Virus record (IMG/VR): IMGVR_UViG_3300028045_000007
Span: 90,409 to 154,408 of that record
Strand: one strand, 5' to 3'
Origin: a virus
DNA length: 64,000 nucleotides
A program made the position numbers and the translations under genes. The notes beneath the pieces are model-generated. The model made no database searches, was not told where the DNA came from, and saw only the letters and a list, made by a program, of their open reading frames with translations. Below, in pieces: positions 1 through 64,000 of the stretch (positions are counted from its first letter, which is position 1; the number at the start of each line of letters is the position of its first letter).

Positions 1-96
1 TGCGAGATCAACGGTCTTGTTTTGGTAGAGGTGCGTGGCAATCCTACGGTCGCAGACGTACAACGCATGATTCAGGAGGCAAGGGCAGATGACTAA
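1..96 (+). CDS. C-terminal end of an unidentified upstream gene (partial)
   Basis: An open frame runs from the first base of the window to a TAA at 94-96, giving about 31 residues of a truncated protein that ends in RMIQEARADD. It overlaps the helicase start by 8 bases, the tight overlap seen between co-transcribed genes throughout this window, which suggests it is the last part of the preceding operon gene. The fragment is too short to assign a family. Confidence 0.6.
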   Translation, partial: CEINGLVLVEVRGNPTVADVQRMIQEARADD

Positions 97-1540
97 TATT
101 GCTGCCGAGAAGGTTTTCCTGGCTGGCGTTGTGCGTCATCCTACTAAGTTGTTTGAGTATATCGAATACTTAGATGAAGACGACTTTCATCATACTGCTA
201 CATGTATGACATTTGAGGCTCTCCGCTCCCTTGTCGTCGATAAGGAGGCCGAGAAAGTTACTAAGGCTAAGCTTGTTGCTGAGGCCAAAGCACTAGGACA
301 CCAGAACTTCTTGTCGGCCACGAAAAATGGAGAGTGGTTAGACGAACTCATTGCCGAAGAAGTAACTACCAATGAGCTTGACGCACACTTCATGGAAGTT
401 AAGCGTCAATCTCTTAAGTCTAAGTATCTCGATTCATTTTCTGAGCTACGCGACTATCTTTCGACTACTGACGACCCCTTGTCCATCATGATTGGCAAGG
501 TTGAGAATGACGTTGTTAGTAAAGTGAACATTCTGGATAAAGGCGAGCATGCCATCCAGGATATGCGTGAAGGATTTCAAGAATTCTTGGAGAGCCTTGC
601 TGAAGATCCTGGACACATGGGTCTTGATATTGGCTATCCATTATGGCAAGAGAGGATTGGACAGATTCGTAACGGCACCATTACGTTTATTGTCGGTACG
701 ACGGGTAGCGGCAAATCTCAGTTTGGTATGAAGGCTGCTGTCATTGCTGCACGCAAGGGCATTCCTGTATTGTATCTTGATAGTGAGCTTAGCAAGCATG
801 ACCAGTGGGTACGTATGGCTGCCATGCTTGCCAAGGTTCCGTCTGAGTATGTTGAGACCGGGTTTGTATATCTGAACGAGTCGCAGTTGCGAGATAATGG
901 AGTAACTGACCAAACTAAGATCGACGAGATTATTGCCTATGGTCGTCGCCTTCGTGATCCACGTCTTTGGGAAGCCGTGCAGAAGATGCCTATCTTCTAT
1001 CAGTCTATTAGCGGTCTGACTGTGCCGGATGTCATTCCGCATATGCGTCGTTGGCTTTTGACTCATGTGAAGCCAGACCGTGAGACGCGAGCGGCACAAT
1101 GTCTCATCGTTTACGATTACATTAAGCTATCTATGACCACCGAGATCAGTCGTGGAGTATTGGCTGAGTGGCAGCAACATGGACTTCATGTATCTCACCT
1201 TCATGACTTTGCTAACAGATACAATATTCCGATCATTGGATTTGGCCAGACCAACAACGAGCTAGACGAAGGGATTAGGTGTGTTGCTGGCGGTAAGCGG
1301 ATCAGCGAGAACGTGGATTCCGTTAGTTACTTCAAACGCAAAACCGATGCAGAGCGTGCCAATGATAGCAGCGGTACACATATGGCCAAAATCTTTAAGT
1401 CGCGTTATGGGCGTGGCCTATGGGGCGGTTACATCAACTTCAATGCCGACCTCAGGTTTGGTGAATTTACAGAACTAGACCTTGGTAGCGTAAGACCACC
1501 CGAGACAGACGAGGAAGAAGACGATGACGATGATAACTAA
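89..1540 (+). CDS. DnaB-like replicative helicase
   Basis: A 483-residue protein with a RecA-like core: Walker A GTTGSGKS at residues 203-210 and a Walker B-like strand LIVYDYIKLS with the acidic residue near 343. The roughly 180 residues before the ATPase fit the N-terminal domain of DnaB-type hexameric helicases, and the total length matches the family (about 450-480). It should unwind duplex DNA 5' to 3' at the phage fork and recruit primase. The protein ends in a strongly acidic tail (EEEDDDDDN), common in phage single-strand-interacting proteins. A strong Shine-Dalgarno AGGAGG lies upstream of the ATG. It overlaps the primase gene by 17 bases, which supports a helicase-primase operon. 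Confidence 0.88.
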   Translation: MTNIAAEKVFLAGVVRHPTKLFEYIEYLDEDDFHHTATCMTFEALRSLVVDKEAEKVTKAKLVAEAKALGHQNFLSATKNGEWLDELIAEEVTTNELDAHFMEVKRQSLKSKYLDSFSELRDYLSTTDDPLSIMIGKVENDVVSKVNILDKGEHAIQDMREGFQEFLESLAEDPGHMGLDIGYPLWQERIGQIRNGTITFIVGTTGSGKSQFGMKAAVIAARKGIPVLYLDSELSKHDQWVRMAAMLAKVPSEYVETGFVYLNESQLRDNGVTDQTKIDEIIAYGRRLRDPRLWEAVQKMPIFYQSISGLTVPDVIPHMRRWLLTHVKPDRETRAAQCLIVYDYIKLSMTTEISRGVLAEWQQHGLHVSHLHDFANRYNIPIIGFGQTNNELDEGIRCVAGGKRISENVDSVSYFKRKTDAERANDSSGTHMAKIFKSRYGRGLWGGYINFNADLRFGEFTELDLGSVRPPETDEEEDDDDDN

Positions 1541-2600
1541 AGACCAGAAGCGTATCATACGCAATCACGCCAATCGTAATGTTACGCATCTCCTAGATAA
1601 GCTAGGTGTGCCATACTACGATCGAGGTGATGGTTTGATTCAGGCGTGCTGCCCATGTCAACAACATGGCGGAGACGGAGACAACGAGACGGCCTTTAGC
1701 TGGAGGCTTGATCTAGGCAAATGGGTTTGCTGGTCACATCACTGCGAGCAAGATCGCGGCAATGACATCTTTGGTTTAGTTAGCTGTATCTTGGGAGGAG
1801 ACTTTATGGTCACTCTCAACTGGATCATTGAGACGCTAGAGGAGCGTCAAGTGGATCTGGACGAAGAGGTTGCAGATCCCGAGAATCTTCATCGTGGTGT
1901 TAAACTTCATATTCATGAGCCACTCTCTGAAGACAACCTTCAATTTCTACAGGCCGACCCTCAATATCTTTTGAATCGCGGATTTGACATTGATGTACTG
2001 CGTCAGTACGAAGTAGGACTTTGGAATCGTCCAGGCACATATATGGATGGTCGCGTCGTCTTTCCTGTTCGTGACCACGAAGGACATCTCGTTGGATATA
2101 CTGGTCGCACAATCTATTCACCTGAGCATTTTGAGAAGCGAAGCCTAACGTTTAAGAAGTGGGTTCATGGCCGTCATTACAATCGGTGGCCCAAACGTGG
2201 AGACATCTTTACTGGCTCCATTTTATTCAATCTCTGTCGTGCGAAGAAGTACCTAGAGCCCAATCGACGTTTGATTTTGGTAGAGGGGCCACTGGACGGC
2301 ATAAAGCTAGAGGAGGCCGGGATTCATAATTGGGTTGGCACTCTTGGCACGAACTTTTGCCATGCTCACCGCACCTTGCTAGTGAAGTATGGAGTGAGTG
2401 ATCTTTATGTAGCGTATGACAATGATGATCCTACCAAGTACAAGGACGGCTGTAGTCCTGGCGAAAAGGGATGGGAACGCATGGAGCGTGTCGTCGGCGA
2501 CCTTTTCAATATGCACCGCATCGTCCTGCCGCCCGGCAAAGACTGTGGCGATCTAAGCACACAACTACTTCAAGACATTTTTCAAGGGATCGCATGTTAA
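1524..2600 (+). CDS. DnaG-like DNA primase
   Basis: A 358-residue primase. The N-terminus (about residues 33-73) has a CHC2-type zinc-binding arrangement, CCPCQQHGGDGD followed by WVCWSHHC. The C-terminal half carries a TOPRIM fold with the catalytic glutamate in VEGPLDG (near residue 253) and the acidic cluster AYDNDD about 50 residues later. It should synthesise RNA primers on the lagging strand for the polymerase encoded downstream. It is much shorter than cellular DnaG (about 580), with no obvious helicase-binding extension, which is typical of phage primases. The start overlaps the helicase gene and the stop overlaps the nuclease start. Confidence 0.85.
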   Translation: MTMITKDQKRIIRNHANRNVTHLLDKLGVPYYDRGDGLIQACCPCQQHGGDGDNETAFSWRLDLGKWVCWSHHCEQDRGNDIFGLVSCILGGDFMVTLNWIIETLEERQVDLDEEVADPENLHRGVKLHIHEPLSEDNLQFLQADPQYLLNRGFDIDVLRQYEVGLWNRPGTYMDGRVVFPVRDHEGHLVGYTGRTIYSPEHFEKRSLTFKKWVHGRHYNRWPKRGDIFTGSILFNLCRAKKYLEPNRRLILVEGPLDGIKLEEAGIHNWVGTLGTNFCHAHRTLLVKYGVSDLYVAYDNDDPTKYKDGCSPGEKGWERMERVVGDLFNMHRIVLPPGKDCGDLSTQLLQDIFQGIAC

Positions 2601-3571
2601 AACTCAAAAGCATTTCGCCGTCACGTATCAAGACGTTTGATATGTGTCGATTTAAGTACTGGTTGACGTATAACTGTCCAGACATTACCCTGAAATCAAA
2701 TTGGGGTGCTTGTCATGGTTCTCTAGTTCACGACGTATTAGAGAATCTTTCGACGGGAGATGATCCCGATTGGGTTGCACGACTATATCGTGGGTATGGC
2801 GGCACTCTAGAAACTCTTGATCGGTATCAAAAGCCAGAGGTAATGGAGACTCCTTTGGTTTGGGCGAAGCCAAAAGACTACGCCGACAAGAAGCCTCACT
2901 GCGACACTTGTCCATACGCGGCTGATGGCGAATGTAGCATCTCGCGTGAGCCTTTGGATAAATTACCCGGCTGTCCTCGCTCGCTATTCGATGGCTCTAT
3001 TGCAATGATCGAGCGTGTGATAGAAAGGTATCAAGACACATGGCCGAATATCCTACGTGATCCAGAAGGAAAGTCTGTTGGCTGCGAGTACTTCTTTAAG
3101 ATCAATATCCCCAAAACAGATGTTCCTATTTTGGGATATATGGACCTTGTGATTGAGAGAGACTCAGAGACGATTGAGGTTATTGACTACAAGAGTGGCA
3201 CCTGGACACAAGATTACGACGAGTGTCGCAAGGATATTCAGGTTCGTATGTATTCACTCGCTGCTCGTCGTGAATTCATCGATGACATTAGTGGGCACGG
3301 ATACAAATACAAGAACGTCATTATGACATTCGACTATTTTACCAAGAGCCCTATCACTGTAGCTTTTACCGCAGACGAAGATGCCAAGACCGAGCGTGAC
3401 GTACTCTGTAAGATTCGAGAGATAGAAGCGACAGCATGGATTGATCGTGTCGTGAGGTCTAGCAAAGAGTTTAGCGAAAGACGAGCATGGAAGTGTAACT
3501 ACTTGTGTGACTCTGGCGTTTGTGCCAACCAATGGAGTGGGAGGTTCAAGACTGATGAAGGGCAAAATTAG
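2594..3571 (+). CDS. RecB/Cas4-like PD-(D/E)XK nuclease
   Basis: A 325-residue protein. The ATG at 2594 is chosen because it overlaps the primase stop by 7 bases; an upstream in-frame extension would lie entirely inside the primase gene. Family motifs appear in order: an SPSRIKTFDMCRFKY start, a histidine in GSLVHDVLE near 43, an aspartate in GYMDLVIE near 182, the DYKSG lysine motif near 200, and a QVRMY motif. Cysteines at CDTCPYAADGEC and at the C-terminal CNYLCDSGVC resemble the iron-sulfur ligands of Cas4/AddB-type nucleases. It probably acts as a single-strand exonuclease in recombination or replication. There is no CRISPR array or cas1 nearby, so a CRISPR adaptation role is not supported. 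Confidence 0.72.
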   Translation: MLKLKSISPSRIKTFDMCRFKYWLTYNCPDITLKSNWGACHGSLVHDVLENLSTGDDPDWVARLYRGYGGTLETLDRYQKPEVMETPLVWAKPKDYADKKPHCDTCPYAADGECSISREPLDKLPGCPRSLFDGSIAMIERVIERYQDTWPNILRDPEGKSVGCEYFFKINIPKTDVPILGYMDLVIERDSETIEVIDYKSGTWTQDYDECRKDIQVRMYSLAARREFIDDISGHGYKYKNVIMTFDYFTKSPITVAFTADEDAKTERDVLCKIREIEATAWIDRVVRSSKEFSERRAWKCNYLCDSGVCANQWSGRFKTDEGQN

Positions 3572-4163
3572 TAAGGACTGGATCGATGCCTATTTTGAGT
3601 ATGGCGTAGACGTTAATAACCGTAAGGTGTTTTTGTTTACTGGCGTAGACGAGGTAAGTATCGGTTATGTTATTAAGGGATTGTATTTAATGGAAGCCGA
3701 AATCACAACGGCTCAAAGAAACGCTGGTGACATTCCACCTATTGAACTTTTTATTGGTTCGTTTGGAGGTGATGAATACGAAATGTGGGCGTTATATGAT
3801 GTCATGCGTACCCTTGAATCGCCCGTGCGTACAATTGCTATAGGTAAATGCATGAGTGCAGCCCCCCTTTTGGTTGCCTGTGGCCAACAGGGACATCGTT
3901 ATGCTACGCCAAACACATGGTTCATGGTACATCAGGGATGGGGCGAATATGGCGAGCAGCGTTACGACGAACTTAAAAAGAATATGAAACACCAGGATGC
4001 CATGGATAAACGCTGGTATGAACTGATGGAGGCACACACTAATAAGCCAGCGTCATTTTGGAAGAGACACTGCGATCAGCCCGGCGACAAGTACTTTAGT
4101 GCATATCAAGCACAAGAGTGGGGATTGATCGATCACGTTTGGGACGAGAAGGGAGGGGAGTAA
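3555..4163 (+). CDS. ClpP-like serine protease
   Basis: A 202-residue protein with the ClpP/crotonase fold signature: SFGG oxyanion loop, nucleophile serine in GKCMSAAPLL (near residue 101), histidine in MVHQGWG (near 126), and a candidate aspartate in GDKYFSA just before the conserved EWGLID. All three triad positions are present, so it is likely active. In many phages ClpP-like enzymes mature the capsid, but this gene sits between a nuclease and the DNA polymerase, with no head genes in the window. A role in protein turnover is equally possible. The start at 3555 avoids a longer in-frame extension inside the nuclease gene. Confidence 0.75.
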   Translation: MKGKISKDWIDAYFEYGVDVNNRKVFLFTGVDEVSIGYVIKGLYLMEAEITTAQRNAGDIPPIELFIGSFGGDEYEMWALYDVMRTLESPVRTIAIGKCMSAAPLLVACGQQGHRYATPNTWFMVHQGWGEYGEQRYDELKKNMKHQDAMDKRWYELMEAHTNKPASFWKRHCDQPGDKYFSAYQAQEWGLIDHVWDEKGGE

Positions 4164-4849
4164 TGGCTAAACATACGGTTATAGTTTGTTGTTGGGAACA
4201 TGGTCACGAGACTGAGCTTGTTATGACGAGACGCCAAGAGGAACGATTGGCCGAACAACTCAAAAAACTCAAGGCCGTGTGTCCCGTTTGTCGTAATGCC
4301 GAAAATGGCAATCAGCCAATCTTTATTAAGGAGGGCGAGACGCTGTTCAACCCCTCTAAGATTTACCGCTGTCGTCACGGGCATATCACCACGATTGGTG
4401 CGTTTCAGAATGGTCACTTACACGTTAGATATGGCAATGGGCCGGAAGAATTCGTGAATATCGAGTGTACTCTCGAAGAACTCCCAGATCTTGTTGACAC
4501 GAAGGACGTTTCGTGCCATCATATAGGAGACGCTGACAAGGAATGCGACTGTAAACTCAAAGAAGTTGACGATTTCGAGTTATCTGTCCCAAGAGCGGCT
4601 GGTATCAAGACGATCACACGTGTTGGCGACCTATGGGATAAGGCGGGCATCGAGCCCGTTCGTGATGGCAAGTATGATGGTGACGGCAATTATCGTGCAA
4701 CACGCACCGAGAAGGCAAATCGTCACAGGCTCGCCGCTAAACGTAAGCGTCTCATGGACGAAGATAAGCATCCTGGCAAACGGATGACCAAGACATCGAA
4801 GAAAAAGTATACCCGTCGTCGCAAGAGCGACCTGGACATGGGATCATGA
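4163..4849 (+). CDS. Zinc-ribbon-like protein of unknown function
   Basis: A 228-residue protein that starts at the ATG of a TAATG junction with the protease. It holds cysteine/histidine groups CCWEHGHE, CPVCRN and CRHGH in its first 75 residues and a CHH...CDC group near 115-125, suggesting one or two bound metals. The C-terminus is highly basic (KKKYTRRRKSD), which suggests nucleic-acid contact. It lies directly upstream of the DNA polymerase and overlaps it by 4 bases. No family is recognised. Confidence 0.6.
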   Translation: MAKHTVIVCCWEHGHETELVMTRRQEERLAEQLKKLKAVCPVCRNAENGNQPIFIKEGETLFNPSKIYRCRHGHITTIGAFQNGHLHVRYGNGPEEFVNIECTLEELPDLVDTKDVSCHHIGDADKECDCKLKEVDDFELSVPRAAGIKTITRVGDLWDKAGIEPVRDGKYDGDGNYRATRTEKANRHRLAAKRKRLMDEDKHPGKRMTKTSKKKYTRRRKSDLDMGS

Positions 4850-7800
4850 CATTTGCACACCTGAACGTACACTCGAAAGCCTCGATGCTGTATGGGTCTG
4901 CCGACATTAAAGACCTAATCAAGCGAGCCAAGGAGTTAGGACAGCCAGCTATCGCACTGACGGACTACAGTAACATGTATAACGCAGTCACGTTCTATCG
5001 TGAAGCGGACAGGGCTGGGATCAAGCCGATCATTGGTATTGATCTTTACTTTTGCGAGGACGCTGAACAGCTTAGGATTCAACGTGTACGTCAGGTTTCT
5101 CACGTTGTGCTTTTGGCCGAGAACGAGGAGGGCATGAAAAACATTGCTAGACTGGTTTCATCGGCCCACGACAAAGAGCACTTCTACTACAACCCACGTA
5201 TTGATTTTAAGCTCCTAGAACAATATAACGAAGGGATTATCTGTTTGACGGGTAGTAGTTTGGACGGCGTAATTGCCTCCAAGCTATTTGATAAGGTTGC
5301 ACCCGATGGTGAGGTCATGGAGCCCGCCGCTCTATTTAGGGCAGAGGGTCTTGTTCGTCGTTTCCTTAAGATCTTTGATACTAACCACTTCTTTTTAGAG
5401 GTGCAAGATACAGGACTTGCAGAGCAGGAAGTAATCAATACTCGTCTTCGTAATATTGCCATGAAGTATGGCCTCAAGACTGTTGCTACAAACAATGTAC
5501 ATTATGTTGAGCAACATGCAGCCGAGGCACACAAGACGCTGCTTGAGACTGGTACCAGCAAGTTTAGTCGTGCTACTTACACCGACTTTACTCCAGAGGA
5601 GTACTACCTAAAGGATCGCGAAGCACTTGAGCAGACCTCTTTGTTGCCAGAGGAGCTAGATATTGCCCTTGAGATTGCAGAACGCTGTAACGTTACGATT
5701 GATCTCAAGAAGCGACGACTACCTAAGTATAAGTTTATTCCCGAAGGAAAGACATCGGTTGAATACTTGCGTGAACTGGCCCACGCTGGTCTCAATGAGA
5801 TTATTACTGATGAACTTGACACTTGCGAACAAGAAGAGTCTTACAATGACAGGTTAGAGCGTGAGCTTGCGGACATTGAAGAGATGGGGTTTGCCGACTA
5901 CTTCCTTATCGTCCACGACGTTATGTCATGGGTACACGGTCAGAAGATCTTGGTCGGTCGTGGACGAGGTAGTGCTGGCGGTAGCCTTGTGTCCTACGCT
6001 CTGCGGATTACTGACATCGACCCATTGAAGTATGGACTCATCTGGGAGCGATTCTTGAATAAGGGACGTGGTGGCCTGCCTGACATCGATACCGACGTTC
6101 CTCGTTCACAACGCCAGAAGGTACTGGCGTACGTGCGTGAGCGGTTTGGCGAGGGCAATGTTGCCCAGCTAGTGACGCTCGGTGGCCTACAGGCTAAGGC
6201 TGTACTCAAAGAGGTCTTTCGAGTTTATGACATGCCGTTCGATGAGGCGAACAAAATTACGGCACTTGTGCCCGCTAAGAATGATGATCATGGTGCAATT
6301 ACGCTGCAAGAAGCGATTGATGCCGTACCAGAACTGAAGGCATATTACGATAAGTATACTTCCTGGTTTAAGATTGCGTTAGCCCTTGAGGGATGCTACA
6401 AGACGACTGGTATCCATGCCGCCGCCGTTGTCATCTCTGACGTGCCGTTCGACGAAAGCTCATATCCACTGACACGCTCTAAGGATGGAGACCTGATCTT
6501 TGGTTGGGATATGGATACGGTAGACTCTTTAAGTTTGCTAAAGCTAGATATCCTGGGACTGACTACCCTGGACGATATTCAGCTTACTACAGATCTCGTT
6601 AAGGGACGACGTGACATCGACATCTCTCGTGTCAACATGCCACTAGACGACCCCGTTACTTGGGCGATGCTTGGTCAGGGATACACTGTAGGTATTTTCC
6701 AGATTGAGCGACAGCTTGGTCGTACATGGAGTAAGAATCTACAGCCAGAGAACATTGAACAATTGAGTGATTTGGTCTCACTAATTCGACCCGGCCCCAT
6801 GTCGTCTGATATGCATACGTCATACCGTGGCGTCAAGATGAAGGGCGAGGAGCCCACCTATCTACATCCCATGTTGGAACCCATCATGGGGACAACTTAT
6901 TCCGCTCTTTTGTATCAGGAGCAGGTAATCTATATCTGTCAACAGCTTGCTGGCATGAACTCGGTTGATGCGGACATGGTTCGCAAGGCCATGGGCAAGA
7001 AGAAGCCAGAGGAGATGAAAAAATGGAAGGAGAAGTTCGTCAACGGATGTTCGGCTGCCGGTATTACTATCACGTGTGCCGAAGAAATCTGGGGATATAT
7101 CGAGAAGTTCGCTGGATATGGCTTCAATAAGTCTCATGGTATTGGGTATGCTCTACTAGCATACGAGACGGCCTATCTAAAGGCTAACTTTCCTGTCGAA
7201 TTCTTTTGTGCCAAACTACAGCACGCAGAGAGTCATACCGACAAGTACGAACAGATGGCCGCACTTGTTTACGATGGCAAGCTATTCGATCTTGAGGTGG
7301 TTCCGCCGAGGCTACGACGCGGCAATAAGGATTTCGCCGTCATTAGCGATAATCAGGTAGCGTTTGGTCTCAGTGCTCTCGAGGGCGTGGGTCGCGTTGC
7401 TGTTACGGACCTTGTGCGTGTGGCCAAGGAATGCCCGTCTTTCGACGAATTGATTTGGCGTGTACTGACCACGAAAACAAAAGTGAATTCTTCGGTTGTT
7501 ACAGCACTCATTCGTGCCGGTGCGTTTGATGACCAAATTGAGCATCGCGTAGAGTGTCAGCGTCGCTGGCGTTTACTTGAAGGTCTTACGACCAAGGAAC
7601 GCGAAACCATTACGTCTCTCATGCCACATCAGGAGGGTGAGCCCAATTGGATTAAGATCTTACGTGCCCTAGCGGACGAAGACAAGGCACCGCTAGTCAA
7701 GGAGCACTTTGATGTTAAGATTCCCAACGCTGCTCGACGACCTAAGATACGAGCACTGCTAGATGACCATGATCGTAGCGACCTATTTGATAGTAAAGCC

Positions 7801-8154
7801 CAAAGAATTGCGTGGGAACAGCACTATCTTGGTATTTCTCTGAGTGGTAGTGAAGCGGACATCTATCGTGCATCTCATAAATGTATTGATCTGGTGAAGA
7901 ATGGGTATCCGGACCTGAGATTTGAAATTGCTGTGTGCGTCGATGCTGTCCGTGAGATTATCACCAAGAAAGGTGATCCTATGGCGTTTGTTACCGCACG
8001 AGACAATACGTATCTTATGGACAATATCGTTGTCTTCCCGAAGGTATTCGAATATAAGGGCAAACTACTGGAAGAAGGGAACGTTTTAAAGATTCGTGGC
8101 AGAGTTGATGATCGTGGTTCACTAATTGTCGATAGACTAGAGAGATTACAATGA
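4846..8154 (+). CDS. dnaE: DNA polymerase III alpha subunit (DnaE type)
   Basis: A 1102-residue C-family replicative polymerase. The N-terminal PHP domain (1-280) starts HLNVHSKASML and contains LTDYSNMY, where the metal-binding histidine of active PHP domains is replaced by tyrosine. This suggests a catalytically silent PHP, as in E. coli. The palm has PDIDTD (catalytic aspartates near 413 and 415) and KLDILG (near 568), equivalent to E. coli D401, D403 and D555. A C-terminal OB-like domain ends the protein. Proofreading is probably supplied by the separate DnaQ-like exonuclease gene on the minus strand. It sits in the replication operon and overlaps its neighbours by 4 bases on both sides. 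Confidence 0.93.
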   Translation: MTFAHLNVHSKASMLYGSADIKDLIKRAKELGQPAIALTDYSNMYNAVTFYREADRAGIKPIIGIDLYFCEDAEQLRIQRVRQVSHVVLLAENEEGMKNIARLVSSAHDKEHFYYNPRIDFKLLEQYNEGIICLTGSSLDGVIASKLFDKVAPDGEVMEPAALFRAEGLVRRFLKIFDTNHFFLEVQDTGLAEQEVINTRLRNIAMKYGLKTVATNNVHYVEQHAAEAHKTLLETGTSKFSRATYTDFTPEEYYLKDREALEQTSLLPEELDIALEIAERCNVTIDLKKRRLPKYKFIPEGKTSVEYLRELAHAGLNEIITDELDTCEQEESYNDRLERELADIEEMGFADYFLIVHDVMSWVHGQKILVGRGRGSAGGSLVSYALRITDIDPLKYGLIWERFLNKGRGGLPDIDTDVPRSQRQKVLAYVRERFGEGNVAQLVTLGGLQAKAVLKEVFRVYDMPFDEANKITALVPAKNDDHGAITLQEAIDAVPELKAYYDKYTSWFKIALALEGCYKTTGIHAAAVVISDVPFDESSYPLTRSKDGDLIFGWDMDTVDSLSLLKLDILGLTTLDDIQLTTDLVKGRRDIDISRVNMPLDDPVTWAMLGQGYTVGIFQIERQLGRTWSKNLQPENIEQLSDLVSLIRPGPMSSDMHTSYRGVKMKGEEPTYLHPMLEPIMGTTYSALLYQEQVIYICQQLAGMNSVDADMVRKAMGKKKPEEMKKWKEKFVNGCSAAGITITCAEEIWGYIEKFAGYGFNKSHGIGYALLAYETAYLKANFPVEFFCAKLQHAESHTDKYEQMAALVYDGKLFDLEVVPPRLRRGNKDFAVISDNQVAFGLSALEGVGRVAVTDLVRVAKECPSFDELIWRVLTTKTKVNSSVVTALIRAGAFDDQIEHRVECQRRWRLLEGLTTKERETITSLMPHQEGEPNWIKILRALADEDKAPLVKEHFDVKIPNAARRPKIRALLDDHDRSDLFDSKAQRIAWEQHYLGISLSGSEADIYRASHKCIDLVKNGYPDLRFEIAVCVDAVREIITKKGDPMAFVTARDNTYLMDNIVVFPKVFEYKGKLLEEGNVLKIRGRVDDRGSLIVDRLERLQ

Positions 8155-8396
8155 CGAAGTATGAGTATGATTACGAAGAACTAAAGCTTAATGAAGAAGA
8201 ACGGGCATTGCTGGACCTAGATATGGGCGATGTTGATACGCTGAATGTCTTGCTACGCGAGACTATCAATGAGCGTGCTGCCGATGGCTGGGAGCCACTG
8301 TATCCATTTTCCGTGCCGTCCTTGTGGTTTCGTAGAGTGATTCCTACTAAACGTAAAAAAGTTACGAAAAGCTTGGACAGCAAGCATCAGGGATGA
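8151..8396 (+). CDS. Small acidic protein, DUF4177-like
   Basis: An 81-residue acidic protein. Its second half has a pattern (INERAADGWEPL followed by a hydrophobic stretch and LWFRR) like the short DUF4177 family, whose members contain an alpha segment followed by GWE and beta strands. Function is unknown. It overlaps the polymerase gene by 4 bases, so it is translationally coupled to it. Confidence 0.5.
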   Translation: MTKYEYDYEELKLNEEERALLDLDMGDVDTLNVLLRETINERAADGWEPLYPFSVPSLWFRRVIPTKRKKVTKSLDSKHQG

Positions 8397-8402
8397 CACA
8401 AT

Positions 8403-8741
8403 ATGTATGATTATGCACAGTCTCAATTGCTTGGTAGGGCGACTGCCGACGCACACTTTGATACAGATCGTGATGGCCGTGTCATTAAGGCGGTCTTTAT
8501 GATTGCACTTAATACCCCCGTGAGACGTGGCAATAGGATGACCTCGCGTACTATTTACAGACGTATTATGGTACTGGGGTCTTTTGCGGACTATGTACTA
8601 AATTGCCAAGAAGAGGACGGACTCCGTGGTCGTCTCATTAATGTAATTGGCGTCATGGACGACGAACACGTGCCAACAGACGAAGAGGATGACGAATACT
8701 ACGAAGTCACTAGAGTTGCCCCTGGGGGCTGGATTCATTAA
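8403..8741 (+). CDS. Divergent SSB-like OB-fold protein
   Basis: A 112-residue protein. Strand order and spacing resemble single-strand DNA-binding proteins: an initial LLGRATADAHF strand, a central hydrophobic VFMIALNTPV strand, then RIMVLGSFADYVLNC, comparable to the VVLFGKLAE segment of SSB, and a final VIGVMDD strand. The end is acidic, then WIH. It lies between DNA polymerase and sigma factor genes. A second, much more canonical SSB is encoded at 61137-61535, so this one may be a specialised replisome partner. The assignment rests on pattern only. Confidence 0.45.
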   Translation: MYDYAQSQLLGRATADAHFDTDRDGRVIKAVFMIALNTPVRRGNRMTSRTIYRRIMVLGSFADYVLNCQEEDGLRGRLINVIGVMDDEHVPTDEEDDEYYEVTRVAPGGWIH

Positions 8742-8767
8742 GATTATGGATCGGAGAGTCAAGCCCG

Positions 8768-9418
8768 ATGCTTGATCATGCAGAGACCATTTTGGATAAT
8801 TATGGTCCACTCATCAAGAAGATTGCTAGGTCGGCTTGCTTCTCGTCTGCTACTATTGACATATTGGATTTGATTCAGGTTGGCGAGATCGCCGCACTGA
8901 GGGCAGTTAAGAAATATGATCCCTCGGCTGGTGCCACGATACGTTCATATGTAGCACGCTTGGTACGTCAAGATATTTATCGTGAGGCTGCCAGATTCCT
9001 TGGTGTGTTTACCGTGGATCCTCGCGTGACTAGCCTTGCAGCAAAAGCTAATCGCATGTCTCTAGATGGACACAGTGATGAAAGTATCGCTACGGCTCTT
9101 GACGAGTCAAGTAGTTATGCACTGGACGCAGATCATGTACGAGATCTTCGGCTCGCGTACAGTCGTCGCCAGTACGTGGTTACCCAGGATGACGATGCAC
9201 TAGATGAGTCTGATGCAGATCAACACACCATTAAAGAACTACTAATAGAGATTGTACAGGATGAGCCGGATAAGATTATTCTAGACAATCGAATCCTTGG
9301 CACCTCTTCGGTACGTGACATTGCACGCCTACTCTCGGTGTCGCCGCGACGAGTTTATGAGTTGGAAAACGATCTCAAGGATCGTATCAAACATGCAATC
9401 AAAGGGATGACTGAATGA
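8768..9418 (+). CDS. Sigma-70 family RNA polymerase sigma factor
   Basis: A 216-residue protein. Residues 15-85 match sigma region 2: an IKKIARS helix, DLIQVGEIAALRAVKKYDPSAG and an RSYVARLVRQDIYRE segment corresponding to core binding and -10 recognition. The C-terminal 40 residues contain a helix-turn-helix (VRDIARLLSVSPRRVYELE) fitting region 4. It is expected to redirect host RNA polymerase to a subset of phage promoters. A second sigma-like gene lies at 50988-51512, suggesting temporal control by two phage sigma factors. Its stop overlaps the first glycosyltransferase gene by 4 bases. Confidence 0.78.
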   Translation: MLDHAETILDNYGPLIKKIARSACFSSATIDILDLIQVGEIAALRAVKKYDPSAGATIRSYVARLVRQDIYREAARFLGVFTVDPRVTSLAAKANRMSLDGHSDESIATALDESSSYALDADHVRDLRLAYSRRQYVVTQDDDALDESDADQHTIKELLIEIVQDEPDKIILDNRILGTSSVRDIARLLSVSPRRVYELENDLKDRIKHAIKGMTE

Positions 9419-11226
9419 AAAAACGTATTCTATTTGTGGGCGAAGCCAGTAATCTAAGCACTGGGTTTTCGACATATTATCGAGAATTGATACCTCGTCT
9501 AGTAGCCACGGGCAAATACGAGATTGCTGAGTTTGGGTGCTATGTGCGTCAGGACGACCCCGCAGTTCATAACTTTATCCAGGGCCGCTGGAAGTTTTAT
9601 GGCGTCATGCCAATGTCCGAAGAAGAGAATCAGGTCTTCAATCAGCCGAATCCACACCCTCGTACTCGTGGACAGAATACTAACCAGTTTGGCGAGTATA
9701 AGTTCAACAGTGTTGTTGCTGATTTCAAGCCCGATATTGTAATTGATATTCGAGATTGGTGGATGCTTGAATACCAGGAACGCAGTGTCTTTAGACCTTG
9801 GTACAAATGGATCGTGATGCCAACCGTGGACGCAGAGCCACAAGACGAGAGTTGGGTTCAAACTTACGAGAATGCCAATATGGTTTTGGCATATTCCGAC
9901 TACGGAGTACATACGCTACGTCGTCAAAGTCAACTCATGCCCAATGGTCGCCGCAAAATGAAGGTATTCCCTACGCCTATGCGGCCCGGCGTTGATCTTA
10001 CAGTTTTCAAACCTATAGATAAAGCCGATACTCGTGAGTATTGGAATATGTCTAAAACCAATCCTGTAATTGGTACAGTAATGCGTAATCAAAGTCGTAA
10101 ACTGTATCCAGACTTGATTGATGCTTTTTCACTCATGAAGAAGCGATACAAGGGTGTTGATGCTGTCGATAAGGCCGTACTCTTGATTCATTCGTCTTGG
10201 CCCGACAATCAGCATTCATTTGATTATCCACGTCATATGATGAGGCTTGAAACGTATGAATGGCTACCTCATTACAACAAGGGCATTCGTGGTAGTGTCT
10301 TGCAAACCATGCACTGTCACGCTTGTAAAGAACCATCTGTGACGTTTGCTATGAACCTTTATGGTAAACCCCTGCAAGATGGACGTATTAAGTTACCTTG
10401 TCCTCATTGTGGTGCGGTAGAAGCTTCGCCTCCGGGTACTGGCGGAGGATTTACTCGTGAACGACTAGCTAAACTATATAACCTCATGGATCTGTATGTA
10501 CAATGCTCTATTTGTGAGGGCGATGGCATGCCGATCCAAGAAGCGAAGGCGTGCGGTGTGCCAGCACTCATGACAGATTACACGGCCATGCGTGAGAAGG
10601 GGCGTTTTCCAGACTATCCTCACTTTGAGGAACTCAAGATAACCGAAGACACATACACCTGTCCGAAGGGTGGCATGGTTGTAGATGTTGAGCGGTACTA
10701 TTACGAGCCTGAAACTAGTTGTCGCCGAGCACATCCGTCAATCAGTGACCTAGCTGACAAGATGCATAAGGCTATCTCGGATGACGATCTTCTTGCCAAA
10801 ATGTCCACCGAGGCCAGAGAGTGTGCCGAAGAGAACTACGACTGGGAGGAATTGTGGCAGCAATGGGAATATGTGCTGGACAACGTTGTGCCAATGGATA
10901 GATCAGAGACCTGGGATAGTCCTATCGTAGAACACGATGAAGTCAAGCCCGTGCCCATTCCTGACAATTTGAGCGACGAACAGTACGTGGAATGGCTATA
11001 CATTAATGTTCTCAAGTATCCTGTCGTAGACCCGGAGGGTGCAAAGACATGGATTCAACACCTACAACTCGGTGTGCCGCGTGAAAGACTCATGGAGCAA
11101 TTCGTTGCTATCGGTAACCAACAATCAGATGGCAGTAAAGTGCGTGATCAGATCCGTAGTCAGATGCTTCCACAGGGACATAGCGTAACGCCCGTGGCCA
11201 ATAGACCAAAACAGGAGTTCATTTAA
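9415..11226 (+). CDS. GT4-type glycosyltransferase with zinc-ribbon insert and DUF4214-like tail
   Basis: A 603-residue protein. The N-terminal Rossmann domain starts KRILFVGEASNLSTG. The C-terminal donor-binding domain has EGDGMPIQEAKACG, the E-x7-E motif of GT-B family 4 enzymes. Between them (about residues 299-335) is a CHACKEP...CPHCG zinc-ribbon insert that ordinary GT4 enzymes lack. After the catalytic part, residues about 523-572 (YVEWLYINVLKYPVVDPEGA) fit the DUF4214 pattern seen in cell-surface and glycan-associated proteins. It is the first gene of the glycan island. The acceptor and sugar cannot be predicted. Confidence 0.8.
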   Translation: MKKRILFVGEASNLSTGFSTYYRELIPRLVATGKYEIAEFGCYVRQDDPAVHNFIQGRWKFYGVMPMSEEENQVFNQPNPHPRTRGQNTNQFGEYKFNSVVADFKPDIVIDIRDWWMLEYQERSVFRPWYKWIVMPTVDAEPQDESWVQTYENANMVLAYSDYGVHTLRRQSQLMPNGRRKMKVFPTPMRPGVDLTVFKPIDKADTREYWNMSKTNPVIGTVMRNQSRKLYPDLIDAFSLMKKRYKGVDAVDKAVLLIHSSWPDNQHSFDYPRHMMRLETYEWLPHYNKGIRGSVLQTMHCHACKEPSVTFAMNLYGKPLQDGRIKLPCPHCGAVEASPPGTGGGFTRERLAKLYNLMDLYVQCSICEGDGMPIQEAKACGVPALMTDYTAMREKGRFPDYPHFEELKITEDTYTCPKGGMVVDVERYYYEPETSCRRAHPSISDLADKMHKAISDDDLLAKMSTEARECAEENYDWEELWQQWEYVLDNVVPMDRSETWDSPIVEHDEVKPVPIPDNLSDEQYVEWLYINVLKYPVVDPEGAKTWIQHLQLGVPRERLMEQFVAIGNQQSDGSKVRDQIRSQMLPQGHSVTPVANRPKQEFI

Positions 11227-11227
11227 T

Positions 11228-12487
11228 ATGAAACTACTACTCACTGGACCGCTCCTAGACTTCAGCGGCTTTGCTCATGCGTCGCGTGACATCTTGCGTA
11301 TGCTGCTCGAAAGCGACGAACTCGATATCGTAATCCGTCCCCTGCGGTATGATCAGCTAGATCCGGGGCAGGAGTTTGAGGTTCCGGATTGGATGCAGCC
11401 GCTACTGGAAAAAGACCTCATGAATGTTGACATGGTATTGCAGATTACTACGTGCAACGTAGAGGCAGTACCGATCCCCGGCGTGGTCAATGGACTCTAT
11501 ACCTTTTTCGAGACCAATAGATTACAACCTAATTGGGCAGCTAAGGCTCAGGAATTTGACTTTCTAATTGTGCCGTCGCGATTCAACGCCGAGGCCCTTG
11601 GTTATTCTGGCGTGACCAAACCCGTCTTAGTTGCTGCTCCTCCGTGCGACGAGGACACGTACAAGCGTGAATATACTCCCTTTGAGATTGCAGACGTAGA
11701 GGGACGTACTGTATTCTATAATATCTGTCAGCTTAGTACTAAAAAAGGCATCGATGTTTTGCTGAGGGCATACTATGCGGCGTTTGCCGGTGCTCCGGAT
11801 GACGTTTTGCTTGTTCTTAAGACGTATGTCGATATGCAGAATCGTCAAAATGATTTTGATATTGTAAAAGGGTACATTGAGGGTATCAAGGCACGTTGTC
11901 GCATCCCGGTGGAGAAACTTCCCCCCGTATTACCTGTTGTGTATACCATGACAGATGATGAAATTCATGGCCTACACACTAGAGGCGACGCCTATGTTTG
12001 CTCCAGTCGTGCAGAGGGTTGGGGACTGCCTGTATTTGATGCAATGGCACATGGCAATACCGTAATTTCGCACGACAAGAGTGGTCTGGGAGATTTCGTG
12101 TCTCGTGAAAATTGCTTGCTTTATGGTGGCACACCCTCGTTCTTCTATGATATGCCACATCCGGACCCCTTGCTCTTTACAGGTATTGAGCAATGTCTTG
12201 AGCCCTCACCAGTTGAATTGGCTTTGACCATGCAGCAGTTTCACTTGCTTCGTAAGGGTAACGAGAGCGACGAGCTAGACGAAGCCCATCAAGAACAATG
12301 GAGTGCTGTATTGCAGCGACGCGAGAATGCTGCACAGGTTGGTCAACGCTTTGACTATCGCAACATTAGTGGCAAAGTTGTTACACAGCTTTTGGCGGCA
12401 CTTAAGTCTTGGAAAGAGACAGGTGTGGTCAGTTATGATGCAACCGCAGAAGGTACCGTAGTAGGTAGTCTAGAGGATCAACTATGA
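11228..12487 (+). CDS. GT4-type glycosyltransferase
   Basis: A 419-residue GT-B glycosyltransferase. The N-terminal domain contains a glycine-rich start (LLLTGPLLDFSGFA) and the donor domain has SRAEGWGLPVFDAMAHG, the E-x7-D/E signature of GT4. A QLSTKKGIDVLL segment marks the start of the second Rossmann domain. Two bases separate it from the previous gene, and its stop overlaps the next by 4 bases, so it belongs to the glycan operon. Sugar specificity is not predictable from sequence. Confidence 0.82.
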   Translation: MKLLLTGPLLDFSGFAHASRDILRMLLESDELDIVIRPLRYDQLDPGQEFEVPDWMQPLLEKDLMNVDMVLQITTCNVEAVPIPGVVNGLYTFFETNRLQPNWAAKAQEFDFLIVPSRFNAEALGYSGVTKPVLVAAPPCDEDTYKREYTPFEIADVEGRTVFYNICQLSTKKGIDVLLRAYYAAFAGAPDDVLLVLKTYVDMQNRQNDFDIVKGYIEGIKARCRIPVEKLPPVLPVVYTMTDDEIHGLHTRGDAYVCSSRAEGWGLPVFDAMAHGNTVISHDKSGLGDFVSRENCLLYGGTPSFFYDMPHPDPLLFTGIEQCLEPSPVELALTMQQFHLLRKGNESDELDEAHQEQWSAVLQRRENAAQVGQRFDYRNISGKVVTQLLAALKSWKETGVVSYDATAEGTVVGSLEDQL

Positions 12488-13521
12488 ATAATCAACCCCT
12501 ATATGTTCCGCAGATGCAGTCTATTGCGGACTGTGTAAATAAGCCCGTGCGTATTGTGCAATGTATTCAAATGCACAACGAGGAGGAGTTCGCATCACTT
12601 GTGCTTGCCTCCCTCTATGACGAGGTAGACCGCATCCTCGTCATAGAAGGGGCAGTTGAAAATAGACCTAACTCCACAGAGGATGGACACTCTATTGATA
12701 GCACGAAAGAGATTTTGGCTGACTTTAAAGCCAATCATGACCCCGACAACAAAGTCGTAATCATCTCTATCAATAAACACTGGAAGAACCTAGAGGAGAT
12801 GAAGCAAGCATTCCTAGATATGTCATTTCCGGGCGACTGGATTCTTATCAATGACGCTGACGAGTTCTATCGCCCAGAAGATATTCGTCGCTTGCGGCGA
12901 GCGATCGATCTAAATCCTCACGCCTGTGAGTTTGTGCCTAACTTCCTACACTTCTATGGCGACATCTTCCACGTTGCTGTGCCCGGTCCCGAATGGCAAC
13001 CGCAGCACCAGAGGTTCTTCAAGTTTGTGCGTGGCATGAAATACAACTCTCACCCAGTTGTGACCGATCCCGCTGGCCACTGTACATATTTCTCTCTACA
13101 CTACCAACATCGTAGAGTGATGCTCAACGATTTCTGGATCTACCACTATGGTTATGCTCGCCGCAACATGAAAGCAATCATGACCGACAAGCAAGAGTAC
13201 TACAAAGGGGAACTCGCTAAGCATGACGGTGCAGACAAGAAGTTCGACCAGAAGGTACAGGATTGGATGGACGGGACCGAGCCGGTGCTGGAGTTTGACG
13301 GACAACATCCGGCCATTTTTGAAGCCAAACCGGGCGTGCCGTTGCCAAGCCTAATGGTGCCTATGGACCACGAGCTAAACGTGGTTGGTAGCTGGAAGGA
13401 CGATCCGTTTTACAGCAAAGTACTTGCTGGAGAAGAATACGGCAACATTTACCTATGTATGACGGGTAGGGCACAACCACACATAGAACACTACCACAAT
13501 GGTATGGAGATACAACAATGA
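12484..13521 (+). CDS. GT-A type glycosyltransferase
   Basis: A 345-residue protein. The N-terminus reads IVQCIQMHNEEEFASL, typical of GT2-like enzymes that open with a short strand and an E-E/N-E pair. A metal-binding DXD-like motif appears in LINDADEFY near residue 122. The C-terminal half is rich in histidine and aromatic residues (LHYQHRR, IYHYGYARRNMKA), as in phage and bacterial GT2-like proteins. It probably transfers a sugar from a nucleotide donor within the glycan island. Confidence 0.7.
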   Translation: MNNQPLYVPQMQSIADCVNKPVRIVQCIQMHNEEEFASLVLASLYDEVDRILVIEGAVENRPNSTEDGHSIDSTKEILADFKANHDPDNKVVIISINKHWKNLEEMKQAFLDMSFPGDWILINDADEFYRPEDIRRLRRAIDLNPHACEFVPNFLHFYGDIFHVAVPGPEWQPQHQRFFKFVRGMKYNSHPVVTDPAGHCTYFSLHYQHRRVMLNDFWIYHYGYARRNMKAIMTDKQEYYKGELAKHDGADKKFDQKVQDWMDGTEPVLEFDGQHPAIFEAKPGVPLPSLMVPMDHELNVVGSWKDDPFYSKVLAGEEYGNIYLCMTGRAQPHIEHYHNGMEIQQ

Positions 13522-13850
13522 GACTACGTCATAAACTTGCGGCATTGCTCACTAGATGGGCACTCTGTCTTGATCCCACCAACGCTACTATACGTCGTGC
13601 GGCACTTGAAGCACTCGACGCTCGTAATCTCGCACAAGAGAAGGAATTTAGCGATGGCTTTTCTCAGATCGATTGGGTCAAGAGAGACATCGAGGGTGGC
13701 AGGGAGGATTGTGATCACATGAACGTTCTGTGTGAGGTTCACGACATAGAAGATCGCCCATATCGTGTGTGTAGCCGATGCAGGGCTCGTGTATATATTC
13801 CACGTGCAGAACACAAAAGAGGACTTATTCCGTTTGACGGCACAAAATGA
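13518..13850 (+). CDS. Hypothetical protein with CxxC pair
   Basis: A 110-residue protein of unknown function overlapping both neighbours by 4 bases. The first 40 residues are helical and hydrophobic/basic. The second half has C-x-H, an isolated cysteine and VCSRCRARVYIP, a possible single zinc site. No family is recognised. Its position between a glycosyltransferase and a Nudix hydrolase is the only contextual clue. Confidence 0.5.
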   Translation: MRLRHKLAALLTRWALCLDPTNATIRRAALEALDARNLAQEKEFSDGFSQIDWVKRDIEGGREDCDHMNVLCEVHDIEDRPYRVCSRCRARVYIPRAEHKRGLIPFDGTK

Positions 13851-14281
13851 ATTACACATACAAATACCCCCGCTACGACATCACGTGTGATATTGCGTGT
13901 GTCGTTTGGAACTTTTACTCCAAACAGGCAACAGAGCTTCTACTGATTAAGCGTGGAGTTGAGCCTGACAAGGGCAAATGGGCGTTGCCGGGAGGACACC
14001 TTGATCCTGATGAACTCTTGATCGAGTGTGCCGCACGCGAACTACAAGAAGAAACGGGGCTAGTTGCTGATCTGCAACCTGTTCGTAACTTTGACACTAT
14101 AGATAGGTCTCCAAACGACCGATGTATCTGTTGTCTTTTCATGGCAAAGTTTGACATCAGTAGACCAGAGGTGGTAGCGGGTGACGATGCCGTAGATTAC
14201 AAGTGGATCAAGGCGGGAGACCTAGACGATATTGACTTTGCATTCGACTGCAAGGAAATGGCTAAGACTATACTACTATGA
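13847..14281 (+). CDS. Nudix hydrolase
   Basis: A 144-residue single-domain protein with a perfect Nudix box: G-x5-E-x7-R-E-x2-E-E-x-G, read as GHLDPDELL, then CAARELQEETGL (about residues 51-72). The GKWALPGGHLDP context is classic. It should hydrolyse a nucleoside diphosphate linked to another moiety. Given nearby sugar-nucleotide enzymes and an NMN-adenylyltransferase-like gene two genes downstream, candidates are nucleotide sugars, ADP-ribose or NAD-related compounds. The substrate cannot be fixed from sequence. Confidence 0.85.
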   Translation: MNYTYKYPRYDITCDIACVVWNFYSKQATELLLIKRGVEPDKGKWALPGGHLDPDELLIECAARELQEETGLVADLQPVRNFDTIDRSPNDRCICCLFMAKFDISRPEVVAGDDAVDYKWIKAGDLDDIDFAFDCKEMAKTILL

Positions 14282-15216
14282 AGAAAGTACTGTACGTTGG
14301 CTTGAAATGGAATTACGGTAAGAAAGAGGAGGACACTTCCTTTGAATACCGTAACATTGAGGCGGGCATCAAGGAGTGTGCTGACGTTACCTGTTGGCAT
14401 CCGGACGAACCAAGCATGTCCGAAGATGAGTTGCTAGAATTAGTCCCTAAGTTTGATTGTATCTTCCATACGGCGTTTAACGAGACTCTTGACCTACCAG
14501 AGTCGGTAGCTCGCCTTGCCATGAGGATTGATATTCCTGTTGTGCAGTGGGACTGTGATGCGTCCTGGAGATTCCACAACTGGATCCTGCCGCATCGCAA
14601 GGATAGAGCGTCGCACTTTATTACTACTCACTCCTCTACGGTGGGGTGGTACGAGAAATGCGGTATGAACGTGATCAAGTCCCAGTGGGCGGGCTCTCCG
14701 ATGTATGTTGGCAAACCAGATACTCCCAAGCTATACGACGTTGGCTTTGCTGGGCAAAAGCACGGCATTAGAACTCAGTTGATAGAGGTTATGGCCAAGG
14801 CTGGCTTCGATGTCCATGTCTTTGGTCATTACTGGGAAGACTTTCCTAACTCTCATCCACATACACCGCAGCTTCAGCAGATGATTGATGTCTTGGACGC
14901 CTCCAAGATTTGTCTCAATCTGTCCAACCCGTGGCACGTTGGCACAATGCCTCAGATCAAGGGTAGACACTTTGAAATCCCCCAAGTTGGAGGCTTTCAA
15001 CTGACAACGACTGCTGACAACCTTGACGAATACTTTGTTCCCGACAAAGAAATCATCGTCGTTCATTCTGCACCAGACCTAATTGAGCGTTCGCTGTACT
15101 ATCTTGATCACGAAGATGAGCGGTTGGCTATCGCGAAGGCCGGTCAGGAAAGAGTGCTCCGTGATCATCAATGGAAACATAGGTTCGAGGATATCTTTAA
15201 TGAGATTGGAATCTGA
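14278..15216 (+). CDS. CgeB-like glycosyltransferase
   Basis: A 312-residue protein of the CgeB/glycosyltransferase family 1-like group. It starts KKVLYVGLKWNYG, contains VQWDCDASWR near residue 90, DVGFAGQKHGIR at the second Rossmann domain, and NLSNPWHVGTMPQIKGRHFE near 215-235, the stretch in which this family carries its donor-site residues. It ends with the typical region where the host protein lists ERLAIAKAGQERVLRDH. Related in architecture to the gene at 21766-22683. Confidence 0.72.
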   Translation: MKKVLYVGLKWNYGKKEEDTSFEYRNIEAGIKECADVTCWHPDEPSMSEDELLELVPKFDCIFHTAFNETLDLPESVARLAMRIDIPVVQWDCDASWRFHNWILPHRKDRASHFITTHSSTVGWYEKCGMNVIKSQWAGSPMYVGKPDTPKLYDVGFAGQKHGIRTQLIEVMAKAGFDVHVFGHYWEDFPNSHPHTPQLQQMIDVLDASKICLNLSNPWHVGTMPQIKGRHFEIPQVGGFQLTTTADNLDEYFVPDKEIIVVHSAPDLIERSLYYLDHEDERLAIAKAGQERVLRDHQWKHRFEDIFNEIGI

Positions 15217-15778
15217 CATCATTCGTGACATCGATGGCGTTTTATGCTATAACAATTTTGAGTTCTGTGATCCAGTGCCATTCTTGAATTCGTGCCCAGC
15301 TATTTTTCCTGGGTCGTTTAACCCCGTACACGATGCACATTTGGCTATTGGTACGGAATGCTTATTTGAGATCTGTGTAGACAATTTCTATAAGGGACTT
15401 GCCGATCCGGAAGATATCCTGCATCGCATTAAGATGTTGTCACTATGTGGCGTGCCCGTATTGCTCACCAAGGGTCGTAGTTATGTTGAAAAAGACAGGC
15501 TGTTGCGTAGTTGTCGCAATACACGCTACGTGTATCGTATTGGCAGTGATGCGTGGCACAGATGCATTCGATCTGAGGGTATGTTTGATGGCGTAGACGC
15601 TGCCTTTGAAGTGTACGCCTATCCTGGCGAGACCGTTGCGAGTGCAGACCTAGACTTTTGTGTTGTTCATCTACCAAGACCTCAGGTGCGTGCGTCTGAT
15701 ATCCGACTGGGTAAACCACACAATATCCCCGACGTTGTTAGGGAGTATATAGATCAAAACGGATTGTATCAAGTATGA
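15200..15778 (+). CDS. Nucleotidyltransferase of the NadD/NMNAT-like HxGH superfamily
   Basis: A 192-residue protein. The ATG at 15200 (17-base overlap with the previous gene) is preferred over an extension lying inside the upstream gene. The core IFPGSFNPVHDAHLAIG is the adenylyl/cytidylyltransferase signature, with HDAH in place of HxGH. It is followed by LLTKGRSYVEK, YRIGSDAWHR and VRASDIR, matching the order of NMN/nicotinate-mononucleotide adenylyltransferase-like proteins. About 30 extra residues precede the core. It may make NAD or another activated nucleotide. Together with the Nudix gene and the PRPP synthetase at 62048-62929 it hints at NAD metabolism. Confidence 0.68.
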   Translation: MRLESDIIRDIDGVLCYNNFEFCDPVPFLNSCPAIFPGSFNPVHDAHLAIGTECLFEICVDNFYKGLADPEDILHRIKMLSLCGVPVLLTKGRSYVEKDRLLRSCRNTRYVYRIGSDAWHRCIRSEGMFDGVDAAFEVYAYPGETVASADLDFCVVHLPRPQVRASDIRLGKPHNIPDVVREYIDQNGLYQV

Positions 15779-16632
15779 AATTATCGTATATTGTAGCTAC
15801 ATACAACTGTCCCCACTGGCTGGATTTACATCTTGCCAATTTGATCGAAGGACAGACAGATCGTGATTTTGAAGTACTCGTTGTTCATCACGAATCACCC
15901 AATTATGATAGAGAAGTAGGAGAAAAATGGGCAGCGATTGATGATCGCGTACGTAACCTAGACGATAAGGACTATGGGTGCTACGCCCCCGCCTGGATTC
16001 ATGGCTGGAAACATGCAAAGGGTGATTTCGTTGTCAACAGTAACACGGACGACTTCCATCATCCGGACTTTACCAGCGAATTCCATAAACATATGACATT
16101 GGCGACCAAAGGGGTTCTATCTCCTTATCCTATAGCATTTGGCTATGCAGGCATGCAGGTTGTACGCGAAGACGGTAGAATGGTCGGTGCGGGACTAAAG
16201 CCAGCCTTCGATTTTGAGCTAATGACTCGTGAATGCTGGGGTGGACCCCAGGTATGCTGGCGTAACGATGACGACTTTCGTCAGACGGTTGACTGGGATC
16301 TGATGTTGGATCGAGCCAAGAGCTATCACTCCGCGTATGACTACTGGCTATGGCTTTACTTCTTAAGTTTGGGGTATCACGGCTACGTTATCCAGAAGAT
16401 ACTGACTATCTACACACAAAGAGATGGGTCCGTCGAGAATGCTAACAAGTGGCAAAATAATTGGGAAACATATGCGTCCATTAGTGAGTTTTTCGGACAT
16501 AATTTTGATGGACACTTGAAACACGCTCGGGAGTTTCGTGACTTCCATACATTGCCCCCCAAGGACAAGTGGGTAGAGACTATGCAAGCAGGAAAAAAAT
16601 GGAAAAGATCAAAGCGTGGTGGTACAAACTAG
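15775..16632 (+). CDS. GT2-type glycosyltransferase
   Basis: A 285-residue GT-A protein beginning LSYIVATYNCPHWLDLHLANL, the standard GT2 opening. The metal-binding region is NSNTDDFHHPD near residue 90. A WLYFLSLGYHGYVI segment in the last third fits the acceptor side. It overlaps the preceding nucleotidyltransferase gene by 4 bases and the next small gene by 34 bases. Confidence 0.75.
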   Translation: MKLSYIVATYNCPHWLDLHLANLIEGQTDRDFEVLVVHHESPNYDREVGEKWAAIDDRVRNLDDKDYGCYAPAWIHGWKHAKGDFVVNSNTDDFHHPDFTSEFHKHMTLATKGVLSPYPIAFGYAGMQVVREDGRMVGAGLKPAFDFELMTRECWGGPQVCWRNDDDFRQTVDWDLMLDRAKSYHSAYDYWLWLYFLSLGYHGYVIQKILTIYTQRDGSVENANKWQNNWETYASISEFFGHNFDGHLKHAREFRDFHTLPPKDKWVETMQAGKKWKRSKRGGTN

Positions 16633-17009
16633 TCGCTAGCGACCTCGTTCTGAAGATTAAGCTCGTGGACGCTCGACTTGCTAGTGAAAAAATCATTAGT
16701 GATGCCCTCAGAAAAGAACTAAACTCGGTACGCAGGAGATACGCCGAGGTTACGGAAAAGCTCCACATGAAGCTTGCAAATGATGATTCCAGAGCGGCAG
16801 TTCAGATCCTTAGGGAGAGAATGGGCATGGATTCAACCCTTCCTGGCAAGCTTGATATCGTCAGACAACAACTTCGTCAGGAACTTGCCGTAGCCTGCTA
16901 TCACGACGAGTTACTTGAACATTACGCCAGCGATCAGTGCTCTTTCGACGACCTTCCTCTTGAGGAACGTAAGCGATACTTCAAGATGATCGACGACCAA
17001 ACCTCATGA
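16599..17009 (+). CDS. Coiled-coil protein of unknown function
   Basis: A 136-residue, largely helical and charged protein. Residues 15-60 form heptad-like repeats of hydrophobic and charged residues consistent with a coiled coil. The ATG at 16599 begins MEKIKAWWYK. It overlaps the upstream glycosyltransferase by 34 bases and the downstream one by 4. The basic/aromatic N-terminus could contact membrane or nucleic acid. Function is unknown. Confidence 0.5.
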   Translation: MEKIKAWWYKLVASDLVLKIKLVDARLASEKIISDALRKELNSVRRRYAEVTEKLHMKLANDDSRAAVQILRERMGMDSTLPGKLDIVRQQLRQELAVACYHDELLEHYASDQCSFDDLPLEERKRYFKMIDDQTS

Positions 17010-18076
17010 TTAAGATTCTGCATTACCTACGTAACTTGGGGCTCGGAGGCACCGAAAAGACCTGTGAGTTGTTTTTCAAGTATTCGTCTAGTGATTTTGA
17101 CGTTGTGGTTGCGTACGAAAAGACTGGCGATCATACCAGATTGCAGCAATTTCGAGATGCCGCTGACGAGTGTGATGGTAGACTCTATGAGGTAGACTCG
17201 CATTCTACTGATTCTGATCTTGTAGCACTCATCAATAAGATTAAGCCAGACATTGTTCATGTGTATCGTAGTGGTTTTGAGGAGTATCCAGAGCCCGGTA
17301 CGCATATTGACGTACCCCATTTTGTAGAGACTAACGTCTTTGGGTTTGTTGATCGCAATCCCCTGATTGATCGTACTCTGTTTATGAGTAGGTGGCTAAT
17401 GGACAATACGCTTCGTGGTTTTTATCACTCGCGTTTTGACTATGTGAACAACCCCGTTGAGGAGCCTTATACTCAGGAGCGACTCCCTGGACTTGCCGAA
17501 GAGATCACGTGGCTTGGTCGTTGTGGTCGTCCAGACAATGGCATCTATAATGCCGTGAACGTTGAGGCTGCTCGTCTATTGCGTCTCCAGGGACACGACG
17601 TAGGTTTTATTGTGATGGCTCCTCCTAGCAATATGATTGATGACCTGAAGCGTCACGGCATCCCCTATCGTGCTATTAAGCCCACGACTGATCCTGTTGA
17701 ACTAAGTAAGTTCTACAATTCGGTTGACATCTATGCTCACGCACGAGCAGATGGTGAGACGTTTGGCGTAAACATTGCCGAAGCGATGATGCACGGCAAG
17801 CCGGTCGTGACGCATATTGCCACGCCTAGTAACCCCCAAATGGGCGTTTTTCAGTCGCAAACAGAACTTGTAGATCATGGTAGCACTGGCATTGTCGTTA
17901 ACAATAATGCCGCTGAGTATTCTGAAGCACTGAAGGTTTTGTTAGATCCAGTCATGAGGGAAGGAATGGGGGCCGCTGGCTTCATTAAGGCCGTTCGTGA
18001 ATATCATGTTGACGCATGTGTTCGGAAACTAGAAAAGATTTATAGAGAGATTACAAATGGAAAAACTGAAGTTTGA
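17006..18076 (+). CDS. GT4-type glycosyltransferase
   Basis: A 356-residue GT-B enzyme. The N-terminus ILHYLRNLGLGGTEK carries the glycine-rich G-G-x-E motif of GT4. The donor domain has DGETFGVNIAEAMMHGKP, with the E-x7-E pair. It is clearly paralogous to the gene at 18648-19814: both share the opening, the DIVHV(Y/H)RSG motif, a WVETN/FVETN-(I/V)FG motif and an EAMMHG(K/V)PVV motif. It probably transfers a sugar in the phage glycan pathway. Confidence 0.83.
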   Translation: MIKILHYLRNLGLGGTEKTCELFFKYSSSDFDVVVAYEKTGDHTRLQQFRDAADECDGRLYEVDSHSTDSDLVALINKIKPDIVHVYRSGFEEYPEPGTHIDVPHFVETNVFGFVDRNPLIDRTLFMSRWLMDNTLRGFYHSRFDYVNNPVEEPYTQERLPGLAEEITWLGRCGRPDNGIYNAVNVEAARLLRLQGHDVGFIVMAPPSNMIDDLKRHGIPYRAIKPTTDPVELSKFYNSVDIYAHARADGETFGVNIAEAMMHGKPVVTHIATPSNPQMGVFQSQTELVDHGSTGIVVNNNAAEYSEALKVLLDPVMREGMGAAGFIKAVREYHVDACVRKLEKIYREITNGKTEV

Positions 18077-18437
18077 TAAGATGTTCCTGCTCCAAAGACT
18101 AAACGAAAATCGTAAACGTCACGAGACCATTTTCGAGGAAGCCATCGAGGGCTATCGTACTAATGCGGTTGTTCATCTTGAGGAGCGTCTGGAGGACTTT
18201 GAGGCTGGCAAGGATGTCAATCTATATTTTACGCTAGATAAGCCATCGAACCATTTGAAGGACTACGATCGTGTCATCATGATGATTGAGCACAGCGTGG
18301 AGACCGAGATCGAGCTTACCGAGAGCGAGTATGCACACTACGTCATGGACGACTGGAGTTGGCAGCGTTCATTCATGACATCTAACTCGTTCTATTCGAC
18401 CACGGCTACCTCTGGCTGCCTGGAAATGGGATACTAA
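18057..18437 (+). CDS. Hypothetical protein
   Basis: A 126-residue acidic, helical protein with a LLQRLNENRKRHETIFEEAI opening helix and a C-terminal region rich in serine, threonine and aromatic residues. It overlaps the preceding glycosyltransferase by 20 bases. No family is recognised. Similar helical phage proteins are common in replication and structural regions, but nothing here points to a function. Confidence 0.5.
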   Translation: MEKLKFDKMFLLQRLNENRKRHETIFEEAIEGYRTNAVVHLEERLEDFEAGKDVNLYFTLDKPSNHLKDYDRVIMMIEHSVETEIELTESEYAHYVMDDWSWQRSFMTSNSFYSTTATSGCLEMGY

Positions 18438-18655
18438 TGTTCTGGAGGGGCCACCACTGTTACGAAGTGTGCGGCGTATGTGGTAAGCTAGTAAGACTAA
18501 ACAAACCTCTTCTTGGTAGCTTACACATATGTCTTACCGAAGAAGAACGTAACGGTTTTGTGACCCGGGACGGATGCCGTAAGGTCAAGCGTAGCGTAAT
18601 AACACACGAGAACGAAAACGGAGCCTGTGGCTTTATTGAGTTTGAAGATGAATAA
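18437..18655 (+). CDS. Small zinc-ribbon-like protein
   Basis: A 72-residue protein starting at the ATG of a TAATG junction. CYEVCGVCGKLV and a later HIC and CGF give enough cysteines and histidines for one zinc site. The middle has a hydrophilic EEERNGFV stretch. Function is unknown. It overlaps the next glycosyltransferase by 8 bases. Confidence 0.5.
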   Translation: MFWRGHHCYEVCGVCGKLVRLNKPLLGSLHICLTEEERNGFVTRDGCRKVKRSVITHENENGACGFIEFEDE

Positions 18656-19814
18656 GATTAAAGTAGTACATCACTCTAAGACCTGTGGCTTTAGTGGCAC
18701 AGATCGTACGGCTCAACTATTCTGTAAGTACCTTGCTACCAGCAAGCGTTTCGAGCCATTCATCGTATACCGTGAGGGTGATGGTGCAAATTCTCGCTTG
18801 GATATTGCTAGACAATGGCTAGGCGATGATCACGTCGTTGGTTACGAGTGGGAACCCGGCAAGAAGGGGCGTAACGCACCATTTATGCCACAGCATGATA
18901 ACCTGCACGACGTACTAAAGGGTATCGACCCAGACATCGTGCATGTTCACCGCTCAGGGTATGCCGAGTGGCCCGGGTTTCGCTATATGGCCCCGCGTGC
19001 TAAATGGGTAGAGACTAACATCTTTGGGTATACTGACGACACGCCCGAGTCTCAGTTTGACCTTCACGTCTACATCTCCGATTACATCTGCTCGCGTGCC
19101 ATGAACGACGGTGGACCTAACGGCCCCGTGCTGTACAATCCTATTGAGCAGCCCGTACTGGATATGACGCCTGAAAACAAAGAGTTGTGTCGTGAGCGGC
19201 TCCTAACCAAGTTCAAGATTCCGCACAATGCTGTCCTACTTGGTCGTGTTGGGCGTCCCGACAACTTTGATCCCATCTCTCTGCGTGCGTTTGCAGAGGT
19301 CGAGAAGGAATTTCCAGAAGCTTGGTACATCGTGATTGGTGCATGTGAGAGGTGGCACGCCGAAGCCAAACGTCTAGGTATCCAGAACATTAGGTTTGGC
19401 GACATCATCATCGATGACGCCGAGCTGTCTGCGTTCTACCACGGGCTTGATGTTTATGCTCATGCCCGCCATGACGGCGAGTGTTGCCCATGTAACATCC
19501 AGGAAGCCATGATGCATGGCGTTCCCGTGGTGTCACACGAGAGTGCCATCTACAATGGTCAGTCCGAAATCATTGGTGATGCTGGTTTTGTTGTGCCTAT
19601 TGGTAACCACGAAGCCTATCGCGACATCATCGTGCAACTAATCTTGGATCCAGAGGTTGTAGACGAAGACGGCACCGGTATGGTGCGACTTCGCAGCCAT
19701 TTCAGCCGTGCGGCACGCAGACGTGCTATGCGGTACTTCGATGCCGAGTGTATCACTAAACAACTTATACAATGTTACGACTGGGTTTTGTCTCATGAAA
19801 GTAATCAGCTTTAG
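18648..19814 (+). CDS. GT4-type glycosyltransferase
   Basis: A 388-residue GT-B protein. The ATG at 18648 gives MNKIKVVHHSKTCGFSGTDR, the expected start of a GT4 N-terminal domain. The donor domain carries GECCPCNIQEAMMHGVP with glutamates seven residues apart, then PVVSHES. It is a paralogue of the gene at 17006-18076, so the two probably arose by duplication and act on related acceptors. Three cysteines near the active-site loop (CCPC) are unusual. Confidence 0.83.
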   Translation: MNKIKVVHHSKTCGFSGTDRTAQLFCKYLATSKRFEPFIVYREGDGANSRLDIARQWLGDDHVVGYEWEPGKKGRNAPFMPQHDNLHDVLKGIDPDIVHVHRSGYAEWPGFRYMAPRAKWVETNIFGYTDDTPESQFDLHVYISDYICSRAMNDGGPNGPVLYNPIEQPVLDMTPENKELCRERLLTKFKIPHNAVLLGRVGRPDNFDPISLRAFAEVEKEFPEAWYIVIGACERWHAEAKRLGIQNIRFGDIIIDDAELSAFYHGLDVYAHARHDGECCPCNIQEAMMHGVPVVSHESAIYNGQSEIIGDAGFVVPIGNHEAYRDIIVQLILDPEVVDEDGTGMVRLRSHFSRAARRRAMRYFDAECITKQLIQCYDWVLSHESNQL

Positions 19815-20535
19815 TCTATGGGGCAATGACCCCAAGTATACCCGTGGTGCCATTCGCAACGTGCAACTGGCGTCAGCCCTGTTCCCCGATTGGCGGTGTC
19901 GCTTCTACGTTGGTAAATCGACCGACTACTCGTTTACAGAGAATCTCCAGTCGCTAACTAAAGACTGGGTACGTTACGCACGTGTTGACGGTACATGGGA
20001 GCCCATGTGTGGTGGCAGCAGTACGCACGCCCCCAAGGTCGAGATCTATCACGTACCCGAAGAGGGCGATTGGCGTGGCATGTTTTGGCGTTTCGAGCCC
20101 GCAGCAGAGAACAATGTAGAGGCCATGATCAGCCGTGACTGTGACAGTAGGCTTTCACTCCGCGAGAGGGTCGCCGTAAACGAGTGGATGGAGTCTAGCA
20201 AGGGATTCCACATCATGCGAGACCACCCTTGGCACGGCACAGAGATTCTCGGCGGCATGTGGGGCGTTAAGCGTAATATGTTGCCCGATATGCGTGAACT
20301 GATGGCCGACTGGCATCAGGAGGATCGCTGGCAGACCGATCAAGACTTCTTGAAGGCCAAGATCTATCCCCGCGTGGTCAACGCCTCCATGATTCACGCC
20401 TCCTTTTGTGGTTTCGAGGCACACGCACAGGACTTTCCTATGGCAAGACTTGGCACGGAATTTATCGGCCAAGTGTTTGACGAAAACGAGACTACAATTA
20501 GAGAACATGTCGAGGCATTAGCAAAAGTACTATGA
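19795..20535 (+). CDS. Glycosyltransferase-like protein
   Basis: A 246-residue protein; the ATG at 19795 overlaps the preceding gene by 20 bases. It opens KVISFSLWGNDPKYTRGAIR and contains ISRDCDSRLSLRE near residue 115, a D-x-D-S metal motif, followed by IMRDHPWHGTEILGGMWG. This arrangement occurs in bacterial and viral polysaccharide-biosynthesis proteins of GT-A type. No classical GT2 start is present, so the family is less certain than for its neighbours. Confidence 0.6.
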   Translation: MKVISFSLWGNDPKYTRGAIRNVQLASALFPDWRCRFYVGKSTDYSFTENLQSLTKDWVRYARVDGTWEPMCGGSSTHAPKVEIYHVPEEGDWRGMFWRFEPAAENNVEAMISRDCDSRLSLRERVAVNEWMESSKGFHIMRDHPWHGTEILGGMWGVKRNMLPDMRELMADWHQEDRWQTDQDFLKAKIYPRVVNASMIHASFCGFEAHAQDFPMARLGTEFIGQVFDENETTIREHVEALAKVL

Positions 20536-21587
20536 AAGCACTGTCTTTCGACGACATCTCGCTCGTGCCGAGGTACAACAACATTACGTCACGTCGTGAC
20601 GTAGACACTAGCGTTCAGTTTGGTGATCTAAAACTGCGTATCCCTGTGTTTTCATCTAATATGGACACGGTCACCGATGCTCGCATGGCACGTAGGCTTC
20701 ATTCGTTAGGCGGACTTGGTTTTCTACATAGATTTTGCTCTATCGAAGACAATGCTGCGATGTATTATCAGGCTCGTATAGCTGAGCCGGGCAATTCTCA
20801 TAGTCCAGATGCCGTTGTGTCGTTAGGTGTCAACGAGGGGCTCGATCGTTTTCATGCTCTCTACGAGGTAGGTGCCCGCTATTTCTGTGTAGACATTGCT
20901 CATGGACACAGCCAGCCAGTGGGTAGACTAGTCGAACAGATCAAACAGTTCGACAGTAGTGTATTCGTAGTCGCTGGAAACGTGTGTGAGAACGCTGGAG
21001 CCAGCTACTTGGCCGACAAGGGTGCTGACGCAATCAAGGTAGGCATCGGCCCAGGAAGCGTTTGTACCACTAGACGTAAGTCTGGGTTTGGTATCCCACA
21101 ATTCACAGCCATTCGAGAGTGTCACCGTGTAAACTGTTTCGTGATCGCCGATGGCGGCATTCGTACGCCCGGTGACGTGGTGAAAGCCCTGTATGCCGGT
21201 GCCGATGCAGTCATGATTGGAGGTATGTTTGCCGGGTGTGACGAGACTCCGGGCGATTTCATCGAAGACACCATCTGGGAGTCAGCGTCACCCGCAGGGT
21301 TTCTGCACCGCAAGGTTAAGGTGTACCGTGGCATGGCCTCCAAGGAAGCCCAAGACGAATTCATGGGATCCATGCACGACTGGAAGACCTCCGAGGGTGT
21401 CGAAATCAAGGTTCTGGCCAAAGGACCCGTTAGTGACGTAGTCACTGACCTAATGGGTGGTGTTCGTAGTGGTATGACCTACTGTGGGGCCAATGAACTA
21501 AGTCAGATTCGCCAGAGAACATACCACGTTGAGGTTTCGGCGGCAGGAGCCGCCGAAGGTACGGCACACGGGAGGAATCAATCATGA
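20532..21587 (+). CDS. guaC: GMP reductase-like protein (GuaC/IMPDH superfamily)
   Basis: A 351-residue TIM-barrel enzyme. It contains [21 protein letters not shown] split as the catalytic-cysteine loop (cysteine near 178), [20 protein letters not shown], the phosphate-binding [18 protein letters not shown] and [15 protein letters not shown]. The loop sequence and the absence of CBS domains fit GMP reductase (about 347 residues) better than IMP dehydrogenase (about 490). Expected reaction: NADPH-dependent GMP to IMP plus ammonia. A GMP reductase inside a phage glycan cluster is unusual; it could rebalance purines for DNA synthesis or guanine sugar nucleotides. Confidence 0.8.
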
Positions 21588-21769
21588 ACTACTTCTATGT
21601 CAGAAACACCAAGAACGCCGAGGTCATCAAGGGGTTTCACCGCGAAATGATGGTCTGGCAAAGCGAAGAAGAGGCTACGGCATTCATTGAACGTTTGCCT
21701 GTTGGCCAATCCTCGTGGGAGGTTGCCCGTTGTCCTATTGAAAATCGTCCAGAACAAGAAGACAAATGA
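21584..21769 (+). CDS. Small hypothetical protein
   Basis: A 61-residue protein between GMP reductase and a glycosyltransferase, overlapping each by 4 bases. It has mixed alpha/beta character (YFYVRNTKNAEVI start, FIERLP) and a polar tail. No family is recognised; the tight coupling on both sides is the argument that it is real. Confidence 0.5.
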   Translation: MNYFYVRNTKNAEVIKGFHREMMVWQSEEEATAFIERLPVGQSSWEVARCPIENRPEQEDK

Positions 21770-22683
21770 AGATTCTAGTCTCATATCGTGGCATTCCGCA
21801 GTCACCAGGGTGGGCTGTCGGCGACATGGTTATTACGGCACTCCGTGACCTTGGTCACGAGGCCCACCCATACGCCAAGTACTATCAAAAGAACGATTGG
21901 GTCAAGACTCGTCCCATGCTGGACGATCATGACTGGGACCTGATTCTGTACGTCGAATGCAACGATGCAGATCAGCAGTATACGGAGCTAAGGATAACAC
22001 GTGCCCGTAAAACAGCTTGTTGGCTATTCGATACCAGCTATCACGAAGACCGTTACCAGTCTCTTGTGAACTACTTCGGCTTTGATCATCTTTTTCTAGC
22101 CAACCCACTCACTATCCAACAATACAAGGTATGGGGGTATAAGAATGTCCATTATCTACCTTATGCATCTGATAGCAAATTACACGTACGTTCGTTGGAA
22201 CATCCCAAAACTCATGACGTGGTGCTTGTTGGGTCTGTTAGAGACGATAGGCGTACTCTTATTGCTCAGCTCCGTGAGGGCGGCATAAACGCAGAGTTAA
22301 TTGGAGGCAAATTTCGCGAAGAGTACATTGATACCCTCGCAGCAGCGAGGGTAGTGGTCAATCAGAACCCCGAGATTGGTCGTGGCCTCCTAAACATGAG
22401 GTTTTTCGAGGCTCAATCTGCTGGTGCTATTCTATTGACAGAAGACAGTGATAGGCAACACAACCATTTAGTTTCCCTAGAAAAAGCTACCGAGGGCTCT
22501 ATTGGTTATGATTCCATGAATGATTTAATGTTCCTTGCTCGTGAAGCTTTGGAAGATAGTGAAGGACGGCAAAAACATTGTGAGTGGGCACAGACTAATA
22601 TACTCACTAACCACACCTATCATAATAGGTGTCAACAAATTTTAGAGACAGTGTTTTCAAATGAAAGAAACCGACAGTATTAG
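21766..22683 (+). CDS. CgeB-like glycosyltransferase
   Basis: A 305-residue protein. It opens KILVSYRGIPQSPGW and has LIGGKFREEYIDTLAAARVVVNQNPEIGRGLLNMRFFEA split between strand and donor-site motifs, in the order expected for CgeB-like GT-B enzymes (compare 14278-15216). Residues such as R-F-F-E-A-Q-S-A-G match the C-terminal acidic motif region. It overlaps the next GT2 gene by 23 bases. Confidence 0.68.
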   Translation: MKILVSYRGIPQSPGWAVGDMVITALRDLGHEAHPYAKYYQKNDWVKTRPMLDDHDWDLILYVECNDADQQYTELRITRARKTACWLFDTSYHEDRYQSLVNYFGFDHLFLANPLTIQQYKVWGYKNVHYLPYASDSKLHVRSLEHPKTHDVVLVGSVRDDRRTLIAQLREGGINAELIGGKFREEYIDTLAAARVVVNQNPEIGRGLLNMRFFEAQSAGAILLTEDSDRQHNHLVSLEKATEGSIGYDSMNDLMFLAREALEDSEGRQKHCEWAQTNILTNHTYHNRCQQILETVFSNERNRQY

Positions 22684-23326
22684 TGTTTTACTCTGCGTAC
22701 ATAGCCAAGATCATGAACATGATATGCTTTTGCAGCGTGCCCTTGAGTCATTAGTGGCACAAACGTATACAGATTTCGAGACGGTCATCGTGATGGACGA
22801 GTGCTGGGACGGCACCCGCCACATCGTTGATAGCTATGGTGAGGTGTTAGACTTACGGGTCCATGAACGCCCCCGCAAGGAGGGCTTGGCAGCAGCTAAG
22901 AACTTTGGCCTTAACCATTGCGACCACGAATGGATTGCCTATCTAGACGCCGACGATCAGTGGCTTGATTGCAAGCTCGAAGTGCAGCGGAAGTGGCTAT
23001 TGGAGCGACCAGAGGTGGACTTTTGCGGGACAAACGCCTGGGACCTACTTGATGGTGCGATGGTACCCAATTGCTTTGAAGTCACGCAATACAGCACGCA
23101 TAACGATATTGTTGAGAGACTACCTTACGAGAATATCCTTTGTCATGGCAGCATGATGATTCGTCGTTCCGCTCTTCATGCTTTGGGTGGCTATAGTCGT
23201 GACAAAGTGTTGCTTGGTCGTGAAGATTGGAATCTATGGCAACGAGCCGTGGCTGCCGGATATAACTTCGGCAAAATCGCGGAGAGGCTTTACATTTACT
23301 CATTAGGAACTAGCGTACCCCGTTGA
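22661..23326 (+). CDS. GT2-type glycosyltransferase
   Basis: A 221-residue GT-A enzyme with the full GT2 pattern: SVLLCVHSQDHEHDMLLQRA start, LVAQTYTDFETVIVMDEC, GLAAAKNFGLNHC, and the DXD motif in AYLDADDQWL near residue 105, then LGREDWNLWQRA near the end. It is short (typical minimum about 220), so it comprises only the catalytic domain. Confidence 0.82.
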   Translation: MKETDSISVLLCVHSQDHEHDMLLQRALESLVAQTYTDFETVIVMDECWDGTRHIVDSYGEVLDLRVHERPRKEGLAAAKNFGLNHCDHEWIAYLDADDQWLDCKLEVQRKWLLERPEVDFCGTNAWDLLDGAMVPNCFEVTQYSTHNDIVERLPYENILCHGSMMIRRSALHALGGYSRDKVLLGREDWNLWQRAVAAGYNFGKIAERLYIYSLGTSVPR

Positions 23327-23328
23327 CA

Positions 23329-23982
23329 ATGAATACTAAAGGACATAATCCATTTAAAGATACGCCCGACAATCATGATTTCATGACCGAGGAGCACGTC
23401 TCTGTTTTTCTTCGGAACCACAAGACAGGAGTTGATAATCTGGGACGACACATGCTGGTAGACATAGTTGCACGGTATGATAATCCCAGGGTGTTGGACA
23501 TGGCATGTGGCACGTGTGTCAACTGGGATGTATTCAAACAACGCGGACTCAAGTGTCAATATGTTGGTTTAGATCGTACGACCAGTATGATTCTCGAAGC
23601 AGATAAACGCTATGGCACTGAGATCACCCTTCATGAAGGATATGTACAGCGTACAGGGCTACCTGATGACTTCGCCGACATAGCTATTATGCGACACATA
23701 CTTGAGCATTTACAGGAGGGGTATGAGGATGCGATTAGAGAGGGGTTGCGTGTTGCCTCCAAGGAACTCGTTGTTGTTTTCTTCTTGACTCCTTCAAATA
23801 AGGATGAGGATGAAGTTAGTGAGTCCGAGCCAGATGAGAATGGCTGCACTTACTTCTGGAATACGTATAGTTGGTCCAAGTTTGCCGAGTTCGTTGCCAC
23901 TTTGGGCGTACAGATGAAAGTTGGGCACGTTGTAACCCCTGGTGCCGCTCATGCTGACACGATTGTTCGACTAATCAAATGA
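23329..23982 (+). CDS. Class I SAM-dependent methyltransferase
   Basis: A 217-residue protein. The ATG at 23329 is preferred; a TTG six bases earlier is also in frame. Motif I reads VLDMACGTCVNWDVF, followed by VGLDRTTSMI (acidic residue that binds the ribose) and an IAIMRHILEHLQEGYED segment typical of Methyltransf_11-like proteins. It probably methylates a sugar or lipid in the glycan pathway. Acceptor unknown. Confidence 0.72.
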   Translation: MNTKGHNPFKDTPDNHDFMTEEHVSVFLRNHKTGVDNLGRHMLVDIVARYDNPRVLDMACGTCVNWDVFKQRGLKCQYVGLDRTTSMILEADKRYGTEITLHEGYVQRTGLPDDFADIAIMRHILEHLQEGYEDAIREGLRVASKELVVVFFLTPSNKDEDEVSESEPDENGCTYFWNTYSWSKFAEFVATLGVQMKVGHVVTPGAAHADTIVRLIK

Positions 23983-24821
23983 TCCCCGACGTTACGTACT
24001 TCATTCTCGACTACAATCCACGCTGTCAAGATCAGGCGAGTGGATATCTTGATGCGTGTATTCGTTCGCTGTATGCCAACCGCAACAGCAGCATCACGAG
24101 CGAAGTGTACGTGATTGATCAAGGTAATGGTTTTACCGACTACAAGAATGCACTAGCCAACAAGTGTGCTGGCTATGGCTTTCACTTCGTTGGCCTGGAC
24201 CACAACAAGGGCATTTCCGGCGGCATCAATCTGGCGGCTCGCCTAAGTCGCAGTCCGCACCTATGTCTAGTGACCTCAGATACGACATTCACGCCCGAGC
24301 TTGATACAGTGCTTTTGGGAGAGCTAGAAGCACACGATGACATCTATCAAATAACGCCTTCTGTAGATAAAGGAGACATTCCGTATCAGGTGCAAGGATT
24401 CACAGATAGCAAGGATCCTATCCGTTGTGCTGTTCAAGAGCTTACTATTCAGTGCTGGAAAAGAGAAGTGTTTGACGTTATTGGCTACTGGGATGAGCGA
24501 TGGCTTGCTTGTTACGAGTCGGCAGACTATCCCCTGCGGTTATTTCTGACGGGGCGTTGCTCTGCGGCTATCACGCACAAGATTTCCTGCCATCACGAGC
24601 ACAATACTACCTATCACAATGGTTCCCTGGCGGACGCCTACGGTGGGCAGTTTGATCATGGGCCTCTACGTCATATGTGGGACGAGAAGTGGCCCGGCCT
24701 AGACTGGGACATGCTGTACGATCTGACTCAGTACAACGAAACCACGAGAGCCCGTCTTGCCGCCCAGTACTACCAAAACATCGCATTATCATGGAACGCT
24801 CAGCAATCATCAGGCACCTGA
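23979..24821 (+). CDS. GT2-type glycosyltransferase
   Basis: A 280-residue GT-A protein: VTYFILDYNPRCQDQASGYL start, EVYVIDQGNG, LDHNKGISGGINLAARLS (classic GT2 N-K-G-x-x-x-G-x-N) and LVTSDTTFTPELD in the DXD position, where the first acidic residue precedes TT. A WDERWLACYESADYPLRLFL segment fits the acceptor half. It overlaps the methyltransferase genes on both sides. Confidence 0.78.
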   Translation: MIPDVTYFILDYNPRCQDQASGYLDACIRSLYANRNSSITSEVYVIDQGNGFTDYKNALANKCAGYGFHFVGLDHNKGISGGINLAARLSRSPHLCLVTSDTTFTPELDTVLLGELEAHDDIYQITPSVDKGDIPYQVQGFTDSKDPIRCAVQELTIQCWKREVFDVIGYWDERWLACYESADYPLRLFLTGRCSAAITHKISCHHEHNTTYHNGSLADAYGGQFDHGPLRHMWDEKWPGLDWDMLYDLTQYNETTRARLAAQYYQNIALSWNAQQSSGT

Positions 24822-25369
24822 TCCGTGCATACGGCTTTCAGTCCTATCTCGAAATTGGCGTACGTGGTCGCGAGACCCTGAGTCAGATTGATCTGTCCGT
24901 TGTGGACGGTGTCGATCCGAACGGCCAGGGCAACTATACCATGACCTCCGACGAGTTTTTCGAGTCCCATTGCAAGCGTAGTTATGATATAATCTTTGTC
25001 GATGGACTACATTTGCATGAGCAGGCCAAAAAAGACATAGAAAATGCCCTGACGCATTTGAGCGACAACGGTATAATTGTAGTACATGACTGTCTTCCGG
25101 AAGAGGAGTGGCATCAGCTACGGGAAGGCATATCTGGGCGTCCCTGGAACGGAGACGTTTGGAAGGCTTTCGCGGATCTGCGATCCGAGAGGGCCGATCT
25201 TAGTATGTATGTTGTGGACACCGATTGGGGTTGCGGCATCATTAGACGTGGTTCTCAGTACCTCTACCCTCGTCCTGATGAGTGGACTTGGGGGTATTTC
25301 AAGCAGCATAGAGACAATATCATGAACGTAGTAACAGTAGAGGAGTTCCTTGGATATTCACAACCGTAA
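24791..25369 (+). CDS. SAM methyltransferase, Methyltransf_24-like
   Basis: A 192-residue protein; the ATG at 24791 overlaps the previous gene by 31 bases. YLEIGVRGRETLSQI is motif I, DGVDPNGQ the following acidic strand, and IIFVDGLHLHEQAKKDIENA the family 24 H-x-y-x-x-v-x-x-D region, then GIIVVHDCLP. These appear in the order of class I methyltransferases linked to glycosylation islands. Acceptor unknown. Confidence 0.7.
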   Translation: MERSAIIRHLIRAYGFQSYLEIGVRGRETLSQIDLSVVDGVDPNGQGNYTMTSDEFFESHCKRSYDIIFVDGLHLHEQAKKDIENALTHLSDNGIIVVHDCLPEEEWHQLREGISGRPWNGDVWKAFADLRSERADLSMYVVDTDWGCGIIRRGSQYLYPRPDEWTWGYFKQHRDNIMNVVTVEEFLGYSQP

Positions 25370-25865
25370 ATGGATCGAGGCGGTAGCCCCGCAGTACTCG
25401 CCTTTCAATCCCGATCAGAAGGTGCTGGAAATTGGCAGTTGGATTGCCCCAGGACAGGAAGAGATCGTGTGTCGCAAGACTATTGCTCCGCTCGTTGGAG
25501 AATACGTCGGATTGGACATGCAGGACGGCAATGGCGTTGATGTTGTATCGGACGCCAAGCTCATGCCGTTCTCTGATGAGCACTTTCATGTAATCATCAG
25601 TACCGATTGCTACGAACATGTAGATTGGCCTCGTGAAGTGACGCACGAGGCTTATCGTGTTTTGAAGCAAGGTGGCGTGTTCTACCTGACGACCGTGTTT
25701 GACTTTGAGATTCATGGTTATCCGGATGACTTCTGGAGGTTCACGCCACACTGCATTAGGCTTCTTCTTGAGGACGCTGGATTTGAAGCGGTAGAGGTGA
25801 CGGGGTGCGGCGGACCACATGCAAAGCGTCCGTGTATCGTCAGAGGAATAGGTATCAAGCGATGA
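25350..25865 (+). CDS. SAM methyltransferase with TTG start
   Basis: A 171-residue protein. It starts at TTG (25350), supported by GAGGAG four bases upstream and the lack of any ATG before motif I. VLEIGSWIAPGQEEI is motif I, VGLDMQDGNGVD the acidic strand, IISTDCYEHVDWPREVTHEA motif II and VLKQGGVFYLTT the conserved strand after it. Non-ATG starts are otherwise rare among these genes. It probably acts within the glycan island. Confidence 0.7.
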   Translation: MDIHNRKWIEAVAPQYSPFNPDQKVLEIGSWIAPGQEEIVCRKTIAPLVGEYVGLDMQDGNGVDVVSDAKLMPFSDEHFHVIISTDCYEHVDWPREVTHEAYRVLKQGGVFYLTTVFDFEIHGYPDDFWRFTPHCIRLLLEDAGFEAVEVTGCGGPHAKRPCIVRGIGIKR

Positions 25866-26395
25866 AGCTGAATCTGGCCAGCCACGGAGACAATCGCGAG
25901 GGGTATGTGAACGTTGACTTCGATCACCCCGCCGCCGACCTGAAGGCAGACGTTACCGATTTGTTTACGATAGAAGATGAGTCAGTCGATGAGATCCTTG
26001 CCTTTCACATCCTAGAGCACTTCCGTGCTGGACATTACGAGCCGCACCTGTCCAATCCCCTCAATCCGAGAACAGTGATAGAGGCCCTGGCCGAGTGGAA
26101 GCGTGTCCTCAAGCCGGGCGGCAGACTGGAGATCAAGGTGCCTGACTTTGAGAAGGTCATTTGGCTTTTCCAGAACTTTCCCACGTGGTCTAGGAAGCCA
26201 GGTGGTAACGATCCATTCCCCGCATACTCTGACTGGCTTGTGTCCAATGGACAGCATCAGTGTATTTTCGACAGGCCAACCATGCTAAGCGTGCTACGGG
26301 CGGTCGGCTTTCGAGACATCAACTTTGTTGACTCGTCGCCCGAGGCAGTTGTCAATCGTGAAAACATAGAAATGTATGTAGTGTGTAGTAGATGA
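25862..26395 (+). CDS. SAM methyltransferase-like protein
   Basis: A 177-residue protein starting at 25862. KLNLASHGDNREGYVNVDFD corresponds to the motif I region, VDEILAFHILEHF and WKRVLKPGGRLEIKVPDFE to motifs II and III of class I methyltransferases. The glycine-rich motif I is degenerate (no G-x-G-x-G), a pattern seen in glycan-cluster predicted methyltransferases. It is the last of four consecutive methyltransferase/glycosyltransferase overlaps; a 49-base gap follows. Confidence 0.65.
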   Translation: MKLNLASHGDNREGYVNVDFDHPAADLKADVTDLFTIEDESVDEILAFHILEHFRAGHYEPHLSNPLNPRTVIEALAEWKRVLKPGGRLEIKVPDFEKVIWLFQNFPTWSRKPGGNDPFPAYSDWLVSNGQHQCIFDRPTMLSVLRAVGFRDINFVDSSPEAVVNRENIEMYVVCSR

Positions 26396-26444
26396 TCTTG
26401 AAATTGATCATATCGATCCCATGATAAAGGAAAACAATAGCGTA

Positions 26445-27416
26445 ATGAAAGTACTAATCACAGGAGCCCACGGCTTCGTAGGACATCACGTCGTCCGGGA
26501 GCTTGAAAAAGAGCATGAGCTTTTGACGCCTTCGCGTCGAGAGTTGAATTTACTGTACACGACAGATCCATGCGGAGATCCACTAAGGGAAACTGAAGAG
26601 TACTTGAGGCGTAAGTCTGTAGATGCCATTGTGCATCTTGCGGCAACCTGCGGCGGCATTGGTATCAACAAAGACAACCCCGGCAAGTTCATGTATGACA
26701 ACCTACAGATGGGGATCAACGTGCTGGAGGCAGCACGCCTCGCGAACGTCTCAAAGGTTGTGGTACTCGGAACTGTTTGTGCCTATCCTAAGTTTACACC
26801 TATTCCTTTTCGAGAAAAAGACATTTGGAATGGCTATCCAGAAGAGACAAATGCCCCCTATGGCATAGCAAAGAAGACAGTCATGGAGATGGGTATTGCG
26901 TATTCGCGTCAGTATGGCATGAACATCACCAACCTCGTTCCTGTGAATATGGCGGGCGAGTGGGACAACTTTGACGAGTACAGCAGTCACGTGATCCCAG
27001 CACTGATCAAGAAGTTTGAGAACCCACACGGTACGGCCATACCCACCGTAGAACATGGTTACTACTGTGATCCCACGGTGGTGTTGTGGGGTACTGGTTC
27101 TGCTTCACGCGAATTCCTATATGCTGGTGATTGTGCAAGAGCTATCGCGGTAGCTCTCGTGAAAAACACTGGTCCAGAACCAATCAACCTTGGTACCGGC
27201 AACGAAGTTACTATCAAGGATCTTGCGGAATTGGTAAAGCGGGTTGGTAAGTATGACGCCAATATCGTATGGGATCCTACGAAGCCAGATGGGCAGCCCA
27301 GACGTAGCCTAGACATTACAAGGGCACAGAATGTACTGAGGTGGAACGCTACCACTTCACTCTTTGAAACGGTACGTAGAACAATTGAGTGGTATAGAAC
27401 AAATGGATCAGTATAG
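26445..27416 (+). CDS. fcl: GDP-L-fucose synthase-like epimerase/reductase
   Basis: A 323-residue extended short-chain dehydrogenase. KVLITGAHGFVGHHVV is the NADP-binding GxxGxxG motif, GTVCAYPKF holds the catalytic Ser/Thr region, and YGIAKK is the catalytic YxxxK. The stretch CGGIGINKDNPGKFMYDN is characteristic of GDP-4-keto-6-deoxymannose epimerase/reductase (about 320 residues). ATG at 26445 is preferred because AAAGGA precedes it; an in-frame ATG at 26421 lacks an upstream ribosome site. With Gmd (28509-29543) it completes conversion of GDP-mannose to GDP-L-fucose. Confidence 0.82.
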   Translation: MKVLITGAHGFVGHHVVRELEKEHELLTPSRRELNLLYTTDPCGDPLRETEEYLRRKSVDAIVHLAATCGGIGINKDNPGKFMYDNLQMGINVLEAARLANVSKVVVLGTVCAYPKFTPIPFREKDIWNGYPEETNAPYGIAKKTVMEMGIAYSRQYGMNITNLVPVNMAGEWDNFDEYSSHVIPALIKKFENPHGTAIPTVEHGYYCDPTVVLWGTGSASREFLYAGDCARAIAVALVKNTGPEPINLGTGNEVTIKDLAELVKRVGKYDANIVWDPTKPDGQPRRSLDITRAQNVLRWNATTSLFETVRRTIEWYRTNGSV

Positions 27417-27888
27417 TACACATACAGAGCTTCTAAAGTTTTTGATGGACAACCTTGCCATCGAAACAGTTTTGGAGTTAGGCATGGGACACTTCAGCAC
27501 CCCGTTGTTTCGGAGCTATCCAGGCGTTAGTTTAGTTAGCCTGGACTCTGACATCAATTGGGTCAATCAATTCAGTCCCGGTCCTAATCACACCGTTGGT
27601 GCCTACCCACTACTGGGGTTTGCTCGCAACGTGACTTGGTTTGATTTAGCTTTTGTTGATGGTAATCCAGCCAGCGAACGTGCCGCCTGTGTACAAGAGC
27701 TTTTGCTCAAAACTAGACTGGTTGTAGCACATGACACGGGTCCAGAAGACAATTGGAATTATCACTATGACGAGATCGTATTACCAGAAGGCTTTGTGCG
27801 TTTAGACTATACGAAAAAGTCACCGTGGACATCTGTTTTCACTGCTGACGCAGAAGTTATTGCTAAGGTACAAGAGTTCAATGGGTAG
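27403..27888 (+). CDS. Methyltransferase-like protein
   Basis: A 161-residue protein starting at 27403. TVLELGMGHFSTPLF is a class I methyltransferase motif I, VSLDSDINWV the acidic strand and WFDLAFVDGNPASERAA the next conserved region, followed by RLVVAHDT. It resembles small class I fold proteins found near FkbM genes. It overlaps Fcl by 14 bases and the FkbM-like gene by 8. Confidence 0.6.
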   Translation: MDQYSTHTELLKFLMDNLAIETVLELGMGHFSTPLFRSYPGVSLVSLDSDINWVNQFSPGPNHTVGAYPLLGFARNVTWFDLAFVDGNPASERAACVQELLLKTRLVVAHDTGPEDNWNYHYDEIVLPEGFVRLDYTKKSPWTSVFTADAEVIAKVQEFNG

Positions 27889-28519
27889 AAAAATCTTCCT
27901 AGATGTCGGGTGTAATACTGGTCAGTCTCTTGAGGCTGCACTAGACCATGACTTTGATGTCGTCTATTGTTTTGAGCCGGTGATGGAGTATTGTCAGTCG
28001 TTACAGTCTGGCGTCTTGTCTTCTGATGTCGGTTCTGGCATTGCAGAAAGACCTTACGACCAAACCAGGGTGGTCATTTGTCCCTTTGGACTTTGGGTCA
28101 ATACCGAGCGTATTTCTGTACATAGTCCTCACACAATGGCAGCGTCAGTGTTTGACGACCACCAGGACAGCGAGGGCGGCACCACAGAGTGTCAGTTTGT
28201 CAAGGCTTCCGAGTGGTTACGACATCACATCACCGACGACGATTTTGTTGTCATGAAAATGAATTGTGAGGGTAGCGAGTGTACCATTCTGGACCATCTA
28301 ATGGACAGTGATACTATACACTTGATCGATCACATTATGGTTGATTTTGATGCAATGAAGATTCCGTCCCAACGCCATAGACCGCAGCGTACTATTTGGA
28401 ACCTGAACAATCATGGTGTTGATTACGTGTTCGCCGAGGACGTTATGTGCGGGGCTACCCACCACGATCGTATTTGCTATTGGCTAAAAGAAAAGGTTGA
28501 GGAGATCAATGAACGATAA
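27881..28519 (+). CDS. FkbM-like SAM methyltransferase
   Basis: A 212-residue protein. IFLDVGCNTGQSLEAAL is motif I, VVYCFEPVMEY the acidic strand and VVMKMNCEGSECTIL the FkbM family K-x-D/N-x-E-G-x-E region, then HIMVDF. FkbM enzymes typically O-methylate sugars. It lies between Fcl and Gmd, which supports modification of a fucosylated or related glycan. Confidence 0.72.
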   Translation: MGRKIFLDVGCNTGQSLEAALDHDFDVVYCFEPVMEYCQSLQSGVLSSDVGSGIAERPYDQTRVVICPFGLWVNTERISVHSPHTMAASVFDDHQDSEGGTTECQFVKASEWLRHHITDDDFVVMKMNCEGSECTILDHLMDSDTIHLIDHIMVDFDAMKIPSQRHRPQRTIWNLNNHGVDYVFAEDVMCGATHHDRICYWLKEKVEEINER

Positions 28520-29543
28520 AACAGCAATTGTTACTGGTATTACAGGACAGGACGGATTCTATCTCGCCCACTATCTACTCTCGTTGGGCTATCGTGTCAT
28601 TGGCGTAGTGCGTCGTACGTCCATGCCCACAGACTGTCGTTTACGTACGTTGCGTGGCAGCCCCAATCTACATCTGGTACAGGGAGACGTTACTGACATT
28701 TCCAGTTTACAAAAGGCCGTGCGTGACTTTGCTCCCGATGAGTTCTATCACCTAGGGGCACAGAGTCACGTGGCTATGTCTTGGGAGTATCCCTTGGCCA
28801 CCGCAGACATCACGGGTATTGGCGTACTCAACTGTCTAGAGGCTATTCATACAGAGAAGCCAGACTGTAGATTCTATTTTGCTGGCAGCAGCGAGCAATT
28901 CGGCAATTCGATCGGTAAGCCTATCGAGGGAGAGATTCAGAACTACCTCAATGAAGATTCGCCGATGCATCCCGAGTCTCCTTACGCCGTGAGTAAGGTT
29001 TTCGGATACAATATGACTAGAGTTTATCGTAGGTCGTTCGACATGTTCGCGTCCTGCGGTATTCTGTTTAACCATGAGTCACCGGTTCGAGGTGAAGAAT
29101 TTGTGACTCGCAAAATTACGAGCCAACTGGCTCGTGTGAAGTGGGGATTACAAGAGTACGTTGAGCTTGGCAATATGGACGCCTGCCGTGACTGGGGATT
29201 CGCTGGAGACTATGTGCGTGGTATGCACGCCATACTACAGCACGATGAACCAGATGACTTCGTTCTAGCGACTGGCGAAACCAATTCCGTCAAGACGTTT
29301 TTCCAGAGATGCTGCCAGTGGTTTGATTTAGATCCGGATGAGGTCTATAAGGTCAATCCAAAGTTCATGCGTCCCAAGGACATCAACGTACTATTGGGCG
29401 ATAGCTTGAAAGCACGCAGCACGTTGGGTTGGGAGCCCACTTGTGCGTTCGATCAACTAGTAGACAAGATGTGTCAGTACGACTATCATCTACAGTCGCC
29501 AGATCCAGCTTATACCCGTCAAGCAGACGAGTTTCTATTTTAG
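28509..29543 (+). CDS. gmd: GDP-mannose 4,6-dehydratase
   Basis: A 344-residue extended SDR enzyme. AIVTGITGQDGFYLAHYLL is diagnostic for Gmd (GITGQDG), followed by GVVRRTS, HLGAQSHVAMSWEYP and AGSSEQFG (catalytic S/T-x-E), YAVSKVFGYNMTRVYR (YxxxK), GILFNHESPVRGEEFVTRKI, and DWGFAGDYVRGM. All are strongly conserved in Gmd (about 345 residues). It converts GDP-mannose to GDP-4-keto-6-deoxymannose, the substrate of Fcl. ATG at 28509 has GAGGAG upstream. Confidence 0.92.
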   Translation: MNDKTAIVTGITGQDGFYLAHYLLSLGYRVIGVVRRTSMPTDCRLRTLRGSPNLHLVQGDVTDISSLQKAVRDFAPDEFYHLGAQSHVAMSWEYPLATADITGIGVLNCLEAIHTEKPDCRFYFAGSSEQFGNSIGKPIEGEIQNYLNEDSPMHPESPYAVSKVFGYNMTRVYRRSFDMFASCGILFNHESPVRGEEFVTRKITSQLARVKWGLQEYVELGNMDACRDWGFAGDYVRGMHAILQHDEPDDFVLATGETNSVKTFFQRCCQWFDLDPDEVYKVNPKFMRPKDINVLLGDSLKARSTLGWEPTCAFDQLVDKMCQYDYHLQSPDPAYTRQADEFLF

Positions 29544-29552
29544 GAGGATGAT

Positions 29553-30215
29553 ATGAAAGACCCCGATGAACACACTATTACAGATCGTGAGAAACGTACT
29601 TGGCAAGCCGGTAAGAAGGTTACCAAGCGTGAACGTCCAGAGCTAACAGTAGAACAACGCCTTCAGTTTTTGGATCTATTCGTAAAGATGGCTTCACAAG
29701 CCACGTTTGAGCGTATCCTTGGACTAGAGTCTAAAGACGTTGAGTACTATCGTCAGTTCTTTAATATAGAAAGCCATGATGAAGCACGTATTCTACTACG
29801 TAAGCTTCGTCAGGAGAACGAAGAAGGTCGCGAGGCCGCTATTGTTGCAGAAACGAAACTGGCTCGTGAGGCGGAGGTTACTGCTCAGCGACGACTCAGT
29901 GAGATGGAAGCAAGACGTAATAGAGAACGTCCAATCCACGAAGTTGATGCTAACAAGATCAAACAAGAGGATGCCGAGCGTCAGCGTCGTTTTGCCGACC
30001 AACAAGAGAAGCTCGAAGAGCCCAAGCAGAAGTGGCAGCTACCAATGGAAGGTACGTTGATACAGCGTGAAGAGCAAGTTGATCGTTTTCGTCGTGCCAT
30101 TACCAACCACGGTTATACCTTCGTTCGTAATACGTACGGAGCCACTCCGCAACAAGTAAGACATGAGGCGGGACGACTGGGCCTGAAAATCAATTGGGAT
30201 CTTGTTCGTCGCTAA
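29553..30215 (+). CDS. Coiled-coil protein with C-terminal HTH-like region
   Basis: A 220-residue protein behind a strong AGGAGG site. Residues about 85-160 are a highly charged helix (EEGREAAIVAETKLAREAE and similar), likely coiled coil. The last 45 residues (about 177-220) could form a helix-turn-helix of DNA-binding type (ITNHGYTFVRNTYGATPQQV). It ends at the TAATG junction with the nuclease-like gene, suggesting the two work together. Family not recognised. Confidence 0.5.
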   Translation: MKDPDEHTITDREKRTWQAGKKVTKRERPELTVEQRLQFLDLFVKMASQATFERILGLESKDVEYYRQFFNIESHDEARILLRKLRQENEEGREAAIVAETKLAREAEVTAQRRLSEMEARRNRERPIHEVDANKIKQEDAERQRRFADQQEKLEEPKQKWQLPMEGTLIQREEQVDRFRRAITNHGYTFVRNTYGATPQQVRHEAGRLGLKINWDLVRR

Positions 30216-30937
30216 TGAAGCTCACCAAGGAGTCTTTGGAGAAACTGTATAGCTCCATGTCCATTGATGAGATGGCTGCCCACCTCGATATGGCAAAGTC
30301 TACGTTATACTATCATATGCGTAAGCTAGGTGTAACCCGTCGCTCAAAGAGCGACGCCCAACGTCAACACCTGAAGAATGCTCCGCATCAGAGGTCTGGC
30401 AAGAGTCATTCTACTGATGCGAAGGCACGTATTGCCGATGGCACGAGACGTTTCTGGGAATCGCCAGAAGGTCGTGAACAAAAGAAGCAACTAGGGACAC
30501 TACGTCGTAACGAATGGAAGAAACGTTCTGCTCGTCAGCGTTCTGCTGCGATACGTCGTCTACAGTCTGCTGCACGACCTGGACCTGGGGAATTGTCTCG
30601 TTTCGGCACGAAGCTCGCGGCGTTTTTGGAGGAACGCGAGGAAGTAAAAACGGGGATCAAGCTGACAGCCAGTCACATCTCTGACATTATTCTAGTAGAC
30701 CGCAAGGTAGTGATCGAGCTACTGCTTCCCATTAGTGTTTATGGCGAGCGTCAAGAACAGAAGACGGAGGCACGGTATGACAAGCTCACATTAGAACTTG
30801 TGAGTGCTGGCTATCGCGTAGTGGTTATAGAGGATCGTTCCAACTCATTATCTAGGGCGAGGTGTGAACGAGTTTACGATGAGTTACTGAAGTTTTTCGA
30901 CGACACGAGTGTACAACGATTGACCGTGGTGTCATAA
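30215..30937 (+). CDS. Putative homing-endonuclease-like protein with HTH and PD-(D/E)XK-like core
   Basis: A 240-residue basic protein. The N-terminus (SMSIDEMAAHLDMAKSTLYY) is a helix-turn-helix. Residues about 55-95 resemble NUMOD3 repeats of homing endonucleases (SGKSHSTDAKARIADGTRRF). The C-terminal part has IILVDRKVVIELLLPI, a D-x(n)-E core, then a GYRVVVIED strand, reminiscent of DUF559/Vsr-like nucleases. The combination suggests a free-standing homing endonuclease or mobile restriction-like enzyme. The function is inferred and the catalytic lysine is not certain. Confidence 0.5.
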   Translation: MKLTKESLEKLYSSMSIDEMAAHLDMAKSTLYYHMRKLGVTRRSKSDAQRQHLKNAPHQRSGKSHSTDAKARIADGTRRFWESPEGREQKKQLGTLRRNEWKKRSARQRSAAIRRLQSAARPGPGELSRFGTKLAAFLEEREEVKTGIKLTASHISDIILVDRKVVIELLLPISVYGERQEQKTEARYDKLTLELVSAGYRVVVIEDRSNSLSRARCERVYDELLKFFDDTSVQRLTVVS

Positions 30938-30938
30938 T
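30910..30938 (+). promoter_or_regulatory. Predicted leaderless promoter for the Rad52-like gene
   Basis: TGTACA (30910-30915), 17-base spacer, CATAAT (30933-30938), then exactly 6 bases to the ATG at 30945. The spacer contains TTGACC, ACCGTGGT and GTCA elements that form a short imperfect inverted repeat (TGAC N6 GTCA). No Shine-Dalgarno precedes the ATG. The -35 is weak (4 of 6), so confidence is moderate and rests partly on the shared 6-base geometry with three other promoters. Confidence 0.4.
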
Positions 30939-30944
30939 AGAAGT

Positions 30945-31628
30945 ATGAGTAGAGAAATCAAAGACCTGTTTACGACTGACTGGGAAGCCGAGTTAATCGC
31001 TGGCGAAACTGTCGAGCGTTCTGAGGGACGCGATAAGTTTCGTGTGGTATTGCTGGCTGGCTTACAACGCCTTGCTCGCGAAGCTGGCATAGTAGGACAA
31101 AACTGTGTCATTCAGACTCCTGGCGAGACGATGGTGCAGGCTATTTTTACGTCACGGTTTATTGTACACAACGACGACAACACTCATCATGTTGTTGATT
31201 TTGTTGGTACTGCTGACTGCAATAAGAACAATACCTCAGGTAAGTTTGCCAGTTATCCCACTGCCGTAGCAGAGTCACGTGCAGAAGCACGTTGCTTACG
31301 GAAGGCACTTGGTATTCGTATGCTATCGTCTGAAGAGGTAGGATTTCGTGAAGGGTTTAGTGAGATCGAGGCTTCTCCAACGGGCAAGGCCGACACTCAG
31401 CTTGTTAAAGCTATCCAAACACTCTGCGATTCCCGCAAGATAGACATTGTACAAGTCCTCGAAGAAGTTATCGAGGGAGACCGTGCTTCCACCATTTTTG
31501 AGTTGAGTGAACTCACTACGGAAGAGGCACAGCGTGCCATGTCATGGCTTAATGGTCAGAAGCCGCACAAGAAAGAAATGACCGCTCAAGAAAAGCGAGA
31601 CGCTCGCAAAAAGGAACTACAATCATGA
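30945..31628 (+). CDS. Putative Rad52-like annealing protein
   Basis: A 227-residue protein. The first 130 residues are globular, with KFRVVLLAGLQRLAREAGI, VVDFVGTADCN and SYPTAVAESRAEARCLRKAL, a pattern seen in phage Rad52/DdrA-like proteins (conserved A-x-x-R-A-x-x-R-x-L helix). Residues about 145-205 look like a helical C-terminal domain, and the end is basic. It is followed by a zinc-ribbon gene and dut. A recombination role is plausible, but the homology is only suggestive. Confidence 0.45.
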   Translation: MSREIKDLFTTDWEAELIAGETVERSEGRDKFRVVLLAGLQRLAREAGIVGQNCVIQTPGETMVQAIFTSRFIVHNDDNTHHVVDFVGTADCNKNNTSGKFASYPTAVAESRAEARCLRKALGIRMLSSEEVGFREGFSEIEASPTGKADTQLVKAIQTLCDSRKIDIVQVLEEVIEGDRASTIFELSELTTEEAQRAMSWLNGQKPHKKEMTAQEKRDARKKELQS

Positions 31629-31933
31629 AGGTTACTGTACAATCAGGTAATGTTACCGTTGAAGCCGAAGGGCAAAAAGAACTGTTTGAAACCCTAGCGA
31701 CATATCAGGAGGTTTTTGGCATCTCTTCATGCAAGGGATGCAAGGGCACTAACCTCCGGTACGTTGTTCGCAAGAAGGAAGACGGCAAGAAGAAGACACA
31801 CACGTACTATGAACTCCAGTGTCAAGAGTGTCGTGCCAAGCTCCCCTTTGGGCAGCACGTCGATCAGCCCACCCTGTTTCCCAAGAATTGGATTCGTTGG
31901 GATCGCGACAACAATCAAGAGGTAGAACTGTAG
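31625..31933 (+). CDS. Zinc-ribbon protein
   Basis: A 102-residue protein with CKGCKGTNLRYVV and QCQECRAKLPFG, two CxxC knuckles about 30 residues apart that form a zinc ribbon. The end is basic and aromatic (FPKNWIRWD). It overlaps the Rad52-like gene by 4 bases and the dut start by 1. It may be an accessory to the recombination protein. Function unknown. Confidence 0.55.
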   Translation: MKVTVQSGNVTVEAEGQKELFETLATYQEVFGISSCKGCKGTNLRYVVRKKEDGKKKTHTYYELQCQECRAKLPFGQHVDQPTLFPKNWIRWDRDNNQEVEL

Positions 31934-32421
31934 TGCCTGTCCTTTCTGTATATCCCACGGGGCCAGACTCTAAAATGCCTACCCAGTCAACAACTAGGGC
32001 ACAGTGTATTGATTTCTATGCTGCCGAAGACGCCGTAATTGATCCAGGCCAAACCGTTCTGGTTGACCTCGGCGTCAAGGTGGTTCTGCCTGAGGGATAT
32101 GGACTGGAATTTCGAGAACGTTCCGGTCTTGCCGTCAAGGGGATTATCATTGGTGGTGGGATTATTGATGAAGACTATCATGGCACACTCAAGGCGATCG
32201 TGCGATATATGACTTCTATTCCTCCCGTCACGGGTGCAGCGGTACCCGAGTTCAATCCCGTGATTGTCAAAGCTGGCGACAAGATTGTGCAGGCGGAACT
32301 AGTGAAGAGAATCCCGATTGAGATTCGATGCATTAACGAAGGTGCTCTCCAGCGAGCAATAGACCATTCCCAAAGAGGCGAAAAAGGATTTGGTAGCACA
32401 GATGAAAATCCCGAATCGTAA
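31933..32421 (+). CDS. dut: dUTPase (trimeric type)
   Basis: A 162-residue protein starting at GTG in a TAGTGC junction. Longer in-frame starts lie inside the previous gene. Motifs appear in order: CIDFYAAED (motif I, degenerate), RSGLAVKG (II), GGIIDEDYHG (III, with the catalytic aspartate), VKAGDKIVQAELVKR (IV) and RGEKGFGSTDE (V, the glycine-rich tail). It hydrolyses dUTP to dUMP, limiting uracil in DNA and feeding ThyX. A family 4 uracil-DNA glycosylase is also encoded (49574-50167). Confidence 0.85.
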   Translation: MPVLSVYPTGPDSKMPTQSTTRAQCIDFYAAEDAVIDPGQTVLVDLGVKVVLPEGYGLEFRERSGLAVKGIIIGGGIIDEDYHGTLKAIVRYMTSIPPVTGAAVPEFNPVIVKAGDKIVQAELVKRIPIEIRCINEGALQRAIDHSQRGEKGFGSTDENPES

Positions 32422-32692
32422 ACCTGTAGACAAGCGTGCTTTTCAGTGTCCGCAGTGCAATAAGATGCGTATGGTACGCGACCTCGATCACGAGGTAAGT
32501 ACTGTCAAACAGGATTACAAAACACGCGATGGCAGTACTATTTCTCTGATCGTAGACATTTGCGACTACTGTCAACATCGTAACCAGAAGAAGTATTTCG
32601 AGCCCACGCGGGCGGATCTGCGTCGTGCCATTAAAGCAATGCACACGAAGGCCGAACTGTCAGAAGAGGAGACCCTAGAAGATCTATTGTAA
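32402..32692 (+). CDS. Zinc-finger-like protein of unknown function
   Basis: A 96-residue protein; the ATG at 32402 overlaps dut by 20 bases, with a weak AAAGGA site. FQCPQCNKMRMV and VDICDYCQHRNQ provide two CxxC pairs for a zinc ribbon. The charged C-terminus contains an EEETLEDLL helix. It lies between dut and the FAD protein. No recognised family. Confidence 0.5.
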   Translation: MKIPNRKPVDKRAFQCPQCNKMRMVRDLDHEVSTVKQDYKTRDGSTISLIVDICDYCQHRNQKKYFEPTRADLRRAIKAMHTKAELSEEETLEDLL

Positions 32693-33924
32693 TGGCTCAA
32701 CATAACAACTATTGGTTCGGCACACGCCCGACGCGACAATCTGTTTCGTCGGGCCTTATTCGCACTGTAGATACACTCATCATCGGTGGTGGCATTGCTG
32801 GGATAACCTTATTGGGTCGCCTTATCGGTAGCGGCGTTACTAATACGTATCTCGTTGAAGATAGCACTGTCGGTTACCATGCTTCTGGTCGCAGTGCTGG
32901 TCAACTCATGTTACGTGGCGGCGAACTGTTCTCGCAAATGCCCCAGAAAGATGGCATCGAGTATTTACAGTTTATGATTGATAACAATCAGCGATTCATA
33001 AACGGACTCCGTAACACAAAGTCCGATACGGATTTACGTGAGTCTGGTGGGTTGAGACTTGCTACCACGCACGAAGAATTTGAGTTGCTCAAACAAGAGT
33101 CCGAGTTTATTTTACAACACGGTAACATAGACTGTCCCATCCTGACGACCAGCGAACTCAAGACGTTTTTTCCCCACAATTGTGGCTTCACTGGTGGAAT
33201 ATATGTGCCTACCGAGGCGACGTGTAACCCGTATAAGGTTGTGAACGAATTGCGGGAACTTATTGAGGACAAAGGAGCTAGGGTGCTTACGGGTTGTTGT
33301 GTAGATGATGTTATACGCAACCCCGACGATAGTTTCAGTGTGTCAATTCGTCACAAGGGCACCATCAAAGCGAAGCGAATAGTGTATTGTATGGGAGCAT
33401 ATACCTCAGAACTGTTGCCCGAACTGGCGGAGTATACAGAAAGCTTTAGAGGTCAAATGATTGCTACCGACACCTTGGAAGATAGCGTGCTACAGTCATT
33501 GCCTCAGATGAGCGTTACGTATAACCACGGCAATGAATATTGGCGTCTGTATGCTGGCCGACTATTGGCTGGTGGCATGCGTCATTCTATTCGCGGTGCT
33601 CAAGTGGGCATTAGCGATGACGGCGAGTTCAGTCCTGCGGTGTATGATAGGCTACGTCAGTTCATTAAGGACACGTTGCCGGTCACTAAAAGAGTCAAAT
33701 TTACGCACGTATGGTCTGGTGTAATGAGTAAAACACTGGACCAATTGCCGTTAATTGGTTCGCTTCCTGGTCGTCCCAACGAATTTGTATTTACCTGCTT
33801 CAATGGCTATGGCTATAGCCACGTTATGCATGGTAGTATGATTTTAAAGGACATCGTAATCAATGGCGAGTCAATGCGTCCTGGTGCCCGGCTATTCGAT
33901 CCCGCGAGGTTTAATCATGCTTGA
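32692..33924 (+). CDS. FAD-dependent amine oxidase-like protein (DAO family)
   Basis: A 410-residue flavoprotein of the D-amino acid oxidase superfamily. TLIIGGGIAGITLLGRLIG is the dinucleotide-binding GxGxxG, YHASGRSAGQ the family S/G-R-N/S-A-G segment, and KFTHVWSGVMSKTLDQLPLIG plus NGYGYSHVMHG the C-terminal FAD-contact motifs. Known members oxidise secondary or primary amines such as glycine, sarcosine or gamma-glutamylputrescine, and some modify tRNA. Such a gene is rare in phages. Position between dut and RNR does not reveal the substrate. Confidence 0.72.
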   Translation: MAQHNNYWFGTRPTRQSVSSGLIRTVDTLIIGGGIAGITLLGRLIGSGVTNTYLVEDSTVGYHASGRSAGQLMLRGGELFSQMPQKDGIEYLQFMIDNNQRFINGLRNTKSDTDLRESGGLRLATTHEEFELLKQESEFILQHGNIDCPILTTSELKTFFPHNCGFTGGIYVPTEATCNPYKVVNELRELIEDKGARVLTGCCVDDVIRNPDDSFSVSIRHKGTIKAKRIVYCMGAYTSELLPELAEYTESFRGQMIATDTLEDSVLQSLPQMSVTYNHGNEYWRLYAGRLLAGGMRHSIRGAQVGISDDGEFSPAVYDRLRQFIKDTLPVTKRVKFTHVWSGVMSKTLDQLPLIGSLPGRPNEFVFTCFNGYGYSHVMHGSMILKDIVINGESMRPGARLFDPARFNHA

Positions 33925-35812
33925 GTTGGGCAAATTACAACACGAAATTTTCGACAAACGATACGCCATGCCAGACGAGACCGAGTGGTCTCAATTAGCC
34001 AAGAGGGTTGGTGACAACATCGCCCTCATGGAGTTAAATGGCCTTGCTTCTGAGTGGAGCAAGAAATTCCGAGAGGTAATTGCCGCTGGCGACTTTATGC
34101 CAGGAGGACGCATCCTCTTTGGTGCTGGTCGCAGACAGTTCAATATGCTTAACTGTTTTAGGCTACACCCAGAAGATACTGTCGAGAGCATCGGCAACGC
34201 CATGCGAGATACCTATCTTATTTCGTGTGGAGGTGGCGGGATTGGCTATAACTTCTCTGATATTCGGCCCAAGGGTGACGACATTCAGAACATTCGCTGG
34301 TCTGCTCCCGGTGTTGTGTCAGTCATTAAAATGAAAAACGAGGTAGGGGATCATGTACGTAGCGGCAAGAATCGTCGCACTGCCCTTATAGCTATCCTCA
34401 ATGTCACCCATCCAGACCTATTCGATTTTCTGCACGTTAAGCTAGATCTAGCACAGCTTGCCAATTTCAATATTTCTGTTGGCATTACCAATGAGTTCAT
34501 TGATGCCGTCAAGAAGAACAAGAAGTGGCATTTCAAGTTTAACGGTCGTCGTTATTACACGTACGAGATTGATCGAGCGACCCCTACTGGTGGCCGTCCT
34601 AAGATCGAGACGATTCGTGTTACAGCACTCAACGAAGAGGATGCTCTTGGCCGAGCACGAGCTTATTGCCGTATAAGCGAAAAAGATCGGCTTGAAAATG
34701 TCCGCATGTACGATCTGTACGCTCGCGAGATTTGGGATACGATCATCACGAACAGTTGCGAGAGCGGCGAGCCGGGCATATACAATATCGATTTCGCCAA
34801 TAGATATACGAACGTGTCGTATTTCGAGAGCTTGGACGCTCCCAATCCATGTGGCGAAATTCCCCTGCCTCCATACGGGAACTGCTGCCTGGGGCATATC
34901 AATCTGTCTCACATGTACAACCCCAAGACCAACGACGTACAATGGAAGAAGTTGGCGGCGACCATCCGTACCGCAGTACGATTCCTAGACGACGTACTCA
35001 GCGTTAACCACTACCCCATCCCCGAGTGCAAGACCGTTGGTGAGCGTTCCCGCCGGATTGGCTTGGGCGTGACTGGTTTACACTATCTTCTTTTGAAGTT
35101 GGGATACGTATACGGTGATGAGAAGTGCCTAGAATTCTTAGATCGATTGTTCGCGACCATTCGCAATGAAGCATATAAAGCTTCTATTGATCTTGCCAGG
35201 GAGAAGGGAGCCTTCCCCGCGTTCGACGTAGACAAGTACTCTCAGGAGGAGTTTTTCCAGCAGTTGCCTCCACGCATTCAGAATTCCATTAAGAAATATG
35301 GCATTCGCAATGCTGTCATGTTGACTATTGCTCCGTGCGGCACCAACAGTATGGTACTGGGCGTCTCCTCTGGTATTGAGCCAATTTATGCACCCGTGTA
35401 CATGCGTCGCTTCCTAGACGGCAATGTGTGGCGTGAGGAATACGTGGCCGACCCGCTATTCTCGGAGTTCTATAGGGGAGGGAAGGACTACTCTCATTTT
35501 GTAGGTACCCACGATATTACCCCTGAAGTACATATTCAGGTACAAGGCACGATCCAAAAATACGTTGACTCCTCTATATCGAAGACTATTAATCTACCTG
35601 AGGACTTCACGCCCGATACGTTAGGCGATGTGATCTTGGAACACGTCGAATACGTCAAGGGATTAACCGTGTATCGTACTGGCTCGAAAGGCATGGAGCC
35701 CTTCACGTCTATCGATACGTCGTCTCCTGAAAAACTACAACAGGCTATGGAGCAGGCCGATACTGGCCTTGAGTCTAATGATGCTTGTCGTAGTGGCTCT
35801 TGTGAACTGTAA
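33917..35812 (+). CDS. nrdJ: Class II (adenosylcobalamin-dependent) ribonucleotide reductase
   Basis: A 631-residue protein; the ATG at 33917 overlaps the FAD gene by 8 bases. NPCGEIPLPPYGNC carries the active-site N-x-C-x-E, and MLTIAPCGTNSMVLG the later thiyl region. The C-terminus ends CRSGSCEL, the redox-active cysteine pair that receives electrons from thioredoxin. No separate beta subunit is encoded nearby and the length matches class II, so cobalamin dependence is likely. It makes deoxynucleotides for phage replication and stands upstream of ThyX. Confidence 0.82.
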   Translation: MLELGKLQHEIFDKRYAMPDETEWSQLAKRVGDNIALMELNGLASEWSKKFREVIAAGDFMPGGRILFGAGRRQFNMLNCFRLHPEDTVESIGNAMRDTYLISCGGGGIGYNFSDIRPKGDDIQNIRWSAPGVVSVIKMKNEVGDHVRSGKNRRTALIAILNVTHPDLFDFLHVKLDLAQLANFNISVGITNEFIDAVKKNKKWHFKFNGRRYYTYEIDRATPTGGRPKIETIRVTALNEEDALGRARAYCRISEKDRLENVRMYDLYAREIWDTIITNSCESGEPGIYNIDFANRYTNVSYFESLDAPNPCGEIPLPPYGNCCLGHINLSHMYNPKTNDVQWKKLAATIRTAVRFLDDVLSVNHYPIPECKTVGERSRRIGLGVTGLHYLLLKLGYVYGDEKCLEFLDRLFATIRNEAYKASIDLAREKGAFPAFDVDKYSQEEFFQQLPPRIQNSIKKYGIRNAVMLTIAPCGTNSMVLGVSSGIEPIYAPVYMRRFLDGNVWREEYVADPLFSEFYRGGKDYSHFVGTHDITPEVHIQVQGTIQKYVDSSISKTINLPEDFTPDTLGDVILEHVEYVKGLTVYRTGSKGMEPFTSIDTSSPEKLQQAMEQADTGLESNDACRSGSCEL

Positions 35813-35827
35813 AATATCGAAGAAGTG

Positions 35828-35856
35828 ATGACACTAACGCACGTCGTGCGTATAAT
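35828..35856 (+). promoter_or_regulatory. Predicted leaderless promoter with perfect palindrome in the spacer
   Basis: ATGACA (35828-35833, 5 of 6 to consensus), 17-base spacer, perfect TATAAT (35851-35856), then exactly 6 bases to the ATG at 35863. The spacer holds a perfect 7-base inverted repeat around one central base (ACGCACG T CGTGCGT, 35837-35851). This is a natural position for a dimeric repressor. No Shine-Dalgarno is seen, so transcription would begin at or next to the ATG. Confidence 0.65.
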
Positions 35857-35862
35857 ACTGCT

Positions 35863-36168
35863 ATGACACAACCCAAGCCCAAAGAGAAGTTTGTTTTTAC
35901 CCACCCCAAAGACGAAGACGGTAACGATATCCTGTTCCGCTTTATGTTGACGCTAGATCGCAAGATCAGTAGTCTCGGCAAGACGTTGCCCGATTCGATT
36001 GGTACCATCGACGGCATTGATGCCGTAGTGCCCCAAGTAGGCATGTATACAATGGAGATTGCTATCGCTCGCACTTTCGATCCGGCAGAGGTCATTGAGG
36101 AAATCAAGAGACGTTTGAAGGATGTTTTGAGCGACATCATTCGTCCCAATAAAGAACTCATCGTTTAG
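35863..36168 (+). CDS. Hypothetical protein behind a strong promoter
   Basis: A 101-residue mixed alpha/beta protein with a hydrophobic core segment (GMYTMEIAIARTF) and a helical basic/acidic C-terminus (VIEEIKRRLKDVL). It lies directly after a strong predicted promoter and three bases before ThyX. No family is recognised. Confidence 0.55.
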   Translation: MTQPKPKEKFVFTHPKDEDGNDILFRFMLTLDRKISSLGKTLPDSIGTIDGIDAVVPQVGMYTMEIAIARTFDPAEVIEEIKRRLKDVLSDIIRPNKELIV

Positions 36169-36171
36169 ACT

Positions 36172-36870
36172 ATGGACAAAGGACATACTATTCCCATTCT
36201 AGGGGGAGGGTACGTACGCTATGTCGATCATCTTGGGTCGGATCAGCGTATTACTGAGACAGCTCGTATATCGTATCTGTCTCCCTCGAAGGGTGAATTG
36301 CAGGATAAGGAGCTACTTTTCTACCTATTCAAGAAGAGGCACACAAGTCCATTTGAGTCGTCCAACATCACATTCAATATTCGCATGCCTATCTTTTGTA
36401 TGCGGCAGTTCGTGAGACATCGTACGTTCAGATTGAATGAGCAGTCGGGACGGTATTCTGAGCTGCCCAGTGATTTCTACGTGCCCGACGTGTGGCGAGG
36501 ACCAGACGATATCAATAGACAAAGCAGCGTTCCCGTGCGGCGTGACCTCCCTGGACACGAAGAGTGGCACGAAGAGAACGACAGACTGGCACGGGGGCTG
36601 TTTGCCGAAGCGTACGCCGTCTATCAAGAGTTTTTGAATCGTGGCGTCGCTAAAGAGCTTGCTCGCATTGTATTGCCGGTTGGTATCTTTACTGAGATCT
36701 ATGTAAGTTGTGACGTACATAACCTTATCCATTTCTTGAATCTTAGACAAGATTCCCATGCTCAATGGGAGATGCGAGAGATTGCTAATGCGATGAGTGA
36801 AGCGTTTCAAAAATTCTTTCCCTGGTGTGCAGAAGCACGCAGTAAATACAAATGGAGACTAGTAGAATGA
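36172..36870 (+). CDS. thyX: Flavin-dependent thymidylate synthase
   Basis: A 232-residue ThyX. The RHRTFRLNEQS segment (about residues 83-93) is the diagnostic RHRx7S motif, followed by GRYSEL. HTSPFESSNITFNI at about 57-70 and LIHFLNLR near 185 are further conserved regions. The reaction is FAD-dependent methylation of dUMP to dTMP with methylenetetrahydrofolate and NADPH. Together with dUTPase and the class II RNR it gives the phage an independent dTTP supply. Its stop overlaps the next ATG by 4 bases. Confidence 0.93.
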   Translation: MDKGHTIPILGGGYVRYVDHLGSDQRITETARISYLSPSKGELQDKELLFYLFKKRHTSPFESSNITFNIRMPIFCMRQFVRHRTFRLNEQSGRYSELPSDFYVPDVWRGPDDINRQSSVPVRRDLPGHEEWHEENDRLARGLFAEAYAVYQEFLNRGVAKELARIVLPVGIFTEIYVSCDVHNLIHFLNLRQDSHAQWEMREIANAMSEAFQKFFPWCAEARSKYKWRLVE

Positions 36871-37388
36871 AGAAAATCGTATTGGTGCTTGGTGTTATCG
36901 GCGGACTTGCCGCAGGAGGCTGGGCCTTGTATAGTGCAGCCCCCATGCAGCCACAGCCACAAGGCGTGGAGACCGATTGTGAATCGACCAATCCTTACAA
37001 GCCTGAAAACGCTCCTGGATGTCCACAGGGACCTATCTATTGTCCCGTTCCGCAGGAGATCGATTGGGATTGTGTCAAGAAGGCTCAGAAGAAATACGAA
37101 GACGACATGGCCACCCTGTACGGACTAGCGTATGGCTGGTATGACCACGCTTGCGAATCTTTTGAGAGCGAGGTCGAAGGTATTGATAAAGCGTATGCCG
37201 CTTGCGTTGACAGTGGAACTCCAGAGGAGGTCTGTGCTCGCCGCCAAAATTTCAGTTACAAAATTGCCCTAGACGTGTATGCGTCTAGACTTGAAGGTCA
37301 ACAGAAAAGCGTGTCTGAGTGGACGGACAAAATTGCTATGCAGTACTGGGAAGATGTTTCGAAATGCTGCGTTGAGGGAGATCAGTAA
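36867..37388 (+). CDS. Exported cysteine-containing protein
   Basis: A 173-residue protein with an N-terminal membrane-export segment (KKIVLVLGVIGGLAAGGWAL), then a proline- and cysteine-containing mature part (CESTNPYKPENAPGC, IYCPVP, IDWDC). Helical, charged regions follow. It likely resides outside the cytoplasm or is membrane-anchored. Its position behind ThyX and before a second secreted protein suggests a virion or lysis-related role, but no family is recognised. Confidence 0.55.
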   Translation: MKKIVLVLGVIGGLAAGGWALYSAAPMQPQPQGVETDCESTNPYKPENAPGCPQGPIYCPVPQEIDWDCVKKAQKKYEDDMATLYGLAYGWYDHACESFESEVEGIDKAYAACVDSGTPEEVCARRQNFSYKIALDVYASRLEGQQKSVSEWTDKIAMQYWEDVSKCCVEGDQ

Positions 37389-37912
37389 TGTTTAAGAGGA
37401 TTCTAGGATTACTGGGCATTGGCTTGCTTTCGCTGGGCGTTCTTGCGATGACTGCCGACGCACAACTTGTCGCGTCCGCTCACCGTATTTGGAGTCAAGT
37501 ACTTGGCCCCGCTAACAGTGCTAGTCTTGTCAGTGTCAATCTGCGGGGCGTGTATGTTACTCCCGGTCCAGGTGCGGCTGGTGTATTCCTACCCCTACCA
37601 GGGCACGTAGCTACGCTTCCTGGTGGCGTCATTATCCAGGACGATCACACGTTTGTCATTACGGATGTACGTATCACGTACCAGACTCATCCTGGCATTA
37701 AACTTAATCTCTTGGAGATGTCTCAGAGCTTGGCGATTGAAAACGTCCTTCTAATGGAAGACAGTATGGTAGCTGGCTGGCAATCTTCTGTGGGTGTCAA
37801 GGCTACTGGTAGTAGTTCTGAGGCTGTGGGCGTTGCCATTCGCAAGGTATCCAATGGGGACGATAGCCCCCTCATTGATATTGAGCTTGTGGGATATGTG
37901 ACACAACAATAA
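37388..37912 (+). CDS. Exported protein of unknown function
   Basis: A 174-residue protein with a classical signal peptide (RILGLLGIGLLSLGVLAMTA, cleavage expected near DAQ). The rest is beta-rich and glycine/threonine/valine-rich (GVYVTPGPGAAGVFLP). This composition resembles virion-associated or host-surface proteins. A terminator-like hairpin follows, so it probably ends the operon from the 35.8 kb promoter. Confidence 0.55.
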   Translation: MFKRILGLLGIGLLSLGVLAMTADAQLVASAHRIWSQVLGPANSASLVSVNLRGVYVTPGPGAAGVFLPLPGHVATLPGGVIIQDDHTFVITDVRITYQTHPGIKLNLLEMSQSLAIENVLLMEDSMVAGWQSSVGVKATGSSSEAVGVAIRKVSNGDDSPLIDIELVGYVTQQ

Positions 37913-37935
37913 AACATAACGCTACACCAGTGTAC

Positions 37936-37963
37936 AGAAGGCGGCCTTTTTGGGCCGTCTTCT
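37936..37963 (+). terminator. Hairpin terminator-like element
   Basis: AGAAGGCGGCC and GGCCGTCTTCT pair with one G-U wobble around a 6-base T-rich loop. The stem is flanked by AT-rich sequence rather than a long T-run. It stands alone in the 102-base gap between the exported-protein gene and the fibre block, in the right place to end transcription. The rest of the gap is AT-rich with no gene. Confidence 0.5.
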
Positions 37964-38014
37964 AGTGTATTTATAGGCAGTCAAGTTTCGTTTCGTCTCT
38001 TTAGAGGTAAAGTT

Positions 38015-38455
38015 ATGACTGAAAAAGTAGCAGCCATCGTTGGCTCAGGTACGGTTCCGTACGTTAGGGGTATTCTGCCAGAACTTCAGCGAGGTATTGA
38101 AGATGACGGTGAAGGTATTCGCACCGGCATTCAGATGATGGTCGGTAACCCCGAAGACCTACTTGCCGTAGACGCCTTTGCGGCTTCTGGTGTTACGGTT
38201 GGTACGACAGCGATAGAGGTTTTGAGTCCTGGTACTAATCCATTGCCACGTTCTCGTCAGGTGATTATTGAGAACATTGGCAGTAACGAAGTATACATTA
38301 GCCACAAGGATGTTTTTACCACATTAGACGCTTTCGAGTTGTCGGAGGGTGTGGCTGGCGAAAACAACCGCGTGACATTGCCAGTATTGCATAACGTTTC
38401 TATCTGGGCCAAGACCGATACCGGCACGAGTACAGTACGCCTATTGATCTTCTAG
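38015..38455 (+). CDS. Virion-associated protein, paralogue of next gene
   Basis: A 146-residue protein with AGAGG upstream. It shares the opening GSGTVPYV and an NPEDL motif with the next gene (also 146 residues), and both end in short beta strands (TSTVRLLIF). The two are evidently tandem duplicates. Its beta-rich C-terminal half (RQVIIENIGSNEVYI) resembles fibre- or head-decoration-like phage proteins. No family is assigned. Confidence 0.55.
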   Translation: MTEKVAAIVGSGTVPYVRGILPELQRGIEDDGEGIRTGIQMMVGNPEDLLAVDAFAASGVTVGTTAIEVLSPGTNPLPRSRQVIIENIGSNEVYISHKDVFTTLDAFELSEGVAGENNRVTLPVLHNVSIWAKTDTGTSTVRLLIF

Positions 38456-38483
38456 TCGCGGGTGTTCCCGTAGGGAGCTTGCG

Positions 38484-38924
38484 ATGAGTAATCATGAATA
38501 TGCAACTTCGATAGGATCTGGCACCGTACCGCACGTACAGAGTGGCCCAGTCCATAATCTTGCTGATGGAGCATATCCTGTTCCCGATCAGCGAACATCA
38601 CTAAAGACACGTCGGGGGGACGGTGCAGTTATCCTGAACCCAGAGGACTTCTCCGTTGGGATTGGTCTTCGTGCGGCAGCAATTACCGTATCTACCTCAG
38701 CGGTTCCGCTTCCAGCGGACCCGCTGGAGTTTCGTCGTGCTCTCGTCGTTCATAACAACGGCTCCGTGACTGTCTATTTGGGGCAAGCGGGAGTGACCGT
38801 CAGCAATGGTTTACCATTGACGGCGGGTGAGAAGATTGCTTTTGATATCCAAAACAACCCGAACGTGGTTGTGTACGCTGTTGCCGCGTCTTCGGTTGAC
38901 GTGCGTATTATGGAGTTAAGCTAA
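38484..38924 (+). CDS. Virion-associated protein, paralogue of previous gene
   Basis: A 146-residue protein preceded by AGGGAG. The core RRALVVHNNGSVTVYLGQAG followed by LPLTAGEKIAFDI and a VDVRIMEL end is a small beta domain often found in phage structural proteins. Together with the 38015 gene it opens a block of fibre-like genes and may serve as a connector or decoration protein. Confidence 0.55.
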   Translation: MSNHEYATSIGSGTVPHVQSGPVHNLADGAYPVPDQRTSLKTRRGDGAVILNPEDFSVGIGLRAAAITVSTSAVPLPADPLEFRRALVVHNNGSVTVYLGQAGVTVSNGLPLTAGEKIAFDIQNNPNVVVYAVAASSVDVRIMELS

Positions 38925-39608
38925 ATGGTGGGCATAGGTAACATTGTATCTGTTGGTGGTTCAGGCGGTGGAACCAGCAGTAGCTCTGGCGTCAGTATAC
39001 TGAACGGCCAGACTGGTCCCGAGGTTACTCTTGTTGGAACTAGTGGCATTGTTATCTCGCCCGTTGCCCCGAACGTTATCAACATTGGTTACGACGGATC
39101 GATTCAATCCGGCGTGTTTGGCGTCAACGGCATTGACGTAGAGCAAGTTGCTGGCGAATACGTCGTTGATGGAGCATCACTATCTGGATTGATCACACCA
39201 TCGGGTGGAATTGGCTCCATCAACGGGCAGATTGGTCCTACGATTGACATTCAAGGCGTCAATGGCGTTACCGTTACCGTACCGGGAACCAACACCCTAC
39301 TGATTGATGGTGCTGGAGCATCTGGTGTAGGTGGTGGCGGCACGGCTAGTGGGGTTTGTTATACGGAAACATTTACAAGTCAAACGTCTGTTACTGCAAA
39401 CCATGGACTTGGCACAGCTAACGTTGTGGTCAATGTTTTCGACGCTTCTGACGACCAAATGTTGCCCGACAGACTCAATATTGTGGACACAAACAACGTA
39501 TTAGTGCAGTTCAATAGGCCGCAGACTGGCAAGATTGTGATTGTTGGCTGTGGCGGCGACGATACCAATTTTGAACTATGTAAACGATACGCATTACTAG
39601 TGAGTTAA
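38925..39608 (+). CDS. Fibre-like protein with shared C-terminal module
   Basis: A 227-residue protein behind ATGGAG. It contains two internal repeats of the form (L)NGQ(T/I)GP...G(V)..(V/I), residues about 23-53 and 99-127. The C-terminal CYTETFTSQTSVTANHGLGT then V(N)VFDAS...LPD domain is shared with the gene at 42901-43686. Glycine-rich, beta-structured tandem repeats are typical of phage tail proteins. It probably forms part of the tail or a fibre. Confidence 0.6.
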   Translation: MVGIGNIVSVGGSGGGTSSSSGVSILNGQTGPEVTLVGTSGIVISPVAPNVINIGYDGSIQSGVFGVNGIDVEQVAGEYVVDGASLSGLITPSGGIGSINGQIGPTIDIQGVNGVTVTVPGTNTLLIDGAGASGVGGGGTASGVCYTETFTSQTSVTANHGLGTANVVVNVFDASDDQMLPDRLNIVDTNNVLVQFNRPQTGKIVIVGCGGDDTNFELCKRYALLVS

Positions 39609-39611
39609 GAT

Positions 39612-39947
39612 ATGGCACTACAAGAAAAACAATTAGGACAGTCAAGACCTGGAAGCACGACTGCCGTATCGCTATACTCTCCGGGGGCTGGTGTCACGGC
39701 GATTATCAAAGCCGTCTTCGTATCAAATACCACATCGGCAACAGCTACATTTCGTATTTTCGTGGATGATGATGGCACAACGTACGACGAGACGACAGCA
39801 TTGTTTTGGGATGTCACTATTCCTGGCAATACAACCGTAGAACTTGATTCTTTTCTAGCCATGAATGATTCAGCAGGTAACATTGCGGTGCGAACCGATA
39901 CCGCTTCCGCCTTGACGTTTACTGCTTTTGGTGCGGAGGTAAGCTAA
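39612..39947 (+). CDS. Small virion-like protein
   Basis: A 111-residue beta-rich protein with TTAVSLYSPG, AIIKAVFVSNTTSATATFRI and FTAFGAEVS. It fits a single jelly-roll domain typical of small phage structural proteins. It lies within the fibre block. Function unknown; the intergenic spacing is 3 bases. Confidence 0.5.
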   Translation: MALQEKQLGQSRPGSTTAVSLYSPGAGVTAIIKAVFVSNTTSATATFRIFVDDDGTTYDETTALFWDVTIPGNTTVELDSFLAMNDSAGNIAVRTDTASALTFTAFGAEVS

Positions 39948-41470
39948 TGTCTATCAATCAATATCCCGATGGTGTACGAACTACAGAAGCGAATGATGTA
40001 CCCAGTGAATATAGTAAAATGATGGGGTCGTCTGAGGTCTTCCATACCGTCAAGGGAACCCTCAATAAATATCGGGTACGACCACGTATCCAGAATGAAC
40101 ATGCTGCATCATCACGAGAGGCGATGGACGTTGTTGATGCTTCTACTGTGGTTGGACAGATGTTTCGAGCGAGCAATAGTACCATTAATGGCATCTCATT
40201 AACGCTAGAGAGTGCCGCAGTGTTTGCCAGCATGGATGCTATTACCGCTGGTGGTGGAGAACATAAAGCTGGCACCATGGAGTACTCAAGCGATGCCGCA
40301 CTACAAGCCGAATACATTAAGAGTGGTGCTGTCGAAGCGGTTCGGAGTGCGTTCACTGATGATGGGGGTACAACGCAAGACGGTAGTTATGCATGTAAAA
40401 TGCCGTGCGACGCCGAAGAAAGCTGGACCGTTACTCTCACTTCGACAGATCTTACTGGAGTGACTTTTTCTCTCAAGTACGCCAACACTAAAGAGTGGAA
40501 CAAATGTAAGGTATACTTTTTTATTGGTGATGGCACTAATACTAAAAGCTATCCGTTGACCGTTCTTGATAAGAACGACTGGCAGACCTTCACGTTTGAA
40601 GAAACCGCGATGAATGTGACGGCTGATGACTTGACAGTGACGACACCAACGATGACGGCCATTACACGAATGGGGTTTCGTGTTACCGATACTGATGCTG
40701 ACGAATTTATATACGCAGATTCAATTACGTATCAGGCTGAGCCCGGCAGTGTCGCAATGGAGCTATGGGACATGGGTACGTCTCTTCCGGCGAGCAACGG
40801 CACGGTCAACTATACCACGGCAGGGACACAGTATACCGAACTGGGAGACAGAGGTATTAACGGTGCTGTTGTGGCCAGCCTTTCTCTAACGCTTGAGGGT
40901 GGCAAACGCAAGTATCTCGTAAACAGGTTTATTGCTGGCACCGCACTGGAGAACCCCGATAATACGATATTAAATGTTGATAATTATTACGCGATCGTCT
41001 TGAAATATGTTGATACAGACGTGACCGTGTATGGTCCCAACACACTTTATAGCGTCAACTACTACACTAGCGGCTATGGATGGAAAGCTGAAATTGCAGA
41101 CAATCTAATTGATGTCATCCCTGGTGCCGCTGGAGCTGGGGCCTACTCTGACATTATGTTTCAGATTTTCTCTACTCAAGATGTCTACATCACCAAAATG
41201 GAGCTGTGGCCAGATGCAGCACCGGGCAATAACGCTGAAGTGTCTGTGTTTTCTGAGGATTCCAACATGATGATTACGGATATTGCATTGTACGCCCAGC
41301 GTGGTGGAACATCCGTAACGTCTCTGGTAAAGGATCTCAGTCTTAAGCCAATTTTTCTAGAGTGTGGCGGCAAATTTGAGGCGTATCATAATGATGACCC
41401 GCAAGATGATATAGAACATGCCTTATTTGTATTTGAGTATTTGTTTATCCCCCCAACGGTACATGGGTAG
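39947..41470 (+). CDS. Large fibre or baseplate-like protein with carbohydrate-binding-like domain
   Basis: A 507-residue protein preceded by GGAGGT. The central part (about 135-265) reads as a beta-sandwich with FSLKYANTKEWNKCKVYFFI, WQTFTFEET and FRVTDTDADEFIYADSITY, similar to galactose-binding-like/CBM domains. The C-terminus has jelly-roll-like strands. It likely recognises a glycan or forms a tail structure, but no catalytic motif is visible. Confidence 0.55.
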   Translation: MSINQYPDGVRTTEANDVPSEYSKMMGSSEVFHTVKGTLNKYRVRPRIQNEHAASSREAMDVVDASTVVGQMFRASNSTINGISLTLESAAVFASMDAITAGGGEHKAGTMEYSSDAALQAEYIKSGAVEAVRSAFTDDGGTTQDGSYACKMPCDAEESWTVTLTSTDLTGVTFSLKYANTKEWNKCKVYFFIGDGTNTKSYPLTVLDKNDWQTFTFEETAMNVTADDLTVTTPTMTAITRMGFRVTDTDADEFIYADSITYQAEPGSVAMELWDMGTSLPASNGTVNYTTAGTQYTELGDRGINGAVVASLSLTLEGGKRKYLVNRFIAGTALENPDNTILNVDNYYAIVLKYVDTDVTVYGPNTLYSVNYYTSGYGWKAEIADNLIDVIPGAAGAGAYSDIMFQIFSTQDVYITKMELWPDAAPGNNAEVSVFSEDSNMMITDIALYAQRGGTSVTSLVKDLSLKPIFLECGGKFEAYHNDDPQDDIEHALFVFEYLFIPPTVHG

Positions 41471-41490
41471 CGATTAGTGTATTTGTAATT

Positions 41491-42171
41491 ATGACCCTAC
41501 ATGATATCTGGCTAGGTGACGTAATGCCCGAAAGCGGCGTTGCGGTGGCAATTGGGCGTAATAGTTACGACCCTCCCGCCCCCACTGTGCCCGTATTTGA
41601 CATTCATGCACGCTCATTAGTCATGCATGATTCGGGTGCCCCCGCACATTCTGGCATTTTACAGTACAATTCAGCCGATAATAGACTAGAGCTTATTCCT
41701 GGCGGTAGCGGCACACAACCCATCGTAACCGCCGTGTATTGGGACGGCTACACCGTTGGTACGACTACCGTATCGACCAGTGCTACGACCATCGCTATTA
41801 ACACTACACGTAGTCAAAATCCTACTGGCATTCTAACTGCGGATACAGAAGTGGGAGCGTATCGATTTACGATGGCGGGTACGTATTCCATTGAATATAG
41901 GGTATCGCTCAATGTTGGTACAACGACACGTACCAGTGCCCAGCACTACATTGATATTATGGCTCCAGGCGGTTCGTATAGTCCCGCTAACGGAAGTACA
42001 TCGTATTCATATCACCGTACAACTGCAAACGGAGAAGATACGGGGTCAAGTAAAGCAATTATTACTGTGGCAGTAGACACTCTCGTCCGTGTTCGGTCTC
42101 TTGTACTTAGCGGTGCGAACCTGTCCAGTGTTACGTACTCGTGTGGATTAACCATTAGGAAATTGGCATGA
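41491..42171 (+). CDS. Fibre-like protein A, N-terminal module shared with the next gene
   Basis: A 226-residue protein. The first 80 residues (LHDIWLGDVMPESGVAVAIG and NSYDPPAP) are nearly identical in protein, though not in DNA, to the gene at 42168. The C-terminal part (about residues 80-226) resembles a C1q/TNF-like jelly roll with a YRFTMAGTYSIEYRVS strand. Such architecture fits an N-terminal attachment module and a distal receptor-binding head. Confidence 0.6.
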   Translation: MTLHDIWLGDVMPESGVAVAIGRNSYDPPAPTVPVFDIHARSLVMHDSGAPAHSGILQYNSADNRLELIPGGSGTQPIVTAVYWDGYTVGTTTVSTSATTIAINTTRSQNPTGILTADTEVGAYRFTMAGTYSIEYRVSLNVGTTTRTSAQHYIDIMAPGGSYSPANGSTSYSYHRTTANGEDTGSSKAIITVAVDTLVRVRSLVLSGANLSSVTYSCGLTIRKLA

Positions 42172-42420
42172 GTTTGCACGACATTTGGCTGGGCGACGTA
42201 ATGCCCGAGAGCGGAGTGGCCGTAGCTATTGGTCGTAATAGCTATGACCCACCGGCTCCCGTAGTGCCAGTACATGATGTCCATGCCCGTTCGCTCGTGA
42301 TGTATGATTCTGGTTCGCCAGAACACTCCGGGATCATATCCTTTTACAGTGATCTAATAGACAAGTGGTGGCCCACTAATTTACGAGTTATTCCTGGCGG
42401 TAGTGGAATGCAGCCAATTG
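41491..42420 (+). repeat. Tandem duplicated fibre-gene 5' module
   Basis: The first roughly 230 bases of the two consecutive fibre genes (41491-41720 and 42168-42420) encode nearly the same protein segment, while codons differ at many synonymous positions. This indicates an old in-place duplication maintained by protein-level selection rather than a recent copy. Confidence 0.7.
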
Positions 42421-42896
42421 TTCCTGGTGCTGTTGTTTCGGCATATAGCTCATCTAACGCAGACTGGGCAGTCGGTACTTATAACCCGATGCCATCTTTG
42501 ACCGAAGAAACCAACGTTGTTGCGGACGCTTACACGGTGATTGGGGGCAGTGGAATGATTATTGTCAATCATGGTGGCGTGTATGATGTTGCTTGGCGTT
42601 TCACTATGCGAAACACGGATCCTACCTCCGTTGCTCGTCGTAGTATTTATTCGTGGTTACAAACAATATCCCCAATCGATAGCCAAACTGGGTTTGTTGA
42701 AGTGACCGGATCACGCACATGGATGTACTTAAGAAGTACGGGGTTTTATGATACTTGTGAGTCTAGATGTATTGTTGAATGTTTGGCTGGTGATGTCCTA
42801 CAGGCGGTAATTGGGGGTGCTGGCGATAGGCCGGTAACGAATCCACCGACCATCATTGCTGATGGCACCAGTATCACTGTAGAAAAATTGGAGTAA
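42168..42896 (+). CDS. Fibre-like protein B, N-terminal module shared with the previous gene
   Basis: A 242-residue protein. Its first 75 residues copy protein A (MSLHDIWLGDVMPESGVAVA). Its C-terminal head differs in sequence but has the same overall fold order (IVNHGGVYDVAWRFTMR ... SITVEKLE). The two genes overlap by 4 bases. The contrast of conserved stem and divergent tip suggests receptor-binding diversification. Confidence 0.6.
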   Translation: MSLHDIWLGDVMPESGVAVAIGRNSYDPPAPVVPVHDVHARSLVMYDSGSPEHSGIISFYSDLIDKWWPTNLRVIPGGSGMQPIVPGAVVSAYSSSNADWAVGTYNPMPSLTEETNVVADAYTVIGGSGMIIVNHGGVYDVAWRFTMRNTDPTSVARRSIYSWLQTISPIDSQTGFVEVTGSRTWMYLRSTGFYDTCESRCIVECLAGDVLQAVIGGAGDRPVTNPPTIIADGTSITVEKLE

Positions 42897-42900
42897 TATT

Positions 42901-43686
42901 ATGGGTTTTCCTATTAATGGCGATCTTGTTCCGAGCACTAGTGGCTTTTCTAATCTCGGTGTTGATGTAAGTTCGAATGGCCGGAATGCCTTTGATATTA
43001 CGTCAATCCGTCCCTTTAATCATGTTCACCAAGTTAGTGGTGTTTTCCACGATACGACCCTGGGTCAGTCTGGTGTCCTGCGATATAGCAGGGCAGCGGC
43101 GGCGTTCCAGGTTTCTGTTGACGGTGGTAAAACTTTCCAAGATCTTGCAGCCGGTGCTGGCGTAGATAGCGTCGGCGTCATGGGGGGTGCGGACCTCACT
43201 GGCAACGTTGATATTGCATCACATGGCAGTGGATTCATATCCGTCACTGATACTGCCGGTGCATCTCCGATCGTCATTGGGGTTGATCAACTTGGACTGT
43301 CGGGCATGTGGGACTTCCCGACTCAGGGCTTCAACGGCAGTGTCGTTAACGAACTGACAGACTTCAACGGCACGACAGCACAGGGGGCAATTAGCGTCGT
43401 TGGTGCCTCCGGTATCATCGTTGATATCGTTGGTCAAACCATGACAATTGCTTCCAACACAGATGTTGGTAGCGTGGCACGTTGCTACTCAGAAACGTTT
43501 GGTGCGGCCACTAGTTGGGTTGTTACCCACAGCCTCAACACAACCAACGTGAGTGTTTCGATCTACAACTCTGACTCTCCTGCGTTGGCAATCATGCCTG
43601 ATGAAGTTGAGATTACAGATGCAGACAACGTAACGATTGGTTTTAATGTTGCACAGGCCGGTGACGTAATCATTATGGGACACTAA
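42901..43686 (+). CDS. Fibre-like protein C with module shared upstream and downstream
   Basis: A 261-residue protein behind TTGGAG. The N-terminal half shares (R)PFNH(V/I)HQxSGV and DGGKTF-like motifs with the gene at 43691. The C-terminal CYSETFGAATSWVVTHSLNT then V(S)IYNSD...MPDEVEI domain is shared with 38925-39608. It therefore combines two modules found separately in its neighbours, a clear domain-shuffling case. Confidence 0.62.
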   Translation: MGFPINGDLVPSTSGFSNLGVDVSSNGRNAFDITSIRPFNHVHQVSGVFHDTTLGQSGVLRYSRAAAAFQVSVDGGKTFQDLAAGAGVDSVGVMGGADLTGNVDIASHGSGFISVTDTAGASPIVIGVDQLGLSGMWDFPTQGFNGSVVNELTDFNGTTAQGAISVVGASGIIVDIVGQTMTIASNTDVGSVARCYSETFGAATSWVVTHSLNTTNVSVSIYNSDSPALAIMPDEVEITDADNVTIGFNVAQAGDVIIMGH

Positions 43687-43690
43687 GACT

Positions 43691-45163
43691 ATGGCAAGGC
43701 AGACGGGAGACTTATGGCCGCACGCTAGTGGTACGGCAAGCTTGGGCGTTGATCAAATCAATGGCCCCCAAGGGGGGTTTGCGAATGAGATACGCCCGTT
43801 CAATCACATTCATCAAAACAGTGGTGTATGGCATCATGGAGGCATGTCTGGCCTGTTGCGTTTTCACGCATCATCTACTCCTGGGTTTGAGATGTCGTTT
43901 GATGGTGGTGGTAGTTTCCCGCTGCTTTTTCACAGGTTAGCCTCGGACGCTTCAAGAATACAGGTGACGGCTGGCAATAGTCTCTATATAGATGGTGACG
44001 AGCTGATTCTTACGGGTGATGCTGGGGCTATTTTCTTGACTGGAACGTGCCAGTTTGTAGCAACCAATGGTTTGATTCAAACTATCGGAGATCTATATAC
44101 TATGACATGTGATAGTGCTGCTTTCACCGCAGAAGGCGGCAGCTATCACGTGAGGTCACTTGATCACATGGTGAAGCTGGATTCGTTCGATGGAAGTGGT
44201 ATACTGCAATACGGCTTCGGTCCCTACGAAGGTTGGCAAGTCGCCGTAGGTGCTGGCAACACAGATCTTGTGCCTATTCCGCACTCTGGTCATATTGTAC
44301 AGATGATTGCGGAAGGTGGCGGTGGTGGCGTCAGTGATTTACAGGGTGCCTATGATGGTGGATCAACCATTACTACCGCTGGCGGCAACCCCGTTGCTAT
44401 TACTGGCGATGGGGGCTATGGCCTTTCGTTACAACAAACAGAGAATGAATATCCGCACGTAGATCTTACTGGTCTCGTGCAAGGCTTAAGTAGCACCCCA
44501 GCAGGCGGTGATTTTTGGCTTCAGGCTCACACTGCTGGTGTACAAGGACAATTGTGCCCGGCTACCAGCTATCCGACTACTGCCGCTGAGGCGGCAGCTA
44601 TGTCTCTTGGACCAGAAACGCTTTTCTATCATGCTGGGTCTGGTATTGTAGCCATTCGTCCTGCTTCTGGCGTTGCTCAGTACTTTAATGCTCTCCCCTC
44701 AGATGCAATTGACGAAACCGGCGTGACTGTACCAGTTGGTTTTGCGACAACGGGCGATAGGTATTCCATTACCAAAACCGCTGCCGCAAGTGACGGCATT
44801 ACAATTCAGGTTGCTGGCATGTATCGCGTACAATATACTGCCGTTTTAGAGAAGACCGCCGGTAACTTAGCTCAGCAAGTTGACACGCAGTTACAGGTTG
44901 ACAACGCTGCCGGAACTTCGTATGAACTATATGGCAGCAATAGCTCTGCTCTTGTACGCAATAGTACTACTCTTAATAAAAATACAGCCAATGGCATGTG
45001 GACTGGAGATTTTCAAAAGGGTGATCGCGTTCGATTGTATGCGACACATAACGGCGTTCCGCCAGCCGGTAATACGGTAATAGCGTCACAACGTTCTAGT
45101 ACAATTATCGTAGAGTGGCTCGCACCGATCGGTGCAGGTAGTCTCACCAGGATTGCACTATAA
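43691..45163 (+). CDS. Fibre-like protein D with distal jelly-roll domain
   Basis: A 490-residue protein. Its N-terminus (GDLWPHASGTASLGVD then RPFNHIHQNSGVWH) matches protein C. Central repeats of GGG-rich beta strands follow. The last 145 residues contain YSITKTAAASDGITI and MYRVQYTAVLEKT strands similar to a C1q/TNF-type head. It is the largest member of the C/D pair and probably a tail-fibre or receptor-binding protein. Confidence 0.6.
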   Translation: MARQTGDLWPHASGTASLGVDQINGPQGGFANEIRPFNHIHQNSGVWHHGGMSGLLRFHASSTPGFEMSFDGGGSFPLLFHRLASDASRIQVTAGNSLYIDGDELILTGDAGAIFLTGTCQFVATNGLIQTIGDLYTMTCDSAAFTAEGGSYHVRSLDHMVKLDSFDGSGILQYGFGPYEGWQVAVGAGNTDLVPIPHSGHIVQMIAEGGGGGVSDLQGAYDGGSTITTAGGNPVAITGDGGYGLSLQQTENEYPHVDLTGLVQGLSSTPAGGDFWLQAHTAGVQGQLCPATSYPTTAAEAAAMSLGPETLFYHAGSGIVAIRPASGVAQYFNALPSDAIDETGVTVPVGFATTGDRYSITKTAAASDGITIQVAGMYRVQYTAVLEKTAGNLAQQVDTQLQVDNAAGTSYELYGSNSSALVRNSTTLNKNTANGMWTGDFQKGDRVRLYATHNGVPPAGNTVIASQRSSTIIVEWLAPIGAGSLTRIAL

Positions 45164-45173
45164 GGAGAATAAT

Positions 45174-45503
45174 ATGTTTATGATATTGACAGAAGCTATG
45201 GTAGACCCAGTAACTACTTCCTTGATGGGAGATTTATTAGAGCAATACGGCTTGACGGGGGTAGCCTTTGGTGCATTATTAACTATTATGCTTCGCCAAA
45301 ACAAGAATGCTCAAAAACGCATTACCGATTTAGAGGGAGCCAGCCAAGAGCAACACGAAAAAGAACTAGACGCTCGCAAGAGTATGCTAGACGAGTATGT
45401 CGAGCTTGTGAAGAACAACCTCAAGGTGGTCGCAGACCTGACTGGCGTACTAGATCGCATTAAGGATACGTTGGAACGCATTGAACGAAAATCGGACGGC
45501 TAA
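45174..45503 (+). CDS. Small membrane protein, possible holin
   Basis: A 109-residue protein with an AAGGAG site just upstream of the ATG at 45174. It has one predicted transmembrane segment (GLTGVAFGALLTIML, about residues 25-39) followed by a long charged coiled-coil helix ending KSDG. Length and topology fit small holins or spanin-like lysis proteins, but no family signature is visible. It is the last plus-strand gene before the convergent terminator. Confidence 0.45.
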   Translation: MFMILTEAMVDPVTTSLMGDLLEQYGLTGVAFGALLTIMLRQNKNAQKRITDLEGASQEQHEKELDARKSMLDEYVELVKNNLKVVADLTGVLDRIKDTLERIERKSDG

Positions 45504-45529
45504 GAGCCGCCCGTCTTACGCAATACATC

Positions 45530-45556
45530 AGCGGCAGCTTCGGCTGCCGCTATTTT
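45530..45556 (+). terminator. Rho-independent terminator at convergent junction
   Basis: AGCGGCAGC TTCG GCTGCCGCT makes a 9-base perfect stem with a stable UUCG-type tetraloop, followed by ATTTTTATA. It lies between the last plus-strand gene (ends 45503) and the first minus-strand gene (ends 45556). A shorter CGGCT AAG AGCCG hairpin at 45497-45509 precedes it. Together they separate the two convergent transcription units. Confidence 0.85.
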
Positions 45557-45804
45557 TATATGATCTCTGGCTTTGAGCCACCCCGCTGAGCCTTACCTTC
45601 TTTACGGGCTTGATCAGCAGCGATAGATGCCGCTGGTGTCATGACGCACGCACCGAAAGGCTTCTTCTCTGGCCTCTCAAAGAAAGCTAGGATCTCTTCC
45701 TTTAACGCTGTAATGACATCGTTGGGTACTTCAAATTGATTTAGGCGTTCACGGAGGATGCGGTCCACCGTTGTGTTTAGACTGTTACTACGTTCACTGG
45801 GCAT
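45556..45804 (-). CDS. Small hypothetical protein
   Basis: An 82-residue protein with an amphipathic, charged N-terminal region (VDRILRERLNQFEV) and a C-terminal glycine- and lysine-rich tail. It overlaps the next gene by 11 bases. It shows no secretion signal. Function unknown. Confidence 0.5.
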   Translation of the reverse strand: MPSERSNSLNTTVDRILRERLNQFEVPNDVITALKEEILAFFERPEKKPFGACVMTPAASIAADQARKEGKAQRGGSKPEII

Positions 45805-46312
45805 TGTCTTTATCTCCGAACCAAGAGTTGCGTAAATTGGTAACTATACGTTTGCCGCGTTGCTTATGTTGACGTACACGATGTTCTTCTTCTTTTCGTG
45901 TCATGTCTTTTATGGTTTGTGAATCGATCTGCGTAAGCATTGATGCGTGGCCAGCCAATATACTCTGTCGTACATGAGAGGCGGGCTTTCTACGGAAGAA
46001 AACCAATGACCGGATTGACGGAATGGTGTAGCGATGCAGGACGTTGAGCCACTTTTGATTCATGTTATCTAGCGGCTCGATTGTGCCATTGACCTCATCA
46101 ATGATTCTGTTATCACCATACACCATGACATCATCGCCGATATCAATTTCGTGTAGCTCACGCAGTGCAAGAAACAAGACCTTGTACATGTGCTGAAGCG
46201 ACTGAAAGATCGGGTCTCCGTGCTCAGTTAATGCTGGGGAGCAGCTTCGAGATACCTCGATGCCCTCCCCAGATACATAATACCCAGTCTCGTTAAAGAA
46301 GACGCCAATCAC
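45794..46312 (-). CDS. Hypothetical protein, possibly RNase H-like fold
   Basis: A 172-residue protein. Beta-rich N-terminal region (MIGVFFNETGYYVSG) is followed by YKVLFLALRELHE and VMVYGDNRIIDEVNG, which in order and spacing resemble the core of RNase H-like domains (helix, then a strand ending in Asp). The first catalytic acidic residue is missing or replaced, so activity is doubtful. It overlaps the lipoprotein gene by 4 bases. Confidence 0.4.
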   Translation of the reverse strand: MIGVFFNETGYYVSGEGIEVSRSCSPALTEHGDPIFQSLQHMYKVLFLALRELHEIDIGDDVMVYGDNRIIDEVNGTIEPLDNMNQKWLNVLHRYTIPSIRSLVFFRRKPASHVRQSILAGHASMLTQIDSQTIKDMTRKEEEHRVRQHKQRGKRIVTNLRNSWFGDKDNAQ

Positions 46313-46839
46313 TTTACTTCATCTGACAGTAGTTTATGCTCTACTACTTCGTCCGAAGTAACGGTACCAGCGGCACGAAGAGCGTTGGCAATAACGGTAA
46401 GTAGTTCCTTGGTTCGCGGAGACAGTTCAAGGATGCCCGTTTCCGGGTTGATCCAATCCAGGGCACCGCGTGCCTTCAGTTCTTGCTCCATAACAACTAG
46501 CAAGAATGTTACTTCGTCATTGGTCATGCCTGCATCTGCTAACGCCTGCGAGACAGCAGACTCTACACCCGGCATGAAGTTTTGATCTCGCAGTGTTTCC
46601 AGTGCGACCGCTGCAAGCTCTAGATCTTCAGCGGTGACGAGACCCTCTTCTAGTAGGCGGTTGGCACCGATCTTGACGCCAAGTTGTAGATACATTTTCC
46701 ACTTGCTGTATTCGAGGTCGGTCATTTCCTCCAGCATTTCGATACCCTGACCTTCTCCAGTGCTAACGCATCCACTGATGGCTCCAATACCCAGTACAAG
46801 TGCTAGTGTGATGGGAGCGATAAGTTTTTTCTTGTCCAT
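46309..46839 (-). CDS. Predicted lipoprotein
   Basis: A 176-residue protein with a typical lipoprotein signal: KKKLIAPITLALVLGIGAIS then GC (lipobox I-S-G-C, lipidated Cys near 24). The mature part is helical and acidic with a central EEGLVTAEDLELAAVALE. It has a GGAG site upstream. Phage lipoproteins can act in superinfection exclusion or as outer-membrane spanins. Context near the holin-like gene makes a lysis role possible but does not prove it. Confidence 0.65.
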   Translation of the reverse strand: MDKKKLIAPITLALVLGIGAISGCVSTGEGQGIEMLEEMTDLEYSKWKMYLQLGVKIGANRLLEEGLVTAEDLELAAVALETLRDQNFMPGVESAVSQALADAGMTNDEVTFLLVVMEQELKARGALDWINPETGILELSPRTKELLTVIANALRAAGTVTSDEVVEHKLLSDEVK

Positions 46840-46854
46840 ATTGTTGTCTCCAAG

Positions 46855-47403
46855 TTATTTTGAGATGTCACGGATGTTAACATCTGCTGGTGCTTTTCCA
46901 TTTAAGTATCCGTCACGTTCTTGCTTGGTCATCTCGGGTGCTCGTTGATGACAGTCCTTGCAGATGCGATAGATATAACGCTTGCCATTTTTCATGGTCG
47001 CTTGAATTGGTCCTTTATTCATATGAGAACAGCCGTTCACTGAGGTTTCAACCCGGTCGGTCTCTTCGATGACTCCAGCTTCACGTAGCTCTTTCTTTTT
47101 GTGAGCAACAAAATCAGCGTCATCATCGAGGTCACCCAAAGTCTGAGGGACATCTTCTGGTGAGGATGAGATCTTACTAGTAATGAAGCTTAGGTCTTGT
47201 TCTTCGGTAAAATGCCAGTCTTGTGGCAATGTCTTGCTGCCATTCAACTGAGCCAGTAGCTTTTCCGCTGCCGCCGCACTAATCTCGTACTTCATGGGGG
47301 CCTTACGGCCCTTCTTGGCGACGGTTATGGTAAAGAGTTGTTCCTCTTCGGGATCAAACTCCTGCTTAGTGAGGTCGCATTCGTAAATGGTTCGTTTACC
47401 CAT
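46855..47403 (-). CDS. Hypothetical protein with C-terminal zinc-binding residues
   Basis: A 182-residue protein; the ATG at 47403 overlaps PhoH by 8 bases and is preferred to a longer frame starting inside PhoH. The first half is basic and beta-like; the second half has CSHMNKG and ICKDCHQRAP, candidate zinc ligands. No family recognised. Context: the phoH/def cluster. Confidence 0.5.
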   Translation of the reverse strand: MGKRTIYECDLTKQEFDPEEEQLFTITVAKKGRKAPMKYEISAAAAEKLLAQLNGSKTLPQDWHFTEEQDLSFITSKISSSPEDVPQTLGDLDDDADFVAHKKKELREAGVIEETDRVETSVNGCSHMNKGPIQATMKNGKRYIYRICKDCHQRAPEMTKQERDGYLNGKAPADVNIRDISK

Positions 47404-48073
47404 AGTGTTGCTCGAAGTCTCTATATGCTTTAATGATGTCGCGTACGATCGCACTACGCTGAATAGTTTCAACGTTATCCATCTCTACGATACCAACGGT
47501 TGGCAGAGGATTAAGGACATTAATAGCCTGGGTGAGAGCACTGTCTCGCGGATCTATGTCGCACTGATCCAGATCTCCAGCGATAACCATTTTGCAATGT
47601 TTTCCTACACGTGTGAGGACCATCTTCATGGCGTCGCCGTTGAGGGGGACGTTTTGTGCCTCTTCCACAATTACAAAACAATTGTTGAAAGAGCGACCAC
47701 GGCACATACTGAGTACTGTAAACTCAAACTTCTGTGCAATGAGTTGCTGGATTTCTTGCTCACTCAGGCCGAACTGACGTAGGTTATCCCTTACTGATTG
47801 TACATAAGGTGTAACCTTTTCATCTAGCGTGCCGGGGAGTGCTCCAATTTTCTCTCCTGTATTCGATGGAATGTACGGGCGGATCACTACGATACGCTGT
47901 ATACCACCTCGTTTTGATGATCTGCGAACCATCTCAATCGCTTCAGCTAGAGCGAGATATGTTTTACCCGTACCCGCTAGGCCAGTACAGATTGTAACCA
48001 CGTTACCCCTGATGGATTTTACGTAATCCTCTTGTCCCTCTTGGGGCGTTGGTGCAACAAAATTATTCAACAC
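47396..48073 (-). CDS. phoH: PhoH-like ATPase
   Basis: A 225-residue P-loop protein. GLAGTGKT at 31-38 is Walker A, FVIVEEAQN Walker B (with E in place of the usual first D), LTRVGKHCKMVIAGDLDQ and NVETIQRSAIVRDII are later PhoH signatures. PhoH-family proteins are frequent in phages; proposed roles are RNA-associated ATPase or helicase functions. It overlaps its neighbour by 8 bases and lies three bases after the deformylase. Confidence 0.88.
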   Translation of the reverse strand: MLNNFVAPTPQEGQEDYVKSIRGNVVTICTGLAGTGKTYLALAEAIEMVRRSSKRGGIQRIVVIRPYIPSNTGEKIGALPGTLDEKVTPYVQSVRDNLRQFGLSEQEIQQLIAQKFEFTVLSMCRGRSFNNCFVIVEEAQNVPLNGDAMKMVLTRVGKHCKMVIAGDLDQCDIDPRDSALTQAINVLNPLPTVGIVEMDNVETIQRSAIVRDIIKAYRDFEQHYG

Positions 48074-48076
48074 AAA

Positions 48077-48739
48077 TTACCTCCCAATGGTTCGTGCCTT
48101 ACGGGCACGTTTGTTTTTAGCACGCCTTCGTGCGATGGTTTTGGTACGCTGGGGGGTTATTTTCATGCCAAATGAATTGCGATGAGGCTGTTTGGCAATT
48201 TCTTTTTCTAGGTGATGCGAGATGAGAATACCGTCTAGGTGATCGAGTTCGTGCGAGACAGCCTGTGCCCAGAACCCCGTGAATGTTTCGGTATGGTATT
48301 CGCCATCTAGATCAACGAATTTAATCGTAATGCTCTTTGGTCTTGTGCATCGAGCGTGCATGTGCGGTAGTGACAAACAGGCTTCGGGTACGCTCTTTGT
48401 GGCATGACTCTTATGCGTCACTACCGGGTTGATGTATGCATTATTCGTTGCGTCACCCTCATCGTTGACGCCGTTACGCAATAGGAATATACGATGTGGA
48501 TGTCCGACCTGTACGGCAGCCAGCCCGACAGCATCCGGATCTAATGCGTCGAGTAAGGCATCCATAAGCACAATGGCTTCCTCATCAGTCTGCTCGATGG
48601 GTGTAGAGCACGACTGCGATACCATTTCGAGTAGTGGAAATCTTTCGGTGTCTGCTGGAGTAATGATGGGATTCTGACGTGCCACGGTAGCTTCTTGCTC
48701 TTCGGGTGTCGGCACGTCCTTTTCAGTAAGGTCACTCAT
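48077..48739 (-). CDS. def: Peptide deformylase
   Basis: A 220-residue protein. VGLAAVQVG (residues 71-79) is motif 1, PEACLSLP (Cys121) motif 2, and HELDH (163-167) motif 3, giving the complete Fe/Zn site. Length exceeds a minimal PDF (about 170) because of an N-terminal region of about 55 residues and a basic tail (RRAKNKRARK). It removes the formyl group from nascent peptides. It lies just downstream of methionine aminopeptidase, so both N-terminal processing steps are phage-encoded. No clear Shine-Dalgarno precedes the ATG; a 65-base gap separates it from map. Confidence 0.88.
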   Translation of the reverse strand: MSDLTEKDVPTPEEQEATVARQNPIITPADTERFPLLEMVSQSCSTPIEQTDEEAIVLMDALLDALDPDAVGLAAVQVGHPHRIFLLRNGVNDEGDATNNAYINPVVTHKSHATKSVPEACLSLPHMHARCTRPKSITIKFVDLDGEYHTETFTGFWAQAVSHELDHLDGILISHHLEKEIAKQPHRNSFGMKITPQRTKTIARRRAKNKRARKARTIGR

Positions 48740-48804
48740 AGTAGATTTTGAAAATTGAAGGAGTAGTGATGGATGAACTTTTCCTACTCATCGCTTTGGC
48801 TGTG

Positions 48805-49584
48805 TCAAGACAGTAGTTCATAGCCATCATCCAGGACTACGATACATCTTTCTGTGTGTGCGACAATATCACCATTGCGTTTACGGACGGTCCACCCGTC
48901 CTTATCTATCATTATGTCAGCGTTATCGTACGCTGTCACGGGTTCAATACAAATTGTTTCACCCGTCTTTAGCGTTTGTCTAGTATATCGCGTAACATCT
49001 AGGTGTTGTTTCAGTGCTGACTGTGTTCTATTTATAGCATTTGGAATAAAGGGATCGACATGAACTTGGTCCCCAATGTAATGACCTCCAAACTGATGGA
49101 TGAGCACGACGCCTTTTTCGTCAGCGGTACGCTCTGCCGCTTCAACCAATCGCATAAAGGTGCAGCCATCTCGCACGTAAGCCAGTTGAGCACTCATGAT
49201 AGCCTCAGTGGCGTCCACCAGATTTTGACTACGGTCACATTGAGGGGCACCCATAACCCGTGAGCGAGCAGAATCAGCAAACCAACCCTCATACTCGGTG
49301 CCTACGTCAATTGTAATGAGGTCTCCTGCCTGTATGATGTAATCGTCAGGAATACCATGCACTACAACGTCGTTAGGACTAATGCACGCTGCCGCTGGAA
49401 AAGGAGTAGCCATTCCTGGGGGCTGATAATTCTTAAACGCTGGCACACACCCGGCATTTAGGATGTATCTTTCAATGATGGCGTTCACTCTGGCCAAGGT
49501 AACTCCCGGTTTAGCTACACGGAAACCACACTCGATGGCTTGAGCGTTGACCTTCCCGGCATATCTCATCCTTTCAAGACTCAT
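48805..49584 (-). CDS. map: Methionine aminopeptidase (type I)
   Basis: A 259-residue protein; ATG at 49584 is used because longer frames fall within the adjacent gene. All five metal ligands are present in order: Asp in TIDVGTEY (93), Asp in WFADSARS (104), His in GGHYIG (168), Glu in ICIEPV (214) and Glu in HTERCIVV (245). It removes the initiator methionine after deformylation. Phage map genes are less common than def; the adjacent pair suggests a complete N-terminal maturation route. Confidence 0.88.
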   Translation of the reverse strand: MSLERMRYAGKVNAQAIECGFRVAKPGVTLARVNAIIERYILNAGCVPAFKNYQPPGMATPFPAAACISPNDVVVHGIPDDYIIQAGDLITIDVGTEYEGWFADSARSRVMGAPQCDRSQNLVDATEAIMSAQLAYVRDGCTFMRLVEAAERTADEKGVVLIHQFGGHYIGDQVHVDPFIPNAINRTQSALKQHLDVTRYTRQTLKTGETICIEPVTAYDNADIMIDKDGWTVRKRNGDIVAHTERCIVVLDDGYELLS

Positions 49585-50167
49585 CACGCACCCAGTTCTT
49601 GACTTGCTTCCAGTGAGGTAGGGTCGTCTTATATGCACGCTCCGGAGACCTTAGGTGGTAGCTTGGGTGATACGTTACGAGCACAAGGGATTCGTGCTCG
49701 CCAGTGCGATAGTGTAACCACCCATCTTTCACATTTTCAGGAAAGAACTGACTCATTGCACCTTTGATTGGGCGACCACTGAGTTGCTGCATGGCGACAC
49801 GTCCCAATATAATGATGAGCTTAGGACGAAGCAACTGCACCTGTAGGTCAAGTCTCCACTTGCAGGCATCTAGCTCATCTGGTTTCGGGTTTCGATTGTT
49901 GGGAGGGCGGCAAAGCACTGCGTTAGTGATAAAGATTTCATCTCTAGTGACACCTATATACTCTAAGATGCCATCGAGTTTCTTGCCAGCCTTTCCTACA
50001 AATGGCACACCCTTAGTATCTTCCTCTTCTCCTGGGGCCTCACCTATGATCAAAATACTGGGGGTCTGCGAGCCTTCACCGAATACTATTTGGTTGCGTT
50101 CGTGACAGAGGTCGCAAGACCCACAGTTTAACATTTGACTATGTAACGTATCGAATTGACTACTCAT
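49574..50167 (-). CDS. Family 4-like uracil-DNA glycosylase
   Basis: A 197-residue protein; start at 50167, overlapping the upstream gene by 4 bases. NCGSCDLC near residues 14-21 supplies iron-sulfur cysteines. IIGEAPGEEED (about 40-50) is the catalytic motif A of family 4 UDGs. A C-terminal TYHPSYHLR corresponds to motif B (HPxxLLR, slightly altered). It excises uracil from DNA, complementing dUTPase. Why a phage keeps both is discussed in the findings. Confidence 0.82.
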   Translation of the reverse strand: MSSQFDTLHSQMLNCGSCDLCHERNQIVFGEGSQTPSILIIGEAPGEEEDTKGVPFVGKAGKKLDGILEYIGVTRDEIFITNAVLCRPPNNRNPKPDELDACKWRLDLQVQLLRPKLIIILGRVAMQQLSGRPIKGAMSQFFPENVKDGWLHYRTGEHESLVLVTYHPSYHLRSPERAYKTTLPHWKQVKNWVRDES

Positions 50168-50817
50168 GATAGATGACCTGTAAAGAAATCTCCATGCCAA
50201 TTTCCTTCTTGCTTCGTTTGTAGGGTAGCAACTCCGAAACTCAGGACATCTGCTATGTTATCGGCATAGGCTACGATCATGCCTTCAAATGTACAAATGT
50301 CCTTTGTGGGGTTACACATGTTTTCTAGCACTTGTTGATATGCAGTTGGCAATACGGTTTGAGTGTTGGCCACACAGGCATTTACCAGTTTATTGATGTA
50401 GTGGATACTGGCACGCCTTACTCCGATGGTTTTGTACGAGTCGCGTGGTCGGGGTTTGTCACCCTGGAAATTAGTGGTAGTATACCAGCCGACGTTTCTT
50501 AGGATACACCCCATAGTCACCAGGGAGGGCGAGAACGGCGTCTCCAGCTCTTGTGCCTGGATGCAGGTGGCCAAAGCACAACGGAGAGAACGGATCGTAT
50601 GGACTAGAAGACCGCCACGGTATGACATTGTGCCTTCTAGTCCATATGGTGCATCTCTTAGTGTGCGTAACAACGTAAGATGATTCATCGCACACCCCAT
50701 AACGTCCCTACATAGAGGATCGTCGAGGTTTAAGATAGCCTGCTCTATTTCTTCGGCATAACATATGAGCAGGTTGTCGGTTACGGCATCAGCGTTCAAA
50801 CTTTTTCCTTTTGCCAC
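50164..50817 (-). CDS. Degenerate HD-domain protein
   Basis: A 217-residue protein with the architecture of YhaM-type HD domains: MSYRGGLLVHTIRSLRCAL (first histidine), then a helix ending CILRNVGWYTT, where the expected H-D-x-G-K is replaced by R-N-V-G-W. A later FEGMIVAYADNIADVL keeps the final aspartate. Key metal ligands are thus lost, so it is unlikely to be a phosphohydrolase and may act as a structural or regulatory protein. Confidence 0.5.
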   Translation of the reverse strand: MAKGKSLNADAVTDNLLICYAEEIEQAILNLDDPLCRDVMGCAMNHLTLLRTLRDAPYGLEGTMSYRGGLLVHTIRSLRCALATCIQAQELETPFSPSLVTMGCILRNVGWYTTTNFQGDKPRPRDSYKTIGVRRASIHYINKLVNACVANTQTVLPTAYQQVLENMCNPTKDICTFEGMIVAYADNIADVLSFGVATLQTKQEGNWHGDFFTGHLS

Positions 50818-51001
50818 CCACGGTGCGATCTTCTCGTTCTTTGCACGACTGACAAAGAGATACCTTGCGTACGATGATGGCTAATTCGTCTGGCAATTCC
50901 TTTTCGTTGCCAGGATGCAACGACATACGTTCGGTGCCTCCGTAGTAGCTACCGTGGCATTTACGACACTCGATTAACTTCAGTGTCTTAGGCGTTTTCA
51001 T
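50789..51001 (-). CDS. Small zinc-finger-like protein
   Basis: A 70-residue protein with IECRKCHGSYY and SLCQSCKER, a typical two-knuckle zinc finger, and a basic tail (KRKKFER). It overlaps both neighbours (14 bases with the sigma gene and 29 bases with the HD-like gene). Possibly nucleic-acid binding. No family recognised. Confidence 0.55.
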   Translation of the reverse strand: MKTPKTLKLIECRKCHGSYYGGTERMSLHPGNEKELPDELAIIVRKVSLCQSCKEREDRTVGGKRKKFER

Positions 51002-51512
51002 GACTAAGCCTTATCTCTAGTAACGAAACGAGTTTATTGATACGTGCCGCAATATTTGCGTACGATACCCCGTCCTCTGACGCAATACGTCTTAGGGATT
51101 TTCCATTAATGAAATATTCCGTCAGTAAACGAACGTCTTTATGGTCGGAGGCTTTACGCAAGATTGTATCCAACACGTCTTGACCTTCTAGTTCTCTCCC
51201 GTCTTCACTACTGACACAAAAATCGGAGACATCTTCATTTATCATTGGCAATACATTATGTGTACGCTTCTTGATATATCGTAGCACGTGACCACGGATA
51301 TAGAAGTATGCCCACGTCGTGAATCGAGACTTGGTAGGGTCGTAAGTTTCACACGCAGATAGTAGACCAACCCATGCTTCCTGATGAAGATCGTCCATAT
51401 CAATAAGAACGTCTCTCTGACACAGAGCATAGAATGGTTTTAAGATGCTGTAAATGAAAGCGTCCCATTCGTTTTGTGGTAAAATATCGAGCGGACTATC
51501 TTGCATATCCAT
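50988..51512 (-). CDS. Sigma-70-like factor
   Basis: A 174-residue protein. DMDDLHQEAWVGLLSACETY and SRFTTWAYFYIRGHVLRYIK correspond to region 2 (core-binding and -10 recognition). The C-terminal RRIASEDGVSYANIAARINK helix-turn-helix corresponds to region 4. It is smaller than the plus-strand sigma. Two phage sigmas could divide early/middle and late promoters. It overlaps the flanking genes on both sides. Confidence 0.75.
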   Translation of the reverse strand: MDMQDSPLDILPQNEWDAFIYSILKPFYALCQRDVLIDMDDLHQEAWVGLLSACETYDPTKSRFTTWAYFYIRGHVLRYIKKRTHNVLPMINEDVSDFCVSSEDGRELEGQDVLDTILRKASDHKDVRLLTEYFINGKSLRRIASEDGVSYANIAARINKLVSLLEIRLSHENA

Positions 51513-51879
51513 TGATTTGTGCGATTAGTAGTCGCATGTATATCCGTTTCTCTTCCGACGTTAATGCTGCCCAACGCTGGATAGTGACAGTGTTGCCGCC
51601 GTCAGGAATCTCTTCGTGGCCTGCATTGAGTTGTGTATGACGATACAGCGTCCGACCCTCTTGATCCTGCACGACTAGCGTAGTCACACGCATTTCGTTA
51701 TTGTCAGACACCGCCCAAAAGAACCTCAGGAAGTCTTTGAACTTAATGACAGACTTTTTAGCCTTGCCGTTCGCCAACATCATCAGGAATGTGACTTCAG
51801 TTTCATCCTCCAGACCCTTGCTTGTCACAAGTTCTTTTTGTACCAAAAGCAGTTTTTCCCAGTTGATATTCAAGGACAT
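51496..51879 (-). CDS. Hypothetical protein
   Basis: A 127-residue protein preceded by GGAGGTG; ATG at 51879 is used, though a GTG immediately before is also in frame. It is mixed alpha/beta with a central KSVIKFKDFLRFFW and a C-terminal helix MRLLIAQINGY. It overlaps the sigma gene by 17 bases. Function unknown. Confidence 0.55.
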   Translation of the reverse strand: MSLNINWEKLLLVQKELVTSKGLEDETEVTFLMMLANGKAKKSVIKFKDFLRFFWAVSDNNEMRVTTLVVQDQEGRTLYRHTQLNAGHEEIPDGGNTVTIQRWAALTSEEKRIYMRLLIAQINGYAR

Positions 51880-51906
51880 CACGATACACCTCCATTAGTG
51901 ATTACA

Positions 51907-53145
51907 CTAAGCTACGGTGCCGTCCTCGATGTATACACCCATACGGTCGTTGTCATTTCGCGACGCATATTCAATCCAAACTTGAAAATCTTTATCTTGA
52001 GCCATTTCTTCTACAATTTTCATGTTGCCATCATCTAATAGTGAGCCGTCAGCAATCCTAATTATACGTAGTTTTGGGTTAGCTGCCATAGCAATACCCA
52101 GGGAAATACGCAGTCTTTGGGCGGCAGAAGCTTGACAGAACGGCACAGGTAATCCTTCTTCGTTGAGTACCATAATACCCTCCGCCGTTACCATTAATCC
52201 CTTGACGGGCAGCGGTGATTTCTCTAGGGCTTCCGCTTTTTCTATATCAATAAGCTCCATGGAATTGTTGAGTTTTACAATTTGCTCTTCGATATTCCGT
52301 AGAGATTTGCGGATTTTACCGTAATCCTGTATCTCTCTCGCACGACGGTTATGGGTTTCGATGTTTTGCAGTTGTTCTTTCAGGAATTCGATATCCGGTA
52401 CGTCTGGTAGGTCTTCCAGCTCACTAATGACTAACGACCTCTGTTCTTTGGCGGCAGCTAGTTGCTGCTCAAGTGACAGTATCTTTTCCTTAAGGCGTGC
52501 GTCCGTTTCTGTCAGTTTTTTCGTGCGAGCATTTAGAGTTACGGCATCAGTAATCGATTGCGTGAGGTCCGTAACCGATAACTCTAGCGTTGGTTCAGCG
52601 TCAGTCGGGGGCTTGATGTTGGTCAGTAGAGTGGTGAGTCTCTTCTTTTCACGATTGGCATCTGCACGTTCATCGAATGCTTTCTTGTGACGTTGCTCGA
52701 AATCAGCAAGGTCTACTTTGCCTCCGGTGATAGTATATAGGACATCACCAAGCATGTCTCGCTGTTCTTTGACGGATTTTCGTGAGAAAACCCAGGGATC
52801 AAAGCTCATGTCACCGATCATGCCGTCCAGTAGCTTTTGTGGAGACGAGATCTTGCTGCCGTCTGGTGTTTTGATTTCAAGTGTCGTACCAGACGGAGTA
52901 AACTTACGGGTAACGAGATAGTCACCGAGATCAAGCTCGACCGTCCCCTTTTTCTCTCCATTACGGAGAGGGTCTGGATTGTTCCTGCTGGCAGCACGAT
53001 ACTGGAGGGCGAGCCAGATAGCATCTAACGTAGACGTTTTGCCTTGTTCGTTCTTGCCACTAATGACAATGACATCGCCAGTAGGAGTGATATCAACAGC
53101 TTTAATGCGTTTGACGTTTTCGGAACGTAGGTGGATAATTCTCAT
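51907..53145 (-). CDS. SMC/Rad50-like ATPase
   Basis: A 412-residue protein. Walker A GKNEQGKT (30-37) is followed by a coiled-coil region (about 150-300, EKILSLEQQLAAAKEQRSLV and similar). A signature-like ASAAQRLRISLGIAMA leads into the C-terminal ATPase half with IADGSLLDD as Walker B. The coiled coil is short compared with Rad50/SbcC. No SbcD/Mre11-like nuclease partner is apparent next to it, so it could work alone or with a distant subunit. It likely acts in DNA repair or recombination. Confidence 0.78.
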   Translation of the reverse strand: MRIIHLRSENVKRIKAVDITPTGDVIVISGKNEQGKTSTLDAIWLALQYRAASRNNPDPLRNGEKKGTVELDLGDYLVTRKFTPSGTTLEIKTPDGSKISSPQKLLDGMIGDMSFDPWVFSRKSVKEQRDMLGDVLYTITGGKVDLADFEQRHKKAFDERADANREKKRLTTLLTNIKPPTDAEPTLELSVTDLTQSITDAVTLNARTKKLTETDARLKEKILSLEQQLAAAKEQRSLVISELEDLPDVPDIEFLKEQLQNIETHNRRAREIQDYGKIRKSLRNIEEQIVKLNNSMELIDIEKAEALEKSPLPVKGLMVTAEGIMVLNEEGLPVPFCQASAAQRLRISLGIAMAANPKLRIIRIADGSLLDDGNMKIVEEMAQDKDFQVWIEYASRNDNDRMGVYIEDGTVA

Positions 53146-53729
53146 CGCTTAAAAATAAAGGTTACTTCGTCAGATTTGATTACTTTGCCGCCAGCATCTA
53201 TCATTTGCTTCCACAAGATATGGTCGTGGTTGTCACATGGTAGCCACCCTTCCGTTTGATTGAATAGCTCTCGCGTATGAGCCATACCAACAGTTAGAGG
53301 GTCTTGCGTATTGATTGGTCCCATCTTGCGGACACGCTTACTTGATCGTGGATGTCTGTGGGCCATCTTGAATGATTGACCCGCAGTGCGAAGCATGCTT
53401 GCTTCAGGATTAGCGGCAGCCATTGCCGCTAGGGTTTCTAGGTGATGCGGAAGCCACTCGTCGTCATCGTCAATGTAGGCAGTCCATTTGGCACTCCCCT
53501 GAAAAATGCCAAAGTTACGTGCAGCCGCACCAAAGTCTTGACTGGGCTCTTTGACTTTAAGCCAGTAGATGTTAGGATTTGGGAACGCCTGAGATAACAT
53601 ACTTGGCACAACTGTGCCATCGACTACAATATATAGGCTCCAGTCTTCATGTGTTTGTTCACATACGCTATTGATAGCGGCAAACAACGACTCCCTTACT
53701 ATTGTTGGTAGTATTACGTCGAAGTGCAT
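53142..53729 (-). CDS. GT2-type glycosyltransferase
   Basis: A 195-residue GT-A protein; ATG at 53729 has a GGAG six bases upstream. HFDVILPTIVRESLFAAINS opens the fold, FGAAARNFGIFQGS the donor site and AYIDDDDEWLPHHLETL the DXD motif. It is far from the plus-strand glycan island and belongs to the minus-strand operon, showing that sugar modification is not limited to one locus. Confidence 0.78.
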   Translation of the reverse strand: MHFDVILPTIVRESLFAAINSVCEQTHEDWSLYIVVDGTVVPSMLSQAFPNPNIYWLKVKEPSQDFGAAARNFGIFQGSAKWTAYIDDDDEWLPHHLETLAAMAAANPEASMLRTAGQSFKMAHRHPRSSKRVRKMGPINTQDPLTVGMAHTRELFNQTEGWLPCDNHDHILWKQMIDAGGKVIKSDEVTFIFKR

Positions 53730-54208
53730 AATGATCTCCAAACAAACATGTCAACTGGAATGCGATATGATTGCTTGCCGCCAAAGCCAGTCCAGGGTAT
53801 GATTTCACAGGATTTCATAATGTTTTTCAAGGCTTTTGGTTTCAGTATAGTGAACGTTGGTGCATCACTATCAGCACCATTGACCATCAAGATGGCAGCA
53901 TTCTTTTTGAGGTAAGACTTAACTTGATTGGCCTTTAAATGAAAGGTCTTTGTCAGGAGTGGCTTACTAAATTTGACCTCGATTTGACCGTAGCCATCAA
54001 CCCAAAAGTCAGGATCGGTAGAAACCTGAGAGTCCTCTAGATACTCTCCGTCGTTGCCACAGCCAACATCCCGAAAATTAGGACGCTTCCCGGTTTCGTG
54101 TTCGATTAGACTTATCCACAGTAGGAACAACGTACGTTCTCGTAACGTAGATTCCTTAATCTCCCTCTTGAACTGTTCCTTGGATCGATTGTCGAACCTA
54201 TAGTTCAT
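53714..54208 (-). CDS. PD-(D/E)XK-like endonuclease
   Basis: A 164-residue protein starting at 54208. The core DPDFWVDGYGQIEVKFSKPL has the D-x(n)-E-x-K arrangement of restriction-endonuclease-like folds, with upstream helix STLRERTLFLLWISLIE. Its location near exonuclease, SMC-like ATPase and small genes suggests a role in phage DNA processing. Family not determined. Confidence 0.6.
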   Translation of the reverse strand: MNYRFDNRSKEQFKREIKESTLRERTLFLLWISLIEHETGKRPNFRDVGCGNDGEYLEDSQVSTDPDFWVDGYGQIEVKFSKPLLTKTFHLKANQVKSYLKKNAAILMVNGADSDAPTFTILKPKALKNIMKSCEIIPWTGFGGKQSYRIPVDMFVWRSLCTST

Positions 54209-54384
54209 ACATTGACCCTGGCAAACGCCTCTTCGCGAGAGTATGCCTTTTTGCGACCAGCAATGATCCATTTCCATTGGAAGGCACCGTTGGCCTTAAG
54301 GGCGGGCACCGCTACCCAACCATTCTTTTTGAGTACTCGTCGTTCGTATTCGCGGCGTTGCTTATTAGAATCTCTATACTTCAT
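54205..54384 (-). CDS. Small basic protein (59 residues), otherwise easily missed
   Basis: An open frame of 59 codons on the minus strand, starting at ATG 54384 and ending at TGA, bounded by ATGA-type 4-base overlaps with the DnaQ-like gene upstream and the PD-(D/E)XK gene downstream. It begins MKYRDSNKQRREYERRVLK and is rich in Lys and Arg. The overlaps and position argue that it is real. It fills what would otherwise be a 172-base gap. Confidence 0.65.
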   Translation of the reverse strand: MKYRDSNKQRREYERRVLKKNGWVAVPALKANGAFQWKWIIAGRKKAYSREEAFARVNV

Positions 54385-54980
54385 GCTCTCAGTCTTTCAA
54401 CCACATCGGGCTGGGTAATAACAGAACGGAATTTGTGCAGCAATTTGAACGAGCAGATTGCATCAAACAGAGCGGTGTGGAACTTATTCTTGCCATACTC
54501 TGACATATTCATCTTGAACCACTTGATAGCTTGTCCAAGCGTGGCTCCCGACGCGATATTTTCATGTCCAGTACACGCACGCACGACAGACATGCTATCG
54601 ATGGCACGATACGTGAAGTTGGCTTCGAACTCTGACACAGTAATGTCATAGATCTGACGTGACATAAAGCGACGGTCGAAGTGTTCGTTGTGGCCGCCAA
54701 TGATACTGGCACCATGATCGTGCCAGAGGTCCATGAACTCTTCGCCGATCTCCTCCGTCGTCAAACCCTTAGCGAAGGCTTGTTGCGGGGTAATACCATG
54801 AATCTCTATCGCCTTCGGCGTAAAGACATAATCGTCCACAGACGGTAGTTTATGTAGGGCCTCAAACTGTTCGATGATTTCTCCAGTATCAAGGTCGCCA
54901 ACCAGGGCACCTACCGAGAATATCGAGTGCTTCTCAGCGTCGAGACCCCCGGTTTCAGTGTCATACACTAGCACTTTCAT
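54381..54980 (-). CDS. DnaQ-like 3'-5' exonuclease
   Basis: A 199-residue DEDDh exonuclease: VYDTETGG supplies the ExoI D-x-E (residues 7 and 9), GGHNEHFDRRF ExoII, and HTALFDA ExoIII (H-x4-D). It is probably the proofreading partner of the DnaE polymerase, whose PHP domain looks inactive. The two are on opposite strands. It overlaps the next genes by 4 and 20 bases. Confidence 0.85.
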   Translation of the reverse strand: MKVLVYDTETGGLDAEKHSIFSVGALVGDLDTGEIIEQFEALHKLPSVDDYVFTPKAIEIHGITPQQAFAKGLTTEEIGEEFMDLWHDHGASIIGGHNEHFDRRFMSRQIYDITVSEFEANFTYRAIDSMSVVRACTGHENIASGATLGQAIKWFKMNMSEYGKNKFHTALFDAICSFKLLHKFRSVITQPDVVERLRA

Positions 54981-55398
54981 TAGCGATCACCTTATTGGCA
55001 AGAATCATAACGGTATCGAATAGCGTGTCGGCAGACGGACGGTGATGCACTTCGACGCCACCAAATCCACCAAGAGCCGTCAGTACGTTGTCGGACTCGT
55101 CCGGAGTAGGCTTAAACAACTCACGGAACTCGCCCATGAACTTATGTGCGGGCATCGTTGTATCGAAAGTAATGCCCGAAGCACAGGTTCCGGCCTCGAT
55201 CATCTTGGTGATGCGTCCAGCAATACGCAGACGAGCACCCTTACGTGAGAACGAGTCGCGACGATCAGCGTGGAAAAGTCCCTTGCGACTCGTACCATCA
55301 TTGACCAGGGCCACAGCCACATAGAGTTTTGTACCGTCAGAGTATGCTCCGACACTAACGCCAGCGTTGGGGCGATGAGAGAAGATTACGTTATTCAT
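54961..55398 (-). CDS. Hypothetical protein
   Basis: A 145-residue protein of mixed alpha/beta type starting NNVIFSHRPNAGVSVGAYSD. The middle contains a conserved-looking KGLFHADRRDSFSRKGARLR block. It overlaps the exonuclease by 20 bases. No family recognised. Confidence 0.5.
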   Translation of the reverse strand: MNNVIFSHRPNAGVSVGAYSDGTKLYVAVALVNDGTSRKGLFHADRRDSFSRKGARLRIAGRITKMIEAGTCASGITFDTTMPAHKFMGEFRELFKPTPDESDNVLTALGGFGGVEVHHRPSADTLFDTVMILANKVIANESASV

Positions 55399-55576
55399 TG
55401 GTTGGTTCCTTGGGTGGTTGGACTTGGCTGAGTGAGGCGAGACGCATATATGTCTGGAGCGACATACCTACAGGCAACTGTGCCGTAGACATCATTAGGG
55501 CACCCATAAGAAGGCGTGCCTCATCGCCCGTCAGGTGAATATTGGGTGTAGGTTCGGGCCGTTGTTCGGGTTCCAT
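55391..55576 (-). CDS. Small hypothetical protein
   Basis: A 61-residue protein rich in Pro, Glu and Leu (PEQRPEPTPNIHLTGDEARLL). It shares one base with the dNMP kinase stop (TAATG type) and overlaps the next gene by 8 bases. Function unknown. Confidence 0.5.
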   Translation of the reverse strand: MEPEQRPEPTPNIHLTGDEARLLMGALMMSTAQLPVGMSLQTYMRLASLSQVQPPKEPTNE

Positions 55577-56355
55577 TAGACTAACTGTAGTTTTTCAAGT
55601 GTTTGTCGGACGAATGCACGTAGGTCTTCCAGCGTGCCGTTGTTTTGATAGAGTATATCGAACGTTTCGTTGTCGAGGGCGGTTTCACTGAGGTGTTCGT
55701 CTACGTAGCCGGTATCACGTTCCAACCTAATAATAACACCGCCATTCTCTTCTGTCACCATCTTTTCGTTGGGAAATCGACAATCCGTTAGGAGCACTAC
55801 GTCATAACCGCCCCAGTCACGGTTGAACGGTGACTCAGCCCAAACGTCATTATAGATAGAGCGAAACACGTCCGTGCCCATGACCTGTAGTACTTCGCGA
55901 GTAGACATGGGACCAACACGAGGTACCGGCTCTCTTTCTTGCTTGACACACGGCTCGTCAATCATGTGTCGTCTTGGGTCCAAGCTATCACGACGTGCCG
56001 GTATCCAGGCGACAGCATACTTCTTCCTGATTTCAGATGAGAAACCATCCCACTTGATGTGACACGGTGCGTCTTTGGTGGCGTTGTCTCCGTATACCGC
56101 TAGACGCTTCAGTCCCAAGACCCTAATACACATTTCCTTTAGGGACTCGGCAAAGGCCGTGAAGATGACATCCTTGCCCGCCTCATTCAACATAATGGCT
56201 GCCATGTCAGCAGCAGTATCCTTACCGCACTGCTTTTTGCCTGAAAAAGCTATGAAAACAGTATGGGGGGTCCGTTTGGAGCCTTCTGCACTCACCAAGT
56301 TGGCACAACCTTGTTCTTCGGCGTCGAGCATTCTCTGTTTCAAGTAATCGTTCAT
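55576..56355 (-). CDS. Deoxynucleoside monophosphate kinase
   Basis: A 259-residue P-loop kinase. FSGKKQCGKDTAADMAA at about 38-54 is the Walker A, AESLKEM and the later STREVLQVMGTD and DCRFPNEKM motifs match phage T4 gene 1-like dNMP kinases. It phosphorylates dNMPs produced by ThyX and host DNA breakdown. It precedes the nucleoside deoxyribosyltransferase with a 47-base gap. Confidence 0.85.
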   Translation of the reverse strand: MNDYLKQRMLDAEEQGCANLVSAEGSKRTPHTVFIAFSGKKQCGKDTAADMAAIMLNEAGKDVIFTAFAESLKEMCIRVLGLKRLAVYGDNATKDAPCHIKWDGFSSEIRKKYAVAWIPARRDSLDPRRHMIDEPCVKQEREPVPRVGPMSTREVLQVMGTDVFRSIYNDVWAESPFNRDWGGYDVVLLTDCRFPNEKMVTEENGGVIIRLERDTGYVDEHLSETALDNETFDILYQNNGTLEDLRAFVRQTLEKLQLV

Positions 56356-56402
56356 AGGTGTTACTCTAAAAGGTCTGGCAGTGTAGGTATACCCCTTAGG
56401 GC

Positions 56403-56888
56403 CTAATAATCACCCAGGATGGCCTTGATCACTTCCACTCCCTCACGAATGGTAGAAACCCTGAATCCTGTGCATTCGTTAATCATTGCGTGATCGTGCT
56501 GATTGCCATTCTTCTCCATCACAATCACAGATGGAATACGCATCGCGTCGGCCCAGGCGATCTCCATACAGGTACCAATCGAAACCCTCTCGGTACCTAA
56601 TAGATTTACGAAAAGCACACTGGTATTCATGCAATCAAAACGATCTCGTGTAGTAATTCCATGAGGTGTACTCATGTTGCCGAACACTTCTTGATCGAAC
56701 TCGTCGCTCTCATAGCTGTCAGCGATTGGGCCAGAGCATTCTCTCAGGTATACTTTAGCTCTCAGTGGACTAACCGCTCGGATGCCACTACGCAAGAGTT
56801 GCTTCTGTACTTCGTCACGCCAGTCTGTGGCTTCGTCGTACGTGCAGCCACTAATGGGGCCAGCGAGATATACTGTCTTGTTTACCAT
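56403..56888 (-). CDS. Nucleoside 2-deoxyribosyltransferase-like protein
   Basis: A 161-residue protein starting at 56888. KTVYLAGPISGCTYDEATDW is the characteristic opening of the NDT family, followed by a CMNTSVLFVNLLGTERVSIG catalytic-site region and a GTCMEIAWADA segment with the catalytic Glu position. It can transfer deoxyribose between bases or hydrolyse deoxynucleosides. The role may be base salvage. Close to dNMP kinase. Confidence 0.72.
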   Translation of the reverse strand: MVNKTVYLAGPISGCTYDEATDWRDEVQKQLLRSGIRAVSPLRAKVYLRECSGPIADSYESDEFDQEVFGNMSTPHGITTRDRFDCMNTSVLFVNLLGTERVSIGTCMEIAWADAMRIPSVIVMEKNGNQHDHAMINECTGFRVSTIREGVEVIKAILGDY

Positions 56889-57244
56889 GTTATTTGTTTT
56901 TCGAGATCTTCGATCCAATTGAAAGCTTCTATTTCAGATGCAGGATAGAACGAAAGCATACGATCCGCTTTACTATATCTTTCTTCTACGTCGAGCCCCT
57001 TGCTCTTTAGTCGTTCGATCTGTTCTGGAAACAGAGGGATTTCTGAAAATTGTTTGAGTATTGCGTACACTGGTTCGTTACGCCAGTACGGATAGTGCTT
57101 GTCCCAACAGTCCATCGCAACTTGTGATGGTATAATGAATGGCTGATAGAACCGTCCATACATAATGGCTACCACCGTGCCAAGCGTGGCTGGACTAGTA
57201 ATGCCTTCAGTTCTAATCTTAGTGCCTAGTTGCAGCATCATCAT
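56882..57244 (-). CDS. Conserved-looking phage protein of unknown function
   Basis: A 120-residue helical protein rich in aromatic residues (MYGRFYQPFIIPSQVAMDCW and YPYWRNEPVYAIL). It overlaps the RNA ligase and NDT genes by 4 and 7 bases. No signal peptide. Function unknown. Confidence 0.5.
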   Translation of the reverse strand: MMMLQLGTKIRTEGITSPATLGTVVAIMYGRFYQPFIIPSQVAMDCWDKHYPYWRNEPVYAILKQFSEIPLFPEQIERLKSKGLDVEERYSKADRMLSFYPASEIEAFNWIEDLEKQITW

Positions 57245-58446
57245 TGTGCAGTCTCCAGCCTCACTTTTTCAAGGACGAGTTTCCAAATTTTATCTTCGAT
57301 ATCTTTATCATCGAGAAGAGCAAACACAAAGCCCATCTCTGCGTTTTGCACATTGGTGATTATCCACTGTGCATACAGCTTACGTGATTGATTGATTCCA
57401 ACTGTTGACAGAAGACTGTTGTGATTATCGTAGGCACGTCCCAAGAGGTCGTTATACAACCCCTGTACATACGCACGCATGTCGTCAAAGTCACGGGCAA
57501 TACTTGTAGGTAATTGCTTAACTGTAACTCCATACTCGGAACCACGAATAAGATTAATGACTCCCTTTGGACTGAGATTGTCGAGCAATCTATGGATGCG
57601 TAGGTACGTTGGGCTCTTCACTTTGACTCGAAGTCCATTGTCAAAGCGTGCCACATACCCTTCTGAATTCTCGTCAAAAGGGATGCTTCCTTGCAGATCA
57701 ATGTCGAACCGACGTGGACGGTGGAAGCCGCAACGCTCAGCTATCTGATCTACACGACGCGGGTGCCACTCGGTGCCGTTATGCTCGAATATTGCTAACA
57801 ACGAGAGAAAACTCTCGCCGTTATAATCTACTACAATTCTGTTTCCAGGATAGATGATCTCGAATACAGGAGTACAATTTGTCGGCAAAGCCTCCAGATT
57901 ATAGCGACACCTTGGTGCGGGCCATTCTGGAAACAGAGATTTTCCCGTTTCATCACCAACCATAATAGTTTCGTTGAGGATACGAGTACCCTCGACAGCT
58001 TGGTCAGATTCCGTGCTGCCTGGAGTAGCGAGACGCCACGTTGGAATCTTTATAGGATAGACGTGCCTGTTTTTGTAAAACTCTGGATCTTCTTCAAACG
58101 TTGGCAATGGGGCTCTCGTGTCAGGACCATCGGTCCCGAAGTATCCGATGCCGCACGAGCCGTCCATCTTTTCCCATATCTCTACCCCCTCCTTCCAGGG
58201 GAGATTCTTTGGCTCGGTCTCTGGACGTTCGTTCATATTGAAGAACTTAGAGAATGGGCGAGCTACGACCGTACCGTCCGTTCGAAAGATGATGCCGCGA
58301 GCTTGGCGGTTCGTCTCGTTCCATCTATCGTGGATGTGACAGTCTTGCGTGTACTTGAATAGGGTCAAGTCGCCGCTAATATTTGCTACAACGTTACCAG
58401 CTTCGACTTCCTTCCAGAGTTTATTTAGTAGGATTGGGTCTTTCAT
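57241..58446 (-). CDS. rnlA: T4 Rnl1-like RNA ligase
   Basis: A 401-residue ATP-dependent RNA ligase. The nucleotidyl motif EKMDGS carries the lysine (residue 93) that is adenylated. RARGIIFRTDGTVV and ARPFSKFFNMNE precede it as in T4 RnlA (374 residues). FEIIYPGNRIVVDY (III), EGYVARF (IV) and RVKVKSP (V) follow in order. It seals 5'-phosphate and 3'-OH ends of broken tRNAs. In this window it is accompanied by a polynucleotide kinase and a CCA enzyme. Confidence 0.9.
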   Translation of the reverse strand: MKDPILLNKLWKEVEAGNVVANISGDLTLFKYTQDCHIHDRWNETNRQARGIIFRTDGTVVARPFSKFFNMNERPETEPKNLPWKEGVEIWEKMDGSCGIGYFGTDGPDTRAPLPTFEEDPEFYKNRHVYPIKIPTWRLATPGSTESDQAVEGTRILNETIMVGDETGKSLFPEWPAPRCRYNLEALPTNCTPVFEIIYPGNRIVVDYNGESFLSLLAIFEHNGTEWHPRRVDQIAERCGFHRPRRFDIDLQGSIPFDENSEGYVARFDNGLRVKVKSPTYLRIHRLLDNLSPKGVINLIRGSEYGVTVKQLPTSIARDFDDMRAYVQGLYNDLLGRAYDNHNSLLSTVGINQSRKLYAQWIITNVQNAEMGFVFALLDDKDIEDKIWKLVLEKVRLETAQ

Positions 58447-58459
58447 AATGGCTCCGCCA

Positions 58460-58708
58460 TTAGGGCCATAGGCAAATCACTTTCGCAAACCCGTCTCTTT
58501 CTCCGGGGTCAAGACAGCAGTCGTCGTCACTGTGTGCATCAGAATAATAGCTATCGATTCGATCCGTTTCCAGGTTGTCGGGATGCACACTGCCCTCGTC
58601 GATGGAGTACAATGAGCTATACCCGTTGCCCTCTGGGTCCTTGCTCAGAATGACTTCGGCATCTTGGTTGTATTCCTTGAGGATTTCGATTAATTCGCTG
58701 ACCTTCAT
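58460..58708 (-). CDS. Small acidic protein
   Basis: An 82-residue acidic protein starting KVSELIEILKEYNQDAEVIL, a pattern seen in small phage proteins, ending with several Asp, Cys and a KVICLWP tail. It overlaps the next gene by 4 bases. No clear function. Confidence 0.5.
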   Translation of the reverse strand: MKVSELIEILKEYNQDAEVILSKDPEGNGYSSLYSIDEGSVHPDNLETDRIDSYYSDAHSDDDCCLDPGERDGFAKVICLWP

Positions 58709-59001
58709 GACTTCTTAGGTGCTTTCTTCCTGGTTGTTTTTGCCTTAGGCTTGTCCTGCTCCTCGGTGGGATCGGGGTCAAGCCACTCGATTGAGCCGTT
58801 CCCTTCGTGGCCATGAATAGCCACAAATGTTTTCATGTTGTCGTATACACTGACGGTGCCCATATTGGACAACCATGTAAATACAACTTTACCGTTGGAC
58901 ATTTCGCAGCCCTCACCCACGATGCCCGTGCCACTGACGCCTGAAACGTCTTCGACACGAACAAAGTGGAAGCGTCTAATTGAAGGTGTTTGACTATTCA
59001 T
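58705..59001 (-). CDS. Hypothetical protein
   Basis: A 98-residue beta-rich protein with a lysine-rich C-terminus (KAKTTRKKAPKKS) that could bind nucleic acid. It overlaps the cca gene by 8 bases. Its function is unknown. Confidence 0.5.
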   Translation of the reverse strand: MNSQTPSIRRFHFVRVEDVSGVSGTGIVGEGCEMSNGKVVFTWLSNMGTVSVYDNMKTFVAIHGHEGNGSIEWLDPDPTEEQDKPKAKTTRKKAPKKS

Positions 59002-60244
59002 GATCCTTGAGGGCTTTAGCCCTTTCGTTTTCCATACGTTGGGCGATCTTGCGACCGTCTTTGAGGTGGGCGAAGAGCGTTCCCCTTACCGTCCGCACGA
59101 CAGCGGCAGCTTGCACCAACGCTTCGCGGTTCGGGTACGGTTCAACAATAGACTCGGGACCGCGACCCTGGGCATCAGCCTGACAGGCCAAACCCACACG
59201 CCGCAGCAGCACGTCATTGTGAACAACGCCAAGACGCATCAATAGACGAACTCTCTTGACGGGCTTCATGATGTCGAAACGATGCACGTTTAGGTGTTCT
59301 CGCGTCACGGCAACCGCGACCGCTCGAAAACCATTCGGGACACGTAAACGATCACACATTTCCTTTACTAGCGGCACCCCAAGACGCTCATGGTCGTAGT
59401 GGTGCGGAAGGTTATCGTCCGGCGTGACTGCTTTACCAAAATCGTGCGTTAGCACGGCAAACATCGTCTCGTCGTCGGCACCCAAGGCTCTGGCTCTTTC
59501 GAGTACCAGGAGCGTATGCTTGTACGCATCCCCTTCGGGATGATACTGTTCCGGTTGCACGCGACCCCGAAGGTCCACAAGTTCCGGAAACACAGCTTCC
59601 AGTGCCATCATTTTATCAAGAGCTTCAAAGAACAGTCTGGGGTGATGCGATTGCAAAGCCTTTAGGAGTTCTCCCCACACTCTGTCGGGCGTGAGGTCGA
59701 AAAGCTCATCATGCACGTCTATTGCGGCAAGCACAAGCTCATCCGAAACTACCATGTTCAACTGAGCAGCGAATCGTGCGGCTCGCAGCACACGAAGGGG
59801 GTCTTCGGCAAAGTGCGGGCCGACCGGACGTAGTACACCCTTTTGCAGATCGTCGGTTCCGCCGAACGGATCGAACAGCTTGCCCGTGAACGGGTCCATA
59901 GCCATTGCGTTGATCCGCAAGTCTCGTCGCCTAAGATCTTCTTCGAGCGTTACGTTAACAGTATCGCACTCGAAGCCATCGTGACCAGCACCCACCTTTT
60001 TGTCGGTCCTGGCGAGTGCCCACTCTACACCGTCCTTGATGTAGACAGGGAAACCCTTACCCACGGGGTCAGCGGCCTCTAGTGCGGCCTCTAGCCCCTC
60101 GGGATCAAGTCCAACGACCACGATATCTACGTCTTTGGGGTTACGGCCCATGATCTTATCACGGACCCACCCACCTACAACGTAGGGCTGGCCGCCAGCG
60201 TCAACAATGCGTTGACATAGCTTGAGGTGTCGATTGCGTAGCAT
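58994..60244 (-). CDS. cca: Bacterial-type tRNA nucleotidyltransferase with HD domain
   Basis: A 416-residue protein similar in organisation to E. coli Cca (412). Class II NTase motifs are VVGGWVRD (GG at 24-25) and DVDIVV (Asp 38, 40). RRDLRINAMA and EDPLRVLRAARFA are typical. The C-terminal HD domain keeps HTLLVLE, AVLTHDFGK and the later HERLGVP and REHLNVHRF motifs, so its 2',3'-cyclic phosphodiesterase/phosphatase activity may be retained. ATG at 60244 is preferred to GTG at 60259 because it is 6 bases from a strong -10 element. It repairs or builds tRNA 3' CCA ends. Confidence 0.88.
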   Translation of the reverse strand: MLRNRHLKLCQRIVDAGGQPYVVGGWVRDKIMGRNPKDVDIVVVGLDPEGLEAALEAADPVGKGFPVYIKDGVEWALARTDKKVGAGHDGFECDTVNVTLEEDLRRRDLRINAMAMDPFTGKLFDPFGGTDDLQKGVLRPVGPHFAEDPLRVLRAARFAAQLNMVVSDELVLAAIDVHDELFDLTPDRVWGELLKALQSHHPRLFFEALDKMMALEAVFPELVDLRGRVQPEQYHPEGDAYKHTLLVLERARALGADDETMFAVLTHDFGKAVTPDDNLPHHYDHERLGVPLVKEMCDRLRVPNGFRAVAVAVTREHLNVHRFDIMKPVKRVRLLMRLGVVHNDVLLRRVGLACQADAQGRGPESIVEPYPNREALVQAAAVVRTVRGTLFAHLKDGRKIAQRMENERAKALKDHE

Positions 60245-60250
60245 ACGGAC

Positions 60251-60278
60251 AGTATACACCCTTGCGGGTGATTGTCAA
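60251..60278 (-). promoter_or_regulatory. Predicted leaderless promoter of cca with inverted repeat in the spacer
   Basis: On the minus strand: TTGACA (60278-60273), 16-base spacer, TATACT (60256-60251), 6 bases, then ATG at 60244. The spacer contains the perfect inverted repeat CACCC GCAA GGGTG. The geometry predicts transcription starting at the ATG itself, giving a leaderless message. No ribosome-binding site is visible upstream of the ATG. Confidence 0.72.
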
Positions 60279-60589
60279 GTCTTTTCAGAGAAACAGTTGC
60301 AGTTTTGTACGCAAGCAACTGTAATTGGAGGAGACGGGGCGACATTCTTGACTCCCCAGAAACACACCGCCCTGACACGTTCGTGCTCGATTGTGTGTTC
60401 AACAATATCCATTGTTTCTTCGTCGTCCTCAACAGATTCACAGATATCGAATGGTGAAACGGAATCGTCTGGGGGTCCACCAGTCATACCAGCATGAAAG
60501 ACACGCTCTTGCTCGGTCTCTTTCACGCACATGCCATACTTGCACTTCCAGCATAAGCTGGACTTGGCATCAATTTTACGATCACTCAT
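60275..60589 (-). CDS. Hypothetical cysteine-rich protein
   Basis: A 104-residue protein starting at 60589 within the end of the kinase gene (8-base overlap). It has SLCWKCKYGMCVKE near the N-terminus and VACVQNCNC near the C-terminus, candidate metal ligands. An acidic central stretch (ESVEDDEETMD) separates them. Its stop codon lies within the cca promoter -35 element. Function unknown. Confidence 0.55.
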   Translation of the reverse strand: MSDRKIDAKSSLCWKCKYGMCVKETEQERVFHAGMTGGPPDDSVSPFDICESVEDDEETMDIVEHTIEHERVRAVCFWGVKNVAPSPPITVACVQNCNCFSEKT

Positions 60590-61091
60590 TAAAAATATCC
60601 ATATTGGACCACTCTTGTTCATCGTCGAGCGGCTGGTACTTAGAGATTTGTTTTTCTAGCGTAGCGAGAGGAACGCCATGAATGTTACGAGCGAACAAAG
60701 TCTCGGCATCCCATGGACCCGGCGTACGCCAGACTTCCAACTCGCATCCATACTGTTCAGCGAGTTGGAGGTAGGGGTTGAGTTCCCACTTGCTCATACT
60801 GGTATTAGATACGATTGCATCACAACCAATAAGAATGGTACGCTCGACATTCAATTGGCACCAGCGATGAGCTTGACTCAATTTTGTTGGATCAAAGTTG
60901 TATTCGTCTCCGAATTCACTTGTGAAGAATTGGTCTGCCTCATGGAAAACGACACGCGGACCATAGGTGGCACCCATGATTCTTGTGTGTCCCTTGCCGT
61001 ATTTTGCTTCGTCCTCTTTTCGTTCGATAGAACGAGCGATCGTAGTCTTGCCGCTACCGCTAGGGCCTCGAATGATGATTACTTTACTCAT
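60582..61091 (-). CDS. Polynucleotide kinase-like P-loop kinase (kinase domain only)
   Basis: A 169-residue protein. GPSGSGKT (9-16) is Walker A, HEADQFF then KLSQAHRWCQLNVERTIL and VSNTSMSKWELNPYLQLAEQ follow the pattern of AAA_33/N4BP2-like kinases used for 5'-OH RNA or DNA phosphorylation. The T4 enzyme has an extra C-terminal phosphatase, which is absent here. It probably prepares 5' ends for the RNA ligase. No Shine-Dalgarno precedes the ATG, which follows a strong hairpin. Confidence 0.72.
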   Translation of the reverse strand: MSKVIIIRGPSGSGKTTIARSIERKEDEAKYGKGHTRIMGATYGPRVVFHEADQFFTSEFGDEYNFDPTKLSQAHRWCQLNVERTILIGCDAIVSNTSMSKWELNPYLQLAEQYGCELEVWRTPGPWDAETLFARNIHGVPLATLEKQISKYQPLDDEQEWSNMDIFNE

Positions 61092-61101
61092 GATATAAAT
61101 T

Positions 61102-61132
61102 AAGCGGGGACCAAACTTTTCGGTCCCCGCTT
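61102..61132 (-). terminator. Strong hairpin between ssb and the kinase gene
   Basis: A perfect 11-base stem (AAGCGGGGACC paired with GGTCCCCGCTT) with a 9-base loop, followed on the minus strand by AATTTATATC. It starts 5 bases after the ssb stop and ends just 10 bases before the kinase ATG. It may attenuate transcription or stabilise the ssb mRNA, since no separate promoter for the kinase is seen. Confidence 0.75.
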
Positions 61133-61136
61133 AGGG

Positions 61137-61535
61137 TTAGAAAAGCTTACTGCCTTCTGTTTCTGCGTCTTCGGGTTCACTATTGACGGCGACTTCGGCG
61201 GGTCCGTTACTCACCTTGTTGCCAGTGAAGAAGAAGCCTCCGTAGTTTTCCAGACGGATTTCAAGCTTGGATCGCTTGTTGCCTTCTGCATCTTCCCACT
61301 TGTTCATGACGATCTGACCACGAACATTCACCTGTTGTCCCTTGATGAGATGAGATTCGATGACGGCTACTTGCTTACCAAAAGCAACGCAGTCGATGAA
61401 TGCGGTTTCGGGACGGTTCTTGGTGCCGATGTTTGATGCGATTGTAAAGCGGGCCACCCTGTTTTCTTCATTCCCCATAATCTTTGGGGTATCCGTAAGG
61501 TTGCCTTGGACGATTGCTACGTTGAGATTACTCAT
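61137..61535 (-). CDS. ssb: Single-stranded DNA-binding protein
   Basis: A 132-residue SSB: VQGNLTDTPKIM start, FTIASNIGTKNRPET, FIDCVAFGKQVAVIESHLIKG and VNVRGQI are canonical OB-fold segments. The C-terminus is acidic and ends in phenylalanine (ETEGSKLF), as needed for protein partner binding, though not identical to the DDIPF tip. It binds single-stranded DNA during replication. It overlaps the previous gene by 8 bases. Confidence 0.9.
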   Translation of the reverse strand: MSNLNVAIVQGNLTDTPKIMGNEENRVARFTIASNIGTKNRPETAFIDCVAFGKQVAVIESHLIKGQQVNVRGQIVMNKWEDAEGNKRSKLEIRLENYGGFFFTGNKVSNGPAEVAVNSEPEDAETEGSKLF

Positions 61536-61920
61536 TTGTGTCTTCAGTGCTGGGGGTAGATTGTTTGGCCTCGATGACCTCGATTAGTGCCTGTGCCCGT
61601 GTGATGTCTCCTGACTTCATACGGTTATGTTGTGATTGTGATACTCGGAACCTACGACGCACTCCGATAGCTCCCTCAACACGATCAGAGAAGTTCTCCA
61701 ACGTAAGACCCGGCTCCAGATAAACAGAATCGGGAATGTCGGGACGAGTACGGTCTTGAAGGTTTTTCAAGCCTCCATTTTGGATGAACTCTTGGAATGC
61801 TTCTTCTCTAGTCAGTACACCACCGTCAATGCGTTGCTTCTGATCCTTAGAGATACGGAAACGGAACCCGGTTTGGGCAGTGAAGTTTTCGAGCGTTAGA
61901 TTATCTGTGGTTGCAGTCAT
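61528..61920 (-). CDS. Hypothetical protein with internal tandem repeat
   Basis: A 130-residue protein made of two similar halves: LTLENFTAQTGFRFRIS and then TREEAFQEFI are repeated as LTLENFSDRV...RRRFRVS and TRAQALIEVI, about 65 residues apart. The repeat suggests internal duplication of a small nucleic-acid- or protein-binding unit. It precedes ssb and is translationally coupled to it. No known family. GAGG occurs upstream. Confidence 0.6.
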   Translation of the reverse strand: MTATTDNLTLENFTAQTGFRFRISKDQKQRIDGGVLTREEAFQEFIQNGGLKNLQDRTRPDIPDSVYLEPGLTLENFSDRVEGAIGVRRRFRVSQSQHNRMKSGDITRAQALIEVIEAKQSTPSTEDTNE

Positions 61921-61959
61921 TATAGTTTAACCTCGTGGTTGGGGTCGTGTTACGGTATT

Positions 61960-61988
61960 ATTATGACACTACTGGTCTAGAGTGTAAC
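61960..61988 (-). promoter_or_regulatory. Predicted promoter for the ssb-kinase operon with inverted repeat in the spacer
   Basis: On the minus strand: GTTACA (4 of 6), 17-base spacer, CATAAT (5 of 6). An inverted repeat ACACT N10 AGTGT spans the -35 and spacer. The start site would be about 33 bases before the gene at 61920, which has a GAGG element. The 127-base gap has no gene and is the only obvious site for this operon's promoter. Confidence 0.42.
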
Positions 61989-62047
61989 GTAGTTTCTGGA
62001 GTTTCTTCATTCCAAAAACCAGAGGAGTAGGGTTTCTGAACTTTAAC

Positions 62048-62929
62048 CTACTCATGAGATTCGGTGTTTTGATGAGGCCGCTCATTGGCAAGTCTCTCTC
62101 GGATTTCGCTTAGGGTGTATTCTTTGATCAGTGTACCATCGAGGAAAACGGTTTCGAATTCGCAGTTACGAACTTCGATCCAGGCCGTTTGATCAACCTT
62201 GTAGAGTTCGCCATCAGTATCTCGGTGGACGGCGACAAGCCCCTTGGACATGATTGCGTGCGTTACGACCAAGAAGACTCGTTTGGCACCTCGCCCCCTG
62301 AGCTTCGCTGCCAAAGCGAGGAAGGTGCCGCCGCCGTCGCAGAGATCGTCTACGATGATGTAGTCTTCGCAGTCGGCGGGGAGTTCGGGGACGACCATTT
62401 CCATTACGTGATGGTGTTCTGCCATCTCGTCTCTCTTCTTGTCGCACTGAACAAGAGGACGCAAGAAGTGTTGAGCGTATTTCCCAACCCAGAGTGATGC
62501 TCCCTTGTCGGGAGAGACGATGGCGTACTTTATTAGACCGAAGTCTTCGATACACTTGCCGATGAGGGTGTCCGTCATGTCGTCTTCGGCACTTGTGCGT
62601 AGTAATTCTAGCGTTACGGGCGAGTGCGGCTTGAGAACTGTCACGGTCTTAAAGTTTAGCGTATTGATGAAGCTACAAACGATTTCGAGATCGAATGCTT
62701 CGCCCACGCTAAACTCACGATCACAGCGGGCGGCAAGTAGATACACAATACTCAGATGCTTGAGATTGGGTAAAATGTGAGTAGCTTGTGCCAGCAGGAA
62801 TAGGTCGTCGAAATTGCGAATCGACGCTCTGATCGATGTCGTGTAAAAGTGCTCAAAGTCCGGGGGCACGATAAGGTGTTTGTGTCCGTCCGGAAAGTTG
62901 GCTACGGGGATATCGTGTAAATTTATCAT
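62048..62929 (-). CDS. prs: Ribose-phosphate pyrophosphokinase-like protein
   Basis: A 293-residue protein. IIVDDLCDGGGTFLALA (about residue 195) is the PRPP-binding loop. LLAARCDREFSVGEAF and VSPDKGASLWVGKYA are other Prs motifs. Length and motif order match phosphoribosyl pyrophosphate synthetases (about 310). It makes PRPP from ribose 5-phosphate and ATP, or acts on a related substrate such as ADP-ribose. Relation to NAD metabolism is discussed in the findings. Confidence 0.8.
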   Translation of the reverse strand: MINLHDIPVANFPDGHKHLIVPPDFEHFYTTSIRASIRNFDDLFLLAQATHILPNLKHLSIVYLLAARCDREFSVGEAFDLEIVCSFINTLNFKTVTVLKPHSPVTLELLRTSAEDDMTDTLIGKCIEDFGLIKYAIVSPDKGASLWVGKYAQHFLRPLVQCDKKRDEMAEHHHVMEMVVPELPADCEDYIIVDDLCDGGGTFLALAAKLRGRGAKRVFLVVTHAIMSKGLVAVHRDTDGELYKVDQTAWIEVRNCEFETVFLDGTLIKEYTLSEIRERLANERPHQNTESHE

Positions 62930-62981
62930 AACTCGGAACCGCCATTAGTCTTCTTCGTTTTCCATGTTATTTATAGTGTGT

Positions 62982-63068
62982 TGGTACGGAAGAGGGGACT
63001 TGAACCCCTACACCCTTTCGGATACGAGATTCTAAATCTCGTGCGTCTACCAATTACGCCACTTCCGC
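62982..63068 (-). tRNA. tRNA-Leu (anticodon UAG) with encoded CCA
   Basis: The minus strand folds into a full cloverleaf: acceptor GCGGAAG/CTTCCGT, D-arm, anticodon arm CGAGA TTTAGAA TCTCG (anticodon UAG), a long class II variable arm (TATCCGAAAGGGTG) and T-arm AGGGG TTCAAGT CCCCT. The body is 62985-63068; the CCA is encoded at 62982-62984. The long variable arm and anticodon both indicate leucine. It reads CUA. Confidence 0.93.
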
Positions 63069-63094
63069 ATGTGATGCCGCTATGCGACATGTTC

Positions 63095-63171
63095 TGGTGA
63101 CTGGAGTCGGACTCGAACCGACAACTTCTTGCTTTTGAAACAAGTGACTCTGCCAATTGGCCTACCCAGTC
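63095..63171 (-). tRNA. tRNA with anticodon CAA and short variable arm, encoded CCA
   Basis: On the minus strand: acceptor GACTGGG/TCCAGTC (one G-U), a D-arm with a 3-base stem, anticodon arm CTTGT TTCAAAA GCAAG (anticodon CAA), 5-base variable loop and T-arm GTCGG TTCGAGT CCGAC. Body 63098-63171, CCA at 63095-63097. CAA reads UUG (Leu), but Leu tRNAs in bacteria normally have a long variable arm, so the charging identity is uncertain. It lies 26 bases from the first tRNA. Confidence 0.85.
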
Positions 63172-63233
63172 GTTTCTACCTGTAGAGTAGAGATAACTAC
63201 CGTGCCCGGAGGCGGCCCGATTTTGTCGTACAC

Positions 63234-63656
63234 TCACTTGTGCCCGACCCAGCGTGCTCGGTAGTCTTGTTCTGTTTTGCGAATCCAGCGTCCAATGACC
63301 TTGGGGTCGTCGAAGTCGGGCTCGAAGTTTTGGCCGTATTTGGCCTTGAGACGTTCGGTCTCGGACGCACGAGCCAACTCGCGGTTTTGCTCGAATATCT
63401 GCTCGAACACTTCCTGCATGATGAAGCTCTTGCCAGCCGCTAGATCGAAACCACCTTCCAGAGAGCCGATAGGATACCCTTGGGGGCGGATGGTATCGAT
63501 GTGCTTATTGCCCAGGGTCCGCCCCATATGCTGGTGATCTAGACTGTCATACGCCTTTTGTTGAAGCTGGCGAAGATACTCTAGTTCCGCGTCGGGCACG
63601 TGATCATTCAGCACGCAGGGATTCGGTTCCCCAATCGGAGTCTCTTTGTCGGTCAT
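63234..63656 (-). CDS. Hypothetical protein
   Basis: A 140-residue protein starting at 63656, overlapping the previous gene by 4 bases. It is charged and helical, with AELEYLRQLQQKAYDSLD and a ARASETERLKAKYGQNFEP motif, and many basic residues near the end. No family recognised. It lies next to the tRNA genes but gives no functional hint. Confidence 0.5.
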   Translation of the reverse strand: MTDKETPIGEPNPCVLNDHVPDAELEYLRQLQQKAYDSLDHQHMGRTLGNKHIDTIRPQGYPIGSLEGGFDLAAGKSFIMQEVFEQIFEQNRELARASETERLKAKYGQNFEPDFDDPKVIGRWIRKTEQDYRARWVGHK

Positions 63657-63940
63657 TTTGCCTTTTCCCACGTGTACGAGACGCACGGAATCCGAACGAC
63701 CTCGGGGCACTCCAGTTGGTAGTCGTAGTACCAGTCGGTGTAGTGCGAGCCGGTCCTGCTGACGGACATCATGAACCCTTTGACGCCGTCCTCAACGGGG
63801 GTATCGTCGTCAGCCGCTCGAAAAACGACATCTCGGTGTTCGTACTTGCCGCCGCCAATCCATTCGCCTTCGTCGAGGACGGTGAATTCGTCGCTGTCGC
63901 CGCAGAGGATGTCTTGGGCTTGTTCTTCGGTGAGTTTCAT
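63653..63940 (-). CDS. Hypothetical protein behind a consensus promoter
   Basis: A 95-residue acidic protein starting KLTEEQAQDILCGDSDEFTV. It contains beta-strand-like segments and aromatic residues (WYYDYQLECPEVVRIPCVSY). The gene is preceded by a perfect TTGACA/TATAAT promoter 6 bases before its ATG, with no Shine-Dalgarno. Family unknown. Confidence 0.6.
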   Translation of the reverse strand: MKLTEEQAQDILCGDSDEFTVLDEGEWIGGGKYEHRDVVFRAADDDTPVEDGVKGFMMSVSRTGSHYTDWYYDYQLECPEVVRIPCVSYTWEKAK

Positions 63941-63946
63941 GCCGTC

Positions 63947-63974
63947 ATTATAGCTCGCTATCGCTCGCTGTCAA
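63947..63974 (-). promoter_or_regulatory. Perfect consensus leaderless promoter
   Basis: On the minus strand: TTGACA (63974-63969), 16-base spacer, TATAAT (63952-63947), then 6 bases to ATG at 63940. Both hexamers are perfect matches. The spacer is a direct repeat GCGAGC GATA GCGAGC. It should drive the two protein genes and possibly the tRNA genes. The arrangement predicts a leaderless transcript. Confidence 0.82.
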
Positions 63975-64000
63975 GAAGATTCTTGTGAAAGTGTTCGGCC

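What the first reader, a model, noticed from the sequence alone, without database searches (positions are those of the whole stretch)
57241..63171. Possible tRNA-repair cassette: RNA ligase, kinase, CCA enzyme and tRNAs
A T4 Rnl1-like ligase, a kinase-only PNK-like protein, a bacterial Cca with an intact HD domain and two tRNAs occur within 6 kb. In T4, Pnkp and Rnl1 repair tRNA cut by host anticodon nucleases. Here the PNK lacks a phosphatase domain, and the Cca HD domain (known in E. coli Cca to have phosphodiesterase/phosphatase activity) could supply the missing 3'-end healing. Both tRNAs already encode CCA, so a Cca enzyme is not needed for their synthesis, which fits repair instead.
Basis: partly seen in the sequence, partly recalled or inferred. 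Interest (0 to 1): 0.82.

Follow-up and report, generated by a model that had tools for sequence, protein, structure and literature searches.

The report
Phage tRNA-repair gene cassette
A large bacterial virus carries, side by side, genes for an RNA 5'-end kinase, an RNA ligase and a tRNA-tail enzyme that together probably mend tRNAs cut by the host's immune nucleases; the parts are known kinds, and the missing 3'-end-cleaning step is more likely done by a phosphoesterase elsewhere in the same genome than by the tail enzyme.

Summary
At 57241-63171 (minus strand) lie a T4 Rnl1-type RNA ligase, a CCA enzyme with intact HD domain, a kinase-only Pnk-like protein and two tRNA genes that encode CCA. 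Gene order is conserved in ten related contigs; one has lost cca by a recent deletion. An unrelated Rhizobium phage has Cca-Thg1-Rnl1-Pnk-tRNAs, and Cca lies near ligase or kinase in 6 of 20 other lineages (1.2 expected). Across eight genomes 127 of 129 tRNA genes encode CCA, so tail repair is likelier than tail synthesis.

Outside the window the same contig encodes two calcineurin-like phosphoesterases, an RlaP repair polymerase, a Macro protein and a free HD protein. One phosphoesterase family sits beside the same ligase/kinase pair in Aeromonas, Vibrio and Pseudomonas phages, and inside the cassette in relative G003.

Verdict: a real tRNA-repair module, a variant of known phage RNA-repair systems; Cca-HD as 3' healer is possible but second choice.

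The parts
57241..58446 (-). RNA ligase (LIG), T4 Rnl1 type, 401 aa; K93-x-D-G-S nucleotidyl-transfer motif and R50-G51, E196, E262-G-x-V265, K275-x-K277
   Evidence: Pfam RNA_lig_T4_1 62.3 bits vs cut-off 28.3; phrog_562 1.3e-53; profile best PDB hits T4 Rnl1 2c5u/9do4/5tt6 ~3e-33 over almost full length; motifs conserved; Foldseek top hits T4 Rnl1
58460..58708 (-). small ORF (82 aa), unknown, between LIG and o98; not conserved in position
   Evidence: phmmer relative only in G003
58705..59001 (-). small conserved ORF o98 (98 aa), unknown (phrog_7499)
58994..60259 (-). CCA-adding/repair enzyme (Cca) with NTase head, RNA-binding body and intact HD domain; likely true start ATG about 5 codons downstream of the listed GTG
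   Evidence: Pfam PolyA_pol, PolyA_pol_RNAbd, HD all above cut-off; phrog_2244 2.9e-112; PRK10885 373 bits, below its 451 cut-off; 10/10 HD positions identical to E. coli Cca
60275..60586 (-). o115: short Cys-rich ORF between kinase and cca in the relatives; four invariant Cys, unknown function, possibly zinc-binding
   Evidence: no family hit; AlphaFold pLDDT 57, uninformative
60582..61091 (-). kinase-only P-loop protein (KIN), AAA_33/N4BP2-like, 169 aa, no phosphatase domain
   Evidence: Pfam AAA_33; matches only residues 1-143 of the 295-position phrog_505 polynucleotide kinase, phrog_2071 5e-21; profile best PDB hits T4 Pnk kinase 1ly1 2.3e-12 and the Clostridium Pnkp kinase domain; P-loop G9..K15 and D53 invariant
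61137..61535 (-). single-strand DNA-binding protein (SSB), conserved upstream neighbour, probably not part of repair
   Evidence: Pfam SSB; synteny
62982..63068 (-). tRNA-Leu(UAG), CCA encoded
   Evidence: ARAGORN
63095..63171 (-). tRNA with CAA anticodon (called Leu), 77 nt, short variable arm, CCA encoded
   Evidence: ARAGORN

Best explanation
This is a phage-encoded tRNA/RNA repair module that works like the T4 Pnkp/Rnl1 pathway but is split over separate genes. Proposed steps: (1) a host anticodon nuclease or other RNase cuts tRNA, leaving 2',3'-cyclic phosphate and 5'-OH; (2) a calcineurin-like phosphoesterase encoded elsewhere in the same genome (MPE2, contig 32844-33434, outside the window) removes the 3' block; (3) KIN phosphorylates the 5'-OH; (4) where nucleotides were lost, RlaP (contig 36057-37067) may refill; (5) LIG seals; (6) Cca restores damaged CCA tails of host and phage tRNAs, its HD domain cleaning 2',3'-cyclic ends at or near the tail and perhaps sharing step 2. 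Shown: gene content, intact motifs, conserved order, recurrent ligase-kinase-phosphoesterase neighbourhoods in other phages, CCA encoded in nearly all tRNA genes. Inferred: substrates, all catalytic activities, the trigger nuclease, and the share of MPE2 versus Cca-HD in 3' healing.
For: Motif-complete LIG, KIN and Cca. Order o130-SSB-KIN-o115-CCA-o98-LIG conserved in ten related contigs, cca missing in one. Same set in Rhizobium phage RHph_I1_18 (Cca-DUF1127-Thg1-RNA ligase-Pnk-tRNAs). Cca within 2.5 kb of ligase or kinase in 6 of 20 other lineages, 1.16 expected, P about 7e-4. MPE2 is phrog_547, the PHROG of the gene contiguous with LIG-KIN in Aeromonas phage phiA009; a phosphoesterase follows LIG-KIN in Vibrio phage Gary and lies near LIG-KIN in Pseudomonas Pyxpy02; 5 of 5 phages seen in both lists have KIN and MPE 88-1857 bases apart. 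In relative G003 MPE2 lies between LIG and CCA; in G002 and G004 it overlaps RlaP. Phosso has the kinase fused to such an MPE. 127/129 tRNA genes in own contig plus seven relatives encode CCA. Iyer et al. 2021 (PMC7824862) describe RNA ligases, Pnks, phosphoesterases, RlaP, CCA enzymes and Thg1 as phage RNA-repair kits.
Against: No activity tested. In the window's own genome MPE2 is about 114 kb from the cassette along the contig, and Pfam did not recognise it on its own (PHROGs did). KIN is 19-56% identical to its aligned relatives and its substrate could be something other than RNA. The cassette sits in an operon of DNA-metabolism genes (SSB, dNMP kinase, deoxyribosyltransferase, PRPP synthase). 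Cca is dispensable in G006.
Confidence: 0.57

Rival explanations
1. One reading: the HD domain of Cca is the dedicated 3'-end healing enzyme of the pathway (2',3'-cyclic phosphodiesterase plus phosphatase), replacing the phosphatase half of T4 Pnkp, and Cca-KIN-LIG form a complete three-enzyme repair system.
For: HD motif is all-or-none: 10/10 positions kept in the window clade and the HD domain is the best conserved domain of Cca there (mean 67% vs 59% for the NTase head). Among phages with Rnl1, kinase and Cca, HD is lost in all 10 records whose kinase is fused to a phosphatase (HAD_PNKP, or MPE in Phosso) and kept in 21 of 22 others. E. [quoted passage not shown] M. tuberculosis Cca HD is an active phosphohydrolase (same paper).
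Against: The tree allows only 1-3 independent comparisons, all in the predicted direction but not significant. G023 has full Pnkp and intact HD. Many phages keep Cca-HD without Rnl1 or AAA_33 kinase (F102, helene, Barba31A, V1084), so HD retention has another cause. Better placed 3' healers exist in the same genome. Cca is deleted in G006 with kinase and ligase intact.
Confidence: 0.17
2. Cca acts alone in CCA-tail maintenance of host and phage tRNAs (as bacterial Cca does), for example when host defence removes tails; its place beside kinase and ligase reflects a common need for intact tRNA, not a shared pathway.
For: CCA encoded in 127/129 tRNA genes, including 11/11 in the Cca-less G006, so tails need repair rather than synthesis; Cca is more than 2.5 kb from ligase and kinase in 14 of 20 other lineages; tRNA tail cleavage is an immune strategy (Cas12a3, PMC12851939).
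Against: Does not explain the tight and recurrent linkage with ligase or kinase or the HD/Pnkp anticorrelation.
Confidence: 0.18
3. No tRNA pathway: LIG has a structural role (tail-fibre attachment, the second function known for T4 gp63), KIN phosphorylates a small molecule, and the genes are neighbours only because they belong to an early nucleotide-metabolism operon.
For: phrog_562 is named RNA ligase and tail fibre attachment catalyst; neighbours are SSB, dNMP kinase, deoxyribosyltransferase and PRPP synthase.
Against: LIG keeps every ligase motif; nearest solved relatives of KIN are 5'-polynucleotide kinases and a tRNA(Sec) kinase; ligase-kinase pairs recur in unrelated phages.
Confidence: 0.06

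Closest known systems
T4 Pnkp/Rnl1 tRNA repair (counter to E. coli PrrC)
   Same: 5' kinase of the T4 Pnk type and an Rnl1-type ligase; phage-encoded; tRNA genes nearby
   Different: Kinase lacks the C-terminal HAD phosphatase; 3' healing must come from another protein (MPE2 or Cca-HD); a Cca gene is inside the cassette
Bacterial Pnkp (Clostridium thermocellum Pnkp) and Pnkp1-Rnl-Hen1
   Same: Same three activities: kinase, calcineurin-like phosphoesterase, ligase; KIN profile matches the Clostridium Pnkp kinase domain
   Different: Here kinase, phosphoesterase and ligase are three proteins; the ligase is Rnl1 type; no Hen1 methylase was looked for
Jumbo-phage RNA-repair kits (Iyer et al. 2021, PMC7824862)
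   Same: Ligase, Pnk, phosphoesterases, RlaP, CCA enzyme and Thg1 listed there as parts of phage RNA repair
   Different: Here a conserved cassette in phages whose contigs are up to 183 kb, with kinase-only protein and HD-intact Cca as close neighbours
Rhizobium phage RHph_I1_18 locus (MN988519, 164-170 kb)
   Same: Cca, RNA ligase, kinase and tRNAs in about 6 kb
   Different: Carries Thg1 in addition; order differs; kinase only 19% identical to KIN
E. coli Cca (multifunctional CCA protein)
   Same: Same domain order; all ten HD positions identical; about 40% identity
   Different: Below NCBIfam PRK10885 cut-off; phage lineage of its own

Membership tests
Rnl1-type RNA ligase (Pfam PF09511) | Score above Pfam gathering cut-off | tested here: met
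   62.3 vs 28.3 bits
Rnl1-type RNA ligase (Pfam PF09511) | Motif I KxDG and motifs III-V, plus C-terminal domain collinear with T4 Rnl1 | tested here: met
   Motifs conserved; profile aligns T4 Rnl1 31-355 of 375; Foldseek top hits T4 Rnl1, TM about 0.45 with a pLDDT-73 model
T4 RnlA equivalog (TIGR02308) | Score above equivalog cut-off | tested here: not met
   46.3 vs 242.25 bits: an Rnl1 relative, not a T4 RnlA equivalog
T4-type Pnkp | 5'-kinase P-loop domain | tested here: met
   AAA_33; 1ly1 2.3e-12
T4-type Pnkp | C-terminal HAD phosphatase domain (PF25109) | tested here: not met
   KIN matches 1-143 of phrog_505 only; no PF25109 match anywhere in the contig
Bacterial-type CCA enzyme | NTase head, RNA-binding body and HD domain above Pfam cut-offs | tested here: met
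Bacterial-type CCA enzyme | HD metal-binding residues | tested here: met
   10/10 positions as in E. coli Cca, whose sequence was recalled from memory for numbering; consistent with the alignment of annotated phage Ccas
E. coli-type multifunctional Cca (NCBIfam PRK10885) | Score above equivalog cut-off | tested here: not met
   373.3 vs 451 bits
T4-type tRNA repair system | 3'-phosphatase/cyclic phosphodiesterase in the same protein as the kinase | tested here: not met
   candidate separate enzyme MPE2
T4-type tRNA repair system | Repairs tRNA cut by a host anticodon nuclease | not testable with these tools
   host unknown; needs biochemistry
phrog_547 phosphoesterase as partner of LIG-KIN | Adjacent to ligase and kinase in other phages | tested here: met

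The most novel reading that the evidence does not exclude
The cassette is a two-site tRNA-repair system: kinase, ligase and a phosphoesterase mend anticodon-loop cuts while Cca, with its HD domain, rebuilds tRNA tails removed by immune nucleases such as Cas12a3, for which the authors state that viral resistance means are unknown (PMC12851939); in lineages without a Pnkp phosphatase the Cca-HD also supplies 3' healing, so one enzyme serves both sites.
Probability: 0.15. Interest if true: 0.72.

Novelty: new variant of a known kind. Interest (0 to 1): 0.48.

Why it matters
Cleavage of tRNAs is a widespread antiviral strategy, and tail-cleaving Cas12a3 was reported in 2026 with no known viral answer. 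A conserved phage cassette that couples anticodon-loop repair enzymes to a CCA-repair enzyme, in phages whose tRNA genes already encode CCA, gives a concrete candidate for such an answer. The observed mutual exclusion between a phosphatase on the kinase and an HD domain on Cca makes the question of who heals 3' ends directly testable.

Tried and rejected
(1) Search for a T4-type Pnkp phosphatase, PNK3P, HAD Swiss-army-knife or 2H phosphoesterase in the contig: none found. (2) The idea that Cca is needed to make phage tRNAs: rejected, 127/129 encode CCA. (4) Structure prediction of o115: pLDDT 57, useless. (5) search for related loci with the kinase: no hits. (7) CAKLQF020000002.1 dropped as a mis-filed bacterial sequence. 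(8) Paper library: Burroughs and Aravind 2016 is not held; known here only through Iyer 2021. (9) Some kinase loci on the minus strand were not re-oriented by the tool, so their architecture rests on the reported frame lengths of 134-214 aa rather than on reading the sequence.
Full report
What the window is. The window is the last 64 kb (90409-154408) of a 154,408-base IMG/VR virus record. It encodes a large phage DNA polymerase, a DnaB-type helicase, ribonucleotide reductase, an SbcC-like protein, PhoH, peptide deformylase and a sigma-factor-like protein, so it is a large phage; its host is not known.

Check of the observation. All parts are at the stated coordinates on the minus strand: ligase 57241-58446, Cca 58994-60259, kinase 60582-61091, tRNAs 62982-63068 and 63095-63171. 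The ligase scores 62.3 bits against Pfam RNA_lig_T4_1 (cut-off 28.3), keeps the KxDGS lysine motif and the other ligase motifs, and its family profile finds T4 RNA ligase 1 in the PDB at 3e-33 over nearly its whole length, C-terminal domain included; a moderate AlphaFold model also matches T4 Rnl1 first. The kinase matches only the first 143 of 295 positions of the phage polynucleotide-kinase PHROG; its nearest solved relatives are the T4 Pnk and Clostridium Pnkp kinase domains and the tRNA(Sec) kinase. Both tRNAs encode CCA. Two strict equivalog cut-offs (T4 RnlA, E. coli Cca) are not met, so these are relatives rather than equivalogs.

More than chance. tblastn and phmmer on related viral contigs show the order o130-SSB-kinase-o115-Cca-o98-ligase-deoxyribosyltransferase-dNMP kinase largely kept in ten related contigs at 46-71% ligase identity. 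Neighbouring genes overlap by a few bases, as in an operon. An unrelated Rhizobium phage has Cca, Thg1, RNA ligase, polynucleotide kinase and two tRNAs in 6 kb. In 20 lineages other than the window clade that carry all three genes, Cca lies within 2.5 kb of ligase or kinase in six, against 1.16 expected (P about 7e-4; random placement is a simple null).

Why Cca is there. All three tRNA genes of the contig and 127 of 129 tRNA genes in it and seven relatives encode CCA, including 11 of 11 in the relative without Cca. Cca is therefore not needed to make the phage's tRNAs; repair of tails, or of other 3' ends, is the likelier use. That relative, G006, carries an internal deletion of cca between flanks 94-99.7% identical to G002, leaving a remnant of 29 codons, while kinase, o115 and ligase are intact. 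Cca is thus dispensable, or was lost very recently; an assembly error cannot be excluded.

Who heals the 3' end. The rest of the contig changes this. It lacks the Pnkp HAD phosphatase, HAD Swiss-army-knife and 2H families, but encodes two calcineurin-like phosphoesterases: MPE1 at 6272-6976 beside a Macro protein, and MPE2 at 32844-33434; also an RlaP RNA-repair nucleotidyltransferase at 36057-37067 and a stand-alone HD protein at 27989-28471 (contig coordinates). MPE2 belongs to phrog_547. The same PHROG is contiguous with ligase and kinase in Aeromonas phage phiA009; a phosphoesterase directly follows ligase-kinase in Vibrio phage Gary and lies close by in Pseudomonas Pyxpy02. All five phages seen in both the kinase and the phosphoesterase lists have the two genes 88-1857 bases apart. 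In relative G003 MPE2 lies inside the cassette between ligase and Cca, and in G002 and G004 it overlaps RlaP. Phosso fuses such a phosphoesterase to the kinase, as bacterial Pnkp does. PVP-SE1 instead has a cREC domain between ligase and kinase, a domain proposed to process cyclic phosphates (PMC7824862). I therefore rank MPE2 as the main 3' healer.

Among phages with Rnl1, an AAA_33 kinase and Cca, the HD domain is wholly lost in all ten records whose kinase carries its own phosphatase, apart from G023, and kept in the 21 records with a kinase-only protein: ten HD-lost records are all bifunctional, and 21 of 22 HD-intact records are kinase-only. But HD loss needs only about six changes on the Cca tree, of which starred branches force three, and only one to three independent pairs remain, all in the predicted direction and none significant. 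G023 has both a full Pnkp and an intact HD domain. Several phages keep the HD domain with neither Rnl1 nor kinase. The HD domain is the best conserved domain of Cca in the window clade (67% versus 59% for the head), so it is under selection, for a role not yet known. The activities of the E. coli and M. tuberculosis HD domains are documented (PMC10673834).

Mechanism, shown and inferred. Shown: gene content, motifs, synteny, recurrence. Inferred: that 2',3'-cyclic phosphates are opened by MPE2 (and perhaps Cca-HD), that KIN phosphorylates the 5'-OH, that LIG seals, that RlaP refills lost nucleotides (as when RloC excises the wobble base; PMC2610378), and that Cca rebuilds tails. T4 uses Pnk and Rnl1 in this way against PrrC (PMC2610378). 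Cas12a3 cleaves tRNA tails and its authors call viral means of resistance unknown (PMC12851939); a phage Cca is a natural candidate, which is my suggestion and untested.

Comparison and novelty. Iyer et al. 2021 already list RNA ligases, Pnks, phosphoesterases (calcineurin-like and HD-like included), RlaP, CCA enzymes and Thg1 as phage RNA-repair kits, and RaK2 was noted to carry Cca, Pnk and ligase. What I did not find described is the conserved close-packed cassette with kinase-only protein and HD-intact Cca, the small Cys-rich protein o115 within it, the recurrent split ligase-kinase-phosphoesterase set, and the HD/Pnkp exclusion pattern. I rate it a new variant of a known kind, of moderate interest.

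Noticed in passing
window 63095-63171: The tRNA called Leu(CAA) is only 77 nt with a short variable arm, unlike ordinary bacterial tRNA-Leu; several relatives also have 76-79-nt tRNAs with Leu anticodons. Its charging identity is unsure.
   Followed up: no
G001 20945-21020, G003 152892-152967, G004 42285-42361, G008 126818-126894 (relatives): tRNAs with CUA anticodon (ARAGORN calls them Pyl), i.e. possible amber suppressors; the window contig has none. Possible TAG reassignment in relatives.
   Followed up: no
window 60275-60586: o115, a short ORF with four invariant cysteines, sits between kinase and Cca in the relatives; no family match; possibly a zinc-binding partner.
   Followed up: partly
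L019 about 9037-9130 (G006): cca carries an in-frame internal deletion leaving a 29-codon remnant, with flanks up to 99.7% identical to G002.
   Followed up: yes
contig G000:C1 6272-7431: Macro-domain gene directly upstream of a metallophosphoesterase (MPE1): a possible ADP-ribose or cyclic-phosphate processing pair.
   Followed up: partly
G001 27473-28243 and G003 22897-23652: Thg1-like genes in relatives, as next to the ligase in Rhizobium phage RHph_I1_18.
   Followed up: no
L089 (KVP40 226539-227180): KVP40 encodes an unannotated Cca homologue without HD domain.
   Followed up: partly
L104 (CAKLQF020000002.1): Record filed as Acinetobacter phage MD-2021a shows ordinary bacterial genes (maeB, degS, sodB): probably host sequence mis-filed as phage.
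   Followed up: no
window 50988-51512: Short sigma-factor-like protein in the minus-strand operon arm.
   Followed up: no
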